A stretch of DNA of 64,000 nucleotides from Cephalotus follicularis (Eukaryota > Streptophyta > Magnoliopsida > Oxalidales > Cephalotaceae), in assembly GCA_001972305.1 (NCBI GenBank), contig BDDD01000041.1:350005-414004 (forward strand), written 5' to 3'. Under the pieces are notes generated by a model. The model had not been told where the DNA came from and searched no databases. It worked only from the letters and a program-made list of their open reading frames with translations. Position numbers and translations under genes: made by a program. This document shows, piece after piece, positions 1 to 64,000 of the stretch (positions are counted from its first letter, which is position 1; each line of letters starts with the position of its first letter).

Positions 1-1
1 G

Positions 2-169
2 GCCCCGACAGAGAAGAGGGACACAGAGAAATACTGTCGGTATCATCGTGACCACGGGCATGATACCGAGGAGTGCAGACAATTGAAGAATCCGATTGAG
101 GACCTAATTCGGAAGGGGCACCTGCGCAAATATATGGACAGAGATGCTCCTCAGGGAAGAAGAGAGTAA
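2..169 (+). pseudogene. gag C-terminus with zinc-knuckle-like motif (element A)
   Basis: Frame starting at base 2 reads through a motif C-x2-H-x4-H-x4-C ([14 protein letters not shown]), followed by a basic stretch with [17 protein letters not shown]. This is the nucleic-acid-binding knuckle at the end of Tat-type Gag, which packages genomic RNA in the particle. The second cysteine of a classical CCHC knuckle is replaced by histidine. The frame stops at TAA 167-169. The same region of element B lies near 34700-34800 on the minus strand. N-terminal gag is outside the window. Confidence 0.8.
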
Positions 170-307
170 AAGAGAGAAGAGGCTCCTCGGCAATAGGAGG
201 AGCAGTAGCAGCAGCCTAGGGGTGTCATCCACACCATCTCTGGGGGGGTCGCATATGGTGGCAACCATAAGAATGCTAGAAATGCCTATGGGAGGCAGTC
301 CCTTGAT

Positions 308-900
308 GTGCAACAGGCTCATCACAGCAAAAGGCTAAGGAGTGGTGGAGATGAGGAGGTTATATCCTTCTATGAGGTGGACTATGAGGGAGTACCTCTC
401 CCTCACAATGATCCAGTGGTGGTAACTCTTATGGTGGAGCTTTTCACCATGAAAAGGATCCTTATAGATAGTGGCAGCTCAACCGATATCCTATACAAAC
501 ATGCTTTTGATCAGTTGAGGATACTGGTCGATCAGCTGAAGCCCGTGAAGACCCCATTGGTTGGATTTGCAGGGTAGTTGGTCCATCTTCTTGGATCCAT
601 TGACCTGTCAGTGGTTGCAGGCACGACTCCATGCCAAACCCAGGTGCAGATGACGTTTCTGATGGTTGATACACCAAGCCCATACAATGCAATAATTGGG
701 CGACCAGGGCTGATCCTAATGGAGGTGATGTGTCCACGAGGCACTTTCTCATGAAGTTCCCTACAAGGTTTGGTGTGGGGGAGGCCAGAGGAGACCAACA
801 GGTAGCCAGACAGTGCAACAAGACTGCCGTCATGGACAGAGGAAAGGACAAGGTACTCCCAATTACAAATGTGGAGCTCAGGGGGGACGTAGAGCCTGAG
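308..900 (+). pseudogene. retroviral-type aspartic protease (element A)
   Basis: The catalytic motif LIDSGSSTDILY is at about residues 50-60 of the 308 frame, with the flap-side IIGRPGL motif about 70 residues later. The protease would cut the Gag-Pol polyprotein. The frame is closed by TAG at 575-577 right after LVGFAG, where element B reads on (GFARETVHPLGSIDLS). Sequence similarity continues past the stop to about 900. The element B copy (33900-34475) is open across this interval, so the stop is a secondary lesion. Confidence 0.8.
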
Positions 901-930
901 CGTCCATAGCCTGTTGAATATGTGGTTTAG

Positions 931-2612
931 GTGCCCCTAGAAGAGGGCAACTCTGAGAGAGTCTTCCAAATTGGCTCACAGTTGGGAGATGTGGAGAAGG
1001 GGGAATTAATAACATTCCTCCGAAACAACAGAGACGTATTTGCTTGGTCGGCAGAGGAGGTCCCTAGGATCAGCCCAAGCCTAATGGTTCACAAGCTTAG
1101 TGTGGATCCAATGAGGCCTCCGACCAAGCAAAAGAAGAGGAACTTTGCTCTTGAGCGGCAGCAAGAAATAGCCGAGGAGGTAAGCAAGCTCATGCAGGCA
1201 GGGTTCATAAGGAGGTGCATTGCTCAGACTGGCTGGCGAACCCAATCCTAGTCAAAAAAGGAAATGGCAAGTGGAGGATATGCATTGACTTCACATACCT
1301 CAACAAAGCTTGTCCTAAGGATCACTTCCCTCTCCCAAAGATAGATCAATTGGTGGATGCGACCTCGGGCTACAGAATGTTGAGCTTCTTGGATGCCTAC
1401 TCGGGGTATAATCAAATCCCCATGTATGAGCCCGACGAGAACAAGACAGCTTTTATCACGGACTGGGGGATGTATTGTTACAAGGTCATGCCCTTTGGTT
1501 TGAAGAACGCAGGGGCTACCTTCCAACGACCGGTCAACAAAATCTTCGAGCCTCAAATCGGGAGAAACATGGAGGTCTACATAGAAGACATGCTCGTCAA
1601 GACCCCTGCCAGGAGCCCCCACATCAAAGACTTGGAGGAAGCGTTTGAGGTACTGACAAGATATAAAATGAAACTCAATCCTTCCAAGTGCACTTTTGGG
1701 GTCACATCTGGCAAGTTCCTCGGATTCATGGTCTCCAGCAGAGGAATAAAGGCCAATCCAGAGAAGATCTCCGCAGTTCAAAGCATGAGACCTCCCCAAA
1801 CCATCAGGGATGTACAAAAGCTAAATGGGAAGATAGCAGCCCTGAGCAGGTTTGTTTCGAAGTCAGCAGAGAAGTGCCTCACATTCTTTAAGGTGTTGAG
1901 GGATCCCAAGGGATTTTCTTGGTCGGACGAATGCCAAGTAGCCTTCGATAAGTTGAAGGAATACCTGGCCTCCCCTCCTCTGATCTCAAAACCTAAGGTC
2001 GAGGAAGACTTGTACTTTTACCTTGCGGCTACCCCGGGCGTAGTGAGTGCAGTGCTAGTTAGGGAGGGGGAGAAAGTTCAAAGGCCGGTGTACTACGTGA
2101 GCAAGGCTTTGAATGATGTTGAGGGGAGGTACCTAGAGGTGGAGAAGTTCGCTTATGCTCTGATCATTGCGGCCAGAAAATTAAGGCCAAATTTTCAAGC
2201 CCATACAATCAAGGTTCTGACTGGCAAACCACTCAAACAAGTTCTTGCAAAGCCTGACACCTCGGGCAGACTAATCAAGTGGTCACTCAAACTAGGCGAG
2301 TATGATGTGAAGTTCGAATCCAAACTAGCAATCAAATCACAAGTCCTGACCGACTTTGTTGGAGATAATACACCTACGGAGTGTATGGAGGAGGACCCCT
2401 CTGAGAGCGAGAGGGGGATTTGGAAGTTATCCTTGGATGGCTCATCTTGCATCACTGGCAGTGGAGCGGGACTGGTGATAACAATTCCAGGTGGTTGGAC
2501 ATTGGAGTATGCTCTGAGGTTCGGTTTCAAAACTACAAACAACGAAGCTGAGTGGGAAACTCTGATAGCCGGGCTGACAATTGCGAAGCACTTGGAGGTG
2601 CAAAAGATATAA
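931..2612 (+). pseudogene. reverse transcriptase and RNase H (element A)
   Basis: Reverse transcriptase copies the element RNA and RNase H removes it. The N-terminal part is in the 931-1251 frame; a one-base shift near 1215 moves the reading to the 1215-2612 frame. Visible motifs are [29 protein letters not shown] and MPFGLKNAGATFQ. The polymerase box reads YIED instead of YIDD as in element B, so a metal-binding aspartate is changed. RNase H follows, then the start of a second, archaeal-like RNase H (SLDGSSCITGSGAG, TNNEAEWETL), diagnostic for the Tat lineage. TAA at 2610-2612 ends the frame inside this second RNase H. Confidence 0.9.
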
Positions 2613-4135
2613 GCCTCCAGTGATTCTCAGCTAGTGGTTGGTCTGGCCAGTGGAGAGTATGAGGCCCAAGAAGACTCAATGGTGAAATATTTATCACACT
2701 TCCAGAGTTTGAAGTCAGCCTTAGAAATTCTAAGAGTTTTGAAAATACCCATAGCAGAAAACGCCCGAGTAGACCAGTTGTCAAAACTAGTCACTGCAGA
2801 AGAGCTAGAGAAGAATCAAACCATGCTGGTAGATTACCTGGACAGACCCACTATCTCTAAAGTAGATGTGATGGACACAGATTTACCATAGGAGCCAAAC
2901 TGGATGACCCCGTTCATCAACTGGATAAGGAATGGGATTTTACCCGAGGACCCTGCGGAGGCGAGGAAACTTGTGTACAGAGCAAACAGATTTCAGCTCC
3001 GTGATGGGATTCTCTACAAAAGGTCTTTCTCTTTCCCTTAGCTGAGATGCCTGACTCCCCTAGAGGCCGATTATTCTCTAAGGGAATTCCATGAAGGAAT
3101 TTGTGGCAACCATACAGGGGGCAGGACGTTGTCCCACAAGCTACTAAGGCAGGGCTACTACTGGCTGACCTTGCACCAAGATGCTATAGATTGGTAAGGA
3201 AACGTGACAAGTGCTAGAGGAACGCAAATATAAGTAGAAGACCTTCTCAACCTCTGACGTCTATTACGGTCCCCTGGCCCTTTGCACAATGGGGAATGGA
3301 CTTCGTAGGACCACTACCTATGGCGACAGGTCAAAGGAAGTTTCTCATTGTAGCAATGGACTATTTTACCAAGTGGGTAGAAGCAGAACCCCTGGCCACG
3401 ATTACAGAGAAGAACACGGAAAGCTTTGTATGGAAGTCCATCATCTGCAGATTCGGAGTCCCGAGGACAATAGTCTCAGATAGTGGAAAACAGTTCGATT
3501 GCCAGGCCTTCCGTGACTTTTGCAAAAAGTGGAGAATAGAGCATAAGCTCGCCTCAATAGCCTACCTCCAGAGCAATGGTCAAGTATAGGTGATAAATAG
3601 AGAAATCATCTCGGGCTTGAAAAAACGCCTTGAAGACAGCAAAGGAAGATGGACAGAGGAGCTACCAAGTGTATTATGGGCTTATAGAACCACTCCTTAG
3701 ACCACGACTGGTGAGTCCCCATACAGTCTTTGTTTCGGAGCTGAGGCTATGATACCGGTGGAGATTGGTGTCCAGTCACCAAGGGTTGTGCACTTCACTG
3801 AGGAGAACAATGAAGAAGGAGTTAGATGCCTGCTGGATATAGTAGGAGAGCTCAGAGATAAGGCCGCCGTCAGAGTTGCAGCCTATCAACAGAGGGTGAG
3901 CCGTTATTATAACAAAAGGGTAAGCCCCAGACCACTAAGACAAGGAGACCTAGTCCTACACAACTCAGCTATCGCAGACCTAACCGGTACCAGAGGAAAA
4001 CTCGCTCCCACCTGGGAAGGACTGTACAAGATCAAGAGAGTGCTTCGCCCATGAACATTCAAACTTGAAACTCTGGGGGGAAGAGAGATTTCCAGAGCTT
4101 GGAATGCCGAGCATTTGAGGAAATACTACCAATGA
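2613..4135 (+). pseudogene. second RNase H remainder and integrase (element A)
   Basis: After the stop at 2612 the sequence continues through EELEKNQTMLVDYLDRP to the integrase. The zinc-binding N-terminus is recognisable (HEGICGNHTGG) but interrupted. The DDE core is seen in MDYFTKWVEAEP, IVSDSGKQFDCQ and VINREII. The C-terminal part has YYNKRVSPRPLRQGDLVL and GTRGKLAPTWEGLYKIKRVL. Stops interrupt it: TAG before VINRE, TAG after RTTP, TGA after RVLRP. Element B has sense codons at these points. The final conserved tail (AEHLRKYYQ) ends at TGA 4133-4135. Confidence 0.85.
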
Positions 4136-4299
4136 TTCATTGTAAAGATGTACAAAATTCAGAACGGTAATAAATAAAGTTGAATTTTTCTTCAAAAATC
4201 TTGTTCAAGATCATAGTTCCAAGTTTGCAAGGGACCGGAGGACCAATGTTAATGTCCTTAAACCTCTGAATAGCTGCTGATCAACTCCCTCAAAGCACC

Positions 4300-4970
4300 A
4301 AAAAGCCTCCCCACCAGGGGAGCAAAAAAGCCTCCCCCAAGGGAGCAACAAAAAGACCCCCCAGGGGGAAAACCGAAAAAGTAACGCCAAGCAAGGGACA
4401 ACCACCCGAGGTCCCCCAAAGGCTCGACTTACACTAAGGAGATGAAATCTCAAACCGGCTAGGTACCTAAGGGACCCACCAGGGCTCACCTGACAAAACA
4501 TCTATAGGGACCGAGCTAGTCCGAGGTCGGGAGGACAGGCAAAGCTAAGGCAAACTTCTTACTCTCCTTTAACGCCCGCGAGCATGTCCGAGGACAAACA
4601 CCTAAGGACGCCTTCAGAGCTCAGCCTAGGGTCAACCAACCCGAGCTGCGAAGTCAACCTAAGGTTCGACTAACCATGAACAAAGCCTCCCCCAGGGGAG
4701 CACTCAACCAAGACTCCCCCAGGGGAGCACTGAACAAAGCCTCCCCCAAGGGAGCACTCAACCAAGCCTCCCCCAGGAGAGCACCCAACAAAACCTCCCC
4801 CAGGGGAGCACTCAACAAAAAGAACCCCCAAGGGGCATCACAAAAAGACACCCCAGGGGGCATTACGAAAAGACTTCTCCAAGGGAGCATTCGATAAAGC
4901 CTCCTCCAGGGGAGCACATAAAGACTTCCAAGGAAGCAATAAGACTCCCCAAGGAGCACACTCTGGTCGG
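4300..4970 (+). repeat. tandem hairpin repeats in Tat 3' untranslated region (element A)
   Basis: Two blocks (about 4305-4375 and 4676-4960) carry roughly a dozen repeats of about 27 bp, typically AACAAAGCCTCCCCCAGGGG then AGCACTC. Each unit contains a short inverted repeat: CTCCCC/GGGGAG, CCCCC/GGGGG, CTCC/GGAG or CTTCC/GGAAG. The stem sequence changes between units while pairing is kept. Tandem repeats between pol and the 3' LTR are common in Tat/Ogre elements. Element B has the related array at 30240-30420. Confidence 0.85.
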
Positions 4971-5542
4971 CAACACCATGTGAACTTGTTCGACCAGACC
5001 TAAAGTCGTGTCTTGAGAGGCGAATCCATGGGAACTCACAACGATCAAGTTTGTTGTACTGAGCACTTTAATACAAGTGTCCCTACGAGGACTGCAAGCT
5101 CAGACGACCTGGTTCACAACATGCCAAACCAAACTATATCCTGCTCGGCAAACCCATAGGAACTTGCCCGGGCAGACCAAAAACTTAGTCTACGAACACA
5201 ACAGAACTCGTAAAGACTAAGTCTCTTTGCCTAAGTGCCTTTGAAATAAGGTGTCCTAAGGGGGCTACACAGCTTAGGTGGTTAAGCCTGAAGATGGTTG
5301 TTTTATTTAAATTAAATTGTCCTAAGGGAATAGTGAATGCCTGGGAAGAGCTCAAACGTAGTGTGCAACTCAAGCAGAGCCCGGGGTAAAAAAGTATGGT
5401 GTTTCATGAGTACTTTATAGTATTTCAAAGCAAAGAAATAAAGCATACACAAATTAGGTACAAAAATACTTCTTTATTAATCATCAAAAGGGTTACATTG
5501 CAAGTGAAAAGAAAAATACAAAAGGCAAAACAAAAATCTATC

Positions 5543-8209
5543 CTAAGCCTCATCACCGGAAGGGATGTCTACCCCGGATGGAGGAACTGGAGGAGCATCT
5601 TCTTTCGTCAGAGGAGGAGGAGGAGGAGGGTCCTCGAAGCGGCAACCAGGAGGAAGAGGTGCATCATCCTTGGTCGTCCGTACTGGGGCAGGCTCCTTTG
5701 CATCGATGCGAGAAAGAGGCTCGACGTCTAAGACCCCAAGGTTGCCGTCCTCGGTGGGTGCAGCAAAGGGAACCATGTCATGGCCGTTAGGCGACCAACT
5801 GGGGTCCTGAGCATGACTTTGCTCTTCATCGAAGGCTCCGAAGGCTTCATCCTCAGCCTCTTCAATGCCCGCTGGGATGAAGTCATACTCTGCCATCGAA
5901 GGGCCGCAGACAAAGGAGTCCAATGGGAGATCTGGAAGGCACTCGACCATGTTTCGGCAGGTATAATACCCCCGACGAAAGTTGGCCGAAGACTTCTTCA
6001 AAACCTCGCGGTTGAAATCCTCAGAAGTCTTGTAGAGGTCCACGACCTAATCCATGACATCTTGGAACTCAGTTGACGCCTTAAAATCCAGGACTGCCCT
6101 CTCTGCAGCGGCTTTGACCCTAGCATCCCCAAGCTCTTGGGACTTGGTTAACTGGTTATATAGAGCCTCCAGCCTGCCCTCGAGCTCAACTATCCGCTCC
6201 ATGGCAACAATCTTGATCCCCCTCTCCCTCCTGGCCTCCTCACGACTCCATCCTTCTCGGCCGCCAAGCCCTCCTGGGCACCCAGCACTTCATCCAGCTG
6301 AGCACGGACCACAGCCAGAGACTTATTCAGCTCAGCATTCTCAGCCCCGAGTTGCTCGTTCAAGCTGGTCACCTAGTCAGTTCTGTCCATCAGAAGATGG
6401 GCATTGACCATGGTCTGAGGAAAAAAAATAACAACGGTTTAGAACTAGAAAAAGTTCAAAAAAGGAAGTCAATGTAATTGTGCTTACCCGATGGCAGCAC
6501 TGAAAGAGGTTGGTCCAGAGCTGTCTTGTCGACCACTTATTCCTTAGCCCAAGTTCGTAGGGGAACGTGCCTACTCTGCCCAGCTCCGTGGTGACTTAGG
6601 GCATCTCCAGAAAAACGCCGGCTCGGCCAAGCTCTCCGAGGATATCCCTCACTTGTGCGAGCTCCGCGGTAGGGTAAGGATGGTCGGGGTTAGAGGCGCC
6701 CCTCGACGGATACGTTCTAGGGAGCCTTCCCCTTCTCTGTCCACTGCCTTTTTGAGGGACGGGTGAGTTCAGTGTCAGTCATGGGTTCCCTGGATTCAGT
6801 AACTCGGGCCTCTTCGGCAGCACGGGCCTCTTCAGCAGCTCGAGCCTCCCTGGCCTCTGCAGCCCTGACCTCTGCAGCTCTAGCCTCTCTGGCCCTGGCA
6901 TCCCTGGCTTCCTCGGCTCCAGCAGCTCGGGTTTGGTTGTCCATATCGGCGTTGGCATAGTTAGTCTCTTCCTCTGCGCGCCTGGCCTCCTCGGATAGGA
7001 CCCGGGGTACCTCATCAAGCCTGGCCCTCGCATCAGCCCGCCTGGCTGCCCTCCTCTCCGTGGCCCTCCGGGACTTCTCCAAGGCCCTCTGCCTCTTCTC
7101 GGCATCTCTCTTTTGTACCTCTGGGTCGGCAGCATGGGCCTGTTCACGGCCAGCCCTGATCAGGTCCATGGATGAATCTTGGGATGCCATCTCTGCACAG
7201 ACAAGCGAAGAAGCAGTTAGTGAAACATCGAGAAGTTAGATATAAACTTAAAGAGAAAAGTTGTCCCAGAGAAAGCTTAGTACGACTCTCTCCTTGTGTG
7301 GTCGCAGAGGAAGTAGATCCACCATGGCCATCTTGGTCCCTCTCTCTCCGGATCCCCATAGGCACCTCCTCCGCCTCCAGCTCTAGTCTGGCTCTACGGC
7401 CTAGGGACATGCTGAGCCCATGTCGCCGTAGGTGGTCTTCGGACACCACCTTGAGCACATCCTCGGGTGCAAGGGCCGAAAGCCTTCTCAGGTCGGCGGC
7501 CTCTTCCCTGGTCAGAAATGACCTCTAGTTCAGAAGCCCGGTATCCAGTGTATCTGTCCAAGGACAGGGGATGAAGTCGGGAAGATTCTTGACTAGGAAA
7601 TATTTCTCCCTCCAGCACTTGACTGTCTTTGTGTTCTCCGCCAGCAGCTTAGGGCGACCCACGCGTGACTTAAAGTAAAAGCCGCGCTTCATTGGGGAGG
7701 AAACCAGCGTGTGGAATTCCTTGAACAGCCCAAGTGTGGGCACTGCATCCGCTTCAAGGCAGCGTACAAGGAATCCAAATATGAACCCCCAGGACTGAGC
7801 TTGCAACATCGACGGATGAATCCGGTAATGCCTGAGGACGGTAATGGCGAATGGCGGCAGCGAAAGTCTCAACCCATGTTCCAAAGCATCTTGGAACACC
7901 ACAAAGTTCCCGGGTTGGTTCACAGTGACTGACCTAGGGTCAGCCTGGATCTGCAAGTCTAGCCCACCAGGAATAGAGAACTCCTTAACTAATTGCGCCA
8001 TTTTTTGTGGGCGCATGGTAGTCTTATCAATAGGCCCAGAAAACTTGAACCCCGGCCCCCATGGCCTCAACATTTGGAGCTCCGGCAGTGGCAGCATCCA
8101 TCTCCACCCTCATATTGAGGGGGCGTTGAGCAATGGTAACCCCCGCAGATGCTTGGGCTACCACCTCAGGACGTCTGATTGTTCTCCTGGTTTGTTTCGT
8201 TCTGGCCAT
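5543..8209 (-). pseudogene. antisense spliced gene with histone H3-like N-terminus and Transposase_28-like domain (element A)
   Basis: Read on the minus strand from ATG at 8209. The protein starts M-ARTKQTRR; mature histone H3 starts ARTKQTAR. Exon 1 continues to about 7270 and contains a domain I recognise as Transposase_28-like (PF04195, 'putative gypsy type transposon'): DALEHGLRL, LRHYRIHPSMLQAQSWGF, GLFKEF, RGFYFKSRVG. A frameshift near 8040 splits it. An acceptor (CTGTGCAG) precedes exon 2 at 7192, which encodes an Arg/Glu/Ala-rich coiled-coil-like stretch and ends at 6488 before GTAAGC. Exon 3 starts at 6414 after CCTCAG and ends at 5543 with FRRGYYTC and an acidic, proline-rich tail. 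Element B has the same exon layout. Function unknown. An in-frame upstream ATG at 8251 is a possible alternative start. Confidence 0.8.
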
Positions 8210-8404
8210 GGGTTTGTCAGAGAGAGAGGAAGAGGAAGATGAAGTGGACATGGGAAACTTTGACCAGTAACGGGTAAATGAAAACTGAGTTCACCTGTGT
8301 TCTCAAGCGAAGAAGGAGACGAAGTTCGAAGGTTGGAAGAGAAGGGGATTCAAGAAATCTAGTGCTTTTAGGGTTTGTGAAAACATAAAGAGGATCCTCA
8401 AAGG

Positions 8405-8480
8405 GACAAGGGATATTTAACCCTAGGAACGGATCAGGACCGTAGATCCCAATTGTTTTCAATGGTGGAGATCCACCTGT
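8405..8480 (-). promoter_or_regulatory. candidate antisense promoter (element A)
   Basis: On the minus strand a TATA-like GGTTAAATATCC (8411-8422) lies about 200 bp before the antisense ATG. Upstream are GATCTACGGTCC and a perfect palindrome-like repeat GGTGGATCTCCACC (8464-8477). Element B has the same order, with GGTTGATCTCAACC, TCTAACGGTC and CTTTAAAAAGG before its antisense ATG. Promoter activity is inferred. Confidence 0.45.
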
Positions 8481-8569
8481 CAAACCAGGAGCGGCCTGCG
8501 AAGAGTTATGCGCGGGCACCGAAGCGTCAGGCGTTCAAAATTCGCAATTTATGGCGCAATGATGGATAT

Positions 8570-9401
8570 TAGTGGAGGGGGTATGGCGCGAAACGACATC
8601 TGTCACGCCACATCTTATCAACAAATGGTATGGGTTACAAGGCGGGGCCCGCATAAGGATTGGGTCAAGCTTATCTACAAAGATTAAGGCCCCTCTTAAG
8701 GCCCCACAAGCCTACCTCTCCTCTTCCTCTGGTCAGCCCAGGATGGCTCCTTCATTGGAGTACTGCCAGGGTTCTTGCTCTCAACTCTGCTCCTCCTCTC
8801 CTGCCAAGGCCAGAGGAGAAGGACCAGGGGGGCATATGATATGAGAAAATTCTTTTTTTAAGCATCAGGACATGTGCCTCCAGGAAAGGACGACATATGT
8901 CATTTCAGGGCCTGGGCACGTGGCCTGCCACCACATCAAAAGAGGGAAAAGCCCACCTAATCCATAGACTGGCACGCCACCACAGCCACCTAATCCCAAG
9001 ACGTTTATGCCATCACATCAAAGAGGGAAAAGGCCACCAAATCCGGAGGAGATCAGGGGAAATGCCAGGACTCTTGACGCATTTCCGTTAGGGGCAACCA
9101 CCAACTCCTTATTAGACGCTCAACAGTTACCTTGGAGGTCTTTAAATACTAAATCAAACGACTTCTACGAGGTCAGCCACTTTAGCACTCAAAAGAACAT
9201 AGCATTCTCTGTGCAATCACTAACTAGAGCGTCGGAGTGTCCCTGGGAGAACAACCTCCTGGACCTTCTACCCTTCTCTTTTACTTGTGCAGGGATCATC
9301 AACCACTAAACACTCTTTCTCGGACAGATTCCAGCGTTTCTCTAAACAAATCAAGCCCTTACACGTGGGGTACTGTTGAAGGAATGATTTCTGCATCAAC
9401 A
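8570..9401 (+). repeat. 3' LTR of element A (inner boundary uncertain)
   Basis: The outer end CATCAACA at 9394-9401 is supported by alignment with the 3' LTR end of element B: both share CCCTTACACGT, CTGTTG and CATCAACA. The block ATATGCCCCCCTGG (reverse strand, near 8825-8840) is also shared. The inner boundary is not resolved. A purine run at 8571-8581 is a candidate polypurine tract, but the expected TGTTGATG start is not visible there. Confidence 0.6.
9139..9150 (+). promoter_or_regulatory. LTR TATA-like box (element A)
   Basis: TCTTTAAATACT lies about 255 bp before the LTR end. The homologous position in element B reads CTCTATAAATACT, a good TATA box, so this is probably the core promoter for genomic RNA, here weakened by substitution. 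Confidence 0.5.
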
Positions 9402-9739
9402 GACATAATAATGATAGTATTTATAATTTGATTAATTAATTATTAATTTTTTTAATATATTTATATAATGTAATATTTTGTTTGTTATGCTTAAACAAAA
9501 ATACTCAAGAATTTTAATTATATTAAAAAATACAAATTAACATGAACTTAATTATACTAATTGTATTAATAAATAGTCAAGAAATAAAATAACTAATATC
9601 CATATTCAAGAACATATTACAATGCGATACATTTAATTGGTTTCAGTTTAATTAAAAATAGGTAAGATATAAAATAACTAACGGATGCCATTAAACTACG
9701 AGTAATGGCATCATGTATAATCTCTATTTCTCTTCCTCC
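9402..9739. other. AT-rich sequence downstream of element A
   Basis: Very AT-rich, with runs of TTAATTAATT type and no coding signal. It lies just beyond the stop of the PIF/Harbinger transposase on the minus strand, so it is probably that transposon's 3' flank. I could not find its terminal inverted repeat; the insertion of element A may have separated it. Confidence 0.4.
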
Positions 9740-12700
9740 TCATTGAGTTGCACTTTCTGATATACAGGTAGCCTCACTTTGAACATCTTGGATTCCATCT
9801 GCATCTTCAGGGTCATGAGTATCAGATGTTTCAAAGTTTGTATCTTGTGTGCTATTCCTCCTAATAAAATTATGTAATGACATCGTTGCCACTACAATTT
9901 TCACATGTTTGTTGTATGGGTATGAAGGCATTGATTTTATAATCTTCCATTTTTTTCCATGCCCTAAACTGCATGATTAAAAATCTCTTTAGGACCTGAA
10001 TGTAATCTCCCTCTTTGAAACTCAGGTAGATGGTATCTTTCTCATTTATATGGTCTTATGTAGCCTTTCCTCAAAGGATATCCAGAATCTACCAAATAAT
10101 ACTTACTTACAACATATTACACATATCGAATTTAAAAGGACAAAAAGAAACCGCTTAAATAAGAAAAAAAATTTAATCTTTTGATTACCGTTAGGTGGAT
10201 GAGGGAAGTTCAGTTCTGGATTCCGAAGACCTGCATAAAAATTTTTAGTATCATATGCTGTGCCTTCCCAACCTGCCCAACAAAATGTAAATTGCATGTC
10301 AAAACCACATGCCGCCATCACATTTTGTGTTGGATTCCCTTTCCATCCAATGAATGGAATGGAATCAGTAGGACTTACACATGCAGGTACATGGACCCCA
10401 TCAATCGCTCTAATGCAATCCTATATATAATAATTACATTAAACATTAATTATATATTTGTAATAACAACCTCAGTAATCATAATCATACAAACTTTATT
10501 TCACCTTAAAGTGAGGCATGTATCTTAAATCATTAAGAATTTCCACAAGAATATTTTTGAAGGTAGGATCTGACACGCCCGGACTCATCCCGGCTGGGAT
10601 CCGCCGTGTCCGCTACGAGGCCAAGCCTCTCCTTCAGAGACTCACCTTGTAGGTTCAGCATAACAGAGTTTCATAATTACATTTTTAAGCAAAAAATTTA
10701 TTCAAAACAGAAAAATTTCTTGAAAAACTTGAAAATAATTCTAACTCTTAAATTTTTACGAAAATCAGACATGTAGTATTCATTTATCGGACTATGCTCC
10801 ATGTAAAGAAAAACACAATTTATAAAAATGGGCTCAGCCCTCAGCAACCACACTCTCGAAGGAGGAAACAGTTTAAAAAATGGGCTCAGCTCTCAACAGA
10901 CCACAATTTAAACAGAAAACAAGTATGGGTTGGGCTCTGCCTCAACCATATTATCAAAATTTAAAACCTGAATAGGGCTCATCCCTTTTTAAACAAAACC
11001 ATAAAACATTTATCTTAAAACATAAGTAATGCAGAAGTTTAAATGCTAATGTTGTGAATGATATGCAAGTGTGACTCTGATAGGCATGCCCTTGTGGTCT
11101 CACCTCAGCAGACAGACTGACTCCAGCTGACAGAGCTCAGCAGACTAACCTGTCATAACTAAAAACAAAAAACAGAGGAGGGGTTAGTCCACAGGACTAG
11201 TGAGATGGAACAAAAGACTCCGCGGAGTTTTGCTCGCATAAAAACATCTTTGCAGAAACGATATAACAAAAGTGTAAAACAACCGAAACATAATTTCAGC
11301 AACAGAATCAAAATCCAGAATCTGATTTACAAAACAAATTAAAACAACTTAAACAGAATATAAATTCAAAAACCAATTTACAAAACAGATGTTTCCAGAA
11401 GTCAGCAGAAAACCAGATCATTTCTCTCAAACAGATTTAAATCATCAGGATTTCAAATGTATATAATAATTAACAGAGTTTAAACAGAATAAATATATAA
11501 AGATGCAGTGGGTCTACTAGGTAAGGTTGATGCCTGGGCAGCGTCGGACCGAACGTCCAGCAGAAATAGTGGCAATGACACTGTCGTGTCAAAACATCAG
11601 AACAGAAGGTCATATATGTGTAGACAAAGCCTCTCATGGGCATCAGATATGTAATCAATACAATACCGAGATCACCATGCATCTAAACATATTTAACATA
11701 TTTTTGAATACAGAATCTCAAATTCCTCAAACAGACTTTAAACAGATACAGAAATCATCAAAGTCGTCAAAAACAGATTTGAAACAGATTTAAACAAATA
11801 CAGAATTCATTTTCTTATCAAATATAGATATAACCGAAAATAGCGTCATACTATGACTGTCATCATGCGAGCATTTGAAAACATTAAAGGAAAGTTTCAG
11901 ACATTAAAACTTAAACATCTTTTAGAAACAGAAAAGATCAAAATTCATTCAGATACTGAAATAAATAAGTGAAACCGTTCAGACATTCAAACCATTAAAA
12001 GAACTTCAGAGTAAAAAGGTTAAAGAAAAGCGTTCCACTCACATAACAGACGAGCGAGTCCCTCGACTGGTCACCTCCATGGCCGACCACAAAGGCAGGA
12101 TCCTCTGCCAACAGACAAACAAACGGACAGACATATACATATCAGACCAGACTCGACAATTAAACAGAACTCAAACACGTACTAAGACGTGAAATGCTTT
12201 ATTCAATGAGATGCGTGCAGATGTTAGAAAACTATAACGACCTATACGGTCGACAGAAACAGAAGTCCGATTGTTAAAAACATCGTTTAAACCTTTAATT
12301 AAACACCCTTTTCGAAATCATTAAAGCAAGCCCAAGTGGTCATCCAGGTTATCCAAATTTTGAATTGATTATACAATTCAAGCTCATATATATAACAGAA
12401 ACAAATACAGATACAGAAATAAAGAATTCAACAGAAAACAGAACTAACGGATGAAAGTTCAAAGTTTACCGAAATCGGACGGAATGAAGCACAGAGTCAG
12501 AATGTCAGAACGGAACCAGAACGGATAACGCCTACGCTAAAGAAGGAGTCGAAAAGTTGGACACATCTGAAACGCGCTGTCGGAGGCTGCCAGCGCGTGG
12601 TCTCACGCGTCGCCGCTAGCCGACGCTTGTCAGCCACGAGTGGTCATCGGTCAGTAGCAGAAAATGCCGGGTCTGGTGCACCGGAGGACGAAGGTCACGG

Positions 12701-13042
12701 ATCTGGGGCACGTTGGTCATGGCGCCGCCGCGTCTAGCCGGAAAGAGCTCGTTTGACCGTGGTTGACTTTGTCATCGATTTGTACTGTCGGCGTCGTCAC
12801 GGGCCTGGGTTGGTCGCGTTCGAACCGCCGCAACGTTAGGATGCTGAATCTGGGCTCACCTTGCAGTGACAGTCACCGGAGAAGGCGGATCGACGCAAAA
12901 TAGAGGCGGAGAGAGAAGTCGATCCAGAGCGCACGAGGGCGGCTCGTTGGTGCACGGGTGGGGTCCGGTGTGCTCAGGAGGTCGAGGCTGTCTGGCCGGT
13001 GCCTGGCGGCGTCGTTTCGGCAGTGACGCCAGCGACAGAACA

Positions 13043-13046
<4 letters not shown>

Positions 13047-13073
<27 letters not shown>
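13047..13073. repeat. (AG)n microsatellite
   Basis: About thirteen AG units. A similar AG-rich run borders the right side of the gap at 13829, which probably caused the assembly break. Confidence 0.9.
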
Positions 13074-13077
<4 letters not shown>

Positions 13078-13359
13078 AGATGAAAGAGAAGCCAAAAATG
13101 AAAGGGATTTTGGCATTTTCCCTTATATACTCAACAAAACGGACTGGGTTTTGCCTAGAATTTAACCGATACTAACAGAAGTTTGATGTTTATGATATAT
13201 CACTTGGCTTATTTTCATAATTCAGCAGTCATTTTAGAAAACATCATTTAATTTACAGTAAAGAACATGTATTTGTTATGCAGAAAAATCATAAAAATTT
13301 ATTAATGTCGTAATGCATATGTCATGAATGCCAGAAAAACAGACTAACAGACAGACAGA

Positions 13360-13828
13360 NNNNNNNNNNNNNNNNNNNNNNNNNNNNNNNNNNNNNNNNN
13401 NNNNNNNNNNNNNNNNNNNNNNNNNNNNNNNNNNNNNNNNNNNNNNNNNNNNNNNNNNNNNNNNNNNNNNNNNNNNNNNNNNNNNNNNNNNNNNNNNNNN
13501 NNNNNNNNNNNNNNNNNNNNNNNNNNNNNNNNNNNNNNNNNNNNNNNNNNNNNNNNNNNNNNNNNNNNNNNNNNNNNNNNNNNNNNNNNNNNNNNNNNNN
13601 NNNNNNNNNNNNNNNNNNNNNNNNNNNNNNNNNNNNNNNNNNNNNNNNNNNNNNNNNNNNNNNNNNNNNNNNNNNNNNNNNNNNNNNNNNNNNNNNNNNN
13701 NNNNNNNNNNNNNNNNNNNNNNNNNNNNNNNNNNNNNNNNNNNNNNNNNNNNNNNNNNNNNNNNNNNNNNNNNNNNNNNNNNNNNNNNNNNNNNNNNNNN
13801 NNNNNNNNNNNNNNNNNNNNNNNNNNNN
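13360..13828. other. assembly gap (469 N)
   Basis: Undetermined bases. Open frames through the N run are artefacts. Confidence 1.
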
Positions 13829-14913
13829 GGGGGGAGAGAGAAAGAATCACAAAAATAAGACAAAAATGGCATCTTCCTTTATATTTAAACAAAACAGACT
13901 AGTTTTGCCCAGAATTTAACCGATACGGACAGAAATTGGATGTTTAGGACATACCACTTGGCTTGTTTTCCGAATTCAACAGCAATTTCAGAAAAACATC
14001 ATTTAATTTACAGAATAGAATATTAATTTGTTATGCAGAAAAACTATCAGAATGAAATCAAACTGATAAAAATTTCATTAATGTCATGATGCAGATGTCG
14101 CAAATGTCAGAAACAGAGACTAACAGCTAGTCAGATAGATAGAAAGCCATGTAGGCTCACAGACACAGACTACTGGGACACGGATGTCATAGGATCAGCT
14201 GACCTAATAATATCAATTGTCATTTTGCATACACTGTCTAAAGCTTGGTCAAAAACTATGCTCACAGTCTCGCATGAATGTTGAAATCGTTCTTGTGCCG
14301 CCCTATTAGAACATCATAAACTGACAATATTCACAAATATGCCTACCATTTCAAGGGCACTCATTCTTCTACTAACTTTCAAACCGTAACATGATTGCAA
14401 TTTATTAATCAATTTAATGAACACATACTTTTCCATCCTGAACATGTTGAAACATCTTGTTTCATTTCCTTGCATAACTTCCAATATCCACTTATACCTA
14501 GTTTGATGTGAATTCATGCAAGGTTATTTAGAAATATATTTATAATAATATTCACCTACACAACATACAGTAACTGCCAAAAGAAAATCCTCCTCCTCAT
14601 CCTCCTAGTTCTGAGCATCACGTTCATCATCATTTGCTATTATCAAAATCAACACATGATCAAATATAAAATAATAAATTTTATATCTTCATGCGCACAT
14701 ATACACAGAGACATACACATAAATATACATATACAACTTGTTTCTAACATTATTATACGTATTATTTAAATACTTATCTCTTTAAAAAAGAACATCTCCA
14801 CTTAATTATTACAATATTTATAATAAAAAAAACACACAATTGTTCAACATGAACTTAATTTAAATTTTTCAACAAAGCAAGAAATTACGAAAACATGCTT
14901 GCATAAGTGTCAC

Positions 14914-15938
14914 CTAGATGTTTCCCTCCGTAAGTTGCTCATTATTGAGCCAAACTAATCTCAAATCATCATTTAATACAAGAAACATCTCTCTCTTGTT
15001 CTTATTCATACATAGACGAGTGGCAAAATACCACATCTCACCACCAGGCGGAACATCAGGCATGACATTCAATACTTCCATGCAAGCTCCTATACTAAAA
15101 GCCCTATCCGCAGCAGATTTCGCAGTACCCCTAGTATCATATGCCACAAAGAGTCGTTCAATACCCGAAGACATCGTAGGTGCACCTCATACTTTCCCTC
15201 CACCTTTCTTACATTTCTTTGAGTTCAATTGGGTACCACCAATGAGATTATTTCTCTTACTAGTAGGGATATCACTGTCTTGTATAGGGTTGATTGTGAT
15301 GTTTTCGAGACTAACATTCAATTCCTCATCCTCAGAATCTCCACCACCCTCTACCATGTTCACAGTCTCATTAGGGAGTGAACCACTTGAAAGAGCCCAA
15401 GCATGTGACCCGGATGCTATAATGGGTGAAAAGATGTCGCATAACTTATCTTGAAGCTCTAATTCTATGCCACGAAGGCGAAATTTTTTTGCTTTAGGAA
15501 AAAGCTACATATTATAAAGTGACATAAATTAGTGAAGTATACAAATAAAAATTGTATAATAATATAACTTTAATAATTTATGGCTCTTGTATGTTAACAA
15601 ATTATATATACGAACCTGAATTTTTTTTCCCACTACTCATCAGTTGCATCAATTGTTTGCTTCGTATAACTCCACCCTAGTCCAGTATCATTTCCTATCA
15701 CAGCCTTCCATAATGAATAATCTTTTTTTAATTGGTCCCACTTGTTTTTAAGTTGATGGTAATCATAGTATTTCTTAGTTGCTGTGTTAAATGCTTCCAC
15801 AACATTTTTCCAACATTCCTTACTTAAATGTGTGTTTACCAATCCCCCACTTGCAATCTCTTTAATGAGTGCATCACAAAATATCATCACAAGAGGCATA
15901 TGCCAAGTTGCTTGTTGAGTTGTTTTCTTGATTACCAT
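14914..15938 (-). pseudogene. PIF/Harbinger ORF1, Myb/SANT-like DNA-binding protein (nearly intact)
   Basis: ORF1 proteins bind DNA and help the transposase enter the nucleus and act. Exon 1 runs 15938-15616 (ATWHMPLVMIFCDALIKEI, ECWKNVVEAFN, LKNKWDQLKKDYSLWK, a three-helix Myb-like domain). The donor CAG/GTTCG is at 15616/15615 and the acceptor ATATGTAG before 15504. Exon 2 continues to 14914 with an acidic middle (SEDEE) and a C-terminal region (RLFVAYDTRGTAKSAADRAF) resembling plant Harbinger-associated proteins. A stop (TGA at 15187-15189) interrupts exon 2, and TAG near 15643 interrupts exon 1 before the donor. It is otherwise open. Confidence 0.75.
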
Positions 15939-18221
15939 CTAGACAAATAAAAAGCCTCAATTACACAAGAAAAAGAAAAATTCACATCCCCAAATTACTT
16001 ATTCATAAATCCTCAAATACATATGAACAGATAGCATGATCGAACCAATAATTATTAACATCACACATACAAGGACATTCTAGATTTGTTATAGGTAGGA
16101 GAAACAATCCAATGCTTATTTCAGAATACAAAAAAACAAAGTGCAAGAGCATTCAAGAAAAACCTTACCTTGAGAAGCAGGGTTTTTCCTTTTCAGATGA
16201 ACCTGTCAAAAGAATACCCAGCAAAACAATACTAATTAAAAGTGTGAAATATTTAATTGTTAATGTATGAGGCATAAATGGAGTACATGGAGATTATTTA
16301 ATGAAATATTAACAAGACAACATATGTACATAAAAATTGTAAAGGCCCTACTGATTCATACTATTCAAACAAAAATTAAGCTAAAAAAATTGTAACAGAA
16401 AAAAAATAATCTAAAAATGATTGCTAAGGCCCTGCTGATTCATACTGTTACAATGTAGTAGTTTACATATGTATTGGAACCTTACAAACTTACTTGCAAA
16501 CAGAAACATAATTATTAGCAGACAAAACAGTGAAATAAGAGTGACTTCCAATAGGAAAATCCTATTATAGATGAAGAACGATGAAATTAGAAAAACAACA
16601 AGTAAATGTAGAATCTAAGCAATGCTTACGCTTAAGGCAAAGATTTGATAAACAAAATAAGTGATAAGTTAATTAATATCACATTTATCTTTCTTTATCT
16701 TTCTATATGTTGGTTTGTTTTCATTTGAAAACACACTGAACTACACAAAACACCATTATCAACCCTCCATAACCATGAGCAAAAACATAGATAAAAAACG
16801 GCATTGCACTACAAAATTTTGTTCATTGATATTCAATAATATGGCCATAGCCATTGCTTCACAAACACTAAAATCACCATTGCCAAACCATTGAAATCAT
16901 AGAAACAACAGAGAACGGGTGAAAGACAAAACTAGTACCACCATCATCAACTTCCACCGAAACCCCATCACAACTTAGCCCACTATCCCCAAAACAACCC
17001 CAAATGCACAACTTGTCTCCACACCATAGCAGATTCTTCAAGCCAAAATCACTACCATATCAACATTCAATCCCAACAAATCAGACAACAACAAAAAAAT
17101 ACACACACAGAGAGAAACAATAGCACACACAAATCATCACACATAACAGCTCCATAGCCTCTATCCTTCAACACACAGCCAAAGCAAACCCACCATTCAA
17201 ACAACCTCACAAGCAACCACCACTGAACCAATTAATCAAGTTAACCCTTCAACTGACAAATCATCCCAAATCACAAAGAAGTAACCAAACACTAACACAC
17301 CACCGTAGCCTCCAGCAAAGCAGCAACCATACACAAAATCCGAATTGAAGCTTAAAAATACCTAAAAAAACTAATAATAAATAGCTACAAAATCAAATCA
17401 ACTGCAGATGAAGTCAATAAAATATTTGGGTATTTTTAATAATCATTTCAAGGTTAAATTATATAAAATAATAAATTTGAGCAACATTGAAATTTCAAAG
17501 TTGAATTCAGAAAATGAAGTTATTTGCAAAAAATAAAAATCAGGAAAGAGAGAGAGAAGAGAGATACCTTGTTGCGACAGAGAGCTTCAAGTTGAGAGGG
17601 TGGAGGACTGGCGGTGAGAGGCTTGAGAGGCAAAGGTGCACCGCGCGATGAGACAAAGAGAGAGAGGGTGGGAGTCATGCTTGAGCAGAGGCGTGCGTGA
17701 GGGAGAGAGGCACTGAAGCGTGAGGGAGAGAGGCACGAAGAGAGAGAGGTTGGAAATGAGTTTTTTTGCTCAGAACGCAACAGTTGAAACACGTTCTCTC
17801 TTCTTAAGCTTTGAGACACGCGTTCAGGATAATTGCGTTTTCAATTTTTTACCAAATGTTTACTATAGCGTGTTTTGAAAATGGGAGATGGCAGAACTGA
17901 ATTTGGTAACTTGAAACGCGTTGCAACTAGTAATGAGCAGTTTTTTAACGTTCAATAGTTTTTCTGTTGAACTTGGGAGATTGTCTATCTTATTCTCTAT
18001 CAGTAAAGAATTTCGATTAAAAAACCCCTAGTTGCCTCATCTTTCTCTATTTTGTTCTTTTCAAATATCTTCTCAGTAGTGTGTCGCATGATCTACTGGT
18101 GTTATGCGCTATATTCGTGCCAGTGCACTGCAATCAGATCTTAAATCGGGATATTTTTTCCTTTTTTTCTTTAATAGTTTAAGTGATGCTTGTTAGAAAT
18201 AATGTTGGGCTATGACAGAGG
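15939..18221. other. non-coding sequence beside the Harbinger element
   Basis: AT-rich and without a supported gene. 17520-17820 is richer in G+C with GA-rich repeats, and 17800-17960 contains words such as ACACGCGTT and AAACGCGTTGCAAC. These resemble the ends of plant Harbinger/Tourist elements, but I could not pair them with a left end. Confidence 0.35.
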
Positions 18222-18226
18222 CAAAC

Positions 18227-20920
18227 TGTGACACCCGTGTCCCAGTCAATTTTTTGACCTTGTCCCTGTGAGCCAAGTGGCTTTCTGTCTGTCAGTGAGT
18301 CCCATAATTTCATGTTTGGCATACATGACATATCATACATATTACTCAAGTTTTATACTAATTTATACTACTTAAGAAATTATAGCTATGATCAATTAGA
18401 TTTTTTTTTCTCTCTTTCCAAAATGCTTTCAAAGTTTTCCGTAAATTCTCTTACCTTATTGATATTGTATTCTATCTGATTTTCCATACAAAAACTACCT
18501 TATATTTGTTAAACTGATAAAAATATCAAGTGACCAGTCCATTGATGAATTTGGGTTCGACCGACACAAGGATCGGATGGCAGGTCGGGTCGTAGCTTAT
18601 AAAAGTCTCTTCTCTTATTTTTCTTTCTCATTTTTGCTATTTCCCTCTATCTTTCTTCTCTTTCTCTTCTCCCTTGTCTCTCTCTACACAAAACTTTAAC
18701 CTTGTTGTTCTAAGTCTTCCCGGTATCGGATCAACGCAAGACCACCACCATTGGACTTCTCTTTTTCGGGGCTTCCTTCTGTCACCAAAGTCGTCTCCAT
18801 CCATCACCGTTGACTGCCATGGACTGACGCTGACCAGGATCCTACCACTACCATCTGAAAGCCCCTCTCCTGACCTACCAAAAAGTCTGAAGGAGCATTG
18901 TCATTTGGCCACCAGAAGTGCCTGAAACAACCATAGGAAGGTCGCGGATTGTGTTGTTCTGACGAACCCCTTTCCGTGCTCCGTTTAGAGTTCTGAGACC
19001 ATAGCCCGACTCCTTTCAATGAGACAAAGCTAACCGCACCAGCCCCGTGATCAACCGAGGCCGGCAAGGCAACGTGTGTCACGTACGCGCTATCCTCCGG
19101 CGGCGGCGTCCTGCCGGCGCCACCACCATTTTGACCCTTGCTCTCCGCTGACCTTCTGGTTCAAGTTTCGTCCAATTTGGACTTCAGTAAGGCCTTGAAC
19201 GATTCAAATTGTCTCTCTTTAACGTTGGTTTTTCTGTCCTGATGCATCGGTTTCTGTGTTCATTTTGTTTAATCATTATACTATCTGTTTTTAAGCATAT
19301 TTGATCTGTTTGTGAGGTTGTAAAGTATTTCGGATATCCTGGACACTTTAACTGTAAAAATCGACACCGTTAAGAACCCTCCGGGTTTCTTTTGTACCCT
19401 TGGATAATGGACTGTCACTGGATTTTAGTTTTAATGGTTTAAAAACTTATCTGGACTTTAAAAGTTATAATTTGATAAAACAACAAGAGATTTTAGGCCA
19501 TTGGCCTTTGTGAGAGATTTAAACAGTGTTTTTATAATAGTACTTTTGTTATTGTTGGTCGTATAGGTCATTTATAGTTCTCTGACATCTGCACGCATTT
19601 CTATTGCATAAGCATTTCACACATAGTCCATGTTTGAGAGTCTACTTAATTGTGGAGTCTGGTCTGACGCGCATATATCTGTCTGTTGTCTGTATATGGC
19701 AGAGGACCCTGCTCCTGTTGCTGGGTCGGGTGGAGATGGTCAGGCATAGTTGCACATAGTACTGTGAGTGGAATTTTCTTTTTAACCTTACTATTTATGA
19801 AACGTTTTTAATGTTTTATTGAATTCTGAAGATTCTTTTTATCTATGTTATGAACTATTAAATTGAAACGTGTAGCTGTACTCACGCCCTATGTCTTCTA
19901 TAAACTAGCTTTATAGCAAAGACTTTTAAGTCACTTTGATTTCTGTTTTAAATACATGCTTTAAATAGTATACATTGTTGATGCACTCGGAAACCTAGAT
20001 CATTGATGATATTGTTACCAACCGTAGTGGTTTATCTCTGCACGTGTATTGAGCTCTATTGATACGTGGGTACGACGATACCTACATCACTTTATGCTGG
20101 ACGTTCGGCCCGACGGAGCCCAGGCGTCATTATTTTTATTTATTAGGGACCCTTGCATCACTTGTATTACTCTGTTTTACTTCTGTTATTACTCTGATTT
20201 AATTATGATAGTATCATGTTTTACTTCTGTTTATTATTCTGTTTTAGTTCTGTTTTAAATTCTGTTTTAAACCTCGAGTATAGGTGAGCGAGTGTATTCT
20301 GATTCTTTCTGGTTTCATCTCACTAGTCCTGTGGACTAACCCCCTCCCTGTTTTAAATTTTCTTTCAGTTTTGAGACCGGTGGTCCAGCTCTCGTGACGA
20401 GCTTACTTTTCCGTTTTATTGTCAGTCGAGGTATACGAGGAGCTACTTACTACACCTACCGAGTCTGCATGCCTCATTTCTGTATTTCACTCATCTGGGG
20501 CATTTTGGAGAGTTTATTATATTTCCCATATATGTTTGTATATATTAAATTTACCTCAGTTCTTTTATTTTTGTTTGGTTGAGGCTGAGCCCGACTTTTC
20601 TTTTTATCATTTCTGCTTTAAATTGTGGATTTCTTCCTACGGGAGTGTGGCTTACTGAGGGCTATGCCCATTTTTATAAATTGTGTTTTCTTTTACAGGG
20701 GATATAGTCCGATAAACGGATACTACATGCCCGATTTTCGTAAAAATTTAAGAGTTAGATTTATTTTCAAGTTTTCTGAAAAGTTCAACTTTATGATTTT
20801 CAAATTGATTGAACGGTTTTTAAGTAGTTTTCAAACTGGTTTTTATATATCACGTCGAGGTTTTTGAAAGGAAGCTTGCCAGTGGTGGTCACATCCGCCT
20901 CGGGTGGGACGGGTGTGACA
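18227..20920 (+). repeat. solo LTR, Tekay/Del-like, with CAAAC target duplication
   Basis: Begins TGTGACACCCGTGTCCCAG and ends GGGACGGGTGTGACA. CAAAC precedes (18222-18226) and follows (20921-20925) it, the 5-bp duplication expected of integrase. No primer site or coding region is present, so it is a solo LTR left by LTR-LTR recombination. The ends match plant chromovirus LTRs, compare GGGGTGTGACA before the tRNA-iMet primer site at 63148. Near the 3' end it has GTTGAGGCTGAGCCCGAC and GATAAACGGATACTACATG, shared with 10571-14191 and 22470-24384. Confidence 0.9.
18598..18604 (+). promoter_or_regulatory. TATA box of the solo LTR
   Basis: TATAAAA about 370 bp into the LTR, followed by a pyrimidine-rich leader. 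A plausible residual core promoter that could drive transcription through the remaining 2.3 kb. Confidence 0.5.
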
Positions 20921-20925
20921 CAAAC

Positions 20926-22464
20926 TTTGCATACTTACCATCGAGTAATCACTCAAATCAGCTACGGGTTTTATGAACTTATGCAACTATTTATGCAACT
21001 ATCTAACGTTGTTTTTAAACCTAATTTATGCGATTCAACATGGTCATATGGGATAATGGAGCTTTAAAAAATGGTATTTTTATGCGATATTGTTTTTATA
21101 GTACAAACGCAACAACAATTTCAATTATAGTAACTTTTATTATTATTTTCAATTTTATTGTTGTGGTTGCAGTTTCGCACGTTTTTGCATATGCGGATTA
21201 TTTACTAGGTCGTTATGGTATTGACTATTATTGTCGTGTACTAATTGATCCAATTATTAAATGACATTTTTATCTTTTCTACAATATACATAAAAGGAGA
21301 TATCTATTGGCACATATTGTCAAACTTTCCAATTTTATACATCATCTATCTTCATTAATTCACGAAAGAGAAACTTGTGAGACCATATTTAATGATAGAA
21401 CCATCCTAATTAATGTTAAGAGATGGGGTGTAACACTGAAAAGTTTGACATTATGTGTCAATGGATCCCTACTTAAATATAATCATGGTTGTGTAATGAT
21501 TTTGAAGAACTTTTTTTTATTTTATAAATAATAGATAATCATTAGAAAAAGATCGGATAGGCTGATAATATAACAAAACCACCATAAAGGTTATCAAGAA
21601 CAAAAACACCATAAAGGCAAACGTTATAAAGGCCAAAACCAAAATGATTACAAGAACTAAAGATTAATAAACAAATCAAGTCAGTCATGGGAAATCTCCT
21701 CGAAGCGTTCCTATCCGTTCAACATACTGCCGACAAACAAAGTACATTCCCTGTTGACCTTGACCTTATTTGGTTTTCTTGACCACAGTTATGAAATTTA
21801 CAGTCATAACTACGTATGCTTCTGCTTTTGCTCATTGATTGGGAGGCTGGATAGTAACTGATGGATAAGAAAAGCTCCTCACAGAATCTAAAACCTCCAC
21901 TTGATAGTACCAAAGGTCATCAAAACCGATAGTCCACCCACCAAAAGTCCGCCTCAAATGGAAACAACTCCAAATTTGAGTAACAAACCAAAAGATCTAG
22001 CATCCCCAAAGACAAACCGGTGATAACTCATCAAATTATTAGAAAACACACACAAAAAAAAAAACAATACTGATAACTACTAAAAAAATGAAAAGAGCAG
22101 CACACACACGCAGCACTGGCGTAGCACCAACGCTATGTGCGGCGCTGCTTGTGAAACATTTTAACAAATATTAGTCGCTTTCTCAAAATTGGTTTTTGTA
22201 ACTTTTTTCACACAATATATTTTCACAGTAATTTACAAAAAGTTGTATCAATATTAACTGACCCTTAATACCTCGTGAGGTTTCGTTAGAATATCAAAAT
22301 AGAAAGATGAATTCAACTGAACTTAGTTCAAATTTAGAATAATAATAATATGAGCTACCTATCCATGGTGGATGAGATTACTTGGGTCATCTAACTATCC
22401 ATGTCACATTCAACCATTTTAATGCCCTACTTAGCTACAAACCTCACAATTTGAGGTCCGAACT
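20926..22464. other. non-coding sequence between two solo LTRs
   Basis: AT-rich. Short open frames have no recognisable domain. I see no repeat structure beyond simple sequence near 22050. Confidence 0.5.
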
Positions 22465-22469
22465 GATTA

Positions 22470-24384
22470 TGTGACACCCCGTCACTTTTACGTGATTGGC
22501 GTGCAAAAGACGGGAGTTTATTATGATGATGATTAATATTATTATAATAATATTATTATAAATATAATGTTAAAAAAAAGATAAAAAAAAAGGGGAGAAG
22601 AAGCGCCCGACGCTCTCTAGAAGCGCCAGGCGCTTCAGTAAAATTAAACATACAAGGCACGGGCGCTATGCGCCCGTGCCAGTGAAGAAAACAGAGGAAG
22701 ATGACAAAGAGCAGGAGAGAGAGAGACGCGTGAGGCGTCGGCTGCGGCGCCGGAGGCCTGGAATAGCGGCGGGCGGTGGGAGCCCCAGAGTACATGTGAA
22801 TGGTGTGCCTATGAATCTTTGAGGTTCATGGATGATAGGGATCCTAGTAAGTGTAAAATGGGGAATATAGCTATCGTATAGCCTATACGTACATTTTATG
22901 CATCTCTCGTTATATAAGCATGGAAAGTATGCTTATGGATATTGTTATGTTTTAACGTTGTAGACTTGGAATCCTGTATTCGATCTGGAGCCATCGAGGG
23001 GTTAACCAATGATTGTTACCTTTCGCAAATTTGTGAGTAGAACATCTCATTCCTTTATCTTATTTGTTATTATTGCTGCAGCCAGATTCAGTATTTACCA
23101 TTAGATATGGCCAGATGGGAATTGACGGATATATGGAATTGACGGATATATGGATTTGACGGTAATATGATATGATGACAGGATTGGTACCAGCATCCCC
23201 TTATATTTGTTGTTTATGATTCTTTGGGCACATATTACATTCTTGATATTGATATTGTCATGATCGTATCTTTTAGCTTTGATATGCAGATTCTTGATAT
23301 GTTTATGTACGCGGATTTTATTGTACTTGGGGAGTCTTGAGCCTTGAATTTGTTTAACGGCACTTTCATCGTTGGTTTCCGAGTTTCATTTATAAGTTTG
23401 TTAATGCCTATGTTCATATTATGGAGCCATTGTTGAGTATCGAGATTTTCTTCTCGGATTTCGTTTATGCTTGTGTATCTTGATTTCTTTTTTTATGAGT
23501 TAACATTTGTGGAACTTGATATCCTTCGAGGATCCCGATATTTCTTTGTGATCTCGATATTCCTTTGTGATCTCGATATCCTTTTGTGGATCATGAATTC
23601 TTATGGATCTTGACATATTCTGTTGATTTTGACTATCCTTTTGGATCTTGATATCCTTCATGATTTCTTGATTTCATTTCTTTCTATGGATTTACATTGC
23701 ATTCTACTTTAAGCTTGTGTTGTTTCTTCTTTTATTTGATATATATTTACGGGAGATGTATTCGTTGTTTCTACTCACTTAGTCATTTGGACTAACCCCA
23801 TATCTTTTTCTTTCCCTTCCAGATAGAGGAAAGATGATTGCTAGTTTGTTGCTGTAGACGTTTGACCACGGAGGCAGGGCATGCTACCAGGATTTCAAAA
23901 CATGCATAGCAGCATTACATCACATTTTAATTACGCATTTACTCATGTTTTATATTAGTGATTTCATTTTACGGTTTTGCTTTTGAAAAATGGCCGAGCC
24001 CTATAGATTACTTCTATTTCTTGTTGAAATGGTTGAGGCTGAGCCCAACCCATGTTTACTGCTTTAAAATGTGGTTTGCTGAGGGCTGAGCCCCATTTTA
24101 AAACTGTTGATTCCTCCTTCGGGAGTGTGTATATAAACTGAGTTTTTCTTTACAGAGTCATAGTCCTATAAACAGATACTACATGCCCGATTTTCGTAAA
24201 AATATAAGAGTTAGCAAAATTTTCAAAGTTTTGGAAAAGTTAAATTTTATGAATGGTTTTGGAAAGTCTTGAAGCGGTTTTAAGTTATAAAATCCATATG
24301 GTGACTTCCGAAAGGAAGTTGTCATGTGGAACGTCATATCCGTTCTCGGTAGGATATTGGTTGTTACAGAGAACGGGTGTGACA
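22470..24384 (+). repeat. solo LTR, Tekay/Del-like, with GATTA target duplication
   Basis: Starts TGTGACACCCCGTCAC and ends GAACGGGTGTGACA. GATTA flanks it at 22465-22469 and 24385-24389. The 3' part shares GGTTGAGGCTGAGCCCAACC, GGGCTGAGCCCC and the ACTACATGCCCGATTTTCG block with the solo LTR at 18227. It is shorter (1.9 kb) and diverged, so it belongs to a related subfamily. No internal region remains. Confidence 0.9.
23505..23665 (+). repeat. degenerate minisatellite in the solo LTR
   Basis: Seven or so units of about 20 bp around GATCTCGATATCCTTTTGTG. Several contain ATCC...GGAT inverted repeats, for example ATCCTTCGAGGAT. Confidence 0.6.
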
Positions 24385-24389
24385 GATTA

Positions 24390-26217
24390 TGTGTTAAAAA
24401 AAGATACTAAAAATTTGAAGGGATATGAAAAATTACTTGAGTAAACCTCATAGAAAATTTTAGCTAAATTGTGCACCCTAAATGATCATATTACTCTTTA
24501 TCATTTATATGTGAAGATAGTAATAATGACAATATTTTGACAATTGGTAAGAAAGGAGAGAAGTGAGGCTATCAACACCTCTTGAGATATCTTTACCATA
24601 GTGAGCTTGTCTATGATAGATCGTATCTACTCAAGAATTGTTTCATACCCATGTTATCTTTTGTGTTTGTGCAATTAATATCTTGATAAACCATTTTTTG
24701 GTAATAGATACCCACGTTCCGTTTTTTAATTGTATAATTAATAGCTTTAACTGGGATATTAATAATTTATTATGTCACACCAAATATCTCACGATAATTC
24801 GTCGAAATATCCTTTTTTTCTTGTAATGAAATGAATGCAGTATTCTTGAGGCTTGATCTTGAATATTCAAATTAAGAAGCCCAAATTCTACTTTGTTTGG
24901 TAGCGACTTCAAATTTACACCTACAGTAGTCCTACGTCAGATAGATTCTTTAGTAGGCATAACCTACCATGTGGTCCGTGAACACACTCAATCAAAAAAT
25001 TACTTATCATTAATTTAGTTGATTATTATCCTAAAAACTTTTAAAATTACTGACGTGTATTTTTACTGACCATGTCACCATCAGCAAGCCTAATAGGCTA
25101 ATACTATCAAGATTTTGCACTATATTCTAAAATTAAATCCATCAAATGGTCTCATAAACATTTTAAACAAGTATTTAAAGTATTTATTATCTAGATTTTG
25201 TCCCATGGCGTATAGTGTAGTATCATCAACTCATATGATTAAATGAAACAATATTCTCCAGTTTTTCAATTTTCCATAATATGAAAAAAATTATCATTTT
25301 TTTTGAGGGACCGATATAAGACCATCGGAATATAGTTTATCTACTTCATCATCTTTATATTATACTTATGATTAAAATTTTATAAATTTAATCGTTAGAT
25401 TTTATGTTCAATTTATGTGGATCATGCACATCAAAATTCAAATTCGTGGATCATATCTATAACTATTTTATTTACCTATAATAATTTAAACCTTTATATT
25501 GTTTTTCCTATTAAGTTAAAAAATAATTTATTCAATTAAATATGTATGAAAATCCAATTGGCTTGGAAATGAGCATATATAATTTGCATATAGTATATAA
25601 TATCAAATTTATAAAATATCAATCATAATTATGATATTTGAATGATATTTGGGTGATGAAGTACATAACTTATATATTCCGACAAAGTTCATCCACTTGC
25701 CCTCTTTTAACCTATCATGTTTGGTATTTAGAGACAATTTAGTCATTCGATTATGATAAATGGCACGTTAAATATCATAATATGAGCGTTAGCCAGTAGT
25801 TCATCTTTACTCGATAGTTAATATGTCATTAATATATTTTTTAAAATAAAAATAATACACTTAAAAAAATATAAATAACTATGATTTTTCGTACACTTTA
25901 GTCCTCACACAAAATCTAAATGGCCATTTTGTATTTTATTTATAGATTAATGTCATCCATTGCTATAGATTATCATTTGTCATTATATAACCTGAAAAAT
26001 ATTTTCTCCATTTTCCTCTGATTGGTAATATTTAGAAAATAAGTCAAAAAAAAATAATTTTCAGTCAACAAAAAATCTTAACATAAATACAGGAAAACAT
26101 TTTCCTTAAAAAAAAAACATTTTCCTCTCCCTTATCTCTTACGATTAACAAAACGCACAACAAAGGAAAATATTTTTCAGAGTGTGTTCTAAAAATGTAT
26201 ATTTGCTATATTTTTTA
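24390..26217. other. AT-rich non-coding sequence
   Basis: No gene, repeat array or transposon end recognised. It precedes the outer end of element B at 26223. The five bases before that end are GAATT, the expected target duplication, but the matching copy at the other end of B is not in view. Confidence 0.5.
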
Positions 26218-26222
26218 GAATT

Positions 26223-26940
26223 TGTTGATGTAAAAATATACTACACAACAGTCCCTTACGTGTAAGGGTATGATTTATTGAGGAAACGCCCTGTATGCTC
26301 CGAGAAACGGTGTTCGGATGGTGTTTGATTGTCTTCCCTACACCAAGAAAGCAAACTATACGAAGGACCATGGGGTTTCACTCTCGGGGACTCTCCGATG
26401 CTGAAGTCAGTGAAGGTAGAGAAAACAATAATAAGGTTCTTTGAATATATGAAAATGGCGGACCTGTGTAATGTGTTGCTTTGTAGTATTTATAGAGCTT
26501 TGTTGTAACTGTCTTACTTGACTTGTGGAGATGATTATTGTACCCCTAAGAAAATGCCAAGTATCTAGCCATTTCCCTGATTGTACGCCGGAGCGTTATT
26601 GTGCGTTATCTTTTCAGATTGTAAACGCCCGACCAAGTGTTTGTAGCCTTGGATGACACTTGTCTTGCTTTCCCGAGGACACATGACAATATTTTTTGGT
26701 AGGATTTTTTTCATATCATATGCCCCCCTGGTCTTCATTTTCTGGTCTCGGCAGAGGAGGAAGACCATTTGTGGTTTGGCTTTGAGCTAGGCTTGTGTTC
26801 TGTTCGTTAAGCTTGTTTAGAATATTGGGCCTTCGTTGTCTAGCCCACTTTTGTCATTAACTTTAAGGCGGCATACCAAGCGTCCGTAATGCTTGTGTCT
26901 TTTCACTTGCCGTGCGTTGCCTCTTCGCTTCTCACACCTG
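26223..26940 (-). repeat. 3' LTR of element B (inner boundary uncertain)
   Basis: The plus-strand start TGTTGATG (26223-26230) is the inverted copy of the LTR end CATCAACA of element A. Aligned blocks shared with A include ACGTGTAAGGG, GAGAAACG and ATATGCCCCCCTGGT. I could not place the inner CATCAACA, so the right limit is approximate. Confidence 0.6.
26485..26497 (-). promoter_or_regulatory. LTR TATA box (element B)
   Basis: On the minus strand CTCTATAAATACT, about 270 bp from the LTR end. It is in the same place as TCTTTAAATACT of element A. Confidence 0.6.
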
Positions 26941-26948
26941 ACTTGACG

Positions 26949-27017
26949 GGTTGATCTCAACCGTTTAACCCCGCCGAGATCTAACGGTCTGTAAGTAATC
27001 CCTAGCACTTTAAAAAG
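26949..27017 (+). promoter_or_regulatory. candidate antisense promoter (element B)
   Basis: Plus-strand order: inverted repeat GGTTGATCTCAACC (26949-26962), TCTAACGGTC (26980-26989), TATA-like CTTTAAAAAGG (27007-27017), then ATG at 27245. TCTAACGGTC fits the plant MSA consensus YCYAACGGYY bound by MYB3R factors in G2/M-phase genes. Element A has the same order with a compensating change in the inverted repeat. The leader may contain an intron (GGTGAGG near 27140 to CTCTCTCTAG at 27235). Activity is inferred. Confidence 0.45.
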
Positions 27018-27244
27018 GCGCTATCTTCTCAGAGAAGTTTCTTTACGCTTCTTTGGATCTTCAAAGCTTTTACCCTTTCTAGTTTTTCAATATTCCCTAA
27101 TTTCCAATCAATTTCCTTTCGAGTCTTCTTCATCAGAATCTTTGGTGAGGCTTTTCTCTGGCTTTGTATATTTTTGAGAAACTGTTTGGTCGCCTCTAGG
27201 GTTTTTCTGAGTTTTTACCTTCTCTCTCTCTCTAGAAATTTTGA

Positions 27245-29625
27245 ATGGCTAGGACCAAGCAAACCTCCAGACAAGCTAACGATCCAAATGTGGCGAGCCG
27301 CATGGCAGGAGAAGTTAATATTGTCGAGCGTCCTCTAGGTGCTGAGGAGGATATGGACGCCGCCGCCACGGGTGCCCCCAAAGCTACCTCTACCAAAGTG
27401 GGGGCCAAAATTTTTAGGACCCAGTTCGATAAGAGTGTGCTCAGCCGAGAGAAAGTGAAAGAGTTGGCCAGGGAATATTCCTTCCCGAGAGGTTTGGAAT
27501 ATGACCTTCCCATTGATCCCAAAGAGACGACAAAGAGCAGACATGGTCTCTTTGTGGTATTTTTGGATGCTCTGGAGCATGGTCTGAGGCTCCCGATTCT
27601 GTCCTTTGCTATTGTGGTCCTAAGGCATTTAAAAATCCACCCATGGCTATTCCAATCGCAATCTTGGGCCTTAATCATAGGATTTTTGGTGAAATGTCTG
27701 GGGGTTGAAGCGGTTGCTACAGTGGGGCTCTTCAAAGAATTCCATATTCTGGATCTCTCTTCAAGAAAGCGCGGGTACTACTTCAAGTCCCGTCCTGGAC
27801 TGACCAAGAAGCTGCTAGTAGAGCCCACCAAGTCTGTCAAGGGTTTGAGAGAGAGATACTTTCTCGTCAGGAATCTCCCTAGGTTTACCCCTTGCCTGTG
27901 GTCGGACACACTGGATATTCAACACCTTAACAAGATGCCAGTTCTGTCTATAGGCGAGAGGGCCGACTTGGTAAGACTCTCCGCTTTGGAGCCAGAGGGG
28001 GTGAATCATACCGTGTGGGAAGATCGCCTTAGCCGGGTTGGGATAAGCATGTACTCGGGTTGGTGACACCACTTGGATGATGAGGAAGAGATTCCGATCA
28101 GGATAGAGAGAGAGAGGTGAAAGCATCTTAGATGAACCCAAGGCTCGGCCCGTGACCGAGGAAGAAAGATGTATTAAGCCTTTGTCTCCTCCATTTCTAA
28201 CTTCTTTATTTCTTTCATTCACTTATTATTTTTTGTTGTGCTTTTGATTATGTGCTTTTTGTGGTTCTTTACAGCTATGGGTCCTCGATGCAATGTGACT
28301 GATATCCTAAGAGTTATCAAGGAGAAGAGGATGTAGGTGGTCGTCGAGGGTGCAAGGCCGAGAGAAACCATTGAGGAGGCCGAGAGGAGGTCTATCACTG
28401 CTACAGCTGCCAAGAAGAAAACTGACAAGGGCAAACGGCCTGCGGATGAATGTCCTCCTACTGCTCTTCCCACTCTTCCAACCAGGAATCACAGAGGAAG
28501 GAAAGGGGTAGAGAACTCTTCTCGGGGCCGAGAGAACGATCCTCCTGCTGTGAGCCCTCAAGACCGGATTCACCTCGGTGCCCCTCGGGATGTCGACAAG
28601 ATGATAGACGAGCTGGAGGTGTTAGGTAGCTCTAGCTTGAACTTGAATACTCTTGGGGTCCTCTTGAACTCAGCTGGCTATTCTTCCTTCCATCCGAGCT
28701 CCAAGCTAAGAAGGGCTGGAGCCTTGAGATGCTAATAAACCACTGCATCTGGAGCAACATTAGGGTAAGTGATTTCTTATGTTTCCTTTCAAATATATTC
28801 TTCGCTTTCCCTTTGACACCCGTCTTTCTCTGACAGGCTCTAAACGATGCCCAACTGATGGTGGAGAAATTCAAAGCCATCCTTGAGCAAAACGACCAGC
28901 TGAGGGGAGAGGTAGCAGAGCTCAAGGAGACAGCCCACTCGGCCAAAACTCATTTGGAATAGGTTCTCAGGGCCCAAGAGTCCATCACAGAGTAGAGGAG
29001 GTAGGCCGTTGAGGCTTTGGAAAATGAGAGGGAAGAGAAGAAGGCAGTGGAAAGGGACCTTGTGTGCATCGGTGATATGTACTGTGCTCTGGATGAAAAG
29101 TTCTTTGGCTACCATGACAAGGATGATGCTCGAGTCAAAAAGGCGGTGGAGAAAGCTCTGTGGACTTCAAGTGTTCGGATGAATTCCATACTCTAATGGA
29201 GGCCTCCGTGGAGGACTTTAAAGCTTCTTCTACTTTTGAAGAGGAAGTATTCAAGGAATCTACAGAGTATTTCCGTCGGGGCTTCTATTCTTGTTGGGAT
29301 CTCGACTCACCTTCCTATGGTTCCCTTGTCCCAAATTGTTTGCTGCTCGACTGCTGATAACTTCAACTTCTACTCCGAGGGGTTCGAGGTAGAGGAGGAG
29401 AAAGCTGGGCTTGCCTTAGAAGAGGGAGCTCGTCTTGCTCGGGAAGAAGATGAAACATAGAGAATCGTGTCCCCGGATCTAGTTATCCTACCCTCGTATC
29501 CTGCTGTGGCCACTTCTTCTCCGCTGCATTCTTTAGAGCTCGTTACTCCTCAGCCTCCTACCTCTGAACCCTTTGCTGCTCCTCTGCCCAAGGATGATCA
29601 TGAGCCCTCACCTCCCGAGCCTTAG
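27245..29625 (+). pseudogene. antisense spliced gene with histone H3-like N-terminus and Transposase_28-like domain (element B)
   Basis: ATG at 27245 is fixed as the start because TGA (27242-27244) lies directly upstream in frame. The protein begins M-ARTKQTSR. Residues about 60-210 form a Transposase_28-like domain (VVFLDALEHGLRL, LRHLKIHPWLFQSQSWAL, GLFKEFHIL, RGYYFKSRPG). Exon 1 has a TGA at 28064-28066, where A has a sense codon, and a donor AG/GTGAAAG at 28116/28117. Exon 2 (28275-28764) follows TTTACAG and is Lys/Arg/Glu-rich; it has one TAG near 28334. The next intron is clear: GTAAGTG at 28765, acceptor TCTGACAG, exon 3 from 28837. Exon 3 is coiled-coil-like (LEQNDQLRGEVAELKE), then FRRGFYSC and an acidic, proline-rich end at TAG 29623-29625. 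Frameshifts near 29158 and 29300 disable it. Function unknown. Confidence 0.8.
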
Positions 29626-30690
29626 TTTTGTAATTTTTGGTTTTCTTTCTCATTATAATTTCCTCTTAACAACAGTAATAAAAATTCGAAGTTTTGTTCT
29701 CACTATGTGTTTTTTCATTCCCTTAAGAATTCTCTTTCCTACTCTGCATGCTTTTATAGTTTCTTTAGCTTTATCAGAGCACTTACAATTCCCTTAGGAA
29801 GAAATTAATGCAAGCAATAGAACTTAACTTCTGCCTCATTTGAACATTGCAATTCCCCTTAGGAATTTTTACTTAGTCTATTTTATAGACTTCTTGTATT
29901 GTGGTCTTACAGTTTTCAGACCTAACTACCTAAGCTTTCTAACCCCCATAGGACACTTTATATCAAAAGTGCTTAGGCAAAGATACTTGGTCATTGCGAG
30001 TTCTTACGTGTTCGCTGATCAAGTTTTGGATTTGCTCGGACTAGTTCTTACGAGTTTTCGAGTAGGATCTCGTCTGGTCTGTTATTTTCTAGACCAGGTC
30101 ATCTAAGCTTGCAGCCCTCGTGGGGACGCTTGTTTCAAAGTTCTCAGTCCAACAACTTTGATCGTTGCGAGTTCTTGTGGATTCGCCTCTCAAGTTACAA
30201 TATCGGTTTGGTCGGACAAGTTCTTATGGGGTTGTCGACCAGCGTTTGCTCCCTTGGGAGTCTTATTGCTTACTTAGAAGTCTTTTGCTAATAAAATTTA
30301 GGTGCTCCTGGGACGGAGTCTTTATGCTTCTCGGATTGAGTCTTTGTGCTCATCGGAAGGAGTTTTTGTGCTTCTCTAAAGGAGTCTTTGTGCTCCTCGG
30401 AAGGAGTCTTTTCGGATTTGAGACCTCGGTCTGTTCGAGACTTTAGTCTATTCTGATTACTCCATTAGGAGTTTTAAGTTTTCGTGAGACTTGCAGAGCT
30501 CTAGTCTTGTATCAAGGCCTGCTCTAGTTGCTTCCTTGGGAGCGTAGTCGGACAAGCTTGTATTAAAGCTTCTTGACTGAGGGAACTAGTCGGCAGCTCT
30601 TCAGAGGTTTAAGGACTTGAACATGCTTTTTTGAAGAAAAAATTCATATTTATTGATATTCTTGAATTTTGAACATATGTACATACTTGC
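29626..30690. other. 3' untranslated region between antisense gene and integrase (element B)
   Basis: No coding signal. It contains the hairpin repeat array at 30240-30420 and words shared with element A 4970-5370, for example the reverse of CTTAGGTGGTTAAGC and CTAAGGGGGC. Confidence 0.6.
30240..30420 (-). repeat. tandem hairpin repeats (element B)
   Basis: About six units of 22-27 bp, minus-strand unit CAAAGACTCCTTCCGAGG then AGCAC. It aligns with the unit of element A. The stem is CTCCT/AGGAG here and CTCCC/GGGAG in A. Units such as CTCCCTTGGGAG and CTCC/GGAG keep pairing, while some have lost it. Confidence 0.75.
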
Positions 30691-30695
30691 ACTAG

Positions 30696-32053
30696 TCATT
30701 GATAGTACTTCCTTAGATGCTTGGCATTCCAAGCTCTAGGAATCTCCCTGCACCGTAGAGTTTCAAGTTTGAAAGTTCTTGGTCGGAGCACTCTTTTCAC
30801 CTTGTAAGGCCCCTCCCAATTTGGAATTAACTTCCCTCTGGTACCGGTTGGATCATCTATTACCGCATTGTGGAGGACTAGATCTCCTTCCTTTAGTGGT
30901 CGGGGATTTATCCTTTTGTTGTAATAACGGCTCACCCTCTGTTGGTAATATGCTACTTTGATGGCTGCCTTATCTCTGAGCTATTCCACTAAGTCAAGGA
31001 GGTTTCTCAATCCTTCTTCATTATTTTCCTCACTAAAATGAACAACTCTAGGTGAATGCATACCAATTTCCACCGGTATCATAGCTTCTGAACCGAAACA
31101 AAGGCTGAATGGAGACTCGCCTGTTGTGATCCGAGGAGTGGTTCTATATGCCCATAGTACACTTGGTAACTCCTCGGTCCATCTTCCTTTGCTATCTTCG
31201 AGGCGCTTTTTTAACACTGAGATGATTTCTCTGTTAATGACCTCTTCTTGGCCATTGCTCTGGGGGTAGGCTACTGAGGCAAGCCTATGTTCAATTCTCC
31301 ATTCACCGCAAAAGTCTCGGAAAGCTTGGCAATCAAACTGCTTCCCATTGTCAGAGACTATTACTCTCGGGACTCCGAATCTACAGATGATTGATTTCCA
31401 GATGAAGCTTTCCGTATTCTTCTCAGTTATTGTAGCTAGAGGCTCAGCTTCCACTCATTTAGTGAAGTAATCCACTGCCACAATGAGATACTTTCTCTGC
31501 CCTGTTGCTACTGGTAATGGTCCGACAAAGTCCATTCCCCATTGTGCAAAGGGCCAAGGGGCCGTGATGGATGTCAAATGCTCGGATGGTCTTCTGCTTA
31601 TATTTGCATTCCTTTGACACTTATTACACTTCCTTACAAAGTTGATGGCATCTTAGTGAATGGTCGGTCAGAAATAGCCCTGTCTTAAAAATTTATTGGA
31701 CAAGGTCCTGCCCTTGTGTGATTCCCACATACACCTTCACGAACTTTGCTTAGAGCATAATCGGCCTCTGAGGGAGTCAAGCATCTCAGCCAAAGAAAAG
31801 AAAAAGACCTTTTGTAGAGGATCCATTCTCGGAATTGGTATATGTTTGATTTATACACCAATCTTCTCGCTTCCTCTGGGTCCTCTGGCAAAATTCCATC
31901 CCTTAGCCAACTAATGAACGGAGTCATCCAATTTAGCTCTTGTGGTACATCAATGTCCATTACATCCAACTCCGCGATGGTGGGCCTTTCCAGATAGTTC
32001 ACTAGTACGGTTTGATTTTTCTTCAATTCCTCCGTTGTGGCTAGTTTTGACAA
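30696..32053 (-). pseudogene. integrase and upstream linker (element B)
   Basis: The upstream linker and zinc region are at 32053-31685 (TEELKKNQTVLVNYLERP, then REGVCGNHTRAG). The DDE core is at about 31530-31000: MDYFTKW then [40 protein letters not shown]. The C-terminal part (30935-30696) has YYNKRINPRPLKEGDLVL and PNWEGPYKVKRVLRPRTFKLE. Gaps between these frames show stops and shifts, for example between TLSN-type zinc-domain sequence and the core. The long core frame is intact, unlike element A. Confidence 0.85.
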
Positions 32054-32200
32054 TTGGTCTTCTCTGGCGTTCTATGCTCTCGGCACCTTCAAAACTCTGA
32101 ATACTTGGAAAGCCGACGTCAAATTCTGAACATGAGCTAAGTATTTAGCCATTGAGTCTTCTCTGGCCTCATACTCCCCACTCACCATACCAACCACTAG

Positions 32201-33884
32201 CTAAGAATCACTAGAGGCTTCTATCTTTTGAACCTCTAAGTGCTTTGCAATTGTCAGTCTGGTGATCAGAGCTTCCCACTCGGCTTCATTATTTGTAGCT
32301 TTGAACCCAAATCTCAGAGCATACTCCAAGGTCCACTCATCTAGACTAGTTAACACAAATCCTGCTCCACTCCCGGAGATGCAAGATGAGCCATCAACAG
32401 AAAGCTTCCATAATCCCCTATGGTCTTCTGGGGAGTCTCTTCCATACACTCCGTAAGTGTATTTTCTCCAAAAAAATGGGCCAAGACCTGTGATTTTATT
32501 GTTGGTCTGGCCTCAAACTTCACGTCGTATTCGCTAAACTCGATAGACCACTTGACTAGCACTGTACTTGCCTAAGTGGTTAGTCGGTCAAAACCTTGAT
32601 TGTGTGGGCTTGAAAATATGGCCTCAACTTCCTCACCGCAATGATCGGAGCATATGCATACTTCTCTACCTCTTGATACCTCCCCTCAGCATCATTCAAG
32701 GCCTTGCTCACATAATACATGGGCCTTTGAACTTTTTCCACTTCCCTGACAAGCACTGCACTCACTGTGCCTGATGTTGCTGCAAGGTACAAATACAAGT
32801 CTTCTCCATCTCTTGGTTTCAATATCAGAGCAGGGGAAACCAGGTATTCCTTCAATTTCTCGAAGGCTGCTTGGCATTCTTCCCACCAGGAAAATCCCTT
32901 GGGATCTTTCAACACCTTAAAGAATGGAAGGCATTTTTCTGCTGACTTGGAAACAAACATGCTCAGGGCTGCAATTCTACCATTCAATCTATGTATGTCC
33001 CTGATAGTTTTTGGAGGCCTCATGCCCTGAATTGTTGAAATCTTCTCTGGGTTGGCTTCTATCCCTCTGTTTGAAACCATAAACCTGAGAAACTTACCAG
33101 AAGTGATCCCAAAAGTACACTTGGAGGGATTGAGACGCATTTTGTATTTCCTCAATACTTCAAAAGTTTCCTCCAAGTCCTTGATATGAGGACTCTTTGC
33201 TGGTGTCTTGACGAGCATATCGTCAATATATACCTCCATGTTCCTTCCGATCTGAGGTGCAAAGATTTTATTGACCAACCGTTGGTAAGTCACACTTTTA
33301 TTCTTCAATCCAAAGGGTATGACGTTGTAGCAATACATGCCCCTATCCGTGATGAAAGCTATCTTGTCCTCATCAGGCCCATACATAGGGATTTGATTAT
33401 AACCTGAGTATGCATCCAAGAAGCTTAACATTCTATATCCGGAGGTTGCATCTACCAACTGATCAATCTTCGGGAGGGGGAAGTGATCTTTGGGACAAGC
33501 TTTGTTGAGGTTTGTAAAATCTATACACATCATTCACTTGTCATTAGCCTTCTTGACTAGAATCGGGTTCGCCAGCCAGTCAAAATAATGCACTTCCCTA
33601 ATGAACCCCGCTTGTAATAGCTTGTTTACTTCATCTACTATTACTTGTTGCCTCTCATGGGCGAAGTTCCTTTTCTTTTGTCTGGTCGGATGCCGCATCG
33701 AATCCACGCTTAATTTAAGCACCATCACCTCTGGGCTGATCCGAGGGACCTCCTCTACTGACCAGGTGAACACATCTCTATTTTTTCTGAAGAACGTTAT
33801 TAGTTCATTTTTCTCCATCTCTCCAAGTTGTGAGCCAACTTGGAATACTTTCTCAGCATTGCCCTCCTCCAAGGGCAATTGCAC
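32201..33884 (-). pseudogene. reverse transcriptase, RNase H and second RNase H (element B)
   Basis: 33884-33534 is the N-terminal region and 33533-32580 the polymerase core and first RNase H. The break between them is TGA in place of the Trp codon of K-W-R-x-CIDF. Motifs: [39 protein letters not shown] with both catalytic aspartates. A frameshift near 32570 follows LTD. The second RNase H-like domain is in 32449-32201 (LWKLSVDGSSCISGSGAG, NNEAEWEALI). Better preserved than element A. Confidence 0.9.
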
Positions 33885-33899
33885 TACATCCTCAACAAG

Positions 33900-34911
33900 T
33901 TATGGACGCTCGGGTTCGACCTCTCCTTTGAGCTCCACATTTGCAATTGGAATGACTTTTTCCTTCCCCTTGTCCATTATAGTAGTCATGTAGCACTGCC
34001 TAGCTACATGTTGGTATCCTCGGACCTCGACCACACCAAACCTTATTGGGAACTTCATCACTAAGTGCCTTGTTGACACTATTACCTCCATCAAATTTAG
34101 ACCTGGACACCCAACTATTGCATTGTATGGGCTTGCTGTATCAACCACCAGGAATGTCATTTGCACTTGGGTCTGGAGTGGGGCCATGCCTGCTACCACT
34201 GACAAGTCGATGGATCCCAGAGGATGGACTGTCTCTCTTGCAAAGCCCACCAGAGGTCTTTTCATGGGCCTTAACTGGTCGGCCGGTATCCTCAATTGAT
34301 CGAATGCATACTTGTATAGGATATCGGCCGAGCTCCCGCTATCAATGAGGATCCTCTTCATAGTGAATAGTTCCACTTGAAGATTCACCATCACTGGATC
34401 ATCGTGAAGGAGACGTACTCCCTCATAATCTGTCTTGGAGAAGGATATTGCCTCCTCATCTTCACTTGACTTCAACCTTTTGCTATGCGGGTATTATTGC
34501 ACAGCAAAGGTTTGTCTAGCATAGGCTTTTCGAGCCATGCTATGGTCGCCACCAGACGTGACCCCTTCAAAGATGGTGTGGATCACACCCGCGAGCTTCT
34601 GCTCCTCTTCTTACTACGGAACTTGTTCTTTGCGCTCCCTTCTTTCTTGGGGAGCAGCCCTGTCAACATACTTGCGTACATGACCTTTGCGAATCAGGTC
34701 CTCAATCTGATTCTTTAAATGCCTGCACTCTTCTGTATTGTGTCAGTGATCATGATTGTATCAGCAACATTTATCTGTATTCCTCTTCTCAGGTGGGGAC
34801 CTCAATGGTGCTAGCCATTGGATAGGGACCTTGTCCTTCTCCACAGCCAATATTCTGGTGCGCGTCTCCAAGAGAGGGGCAAAGTTGTTGTAAGTGGGGA
34901 TTGGTGCCCCC
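33900..34911 (-). pseudogene. aspartic protease and gag C-terminus (element B)
   Basis: 34475-33900 is an open protease frame with ILIDSGSSADILY and NAIVGCPGL. It ends in TAA where a Gln codon (CAA) would continue to RT. Upstream, 34911-34490 is gag: SPPEKRNTDKCC, then a knuckle YNHDH and [20 protein letters not shown] with two in-frame stops replacing codons. The gap at 34912 truncates gag. Confidence 0.8.
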
Positions 34912-34936
34912 NNNNNNNNNNNNNNNNNNNNNNNNN
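34912..34936. other. assembly gap (25 N)
   Basis: It marks the junction of element B gag with Athila-type sequence, so the exact insertion point and target duplication are lost. Confidence 1.
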
Positions 34937-36236
34937 GATGGGGAAACAAGAAATAAAATAACGTAACAAAGAATATAAACACACAAGTACGTAAAAAGAA
35001 AAGAAATCAAACAAAAATCACGTAACTCCTGTTACGTTCTAAATTCATACCCCCCCCCCCCAATCTGGTTTCAAGTAAAATTAAAACTTTCATCCTTATT
35101 CACAACTATACGAATCTTTATTATCTTTTTGGGGTATCCTCTATTATTTTTAAAACAAAAGTTCCTTTTCTTTTCCTTACGTAGAGCTCCATCCTTAAAA
35201 CACGCTTTTAATTTTACAATTTACTTATTTTTCTGGCTAGAAATATACAAAAGTTTCAAAGTATTCTAAAATACCTCCTCCTCCTATTCCTTAACTCCAA
35301 GAACGTATATACACATATATATATACAAGATTTTTTTTCTCTTTTTTTTTTTTTTTATTTTTTTAGCCAGAATCAGACTTCGGATAAACCAAGCTCATTA
35401 ATTTGGACTCCCCACAAAATGTGGATCAAGGAATTTCGGTTGACCAAACTCTATTGACCAGCTTTCGAGCGATGTACCTGGAATATCTTTCGAATTTTCC
35501 GATTCTGGATATATTTTTAATATATTTATTTTAATGGAGAAACTTAAGGCAGAATCAGACATCGGATAAACTAAGCTCATTAATTTTGGAATCCCCACAA
35601 GATGTGGATCAAGGAATTTTGGTTGACCAAACTCTCGTTGACAAGCTTTCGAGCGATGTACCTAGGATATCGTTTCGATTTTTCTGATTCTGTAACGTGC
35701 TTAAATTTTCTACCATTTTCTTTCTTTTTCTTTCTTTTTACCCTATATATATATATACACATATACACTCACGATTTCAAGAAAATAGATTGAGGCTTCA
35801 TCCTAAAATACAATAACGCTTACGTATAGAACTAACCAGTGTTTACGAACTTATTATTATATTAAACGATCTTCAAGGAATTAACTCTACACAAAACTAA
35901 GATCTTGAACCTTGCTCTATTATTTCAAGTTCATACCCCCACAAGATACTTAAAAACTCATATCTATGTAAATTGGACAAAAGTTTCAAAATTACTTGAC
36001 TTAAAACACACAAATAAGTGAACCTTTTGTGAGTGCTCTGTTTTGAGCAGGTGATCCCGGTGGATCCCCAAATTGCCGAACAACGTATTCGATTTACGTT
36101 AGCACTAAGGATGCTTTCACTCAATCCAAAAACAAATACAAATACACACACGCAAATCAAAAATAAAACACAAACGTACACAAAAACAAAGATCGAAAGA
36201 TAAAAACCAAACGAACTCCTGTTCGTTTCTAATTCA
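34937..36236 (-). repeat. probable partial 3' LTR of element C
   Basis: On the minus strand GGGGGTA precedes TGAATTAGAAACG at 36236, resembling a polypurine tract followed by an LTR start. Within it a 182-bp block is duplicated (about 35368-35510 and 35550-35700, sharing TTGGACTCCCCAC-type and GCTTTCGAGCGATGTACCT sequence). Three hairpin modules each run into TTCATACCCCC. The other LTR end is lost in the gap, so the assignment is tentative. Confidence 0.4.
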
Positions 36237-36450
36237 TACCCCCATAAACAAATCGTATTTTAACACAACAAAAATTACGTAATAAACACTATAAAAATAC
36301 GAACCTTATCTGATGAAACCAACACAAAATTACTAAAAGTCCATGTTCAAGATTTACTGGTTTCACGTTTTTATGATGGGTTTTCACACGTTTTAACCTC
36401 AAATTTCACGTTTCCAACTTCTTTACGTTTTAAGACGTCTTTTGTCTGGT

Positions 36451-36776
36451 TTCTTCAGCTGAGGAAAGTTCTTCTTCAGCTACAGAAAAGACCCAAATGT
36501 TTCTTCAGCTGAGGAAAGTTCTTCTTCAGCTACAGAAAAGACCTTTTACGTTGTTAGAAGTTCCTCGATACTTTTTCTTCAGCTGCAGAAAGGTTTTCTT
36601 CAGCTGCGGAAAGTACGTCTAGCTGCAAAAAGTGTGTTGTGTAGCTACAGAAGTTCGTTTTAACAGGACATTGAAAACCTGGTTTTCTTCAGCTGAGGAA
36701 AGTTCTTCTTCAGCTGCGGAAAGAGAGCGTAGAGTCGTTTCAGCGCTAAAAATGTGTTTCTTCAGCTGCGGAAAGG
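36451..36776 (-). repeat. paired CAGCTG hairpin array downstream of Athila C pol
   Basis: About ten copies of CAGCT(G/A)NGGAAAG or CAGCTNCAGAAA. In four places two copies are exactly 21 bp apart. The pair at 36690-36716 folds as CAGCTGAGGAA, loop AGTTC, TTCTTCAGCTG: 11 bp with one G-T pair. Confidence 0.75.
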
Positions 36777-36800
36777 TTGGGTAAGGTTTACCGGATATGA

Positions 36801-39800
36801 TCATGGAGGCTCATAAAGAGGCTCATGCAAGTCCATGGCCTCTTTCAGCGGCGCAGCTGGAAGCTCTAAAAATTTCTTCAATCGTTGCCCATTTACTTTG
36901 AAAACATCTTCAGTACCTGGCTTACATATCTCAACAACACCATATGAGAAAACATTTGTAACAATATACGGACCATCCCAACGAGATCTTAATTTTCCAG
37001 GAAACAAATGTAAACATGAATTATATAAAAGAACCTTGTCTCCTACTTCGAAGCTTTTTCGCAAAATCCGCGCATCATGAAAAGCCTTGGTCTTTTCTTT
37101 GGAAATCTTCGCATTGTCATACGCGTCATTTCGAATTTCTTCTAACTCGGACAATTGAAGTGCACGATGACTACTTGCAATGGAACGATCAAAATTTAAA
37201 CACTTAATAGCCCAATATGCTTGATGTTCTAATTCCACCGGAAGATGACAAGCTTTACCATACACAAGACGGTAAGGAGATTGACCAAGATCAGTTTTGA
37301 AAGCGGTTCGATAAGCCCATAAAGCATCCACAAGTCGCATGGACCAATCCTTTCTATTGGGGTTAACTGTTTTTTCGAGAATTTGCTTGATTTGGCGATT
37401 AGATACCTCAACTTGCCCACTCGTTTGGGGATGATATGGTGTGGCGAGCTTATGAGTGATCCCATATCTTTTCATCAATGCTTCAAACGAACGATTGCAA
37501 AAATGAGTACCTCGATCACTGATAATGGCATGTGGGGTGCCAAAACGAGAAAAAATATGTCCTTTGAGAAATTTAAAAACAACGAAGTTGTCATTTGTTC
37601 GACAAGGTATCGCCTCAATCCACTTTGAAACATAGTCAACAGCTAGAATGATGTATAAGTTCCCAAACGAATTGGGAAACGGACCCATAAAATCAATACC
37701 CCATACATCAAAGATCTCGACCGTCAAAATCGGTGTCATAGGGGTCATATTTTGTTTCGTCACACGGCCTAAAGCTTGACACGAAGCACAAGCCTTACAG
37801 TACTGAAATGCATCTTTAAAAATCGTCGGCCAATAAAAACCACATTGTAAAACCTTAGCCGTTGTCTTGGTCGGGCCGAAATGTCCAACACATGCTTGAT
37901 CATGACAAAAAGATAGAATCGAGCGATGCTCATGATCAGGAATACATCGTCGCAAAATCAAATCCGGACATGCTTTAAAAAGATAAGGATCATCCCAATA
38001 ATAATGTTTCGCTTGCGACTGAAACCTATGCCTTACTTGAGCGGACCAATCTGAGGGTACACTTCCCGTAACAAGATAATTCACTATATCCACATACCAT
38101 GGTTCCCTTTCAACGCGCAGAATGTGCTCATCCGGAAAACTCTCATTAATCAGACCATGGACTTCGGGTGGATTGGGAAGTCGGGATAAATGGTCGGCTA
38201 CCAAATTCTCAGTTCCTTTCTTGTCTCGAATTTCAACGTCAAACTCTTGAAGAAGTAGAACCCACCGGATAAGACGTGCTTTTGCATCCTTTTTACTCAT
38301 AAGATGCCGAATCGCAGCATGATCAGTATACACGATGACATGTGATCCTAAAATATATGAACGGAATTTCTCAAGAGCAAAGACCACAGCTAAAAATTCC
38401 TTCTCAGTCGTCGTGTGATTTAATTGTGCATCGGAAAGGGTCCTACTAGCATAATAAATGACGTGAGGAAGTTTATTCATTCTTTGTCCGAGAACAGCTC
38501 CAATGGCACTTTCGGAAGCGTCGCACATAATCTCAAAAGGCTCAGTCCAAATGGGTGCCTGAATAATAGGAGCGAAAGTGAGCTCATTCTTTAAGCGGTC
38601 AAATGCTACAAGGCACTCATCAGAGAAAACAAAATCTTGATCCTTCGCAAGGAGCGAAGTCAAGGGACATGCGACCTTGCTAAAATCCTTGATGAACCTT
38701 CGATAAAAACCAGCATGTCCGAGGAATGCTCGGATATCTTTCACATTACGAGGTGGAGGCAAATGCTTGATGACTTCAATTTTCGCTTTATCTACTTGAA
38801 TTCCTTCTTTTGACACTATATGTCCAAGAACTATCCCCTTCTTCACCATGAAATTGCATTTTTCCCAATTAAGCACTAAATTCTTCTCTCGACTTCTTTC
38901 GAGTACTAACTTTAGGTGAGGAAGGCATTGAGAAAAGGAGGAACCATGTACAGAGAAGTCATCCATAAACACTTCAAGAAAGTCTTCCACCATGTCAGAG
39001 AAAATACTCATCATGCACCTTTGGAAGGTAGCGGGAGCATTGCAAAGGCCAAACGACATGCGTCGGTAAGCAAATGTTCCGAAAGGGCATGTGAACGTGG
39101 TTTTCTCTTGATCTTGCGGTGCGATGGAAATTTTATTGTATCTGGAGTACCCATCGAGAAAACAATAATACTCATGACCAGCCAACCTATCAAGCATTTG
39201 ATCGATAAACGGAAGTGGAAAATGGTCCTTCCAGGTTGCTGTATTTAACTTGCGGTAGTCAATGCACACTCTCCATCTGGTTTGGATTTTCGTAGGAAGT
39301 AAATCATTGGTGGAGGATTGCATTACTGTTACTCCGGATTTCTTTGGAACAACGTGGACTGGACTAACCCATTGACTGTCCGAAATGGGATAAATGATCC
39401 CATTGTCCAGCCACTTCAGAATTTCTTTTTGGATGGCTTCTTTCATCAAGGGATTTGCTCGTCACTGAGGTTCTCTAGAAGGTTTGGATCCTTCTATGAG
39501 ATTTATGCGATACTCGCAGATGGAAGGGCTAATTCCTTTGATGTCAGCCATCGTCCAACCAATTGCCTCTTTGTTTTCTTTGAGTAGGTCAATAACCTCA
39601 TCTTCCTGACTGGGAGTAAGATCAGATGAAATGATAACAGGAAGAGTTTGGTTTTCACCTAGAAATGAGTATTTCAACGTAGAGGGAAATTTTTTAAGTT
39701 CGAGTTTTGGAGGTTCCTCAATTGATGGTTTAGGCAAGGATGTGGATAAGGGGCCCACTGGCTCTAATGGCTGCATACTAAATACATCAACGAAATCACC

Positions 39801-40403
39801 TCCATCGCCATCCTCTAAATCCCGCATGCAATCATTGAAATTTCCATCAAAATCAATGTCGAATTGCGTCTCAATATAATCGGGAAAGGTATGGATTGCA
39901 TTCAATTCATCGAAATCATCGGCATGCTTACCTAATCGGAACACATTGAAGTCCACGGATGTATTTCCGAAGCTTAATCTCATCAGACCATTTCGACAAT
40001 TGATTAGCGCATTACTTGTAGCGAGGAAAGGTCTACCAAGGATAACAGGAATTTGATCATTTAAGTTTGCAACAGGCTGGGTGTCTAAGACGACGAAGTC
40101 TACAGAAAAGAAAAACTCTCCAACCTTTATCAACACATCCTCGATTTTTCCTCGTGGTACCTTCACAGACTTATCCGCTAATTGCAATATCATCGTCGTA
40201 GGTCTTAACTCTCCTAATCCAAGCCTCTCATAGACCGATGACGGTAATAAGTTCACACTCGCTCCTAAATCGAGCAAGACATGCTCAATTTTCGTGTTTC
40301 CAATAACACAAGTGATTGTCGGGCAGCCAGGATCTTTATACTTTCGTATCGTGGGTAGCGAAAATAATGCACTAATGTTGGCTGCCAAGAAAGCCTTTTT
40401 CAG
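36801..40403 (-). pseudogene. Athila C pol: protease, reverse transcriptase, RNase H, integrase
   Basis: 40388-39462 holds the protease (VLLDLGASVNLLP, PVILGRPFLATSNALI). TGA at 39459-39461 (an Arg codon changed) separates it from 39449-36801, 882 residues open. RT motifs: [45 protein letters not shown] with both aspartates. RNase [43 protein letters not shown]. Integrase: [10 protein letters not shown]...CKACASCQ zinc site, [28 protein letters not shown]. The protein ends in [17 protein letters not shown] near 40404 separates it from gag. Replacing three codons would restore a long open frame, so this is a fairly young insertion. Confidence 0.95.
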
Positions 40404-40406
40404 GGT

Positions 40407-42287
40407 CTAAAGGATCCTCTTTTTCGTGCATAAGTCTTTTAGAACTTTTGCGTAAGAGGGCACCTGTTCAATGGCTTCAAGCAATGGAATATTGATTTGG
40501 ACTTGTTTAAATGTTTCAATGATATTTTCCATTGCTGGGGCTTTCTTGTTTTGCAATCTTTTTGGAAAGGGAGCTGGTGGATCAAATGAACGTTTTGGCT
40601 CCTCGACCGGTTGTTTCTTTTTTTCATCCTCTTTCTCCTTCCTCAATTCCTCATGCGCATTCAATTGCATTGGTTGCACGGATGGGTCAGCCAATGGTTC
40701 CTTATAATTTTCGTGCGCCAAAGGTTCTTCCATTTTCTCGCTCATGTTTTCCGTTTGATCCGCGGGATGGTATTCAGTTTCACTCCTTAGGGCAAAAACT
40801 TGTTTTGATGGACCCGAGGAGGAAGCTGAATTTTGCGGATTAACAGGTTGTTGAAATTGAGCGGAATGGTTTAAGGCAGTTCTAAGATTCGGGTCAGGTT
40901 GTGAGGGCATTTTTCCTTTTTCTCTTTCATGCAGAGCGGATGCTAGTTGCGAAATTTGTTTTTCCATGTTATGCTGACTAGTCATCACAGTGCTGATAAG
41001 AAGTTCCATGCTCTTTTCTAACGACGACATCCTAGGTGTATCATCCCTTTGGTTTGGCAAGCTTGATGGTTGTTGATTTGAAAATTGATTTTGCGGTGGG
41101 AAGGATGGACGATTAGTGTTTGAATTTTGGGAGAACCATGGAAATTTCTGTTGTGGTGCAGACTGGCTAGGGAAGCTTGAAGGTTGTCCCGAAAAGTGTG
41201 GAGGTGGGGCACCAACGCTAGAAGGCTGCCCCAAAAAGCTAGATTGTCCTCGCATGTTTTGCCCTTGACTCCATGAGAAGTTTGGATGATTGCGCCAACC
41301 CGGATTGTAAGTGTTACTATACGGGTTGTATTGGTTCATAGCAGACACATTCTCAGGAGTATATTGATTTTCAATGTAGCTTTGGCATTCTTCGATCAAA
41401 TGACTTGGTGACTGGCACCAAGAACACATATGGGTGTTTTGATTGATTTGATTCACTTGTGTGGAACCCCTAATAAGTGATTCTAGTCTATTAACGAGAC
41501 TGTCTAACTGTGCCTCTTTAGCAACTGCTCCTTCTATAACGTACCCTTTATTTGGTAATGCTCTCTCGGAAACTTGAGCTGACTCCCGCTCTCTAGTTCG
41601 CTCACCCAAATCTAAAAGGAAATTTCATGCATCATTTTCATCAGTGTACGAGGTGAACCCATCGGGACACATAGATTCGACCAATTGCTTGGTCTGGTAG
41701 TCGATCCCTTCGTAGATGATTTGGCATAAATGCCACGTGTTTAAACCATGATGAGGACACTCTAAGAGAAGATCCTTAAAACGTTCCATACACCTAGAAA
41801 ATGATTCATTTGGTTTTTGACGAAACTGGAGAATGTCGTTCCTAAGTTTATTCGTTTTATGAAGCGGAAAGAATTTCTTAAGGAACGAGACAGTGAACTG
41901 ATCCCAAGTGGAGATGGAATTAGTTGGGAGACTGTAGAGCCACTTCTTAGCTCCATCTTTAAGAGCAAAATTTATGAAGCGCAACTTGATATCATCGTCA
42001 GATAGTTGCTGAAGTTTCATGAGGGCACATACCTCCTCGAACTCACGAAGGAAGAGATATGCATCCTCATTGGGTACACCATGAAAGTGCGGGAGCATAC
42101 TAATGAATTGTGATTTTAACTCAAAATTGTTCCCGTTAGGTGCAGGCAACAGGATACTGGATGGTTGCGCTGTCCTAGCGGGGTAGAATTTATCGCGAAG
42201 AGTTTGAAGTGGGCGTGCGTCCGCCATTGGTCTTGGTTGATTAATTCTTTCTAAGCGATGATTTGGACCACGCACCCAATCGGTCAT
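40407..42287 (-). pseudogene. Athila C gag
   Basis: Starts MTDWVRGPNHRLERI at 42287. The capsid-like Retrotrans_gag domain includes FHGVPNEDAYLFLREFEEVC, DGAKKWLYSLP and FPLHKTNKLRNDILQF. TGA at 41622-41624 replaces a Trp codon (END-A-W-NFLLDLGE). The second half (41609-40407) has a zinc knuckle CSWCQSPSHLIEEC (C-x2-C-x4-H-x4-C), a Gln/Pro/Ser/Asn-rich low-complexity region, a Lys/Glu-rich stretch and SYAKVLKDLCTKKR. Gag assembles the particle and binds RNA. Confidence 0.9.
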
Positions 42288-43010
42288 AAACTAACAACTA
42301 GGAATCCTAAACTAATGGTAAAAATTAACTTAGCAAAATTAGGGTTTGTTTAAAGCTTATGCAAAGATTATGAGAATTTGTTGTTAAAGCTTATGCAATT
42401 CCCTAATTAAACTAAGCTAACGGAAACACAAAGGTCAATGCAAGAAACCTAATTTATCTACGTTAGAAAATTGTTAAAGTTTATGCGAATGAAGTTAAAG
42501 TTTGTTAAAAATTATGCTGAACCTATTTAAACTAAATTAGAATTGTTAGAAAAACACAAAAACAGAAAATAAAAAAATAAAAGAAAAAGAAAAATACAAA
42601 TAGAAAATAAATAATTTGAACGTAGACGAAACTGGACAAAAACAGTCAAAAATAAATTAATATAAACAAGCAGAAAAAATAACTTAAACAAAAAAAAAAT
42701 GAAATGAAAAAAAATAAAAATAAAATTAGTTAAAAGACTAAAGAAACATAAACTTAGCTCATACATTAACGAGCAAAACAAAAAAATCAAAACTAAATAT
42801 CAACGTCAAACAGTCACACAAGGGGAATGAGGCAACAAACCTCCTCGAACTCGCGAAGGAAGAGATATGCATCAAAATTGGGTACACCATGAAAGTGCAC
42901 GGAGCATGCTAATGAACTGTGATTCGAACGCAAAATTGTTCCCGTTAGGTGCAGGCAACAGGATACTGGATAATTGAGCCAACCTAGGCGAAGTAGACCA
43001 AATATGATTG
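42288..43010 (-). other. rearranged Athila leader with a duplicated gag fragment
   Basis: 42288-42810 is AT-rich leader. 42813-42985 is a diverged copy of 42020-42170 of gag, encoding FHGVPNFDAYLFLREFEEV. It then joins the interior of an Athila LTR at about 43011. The primer site and LTR end that should be here are missing. Confidence 0.65.
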
Positions 43011-44303
43011 AAAACGATGAATTTAAATTACTAAGAAATAATGCATGCAATAAATAAAAGTGAAGAAAATATATAATAAAGAAACGGTTTTAGGGTATAG
43101 AAACTCACCGTAGATTGTATTGAACAATTCCATTGAGTTGAACGATCATACCTTGATAAACAACGAGAGCTGGGTCTATACGGAGTGCGGCGGTGATGAC
43201 AAGACGTATGAGTAGACATGCTAGGTCTATACGAAGTACGGCAACGATAACGGCGGCAAGACGTATGAGTAGACTTGCTAGGTATATACGAAGTGTGTTC
43301 GTTGCGACAAATCGTATGAGTAGACTCCGTTGAATTGAGCACCATTTATTCGCCAACTTTAAGCTTCACCGACAAGATGTTTGTGGATTTTAATCAGACA
43401 GATAAAGTGTGTGTGAAGGCAGAAATATCGAAGAACAAATCAAATATTCAAAGATTTTTATTGATGGAATTGAAACAATAACAACCTAGGCTTTGTTCTT
43501 CCCCAAAACCTTAAAAAGTTTAGTTACTAGACATTGTGAAAGAAAACTAAAAGAATGAGGGAGGTGGCTACTTCCACAGACTCTCTGCCCTATTTGGCCG
43601 AAATAATATTGTTTATATACTACACAATTGATCAAAAACGGAATAAAAGTAATCCTAGTTACAAAATATGGCAAAAATCTGAACTTTCTATTTCTGCTGC
43701 AGGGGAAGACGTCGACTTCTTCTTGAAAGGCGTCGACTTCTTTGTGTATAAATCGCGACTTGCTGAGCTGCGAGTGAAAGGCGTTGACTTCTTCTTGAAA
43801 GGCGTCGACTTCTTTTGCTCCAAAAGTTACAGGATAATTTTGATCAAAGACATCGATGTGAATGTTGAAAAACGTCGATCTTCATGGAAGGCGTCGACCT
43901 CTTCTTGAAAGACGTCGACTTCTTTTTCATAACTCTTTGAAGATTGTTGTGTTGCCCAGAAAAGACGTCGACTTTTTCTTGAGAGACGTCGATGCGATTA
44001 TTTAAACCCAGAAAAGACATCGATGTACATGAAAGACATCGATGCATTTGATGAAAGCAAGAAAAGACGTCGACTTCTTCTTGAAAGACGTCGACGCTTT
44101 TGGTCTGTTTTCTGCAGAATTTGTTGATTCTTCAATCTGTATTCCTTTAAGCTCCAATTTACACAAATTTGGGTAGTATTCTTGCACTTTGGTGATTTAA
44201 CACTTGTACCTGAAAATCAATATAACACAACTAAAGTAATCTATTCCAAGCATAAAAATATCACAAATAATACATTAAAAACAACACATTTTTATGCTAA
44301 ACA
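43011..44303 (-). repeat. partial Athila LTR (family of element D)
   Basis: Aligns with 45590-47367: shared words GGTTTTAGGG, TAGAAACTCACC, TCGTATGAGTAGAC, CACCGACAAGATGTTTGTGG and the end TTTTTATGCTAAACA at 44303. The end proximal to the primer site (TGTTCACGTATTTAG) is absent. It abuts Tat-type gag at 44304. Confidence 0.8.
43711..44095 (-). repeat. paired GTCGAC palindrome array in Athila LTR
   Basis: About fourteen GTCGAC/ATCGAT-type sites arranged as pairs mostly 21 bp apart, for example 43711-43716 with 43732-43737, separated by TTCTTCTTGAAAGGC. The pair folds with 10 of 11 possible pairs around CTTGA. Confidence 0.8.
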
Positions 44304-45221
44304 CATGTCCAAAGCTAGCTTCTTCGTGAAAGAGAAAGTGAAAGGTGAATTGTCTTTCAATCCACTGTTCAGAGCTGTCAGAGCGAAGGACGGTTCCAAA
44401 TCTTTCACTACCAGAGACTCCTTGTTAAATCTGGTGAGGTAGTCTCTTAGGGATTTATCCTTCCTCTGCACCACGTTGATCAAATGACTTGAATGCCTCC
44501 TCTACATGGTGCTGTTGAGGAATTTGGTAAAGAACAGTTCTGTAAACTGTTCGAAATTCGCCACCGAATCCACTGGTAGAGTTGAATACCATGACTGGGC
44601 TGCTCCAATCAATGTTTCTGGCAATCCTCTGCAAAGGACCGCATCCGAGGCTTGGTGCACTAGCATGACTTGTGTGTAGTAGCGCACGTGCTGGATTGGG
44701 TCCGCGGATCCGTCATGCTCATTGAGACTTGGGAACCGGATCCCTTTGGGATATGCTCACTCATTATCTCGAGTGTGAAAGGCGTGGTATTGATATTTTG
44801 TACCTCGTATAGGTACCCCTTCGACTAGCCTCTTTTCCATTTCGGCAAGCCTTCTATTCATGGTTTGCTCTACATCCTCAGTGTTCCTAGTCTTGCTAGA
44901 AACTTGTGACTTCCTGGCGAGTCTAACTGAATGGTCTGACCTACTCCTTGATCGAGTTTCAATCCTTTGGGAGGCCGAGGAGCGAGCTCGGGTATTCTCC
45001 ACCTCCAGAGAGTAATCCTCGTCCATTGGGTCCTGCTCTGGCAGGTTTTCTTGGGAATTGTAGCTATGATCCCTAGCACTTGAGGACTCCACCCTTAGAG
45101 ATGTATTAATCTTTGTTCTCCTCCCCAGGGATGTATCAATCCCCGACCACCTCGGAGGAAGCATGACCCTCCTCTATGGGTTTCGCCTGGCCCCTCGGGG
45201 CTGTTGAACTTCAGTGGCTGG
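44304..45221 (-). pseudogene. Tat-type gag N-terminal fragment, probably of element B
   Basis: Minus-strand frames in order: 45164-44757 (charged region ending EKRLVEGVPIRGTKYQ), 44687-44502 (LPETLIGAAQSWYSTLPVDSVANFEQFTELFFTKFLNS) and 44483-44304 (VVQRKDKSLRDYLTRFNKE, SFTKKLALDM). This is the Retrotrans_gag domain of the Tat lineage. It is enclosed by Athila LTR ends on both sides (44303 and 45222). Two stop codons or shifts break it. Orientation and order fit continuation of element B gag from 34911. Confidence 0.8.
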
Positions 45222-47367
45222 TGTTCACGTATTTAGAATGTTTTAAAATTTATACTGCAAGTGCACAATTGTGCAGTAACGGGTCGAACACTAGGAAATC
45301 ATGTTAAATTAAGTCTAATCTATTTAACCTAGGCATAGTATGCAAAACTGAAAATTATTATCAAAATCTACTCCTAAACATAAACGAAATTACTGAAAAC
45401 AGGCAAAAAAGCGTCGACGCTTTGTCAAGGCGTCGACGGTTATAATGAAAAAGCAAGGAAAGCGTCGACTTAAGGCGTCGATGTAAACTAAATAAAACAA
45501 GAAAGCGTTGACGCTATCGAGGAAAGCGTCGACGGTTAAGCTACTGTATAGAAACTAACAGGATTTAAGTCAGGCAAATTAAGAACTAAAAAAATAATAA
45601 ATAACAATGAAAGAAATATGCAAGAAAAAATCGGTTTTAGGGAATAGAAACTCACCATTGATTATATTGAACAATTCACTTACTTGAACGATCAAACCTT
45701 GGTAACCAACGGCAGCTAGGTCGATACGGAGTGCGATTATGATGACAAATCGTATGAGTAGTCATGCTAGGTCTATACGGAGTAGATAGCAGCGGCAAAT
45801 CGTATGAGTAGACATGCTAGGTGTATACGGAGTGTGTTCGTTGTGACAAACCGTATGAGTAGACTCCATTGATTGCGTTAAAAACTATTTATTCAGCAAC
45901 TTTCATATTCACCGACAAGATGTTTGTGGATTTTAATCAGACAGACAAAGTGTGTGTGAAGGCAAAAAATTGAAGAACAAATCAAAACTTCAAGGATTTT
46001 TATTGATGGAATTGAAGCAATACAATCTAATGGCTTGTTCTAACCCTAAAAACCTTAAGAGTTTAGCTACTAAACATTGAAACTAATATTACAAAACTGA
46101 AAGGAAGAAGAGAAGCGGCCACTGTTGTAAAAAAACGTCGACTCTCTTGTTTATGCCATCAGCCTCCTCTTTTATACTGATATGTATGCATAGAACAGGA
46201 AAAAATCTAACCTGTTTAGTTAAAGGAAAGTATTACAACCCTGATAAAAACTTTCCTAAAATACAAAGTCAACTATTCTAGAGTATTCCATTAATTGTTG
46301 TATGCCAAACCGTGCTCAATTGGTGAAATTCAATTGCTAATCAGACCATGAAATGCGAGCGGACGTCTTAAGCGCTGTTGATATGCATGTAAGCGTTAGC
46401 GCTAAAAGAATAAAGCATCAACAGTATAGTAAAAACGTCGCCGTTTATAACATTATAATGAACCAAAGCGCTGACATTGATGTATAACATTTGATGCTTT
46501 AAGGGTTAAGCGTTGTCGGTGTCGAATAAAGCATCAGCACTTTAAACTTGAAATCAAACTTGTAATTGCGACATGTAGCCGAGCAAAGCTTGAAGAACTG
46601 ACATGAACTGAGGGCAATGCATGAAATTAACTGAGCAGAGATGCCAAGCAGATTGTGGATTTCCGAGCATAAAATGAACTTGCTGAGCAGACTTGAGATG
46701 ACAACTTGAAATAGACGAGCAGACCATCAAGAGAATCCGAGCAATGCATGAAGTCAGACTTAGCCAATCAGACCATGCATATCTGAGCACCACTTTGCAG
46801 AGATGCCGAGGATTCCAAGCATGGTAACGATGGTAGAGCAAAGCATGGAACACAAGTATAGGGCATCCTTGAGTTGTTTGTCAGACCAGAGATGAGATGT
46901 TGAGCTAAAAAACCACAAAGTGCCGAGCAGAGAACATAATGCCAGACTAGTAATGTTTGCCAGACCATGAAATTCTGACTAGAAAATAATTGTACCGAGC
47001 AGACTTTGAGGAGCATAACAACATCAATCTTCCATACCAGACATGAAAGGAGCCGAGATGCCGAGATGGGCAAAGCATACCGAAGTCAGACCATGAAGAA
47101 CTAATTGTCGAGCATGCGTTTGAGTAGAGTAGCAAAGCATCAACGCTTTTAAACTAACCATCAGCGCTTAAAAGATAAGAGTCGACGCTTTAAATAAAAA
47201 TGTCGATGCTTTGTTCTGTAAATTGTACAGTTCAGTAAATTTTGTTGCATTGCTTGTTATTTGCTCCGTAACCCGCAAATTCAATAAAACCACCCAAGTA
47301 ATTAGATCCAAGAATAAAAATATAACAAATAACTCTTTTTAAAAACAACATATTTTTATGCTAAACA
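45222..47367 (-). repeat. 3' LTR of Athila element D
   Basis: On the minus strand runs TGTTTAGCATAAAAATATG ... CTAAATACGTGAACA, 2146 bp. The left end TGTTCACG matches 54559 next to the primer site. Hairpin pairs with GTCGAC cores are at 45412-45438 and 45506-45534, with further CGTCGACG-like sites at 46137 and 47170-47210. 46300-47160 holds many CCGAGCA and CAGACCATGAA words in irregular repeats. Confidence 0.9.
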
Positions 47368-47501
47368 AATACCCTCATACTTAAACTTTGCTTGTCCTCA
47401 AGCAAACAAAATGGAAAAACTAAAGCTAACACAAAGACACAAACAAACCAGAAACTAAGAAAAGAACACAAAAACTAAAACCATAACTCACTTTCGTAGG
47501 A

Positions 47502-48190
47502 ATCACGATTGCATTTAGCATATGCAACAAGCCGTTAAACCCCTAGGTGGCCCTAGTGGACGAGTTTTGTCTCGTGAGTGTTTTTCAGCTAATAAATCAT
47601 GATTGCATTTAGCATATGCAACAAGCCGTTAAACCCCTAGGTGGCCATAGTGGATGAGTTTTGTCTCATAATTGTTTTCCAATGAATAAACACACAAAAT
47701 TCAGTTCATCAAAACTTTGACAATAGGCAAAATGTATCTCTACTTAAAAATTAATAGGCAACCCCATACTTGAATTTTATTATCTCATTCCAAGTTCTAT
47801 AATCAAAATACATCTCAATTAAGGAGCTTTACCAAATTTTTATGTTATTCCTCTTTTGTTTAGCCAATCAAGATACGTATTCTCAGCAACATAGAATCCT
47901 ACTTTGGAATTAGACAAAAGAACTTTTAGCACTCATATATATATATTTCTTTCTCTTTGCTTCTTGTTTTTTATTTCATTCCTCCACTCTTTTCCATCTG
48001 AATTGTCAAGGATGGAGCAAACACCAGACATCCAAAGTATTAGTAAACATAAAATCCTAGTCCATAGTCAAACAAATAACTTTAGTACTCACATACATAT
48101 AGATATTTCTCTTTCTTTCTTTCCTTTTTCTTTTGCTTTATTCAAACTCATTCCTCCACTACTTTTTCATCTGAATTGTCATGGATGAAG
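47502..48190 (-). repeat. duplications in the Athila D 3' untranslated region
   Basis: A 94-bp tandem duplication (47507 and 47601, starting GATTGCATTTAGCATATGC) carries a hairpin in each copy. A second duplicated block of about 145 bp is at about 47895-48030 and 48050-48190 (CTGAATTGTCA, GAGCAAACACCAGACA). No env-like protein is encoded between pol and the LTR. Confidence 0.75.
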
Positions 48191-48864
48191 CAAACACCAG
48201 ACACCCAAAGTACTAAGTAACTTAAGAATTTGCAATTCGCACATACAACAATTAAAACTTTACCAAATTAAATTCGTGTAATGTCTTAGCATTTTAAACA
48301 TTCTAAAATACTCATGTAGCGAGCTTTCGACTAGTTACTCTCAAACCAATTGGCTTTAAGGAACTGAGTGTAGAACACCCTTAAGGCTTAATTACTCTAA
48401 TCAATTAGGCTACAGACTAAGACTGAATTCAAACAGTTAAAATAAATTTCTTTTTCTTTTTCTTCTTTTTATTGTATATATATATATATATGCAAGAACA
48501 TCAATTCATTGTCCTCCTCCTCACTAAGATTTATGAAACTTTGAAAAACACACAAGATTCATTTATTTTTCTTTCATTTATTATTGCACAAACTCCTATC
48601 TTGAGATGCATTCATTTTCTTTTCCTTGAAAACAAAATTTTTATTATTTCTCCTATGGGGTTTTCTATTATTTCTAAGTATATCAATATTTATTCCTACT
48701 TTCAAAAATTAAAATGAATTTTGGTCTAAACCCCCCCATACTTAAAGTTTGCATTGTTCTCAATGCAATAAAAAGTAATTAAAGAAATGACAATGAATGA
48801 GCACGAATATAAGAAACAACGCAATAAAATAAAGAACAAAAGGGGTAAGGTTTGCCGAATATGA

Positions 48865-51800
48865 TCATGGAGACTCAAAATAAAGAGGCTCATGAAGGTC
48901 CATGGCCTCCTCTGGCGGCGCAACCGGGAACTCTAAAAATTTCTTCAATCGCTGCCCATTCACCTTGAACACGTTTTTAGTACCTGGCTTACAAATCTCA
49001 AAAACACCATGTGAGTAAACAGTTTTAATAACATAGGGGCCATCCCAACGAGAACGTAGTTTTTCAGGAAACAAATGTAAACGAAAATTATATAAAAGCA
49101 CTTTGTCTCCTACTTCAAAATTTTTCCGTAAAATACGCGCATCATGAAAGGCCTTGGTCTTTTCTTTAGAGATTTTGGCATTGTCATAAGCATCATTTCG
49201 GATTTCTTCCAACTCGGATAGTTGGATAGCACAATGACTACCCGCAGTGGAACGATCAAAATTGAATTGCTTGATGGCCCAAAAGGCTCGATGTTTCAAT
49301 TCCACCGGAAGATGACATGCTTTACCGTACACAAGCCGGTAAAGGGATTAACCAAGGTCAATCTTGAAAGCGGTCCGATAAGCCCATAAAGCTTCCACAA
49401 GTAGGGTGAACCAATCCTTTCTATTGGGGATGACTGTTTTTTTGAGAATTTACTTAATCTGGCGATTGGATACTTCAACTTGCCCACATGTTTGCGAATG
49501 GTAAGGCATAGCAAGCTTGTGAGTAATCCCATATCTTTTCATGAGTGCTTCAAAAGAACGATAGCAAAAGTGGGCACCCCTATCACTAATAATGACACAT
49601 TGGGTACCAAAACAAAAAAAGATATGTTCTTTGAGAAACTTGACAACCGCAAAGTTGTCATTGGTTCGACAAGGGATCGCCTCAATCCACTTCGAAACAT
49701 AGTCTACAGCCAGAAGGATATATAAATTTCCAAATGAATTGGGAAAATGACCCATGAAATCAATGTCCCAAACATCAAAAATCTCTACAGTCAAAATCAG
49801 AGTTAAGGGCATCATATTTCTCTTAGTCACACGACCTAGAGATTGACATGACGGACAAGCCCTACAGTACTGAAAAGCATCCTTAAAAATGGTCGGCCAA
49901 TAAAAACCACATTGTAAAACCTTGGCCGCTGTCTTGGTTGGGCAGAAATGGCCACTACACGCTTGATCATGACAAAAAGACATAATTGAATGATGTTCAT
50001 GATCAGGAACACACCAATGCATAATCTGGTCTGGACATGCCTTAAAAAGATAAGGATCATCCCGGAAAAAGTGTGTCGCTTGCGAGAGAAACCTACGCTT
50101 ATCTTGAGCAGACCACTCGGATGGTACACTTCCCGTAAAAAGACAATTAACTATGTCCGCATACCATGGTTCACTCTCGATACGCATAAGTTGCTCATCA
50201 GGAAAATTCTCATTAATCGGACCATTGACTTCTGGCGAATTAGAGAGACGGGATAAATGAGCAGCCACTAAATTCTCAGTCCCTTTCTTGTCCCTAATCT
50301 CAATGTCAAACTCTTGAAGTAGCAAAACCAACGGATGAGACACGCTTTTGCATCCTTTTTACCCACTAGATACCGAATTGCAGCATGATTAGTATAAATA
50401 ATGACGTGTGATCCTAAAAGGTATGATCAAAATTTTTCTAGGGCAAAGACAACAGCTAAAAATTCCTTCTCAATGATCATGTAATTTAACTACGCGTCAG
50501 AAAGGGTCCTACATGCATAGTAAATGATGTGAGGCAATTTATTCATCTGTTGCCTGAGAACAGCTCCAATGGCATTGTTGGAAGCGTCACACATGATCTC
50601 AAAAGGCTCAGTTCTAATCGGTGCCTGAATGATAGGAGAGAGGTGAGCTCCTTCTTTAAGAGGTTAAACGTATCAAGGCACTCATCAGAAAATACAAAAT
50701 CTTGATCTTTCGCTAGGAGTGATGTCAATGGTCGAGCCACCTTGCTGAAATCCTTGATGAACCTTCGATAAAAACCAGCATGTCCGAGGAATGCTCGGAT
50801 GTCTTTACATTTCTTGGTGGAGGTAATTGTTTGATGACTTCTATTTTAGCTTTATCGACTTGGATTCCCTCTTTTGACATTATATGTCCAAGAACTATCC
50901 CCTTCTTCACCATGAAATTGCACTTCTCCCAATTACGCACCAAATTCTTCTCCCGACTTCTTTCGAGTACTAATTTCAGAGGATGAAGGCATCCAGAGAA
51001 CGAGGAACCATGAACAGAGAAGTCATCCATAAACACTTCAAGAAAGTCCTCCACCATATCAAAGAAGATACTCACCATGCACCGCTGGAATGTTGCAGGA
51101 GCATTGCAGAGGCCAAATGGCATGCGTCGATAAGCAAAGGTGCCGAAGGGGCATGTGAAGGTAGTCTTCTCTTAATCTTCTGGGAGGATGGGGATTTGAT
51201 TATATCCGGAGTACCCATCAAGAAAATAATAATACTCATAACCAGCCAACCTATCCAGAATTTGATTAATAAACAGAAGGGGAAAATGATCCTTCCAGGT
51301 GGCTGTATTCAACTTGCGATAGTCAATGCACACCCTCCATCCAGTTTGGATCTTAGTCGAAATTAAGTCATCGACGGAGGATTGCACTACCGTCACTCCA
51401 GATTTCTTTGGAACAACGTGGACTGGACTCACCCACTGACTATCCGAGATGGGATAAATGATCCCATTGTCCAGCCACTTCAAAATTTCTTTTGTATGGC
51501 TTTTTTCATCGAGGGATTTGCTCTTCGTTGAGGTTCCCTATAAGGTTTGAATTCTTCTATGACATTTATACGATGCTCACAAACAGAAGGGCTAATTCCC
51601 TTGATGTCAGCCATTGTCCAATCAATTGCCTCTTTATTTTATTTGAGTAGGTGAATAACCTCATCCTCCTGACTGGGAGTAAGATCAGACGATAGAATAA
51701 CAGGAAGAGTTTGGTTTTCACCTAAAAATGAATATTTCAATGTAGAGGGAAATTCCTTTAAATCGAGTTTCAGAGGCTCTTCGATTGACGACTTAGGTAT

Positions 51801-52490
51801 AATGTGGACAAAGGGCCCACTAGTTCCAAAGGTTGCATACTAAACACATCAAAAAAGTCACCTCCATCCACATCCCCTAAATCCTGCATACACTCCTTGA
51901 AATTTTCATCAAACTTAATGTCAAATACCGTATCAATGTGATCGAGAATGGAATGAAGCATATGCACTTCATTAGCTGGCTGCTTTCCCAGACATAAGAC
52001 ATTGAAGTCCATTGACGTGTTTCCGAAGCTCAATCTCATCATCCCATTTTGGCAATTGATCAAAGCATTACTCCTGGCCAAAAATGGTTTACCAAGGATA
52101 ATTAGAATTTGATCTTTTATATTATTCACAGGTTCGGTATCTAAGATGACAAAATCTAAAGGAAAGATAAACTCGTCAACCTTAATTCAAACGTCCTCAA
52201 TTTCTCCTTTTGGGATTTTCATCAACCGATCCGCTAATTGTAATGTCGTCGTGGTCGGGCGCAACTCTCCTAAACTTAGCTGCTCATAAACGGAAGATGG
52301 CAACAAGTTGAAACTTGCTCCTAAATCAAACAAAGCATGTTCAAATCTTGTATTGCCGATGACACAAGAGATTGTCGGGAAATCGGGGTCTTTGTATTTT
52401 TGCACCATGGGTTGCGAAAGCATCGCACTGACTTTTGCAGCCAAGAAAGCCTTTTTCGGAGTCGGATGGACTCACTTTTGCATACATAAG
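48865..52490 (-). pseudogene. Athila D pol: protease, reverse transcriptase, RNase H, integrase
   Basis: Broken into many frames but collinear with element C. Protease ALFDLGASFNLLP and ILGKPFLARSNALI (52444-51770). [20 protein letters not shown] (51483-51172), [23 protein letters not shown] (51123-50725). RNase H around 50740-50290. Integrase [37 protein letters not shown] (50343-49450). Tail 49332-48865 ends [14 protein letters not shown]. At least ten stops or shifts. Confidence 0.9.
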
Positions 52491-54279
52491 TCTTTCAGAA
52501 CTTTTGCATATAGAGGCATTTGGGCAATTTCGTCCAGCAATGGAATATTGATTTGGACTTATTTGAACATTTCTGTGATCTTTTCCATTGCTAGAGCTTT
52601 CTTATTTTTCTCCAACTTTTTTGGAAAAGAAGCTACGGGAACATATGTGCGTTCGAGTGTTGCCGCTGGTTGTTCCTTTTCTTCGTCTTTTTCTTCCCTT
52701 GATTCCTCATTTACATTTTCTGGTTGGGAAGAGGGGTCTCTCGACTGCTCACTTGATATTGCGGCTGGATGATATTCATTGCCACACCTAAGGGCATTGA
52801 CAGAATTGCTTGGATTTGACTGCCCCAAGGATGAAGAAGAGCCTTGAGGATTTGGTATTGGTTGGATATGAGCGTGATTATTCATGGCTGTCCTAGGATT
52901 CGGGTATGGCTGAGAAGGCATCTTGCCTTTCTCTCTTGCTTGCAACGCAGATGCTAGTTGAGAGATTTGCTTCTCCATATTGTGCTGACTTGTCACTACT
53001 GTACTCATAAGAATCTCCATGCTCTTTTCTAGCGAGAAAATCCTAAACGTGTCTTCCCTTTGGTTCAACAATCCAGGTGCTTGTTGATTTTGGAATTGAT
53101 TTTGTTGTGGAAAGGGTGGTCAGACATTATTGGAATTCGGGGGAAACCTTGGAAAGATCTGTTGTGGTGCAGACTATCCAATGAAGCTCAAAGGTTGCCC
53201 CGAAAAATTTGAGTTTGGACCTGAAAAGTTTGAAGGTCCTCTTGCGTTTTGCCCTGGGCACAATGAGAAGTTTAAGTGATTTCGCCAACCCGGATTGTAA
53301 GTGTTACTATACGGGTTATATTGATTCATTGTGGAAACATTCTCAAGAGATTATTGATTGTCGTAATAATTTGGGCATTCTTCAAAAACATGACTTGGTG
53401 ACTGGCACCAAGAACACATAGGGGTGCTTTGATCGATGTGATTTGCATGCGCGGGACCCCTAACTATCGACTCCAGTCTCATGAAGAGGCTGTCTAAATG
53501 TGCCTCATTAGCAACTGCTCCCTCTATAGCGTAACCTTTATTTGACAAAGCTCTCTCAGAAACTTGAGTGGACTCCCACTCCCTAGTTCACTCACCCAAA
53601 TCTAACAGGAAATTCAAAGCCTCGTTTTCATTGGTGTATGAGGTGAACCCATCAGGACACATTGATTCGACCAATTGCTTGGTCTGGTAGTCAATGCCTT
53701 CGTAAATGATTTGGCATAAATGCCACGTGTTTAAACCATGATGAGGACATTCTAAGATGAGGTCTTTAAAACGTTCCTGTATCGAGAAAATGATTCATTG
53801 GGTCGTTGGCGAAACTGGAGAATGTCGTTCCTAAGTTTAATGGTTTTATGGAGCGGAAATAATTTCTTTAGGAACGAGACAGTGAAATGGTCCCATGTAG
53901 AGATGGAACCATTTGGGAGTCTGTAGAGCCACTTTTTAGCTCCATCTTTCAGAGAAAAATTGATAAAACGCAATTTGATTGCGTCATCCAAGAGTTGCTA
54001 AAGTTTCATGAAGGCACACACCTCCTCGAACTCGCGAAGGAAGATATATGCATCCTCATTGGGTAAACCATGAAAATGCGGAAGCATGCTAATGAACTGA
54101 GATTTTAACTCAAAATTATTCCCTTTGGGGGCAGGCAACAGGATACAAGATGGTTGCGCTGTCCTCGCAAGATAGAATCTATTGCGTAGAGTTTGGATGG
54201 GTCATTCGTCCGCCATTGTTGCTTGGTGATGATTGATTCTTTCCAATCGATGATTTGGACCACGAACCCACTCAGTCAT
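52491..54279 (-). pseudogene. Athila D gag
   Basis: Start ATG at 54279 (MTEWVRGPNHRLER). Capsid-like domain (LKDGAKKWLYRLPNGSISTWDHFTVSFLKKLFPLHKTIKLRNDILQF), then a zinc knuckle CSWCQSPSHVFEEC near 53400, and a Gln/Asn/Pro-rich region. Several stops and a shift at about 53770. About as long as element C gag and collinear with it. Confidence 0.9.
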
Positions 54280-54534
54280 ACATTAACGCAAAACAAAAAC
54301 AAAATAAAACACAACACAACGTAACAAAGGTACTAACTTAGAACACTATCAGGACGCACTAACGGGAAAATTACTAATGCAAAACACACAGGAAAATAGA
54401 GAATACTAAATTAAATTAACGAGCATAAATTAAAGCAGAAAACACAACGTTAAAACAAACAAGTTTTTTTTTATTAAATCTAAATTAAATACTACGAATC
54501 AGTTAAATAAATTAAAATTAATTTGAAACTTATT

Positions 54535-54552
54535 TCCCCGGCAACGGCGCCA
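54535..54552 (-). promoter_or_regulatory. tRNA-Asp primer binding site of Athila D
   Basis: Minus strand TGGCGCCGTTGCCGGGGA, complementary to the 3' end of plant tRNA-Asp, the primer known for Athila elements. It is six bases from the LTR end at 54559. Confidence 0.9.
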
Positions 54553-54558
54553 AAAACT

Positions 54559-55361
54559 TGTTCACGTATTTAGAATGTTCTAAAATTTATACCGCAAGTG
54601 CACGGTTGTGCAGTAACGGGTCGAACATTAGGAAATCAAGTTAAATTAATTTTAATCTATTTAACCTAGGCATAGTATGCAAAACGGGAAATTATTATCA
54701 AAATCTACTCCTAAACATAAACTAAATTACTGAAAACAGGCAAGAAAGCGTCAACGCTTTGTCAAGGCATCGACGGTTATAACGAAAAGCAAGGAAAGCG
54801 TCGACTTAAGGCGTCAACGTAAACTAAATAGAACAAGAAAGCGTCGATGCTATCGAGGAAAGCGTCGACGGTTAAGCTACTGTATAGAAAACTAACAGGA
54901 TTTAAGTCATGCAAATTAAGAACTAACAAAATAATAAATAACAGTGAAGGAAATATACAAGAAAAAGTCAGTTTTAGGGAATAGAAACTCACCATAGATT
55001 ATATTGAACAATTCACTTACTTGAACGATCAAACCTTGGTAACCAACGGCAGCTTGGTCGATACGGAGTGCGACTGTGATGACAAATCGTATGAGTAGTC
55101 GTGCTAGGTCTATACGGAGTATAGCAGCAACGGTAAATCGTATGAGTAGACATGCTAGATCTATACGGAGTGTGTTCGTTGTGACAAACCATATGAGTAG
55201 ACTCATTGATTGCGTTAAAAACCATTTATTCAGTAGCTTTCATATTCACCGATAAGATGTTTGTGGATTTTAATCAGACAGACAAAGTGTGTGTGAAGGC
55301 AAAAAATTGAAGAACAAATCAAAACTTCAAGGATTTTTATTGATGGAATTGAAGCAATACA
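54559..55361 (-). repeat. partial 5' LTR of Athila D
   Basis: Aligns with 45222-46024 of the 3' LTR, including the two hairpin pairs (54747-54870). It stops after AAGCAATACA at 55361, so about 1.3 kb of LTR is missing. Confidence 0.9.
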
Positions 55362-55568
55362 TGTTGGAACCTTATGGCGATTTAGGTAATAAAATATCTA
55401 TTTGCATAAAACCCTAAAACATATATTGTGTTATCATCTCATGAATATCAAGCCATATAAGTCATTTCCAGGATCTTTTGAGCATACATATATAGTTAGA
55501 TATAAAACAATAAGGAGGAGCAGACGGAATTACTCACATGAATGGAGCGGCCCCATCCTTCTTCCTAT
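55362..55568. other. unassigned spacer between Athila D and the CACTA element
   Basis: About 200 bp matching nothing else in the window that I can see. No domain or repeat end recognised. Sequence right of the CACTA element does not continue it. Confidence 0.5.
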
Positions 55569-55720
55569 CACTACTAGAAAAAGGGCATTTCCCGACCGCC
55601 CTTTTTGCCGACCGCCATGCCGACCGCTAGGGCGGTCGGTAAAAACCCTTTGACTGAAATCGTATTGGTTTTGTGGGCAACCGCAAAATTTTGGAATTAC
55701 CGACCGTCTTAGCGGTCGGT
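55569..55720 (+). repeat. CACTA left terminal and subterminal repeats
   Basis: The terminal repeat is followed by CCGACCGCC, CCGACCGCC-like and GGCGGTCGGT copies in both orientations (55590-55640, 55700-55720). In En/Spm such repeats are binding sites of the TNPA-type protein. Confidence 0.85.
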
Positions 55721-55787
55721 AATTCCCAAAATAAAAATATTATTATTTATTTATGTTTAGCAACGGTTTTATTTTGATTACCCAGGC

Positions 55788-56768
55788 ATGGCTCGAGCAA
55801 TGTTTGACCAGTATTGCAAAATAAATTACAAAAAGTGGATGTGCGATTTGAGAAATGAGTCGAAGATGCTTGCAAAAGTAAATGACCTCACAGAGGCCTG
55901 CAGGTAGTTCCCCCCAAGAACCGTTCCCCCACCAGTTTGGGAGCAACTAATGGATATATGGTTTGCTCCTGGTTGGCAGGTTACCTCTTCAAGGCATAAG
56001 AATAATAGGTTTAGTGCAAGTTATCTTCCCTACACTGGAGGAAATCGCAGTATGAGCCAGCGGCTGAAGGAGGCGGTACATAACCGAGAACTTAATCTTT
56101 ATTAACCATTTATTTCTTACTTGTTATCCATTAATTTGTATTGTGTTTTTATTTCTTGTATGTAGGAGAAAAACAATGAAGACTTGGCAGATATTTTTAG
56201 TAAATATCACACTCCCAAATACGCTACTGTGTCTCGTGAAGAAGTTGCTGCTTGCGTTGCAAGTTATACTGACAGTGAATTTAGTATCAAGTGAATATGA
56301 TTCAATCTGTGATTAAAATCTTGAGGAATAACATACATAATTTTTTTATTTGTTTCTATGCAGAAAACATACAAAAAGCTGAAGGCGGATGCTGCAGTGA
56401 GAGGAGGTGGAGAAGGGGAGGCGGGGGCATCATCACAACCACCTGGACAAGTGGTTGACTTGGATCTGTGGTTGGAGACAGTGGGAAAGCCGAAGAAGGG
56501 GTTAATTCGTGGCTTTGGAAATTTTATCAATGCTAAAAAAGCAAAGAAGAAGTTTCAATCGAGCTCATCATCATGCCATGTAGACAGCGGAGCTTCAGTT
56601 CGTGGTCCTGATCTTACTCCTAGTGTGCCTGATGCGTGCATGGAGGAGATGGTTCAACGACATATTGGAGGACTGCGTGAGGAACTTATGGCAGCCATGA
56701 GCGTGCAACTTGCAACTATTCAGGACATGCTTGGAACGCATATGAGAGGGTCATATCCTGCAGCGTAG
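55788..56768 (+). pseudogene. Transposase_24-like (Ptta/En/Spm) CACTA protein
   Basis: Acceptor-like TTACCCAG precedes ATG 55788. Exon fragments: MARAMFDQYCKINYKKWMCD ... WEQLMDIWF, HKNNRFSASYLPYTGGNRS; then from 56165 after TATGTAG, EKNNEDLADIFSKYHTPKYA; then 56362-56768 after TATGCAG, with LDLWLETVGKPKKGLIRGFG and a region predicted helical ending in MLGTHMRGSY. This family accompanies plant CACTA transposons and probably binds the subterminal repeats. TAG interrupts the first exon after LTEACR. Confidence 0.75.
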
Positions 56769-57432
56769 CACAATACCCCTAATGCGACTACACACTTTGA
56801 TCCTGGTGATAGTCCTCCACATCAGGTTATTCACCCAGCAGCTCCTCCAGCGTAATTTGGTCATCCTACCCCATCTCGGCAGCGTGCTGATCATGACCCG
56901 CCTTCTCTGTACCCAGATGTTCATATGTATCGGCCACAGAATGATGATGAAGATGATGAGGAGGAGGAGGAGGAGGATGATGATTAGATGTGATTGGCGT
57001 CAAAGTTTCTTTAGGTAATAAGTTGTTTCTATTTGCATATGTATTATTAATTATATATTCATGTACACATTGCTCTTAGAATGAGTAATCTTGAATTGAT
57101 AGGTTATTATGTGTTTTACAGGTCTTCTATGTAACAGAATTGATGCTAGTCTTGTGACACTTGTCTTCTGTAACTTTAGAATAGCAAACAGTTATTGACT
57201 CACCACCAGTTTGTATTTACTACACTGTTACTATTATAGACCTAAATAACTTTAGATTCTGATTGCAGGTTGTTGATCAGTTTTGTGCTCTAAACATTAG
57301 GGCTTTTGTTTTAAATCTATAGAATTAGCATTTTCATAACATTCTGTTTTGGAAACCAGATTTATAAGTATCCAGGATGGATGATGAATAGACTTGTCCA
57401 CTTTTTTCCTTTCTATTGTTTCATGTTATTAG

Positions 57433-59207
57433 GTGACAAAGCAAATGAAGCAGCCTATCTATGTGTACTATCAGCTTGATAACTTTTACCAGAATCATCG
57501 AAGGTACACTTGCCTCTCCCCCCATGTATCTGCAATTTATATAGAAGTTGCAAAAATGGTCATAGAAAAGCAGGTTTACTCCAAGATATTTAATGTTGAT
57601 ATGCCTGTAACGTGTTTCAAAGTGACCACTTTCTTTATTCTTCTATTCATTATTTAATGTTGATTGAACCAGTAATACATTTGATCACTCGTTTAAGTGA
57701 ATCTTTTATCACCTTCATGTCTTGTTAAATACAATGTGTATTTGGTGATTTCTTGAGTAAGAGTAAGGTATAGTTTGTTACCTTGAACATTTCAATAGAA
57801 AGACTTTTATCATTTTTTCATAATAAAGTGGAGAAAAAATAGTACATGATGCTTCTTGACAGGTGATTAGAATGATATGATTTAGATTTAGGTATGGTCT
57901 GCTGAGGGCTGAGCCCAAATATACCAACTGTGTTTTTTTTTACAGGGGGCATAGTACGATAAACGAATACATCATGCCCGATATTTGGGAGAATTTAAGA
58001 GTTAGAATTTATTTGAGTTGATCTTTCTGCTTGCTTGACTTTGCTTTACCATACCGTTAATTATTTTATTGTAGAATTTATTTGAGTTGATCTTATAGAA
58101 GTCATTCTTAATGAAAGATAAATTCATGATGAGGAAAGTGACTAATTAGTTTGACTTAATTTGTGTAACAGTTGAGTGAGCAGGAGGACCTTATTGTTTG
58201 GATGCGAACTGCAGCACTGGCAACTTTTAGGAAGTTGTATGGGAAGATAGAGCAGGATCTTCAACCAAATGATGTCATAGATGTGACGCTGGAGAACAAC
58301 TACAACACATACAGTTTTAGTGGCAAGAAGAAGCTCATACTTTCGACCACTAGCTGGCTCGGTGGAAAGAATGACTTCCTGGGCATTGCTTATCTCACTG
58401 TTGGGGGAATATGCTTCTTTTTGGCACTCTGTTTCACCATTGTATATCTGATCAAGCCAAGGTAGATTCCTATATCTTACTTAGCAATTCTATTCATAGC
58501 ACTTAGGAATTCTTAAGGTGGCACAGTCTCTTGTACATTTTTTCTGGTCTGGAACAATGCACAATTCAGTTGAAAATTTCTGTCCCTTGCACTTGTAACT
58601 GGTATCCTGTTGTGGTCTACATGTGTGCAACACAGATAGCAAAGAGTTTTGTAGCCTCATCCTTTTCCCATATTTTTCCTTTTTCTGCCATTAGCTTTAC
58701 TTCCATGACCCCCTACCATGGCATTTCTCCCCTCATTTGTAGGTGGAGGTCCCAAGTTTGAATCCCAGATCCCTGCTATCTCATGATAAAGAAAAGATCC
58801 CTTACCCTTGCACTTCCGCCCCTTGTATTCCTCAGTTATTGATTTTGTACATGTACCACTAAGTAGACGTCAATGTCATGCAATATTCATGTGAAATTAA
58901 TTGACTCTTATATACAAACATGATTGGCTTAATTCTATAAACTATTGCCGAGTGGATAACTGTGCTGCAGTCCTAGTTTAATTGTTGGGTCAGTTGTCCA
59001 AATTTTAATTGTCCAAATTGGACCTGCTTTTTTGAGATCATCAACATGTTTCATTCTTCAAATGACAAATTACATATTTTGCAGCAGATAATGCAACTTT
59101 GAAATTAGAAGCTATACTTATATATTGTAACCAATTTTTATTGTGATTTTAGGCAACTTGGAGATCCTTCCTACCTTTCATGGAATAGAAATCCAGGCGG
59201 GCACTAA
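57433..59207 (+). pseudogene. ALIS: captured ALA-interacting subunit (ALIS, CDC50/LEM3 family) gene fragment
   Basis: CDC50 proteins are beta subunits of P4-ATPase lipid flippases. Three exons have proper splice borders: 57433-57503 (MKQPIYVYYQLDNFYQNHR, acceptor TTATTAG, donor GTACAC), 58172-58461 ([35 protein letters not shown], then the second membrane segment [20 protein letters not shown]), and 59153-59207 (QLGDPSYLSWNRNPGGH, stop TAA). The N-terminus with the first membrane segment and the large middle luminal exons are missing. Direct splicing of exon 1 to exon 2 gives a stop, so no functional subunit is expected. Introns are kept, so capture was at the DNA level. Confidence 0.9.
57888..58010 (+). 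repeat. Tekay-like LTR fragment inside the captured gene
   Basis: GGTCTGCTGAGGGCTGAGCC, CAGGGGGCATAGTACGATAA and GAATTTAAGAGTTAGA match the 3' part of the solo LTRs (20700-20760 and 24075-24215). It lies where the missing ALIS exons would be. Confidence 0.7.
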
Positions 59208-59596
59208 GCAAGTTTGACGGACCTCATCGGCTGATGATGTGATCTATGTGTTAATATTTTAAGTGACTGATATATACATATATATGTTCTCGTTTTGAAA
59301 GTATGATGTTTGGTTTGGAATTTGAATTTTTTGGCAATAGCTTGACAGCGTTAAGTTTTATGTATAAATTCAGGAATAGCCCAATTCAATTTTTAGTTTT
59401 CATTAAATGGTGTGTCTCTCACCATTCTACTTAGGTGAAGCATAGAAGTTGGCTTTTTGCTTATCTTCAGGCTTGTGAATCATTATATCAAAGAGTAGGT
59501 ATGTGTTTGCTTTAGATTTTTGCAGTGATTATGAGGTGACCTCGTCAACAAAATTTGAAGGACCAATTTTCTTCTGGACAATTTCAAAGATAATAG

Positions 59597-60200
59597 CCGA
59601 CCGTCTTTTCATTTACCGACCGCTACAAGCGGTCGGCGAATACCCATCGATTAAATCTAATTTGAAATCTTTTGTTAATTGCCGACCGCCTTTTTTTATT
59701 TGCCGACCGTCAAGGGGTCGGACAAACCATTATAAATTTATTTTAATTTCGAAATTTCCTTCCATTCCCCGACCGCCTGGTTTCATTTACCGACCGCTAC
59801 AAGCGGTCGGCGAATACCCATCGATTAAATTTAATTTGAAATCGTTTGTTAATTGCCGACCGCCTTTTTTATTTGCCGACCGTCCAGGGGTCGGGCAAAC
59901 CATTATAAATTTATTTTAATTTCGAAATTTCCTTCCATTCCCCGACCGCTATTGGTATTCGTCGACCGCCTTGGCGGTCGGCAAAACCATTCCGAAAAAT
60001 TATTCTGGCCAACGTCAACAGCAACCGCTTTCCATGCCGACCATTTACGCGGTCGGGAATTGATGAGGGCGGTCGGTAAAACGGTCGGCGTATAATCAGT
60101 GACCCATTCGTAGGCGGCCGTCATAGCGGTCGGGGAGGCGGTCGGGGAATATTTTCGCCGACCGCTTTGGCGGTCGGGAATTCCCCTTTTTCTAGTAGTG
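59597..60200 (+). repeat. CACTA right subterminal repeats and terminal repeat
   Basis: About twenty CCGACCG/CGGTCGG sites. A block of about 172 bp is tandemly duplicated (59597, 59769, with a third partial start at 59942). The element ends CTTTTTCTAGTAGTG at 60200. Confidence 0.85.
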
Positions 60201-60415
60201 GACTACTCTTCGAAGTCTTCTAGCATCTTCCATTGTGACACCATCGCACTGGTAATCATAGCCTTACGGCTCAAGGCATCAGCGACTACATTTTCTTTCC
60301 CCGGGTGGTACTGAACACTGCAATCATAATCATTGAAGAATTCTACCCACCTGCGCCGTCTCATGTTTAGTGTGTCCTGACAAAATAGGTACCTCAAACT
60401 CTTATGATCGGTAAA
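60201..60415 (-). pseudogene. Tekay-type RNase H fragment
   Basis: Minus-strand frame [20 protein letters not shown], then [20 protein letters not shown] and [11 protein letters not shown], the end of a chromovirus RNase H. It is bordered by the CACTA end on one side and the LTR of element E, starting inside the TDHKSL codons, on the other. The rest of this element is not adjacent. Confidence 0.9.
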
Positions 60416-60590
60416 TGTAACGCCCGAGATTCTTGCACAATGTAATATTTCAACTTTGCTGAAATATTATTATTGAGTTAATAAGAATGGTTGAGTTTTT
60501 GACCCCAAAGATGCTTATAAACCCTAAATATTGTTGGGAGAAAGAAATATGTGTGTTAAACTTGAAAACGGTGCAGTTTTGAGGTAAAAG

Positions 60591-61990
60591 CATCGACGTC
60601 TTTGGAAAGACGTCGACACATTTTAGAATGGGGACGCACGTGAATGCATAGGCATGCACGTTGATGTAGGGCGATAACATCGACACTTTCTAACGAAAGA
60701 GGAAAAGACGTCGACGTCTAAGGAAAGACGTCGACGCCTTTGTAAAGAACATCTGTCACGATTAACACTGACAGGATAACATGCAATGGGCAACTGTGAG
60801 GCATTGTCCAGACGCCTTGACATGCACAATGGGACATGTTGATCATGCTGGTGTGTTGCCTGGCATGCTCCCAACGTGTCCTTGACATGGTGCATGCAAG
60901 AGGATAATCCAATTTCACCTGTAACCTACAAAAGAAAGGAGAGAAGAAAACAAAAGGAAATGGTACAGTTCTAGGAAAGAGGGAGAAAACACGAGAGTGT
61001 CCATTGAATGCGAGGAGAAAGAGGTTGGGGGAGCCACCTGCATAAGAACGACCCCTCCCCATCTCTCTCTCTCTCGTTTAAAACACCAAAAGGAAGCAAG
61101 AGGAGAAACCATTGAGTAAGTGACACCATTGTCGAACTTGTTGGAGCTGGGGACTTGGAGCTCGTGGGTAGCAGCTGCTAGGGGGATCTTGGAGCTGCTG
61201 TTGCCAGGACCTGGGAACTCAAAGAGGTGGTCTTACAAGGTTTCTAACTTGAAACCCGAGGTAGGGGAAGTATATGTGCAATTTGAGTTCAAACTAATGT
61301 GTTGCCATGAATGAAATGCATGAATTGCATGCTTGTTGGGAGTTGAACTAAATGATTGATTGATGATATGAACATCTGTTGGTGTAAACTATATATGCAT
61401 GGTTATTTCTGGGTGAATTCCATGCTTGATTATGTGTGTATATGGGTTGAATACCCCTCGTAATGGATAGAACGAAAGAGACCGTGTTCTGGACTCTTAA
61501 AACGTCAATGCTTTTGTGATAAGCATCGATGCCTTTATGCGATAAGGCAATGGATGTCAACGTCTTTGTTAAGCGTCGATGTCTATTTCAAACATTTGCA
61601 GAACTGCAATGTTTCTCTGGACTTCTGGACTTTATAGATTACTGGTGGATTGATGGTATGGTTATATGCATGGATGACCTGTGGTGCGTGTTACGACATA
61701 GGTGGTGTATCTGGGAAGTGAATACACGAATGGAGGGAGAATTCCTCCTTGGAAATGGAGATTGGACGAAGTGATACCTGCTGGTACCACTTAGAAATCG
61801 ACGTCTATGGAAGGCATCGACGTCTTTGGTTGCCACGCATCAGGTCTTGTACATAACGCGAGGGCATGTTAAGGTTCCTACCTTAAACGTTGATGCATTG
61901 TGAAGAACGTCGATGCCTACATAAAAACGTCGACGCGATCGTACTGTTTCGAGCTGTGACTTTGGGAATGGACCTCGACGCTTTTGGGGC
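60591..61990 (+). repeat. GTCGAC hairpin pairs in the Tekay LTR
   Basis: At least seven pairs of CGTCGACG-like sites. 60593-60616 is perfect: TCGACGTCTTT, GG, AAAGACGTCGA. 60709-60736 has 11-bp stems around AAGGAA. Others near 61500-61585, 61800-61830 and 61885-62015 are decayed. Confidence 0.8.
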
Positions 61991-62106
61991 AATGGGCATC
62001 GACGCGTTTGGAAAGACATCGAGAAAAGGGACCCTTGTATTTTGGGCAATATATATATGTAATGTTTCAAGAATTCATACATATAAATTACTTAAAAAGG
62101 ATTGTG

Positions 62107-62433
62107 AAATTACTAAACCCTGCTAGGTGAGTAGCTAAAATGGTAAACCATGTTTTAAACGGACTGATGCTCATATGGGATGTTTGTTTGCAAGTATTTC
62201 TTATATGCTAATTTCTTGTGATGGCTTGTTTGGGTTACTGAACCCTATTGGGTAAGTAGCCAGGAATTCCGCTACTGCGCTCTGTTGGGAAGCAGTTGGA
62301 AGTTCCGTATACCGTAGCCACTAAGCTCTGTTGGGCAAATGGCTAGGGTTTCCCACGAAATGGTTACTGAGCTCTGTTGGGCAAGTAGCTAGGGACTCTC
62401 ATTTGGTTACTAAGCACTGTTGAGCAAGTAACC
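62107..62433 (+). repeat. six 29-nt two-stem hairpins in the Tekay LTR
   Basis: Units begin near 62107, 62233, 62271, 62316, 62362 and 62405. Layout: 7-nt outer stem, 2-nt bulge, 4-nt inner stem, 4-nt loop (TGTT in four), inner stem, one base, outer stem. The last unit has perfect outer stems GGTTACT/AGTAACC. Confidence 0.75.
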
Positions 62434-63147
62434 GGTTGTTGAGCCTGGGAGTCAGCAACTTTAATCTGGTTTGATGGGTCCTTAGTGACCTGATCATTGT
62501 ATTTGGCCCTTTGGGGATAATTTCGTACTTGTACTATTATGACCTCGGGTGATACCTACTTGTGGATTTATATATATACTCATGTATATCCTGTGTTATT
62601 TACGTACTGCATCATGAATGCATTCATTTCATGTCATTCATTACTTGATCCCAAGATGTATTTTATGCTTAGCCGAGTGAGGACATAGGTACTGTTTCAG
62701 ATTGACGGAGAAAATCAGACAAGTGCAGTTAAAGCTATTTTGGGAGCTGCTATCTAAAGGTTGTTTAAGCTGTTTTGTATTATGATAATCCTACTCATGT
62801 TGGAGAGGATGATGTTTTGTACTTGTTCTATTTGGATATTGTATTGGGGTTTTGGAACAATGCTTTGGTAATTGATTTATATATCTGAAATTCTCTATGG
62901 GAGATGTTATGGTTTAAATGATGGTTGTATCACGCTCCGTTTCTTGAGCAGTTGACTATGACGTTGTTTTGTGGTAACACGAAGTATGGGGTGCGTGTTA
63001 CGATTGTAGTTCGGCTTATATTCAAAGGCTTCCGCAACTGATGTATATATTTAAAGGTTTAAATTTTATCGTAAATTGATAAGCCGGATTATTTATGTTA
63101 ATTGCTACCATTTATATGTCGCTTGGGGAAAACGGGGTGTGACAATA

Positions 63148-63159
63148 TGGTATCAGAGC
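63148..63159 (+). promoter_or_regulatory. tRNA-iMet primer binding site of element E
   Basis: TGGTATCAGAGC, complementary to the 3' end of plant initiator tRNA-Met, three bases after the LTR end. Confidence 0.95.
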
Positions 63160-63257
63160 ATATATCCATTATATTCTTAGCCTGGATAAGTTCCTTGGCA
63201 ATTAACGGATTGTTTCCTTGAGATGACTACTAATGACATCCTTTCCATATAGGAACA

Positions 63258-64000
63258 ATGGACAGAAGGAGAACGCATGCGAGAGCTAGAGCCGGTGAGG
63301 CCAATGCCCCCGGGGCGGCGAATGCCCCACGAGGAGTAAATGTTCCCCATGATGACAGAGCGCCGTTGGTGCGTATTGCGGATTACTTCCAGCAGCAGAT
63401 GGCCTTCAACATGTCTAATGTGGAGGAGATGCGCCAATACTACACGCAAACTCAACCCCGACATAGAGCTCTTGCTCAGTGTGATCATGAAGGTGGGATC
63501 TCTTTTGGAAAAGGCTTAGAGAAATTCATGAGACAAAATCCTCCTAGATTCCGAGGAGAGCTAGATGCCACCATTGCAGAAAGATGGTTACAAGATCTGG
63601 AGAAGATCTTTGAAGTCATGGATTGTACTGAGGAGCAGAAGCTGAAATTTGCTGTCTACCGGTTATGGGGTGAGGCCACCAACTGGTGGGAGATGGTCAA
63701 GGCAAAGTAGGAGTCAACCGGACTCGATAGTACATGGGAGAGATTCCGGAGAGAGACAGAACTTCTAGAGCTGAGACAAGGGGAGATGACCATGGCTGAA
63801 TACCAGGCCAGATTTATGGAGCTTGCCAGACACTCTGCCTATCTGGTGGCGGATGAGGAAAAGAAAATTCAGAGGTTCCTAAGGGGTCTATGACCGGACC
63901 TTCGGTCAAGGACTAGATCTATGGAGTTGGGAACTTTTGTAGAGGTTGCCCAAAAAGCAAGATTGCTGGAAAGCATAGCAAGCGAGGACTGCGCCGAAAG
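63258..64000 (+). pseudogene. Tekay-type gag (element E, runs off the window)
   Basis: Begins MDRRRTHARARAGEANAP. The Retrotrans_gag domain follows: FMRQNPPRFRGELDATIAER, WLQDLEKIFEVMDCTEEQK, VYRLWGEATNWWEMVKAK. TAG at 63708-63710 and TGA near 63892 fall where Gln and Arg codons (CAG, CGA) are likely. After the stops the domain goes on (LDSTWERFRRETELLELRQG, AEYQARFMELARHS). Confidence 0.85.

Follow-up and report, generated by a model that had tools for sequence, protein, structure and literature searches.

The N-terminal peptide (M)ARTKQTxR is conserved at the amino acid level over many copies and several diverged subfamilies of a retroelement accessory protein in Cephalotus follicularis, where it stands ahead of a TRP28 domain. 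The accessory protein of one large Retand-like clade probably carries in this peptide a mimic of the N-terminus of histone H3, which would be bound by host proteins for the benefit of the element.

Two elements with an H3-like start

The window, i.e. the whole stretch of C. follicularis DNA that was analysed (64,000 nucleotides; positions 350,005 to 414,004 of contig BDDD01000041.1), contains two retroelements, A and B, each of which has an accessory ORF in antisense. The relevant features, with positions in the window, are as follows.

27245..27271, plus strand: MARTKQTSR, the H3-like start of the antisense ORF in element B (ATG GCT AGG ACC AAG CAA ACC TCC AGA)
27242..27244, plus strand: in-frame TGA abutting the element B start; the next ATG in this frame is the one at 27245
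27009..27016, plus strand: TATA-like box TTTAAAAA, 236 nt 5′ of the element B ATG; a consensus match with putative promoter activity
27245..28066, plus strand: element B antisense accessory ORF, an open frame of 273 aa
27554..27751, plus strand: Transposase_28/TRP28 domain (PF04195), element B residues 104–169, E 4.8e-6
30981..31454, minus strand: element B pol, integrase core piece, on the strand opposite to the accessory ORF
32580..33533, minus strand: element B pol, RT and RNase H piece
8183..8209, minus strand: MARTKQTRR, the H3-like start of the antisense ORF in element A (ATG GCC AGA ACG AAA CAA ACC AGG AGA)
8249..8251, minus strand: upstream in-frame ATG of element A, an alternative start 42 nt (14 codons) 5′, with MSTSSSSSSLSDKP preceding MARTKQT
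8413..8420, minus strand: TATA-like box TTAAATAT, 211 nt 5′ of the element A ATG; a consensus match
7525..8109, minus strand: element A frame that contains TRP28, not in register with the H3-like start
1155..2612, plus strand: element A pol, RT and RNase H
3218..3589, plus strand: element A pol, integrase core

An earlier note on this DNA had pointed to the peptides MARTKQTSR (27245, plus strand) and MARTKQTRR (8209, minus strand) and to four synonymous codon differences between the two copies (in A, R, T and K), and all of these are present as described. The PF04195 scores are 27.2 bits for element B and 37.5 bits for element A (cut-off 26.2). The element A antisense frame is broken near 8040, with its TRP28 part in a different frame. 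A scan of six accessory-protein sequences (five with a tail, and the element A TRP28 frame) found PF04195 as the only domain; a core histone domain was absent. Both accessory frames lie antisense to their own pol pieces (RT, integrase) and 3′ of them, the same arrangement as has been described for the TRP28 gene in Retand (PMC11963269). By PF04195 and by position, the A and B accessory ORFs match the Retand-type antisense TRP28 protein, and the elements are classed on these features as Retand-like Ty3/gypsy. The A and B copies alone were matched in the window by tblastn with the antisense proteins.

The window has other repeats as well. Tandem repeats are found 3′ of pol in element A (4679–4917, 27-bp units) and in element B (30302–30412, 44-bp units), and resemble arrays reported for Retand. 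Two more related retroelement copies, whose pol is about 81–82% alike, lie on the minus strand at 36779–42295 and 48843–54287, and an 87-bp tandem repeat is present in about three copies at 59682–59949. Six-frame open frames at 13276–13919 were rejected as a feature, this being an assembly gap (469 N).

Conservation in copies selected by the TRP28 domain

Sixty copies were picked on TRP28 similarity alone and not by the motif. Twenty came from a PF04195 search (chosen from the 150 matches listed because they were stop-free and had open frames of at least 274 aa) and 40 from a search with element B residues 101–273 (among 150 matches listed, ranks 2–21 and 20 lower ranks). The tail was sought in any frame, 150–420 nt 5′ of the domain. 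Exact MARTKQT is found in 35 copies, 6/7 matches in 15 and 5/7 in seven, so that 57 of the 60 have at least 5/7. The other three are L211, which belongs to another clade, and L234, which has an apparent deletion, both with 4/7, and L241, which is without such a start.

Residue counts were made on the 57 copies with at least 5/7 matches, and as three of the 60 are left out they carry a mild bias toward conservation: A1 in 45 (V in six), R2 in 53, T3 in 54, K4 in 57, Q5 in 52, T6 in 53 and R8 in 49. Residue 7 is free (S 23, K 11, T 10, R 9, F 2, A 2) and residue 9 is mixed; the K9 of H3 and subsequent residues are mostly not retained in element copies.

Rates of change were compared in 34 sequences, consisting of 33 of the 60 domain-picked copies plus window element B (groups A 16, B 11 and T 7), with 27 copies dropped for frame shifts, stops within the first 60 codons or lack of a tail. 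The earlier note had proposed comparing the tail codons with the rest, and between the Cephalotus subfamilies the outcome is in favour of its reading. Between groups (365 pairs), codons 2–7 show a pS of 0.97, i.e. saturated synonymous sites, a pN of 0.079 and a ratio of 0.081 (bootstrap 0.041–0.131), as against a ratio of 0.568 (bootstrap 0.541–0.598) for codons 10–60. Elsewhere the between-group ratio is 0.52 for codons 8–9, 0.59 for 10–30, 0.55 for 31–60 and 0.58 for 61–100. Within groups (196 pairs) it is 0.20 for codons 2–7, 0.43 for 10–30, 0.38 for 31–60 and 0.40 for 61–100. Codons 2–7 rank lowest in pN among 94 six-codon windows. It should be pointed out that two individual codons, 30 and 31 (P, L), are equally fixed, and the tail is therefore not the sole conserved spot. 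The residual pN is probably in part post-insertion noise, the copies being decaying insertions; A1V, for example, is a C-to-T change. Codons 3–7 and 9 are little changed and codon 8 is free, which is the pattern of residue-by-residue reading of a peptide. That selection acts on the peptide, and not on the DNA, had been inferred in the earlier note from two copies, and it is supported here by the domain-picked sample as well as by the genome-wide counts given below.

A conserved N-terminus of this kind might also be a basic nuclear-localisation or stability signal, with the likeness to H3 being coincidental. The constant positions of R, K and R, together with the K/R at residue 7 in one subclade, would fit a basic patch, and a nuclear location is reported for the accessory protein of Grande, a related maize element (PMC11963269), a point that also speaks for mimicry. 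However, T3, Q5 and T6, none of them basic, vary about as little as the basic residues, and K4 is never R (57/57 K) with synonymous sites saturated, although K/R swaps should be tolerated in such a signal. In addition, that six residues and R8 should all agree by chance at the corresponding terminus is very unlikely, with an estimated probability of ~20^-6 per protein. We regard a localisation or stability signal as an unlikely explanation.

Start codon, leader and promoter

A total of 107 starts were compared: 48 from motif-picked loci (eight supplied with the pattern search and 40 chosen from its listing), 57 from domain-picked copies and two from the window. In 66 of these, a stop precedes the start in frame and no in-frame ATG intervenes, and two have neither stop nor ATG; the other 39 have an upstream in-frame ATG without an intervening stop. 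Nearly all of the latter (35 of 39, window A with its ATG at 8251 included) are of a Ser-rich type, M(S/T)xSSSSSSLSxxP-MARTKQT(K/R)R or variants of it; three of the remaining four have an ATG immediately before the motif ATG, and the fourth is L005. The subclade with the Ser-rich leader (window A, L195–L214) has K/R at residue 7 in place of A, S or T. The claim in the earlier note of a fixed start holds for element B, which has the TGA at 27242–27244. It does not extend to element A, whose start is not fixed because an in-frame ATG is present 42 nt upstream (8251).

The possibility arises that the motif is internal to a longer protein begun at the upstream ATG, with ART read inside the chain, e.g. 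by a WDR5-type protein, which may read ART as an internal motif. The in-frame ATG at about −42 in one subclade, window A included, is consistent with this, and 38 of the 48 starts that have K/R at residue 7 and enough leader show an in-frame ATG within 190 nt (intervening stops ignored). However, the B, T and ARPSPP types have an intervening stop or no in-frame upstream ATG, the counterpart of the −42 ATG lies in a different frame in L009, L018, L146, L148 and L164, mostly by changes in the length of a CT repeat, and the context of the upstream ATG is weak. We find an internal motif distinctly improbable. A free tail is predicted, with good support from these reading frames, for the B-, T- and ARPSPP-type clades, and in the A subclade either start may be used.

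Upstream of the tail, a TATA-like box is found at −265..−185 in 64 of the 69 loci with enough upstream DNA (45/48 and 19/21 by type), and the bins from −250 to −201 hold 99 TATA-like matches vs about 4.5 in shuffled sequence. The leader behind this recurrent box is approximately 200 nt long and pyrimidine-rich near the ATG.

Abundance of the tail and its relation to H3 genes

The search pattern consisted of ATG followed by A R T K Q T with all codons of Ala, Thr, Lys and Gln, and with Arg as MGN, so that AGY Ser was also admitted. The 1.58 Gb C. follicularis assembly has 2551 exact matches to this degenerate MARTKQT pattern (1278 + 1273), vs two genome-wide for the reversed-pattern control. 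When codon 5 is freed there are 2702 matches, with Lys in 2551 of these (94%), and the control gives 13. Codon 9 is AGN/CGN in 2338 (92% of the 2551), an upper bound for Arg since AGY Ser passes. TRP28-protein sequence is also present at 45 of the 48 motif-picked loci (tblastn, residues 41 on, E <= 1e-5); of the remaining three, L015 and L152 are similar at the N-terminus only and L002 resembles the others by eye only. Codon usage among the 100 matches listed is varied: Ala is GCC in 45, GCT in 36, GCG in 12 and GCA in seven; Arg2 is AGA in 72, AGG in 26 and CGA in two, with no Ser; Thr3 is ACC in 50, ACT in 30, ACA in 10 and ACG in 10; Lys is AAG in 59 and AAA in 41; and Gln is CAA in 66 and CAG in 34.

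H3 residues 1–7 (ARTKQTA) followed by an AGN/CGN codon are found at 548 genome places, and ARTKQTARK, as in true H3, at 14, with Arg2 as CGN in nine and AGR in five. Because the ARTKQTARK places number only 14, nine of them with a CGN Arg2, the H3 genes account for very few of the 2551 matches and cannot explain the count. Four ARTKQTARK places were fetched. One (L256) is an H3 gene, and the other three (L255, L257 and L258, on contigs C236, C1554 and C1571) are element copies that read ARTKQTARK followed by I/V and are nearer to H3 than the window copies. The statement in the earlier note that H3 similarity ends at R8 is thus correct for both window copies, but not for these three, which match through K9.

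These observations bear on whether the tail is a relic of the 5′ end of a captured host H3 gene, kept by descent and not for mimicry. The identity is at the very start of the ORF, and of the four ARTKQTARK places fetched, three belong to element copies whose match to H3 extends to K9. However, with synonymous sites saturated, plain descent would have lost the peptide, and similarity is not evident beyond residue 8 or 9. The DNA upstream of L256, the one host H3 gene fetched, has no blastn match to element leaders, and Arg2 is AGR in 98 of the 100 matches listed vs CGN in nine of the 14 ARTKQTARK places. Retention by descent alone is very improbable; an ancient capture of H3 followed by selection is conceivable. 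That the stretch serves as a signal in DNA or RNA (packaging, priming, splicing) with incidental amino acids is scarcely credible, in spite of its location close to one end of the internal region, as 45 different 20-mer spellings occur among the 100 matches listed, every Ala codon and every Thr codon is used, and pS is 0.97 over codons 2–7.

Distribution of the tail

The 30 best PF04195 matches (L165–L194) form a distant TRP28 clade of this genome that is more decayed. The tail pattern is present in 0/30 of these, and in the 600 nt upstream the best score is 4/7, found in 1/30 vs 2/30 for shuffled DNA. Altogether, 90 domain-picked copies were read, 57 with a recognisable tail and 33 with none. 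The N-termini of some L165–L194 copies follow the pattern MAS..S..ES.

A tree of 70 TRP28 rows places every one of the 24 tailed rows in one 29-row branch (support 95/93, with the bootstrap not fully settled). The other five rows of this branch are Cephalotus gene models whose starts are uninformative, and hence four changes of the ‘tail’ label are counted and not one. Outward from the tailed clade branch the tailless L211 together with P0033 as sister, the Ensete rows and the distant Cephalotus clade (midpoint root, arbitrary).

A further 119 proteins listed by the third of the TRP28 protein searches, mostly from Ensete but also from Musa, an orchid, a metagenome and two Cephalotus entries, contain none of ARTK, AKTK, RTKQ or TKQT; these are gene models and thus weaker than DNA. 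The three protein searches reached almost exclusively Cephalotus and Ensete, and the tail is so far known from Cephalotus. A MARTKQT start is found in 0/18 Cephalotus TRP28 gene models (P0002–P0019). P0002 is the same as locus L235, and because the L235 DNA reads MVRTKQTTR upstream of the annotated start of P0002, database N-termini are weak evidence.

The earlier note had taken homologous antisense ORFs without ARTKQ as evidence against its reading. Such ORFs exist, in the distant clade (0/30) and among the 119 listed proteins (0), but 57 of the 60 domain-picked copies keep at least 5/7. By the tree and the copies sampled, the tail is restricted to one branch and is not general to antisense TRP28 proteins. 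Since other TRP28 clades are without it, the tail would not be needed for TRP28 function generally.

In IMG/VR, the bare DNA pattern is present in 115 stretches, and an alignment query found no relative; one candidate (L001) was rejected as an apparent chance match in a phage-like contig. A PDB search with TRP28 gave two chains only (E 0.73–0.74), and a short tail query, maybe too short to score, gave nothing.

A possible ligand for readers of the H3 N-terminus

An initiator Met ahead of Ala is normally removed, and its loss would leave the accessory protein with a free H3-like end, A1-R2-T3-K4-Q5-T6. This end might be bound by host proteins with specificity for H3 residues 1–6, such as PHD-type readers and H3K4 writers or erasers. 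The TRP28 part could then bring H3K4 machinery to element DNA, or the protein could draw the machinery off host chromatin; in either case, transcription or integration of the element would be favoured. The tail is most likely a ligand for a host reader of the H3 N-terminus or for an H3K4 enzyme, because the contacts of KDM5B PHD1 match the conserved block and because the SNAG mimic recruits a demethylase. The human KDM5B PHD1 finger contacts only the first six H3 residues and reads A1, R2, T3, K4 and T6 (PMC4225485); the conserved block of the tail consists of the same six residues.

Several points stand against mimicry. The upstream ATG, if used, would bury the tail in the A-type subclade, and residue 7 is often K/R, which also fits a basic localisation signal. 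A/G is favoured at −3 of start codons, whereas the base at −3 before the tail ATG is mostly C (72/107). In addition, N-acetylation could block the Ala end.

Histone mimicry is known in viruses and in a few host factors. Influenza NS1 has an ARSK-type H3 mimic and is thus another case of imitation of the H3 N-terminus, by a virus protein, but the mimic is at its C-terminus, whereas the element tail is N-terminal, as in H3. The SNAG sequence differs from that of H3; in contrast, residues 1–6 of the element tail, a putative mimic, are identical to H3, and the tail belongs to a plant retroelement. The SNAG domain of Snail/GFI1 is an N-terminal H3 mimic that recruits LSD1, an H3K4 demethylase (PMC12612597), and the element tail may be likened to it as an imitation of the H3 tail that would engage an H3K4 enzyme. 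The type I chromodomains of chromoviruses have a cage that reads methylated H3 lysine (PMC6317226). These are likewise plant retroelement domains tied to the biology of the H3 tail, but they read the tail, whereas the element protein would present one.

A further close system is the antisense TRP28 ORF of Retand elements, which shares PF04195, the antisense orientation to gag-pol and the position 3′ of pol (PMC11963269, PMC6317226). The protein is reported in 97% of recently active Retand clusters (PMC11963269), and Transposase_28 in 23% of Retand elements (PMC6317226). DNA binding has been predicted for it, with its function termed unknown (PMC11963269, PMC6317226). An H3-like start is undescribed in the available text of these papers: the word ‘histone’ is absent from the main text of PMC11963269, and PMC6317226, in the part available, mentions H3 for chromodomains only. 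The string MARTKQT occurs in PMC11005252 (algal centromeres) and PMC5469831 (xylem histone marks), and among the open-licence PMC papers listed no report was found of a transposable element that presents the H3 N-terminus.

A more specific form of mimicry is put forward tentatively. The lineage may have evolved an authentic free H3(1–6) end on an antisense protein that resembles DNA-binding proteins; this end would be acted on by readers, writers and erasers of H3K4 and would place or steal H3K4 machinery at the element's own antisense promoter and 3′ LTR. The H3-like tail bears on the TRP28 antisense protein, the function of which is termed unknown (PMC11963269). If the mimic reading is true, the protein would be a histone-tail-presenting anti-silencing or targeting factor that is encoded in thousands of copies.
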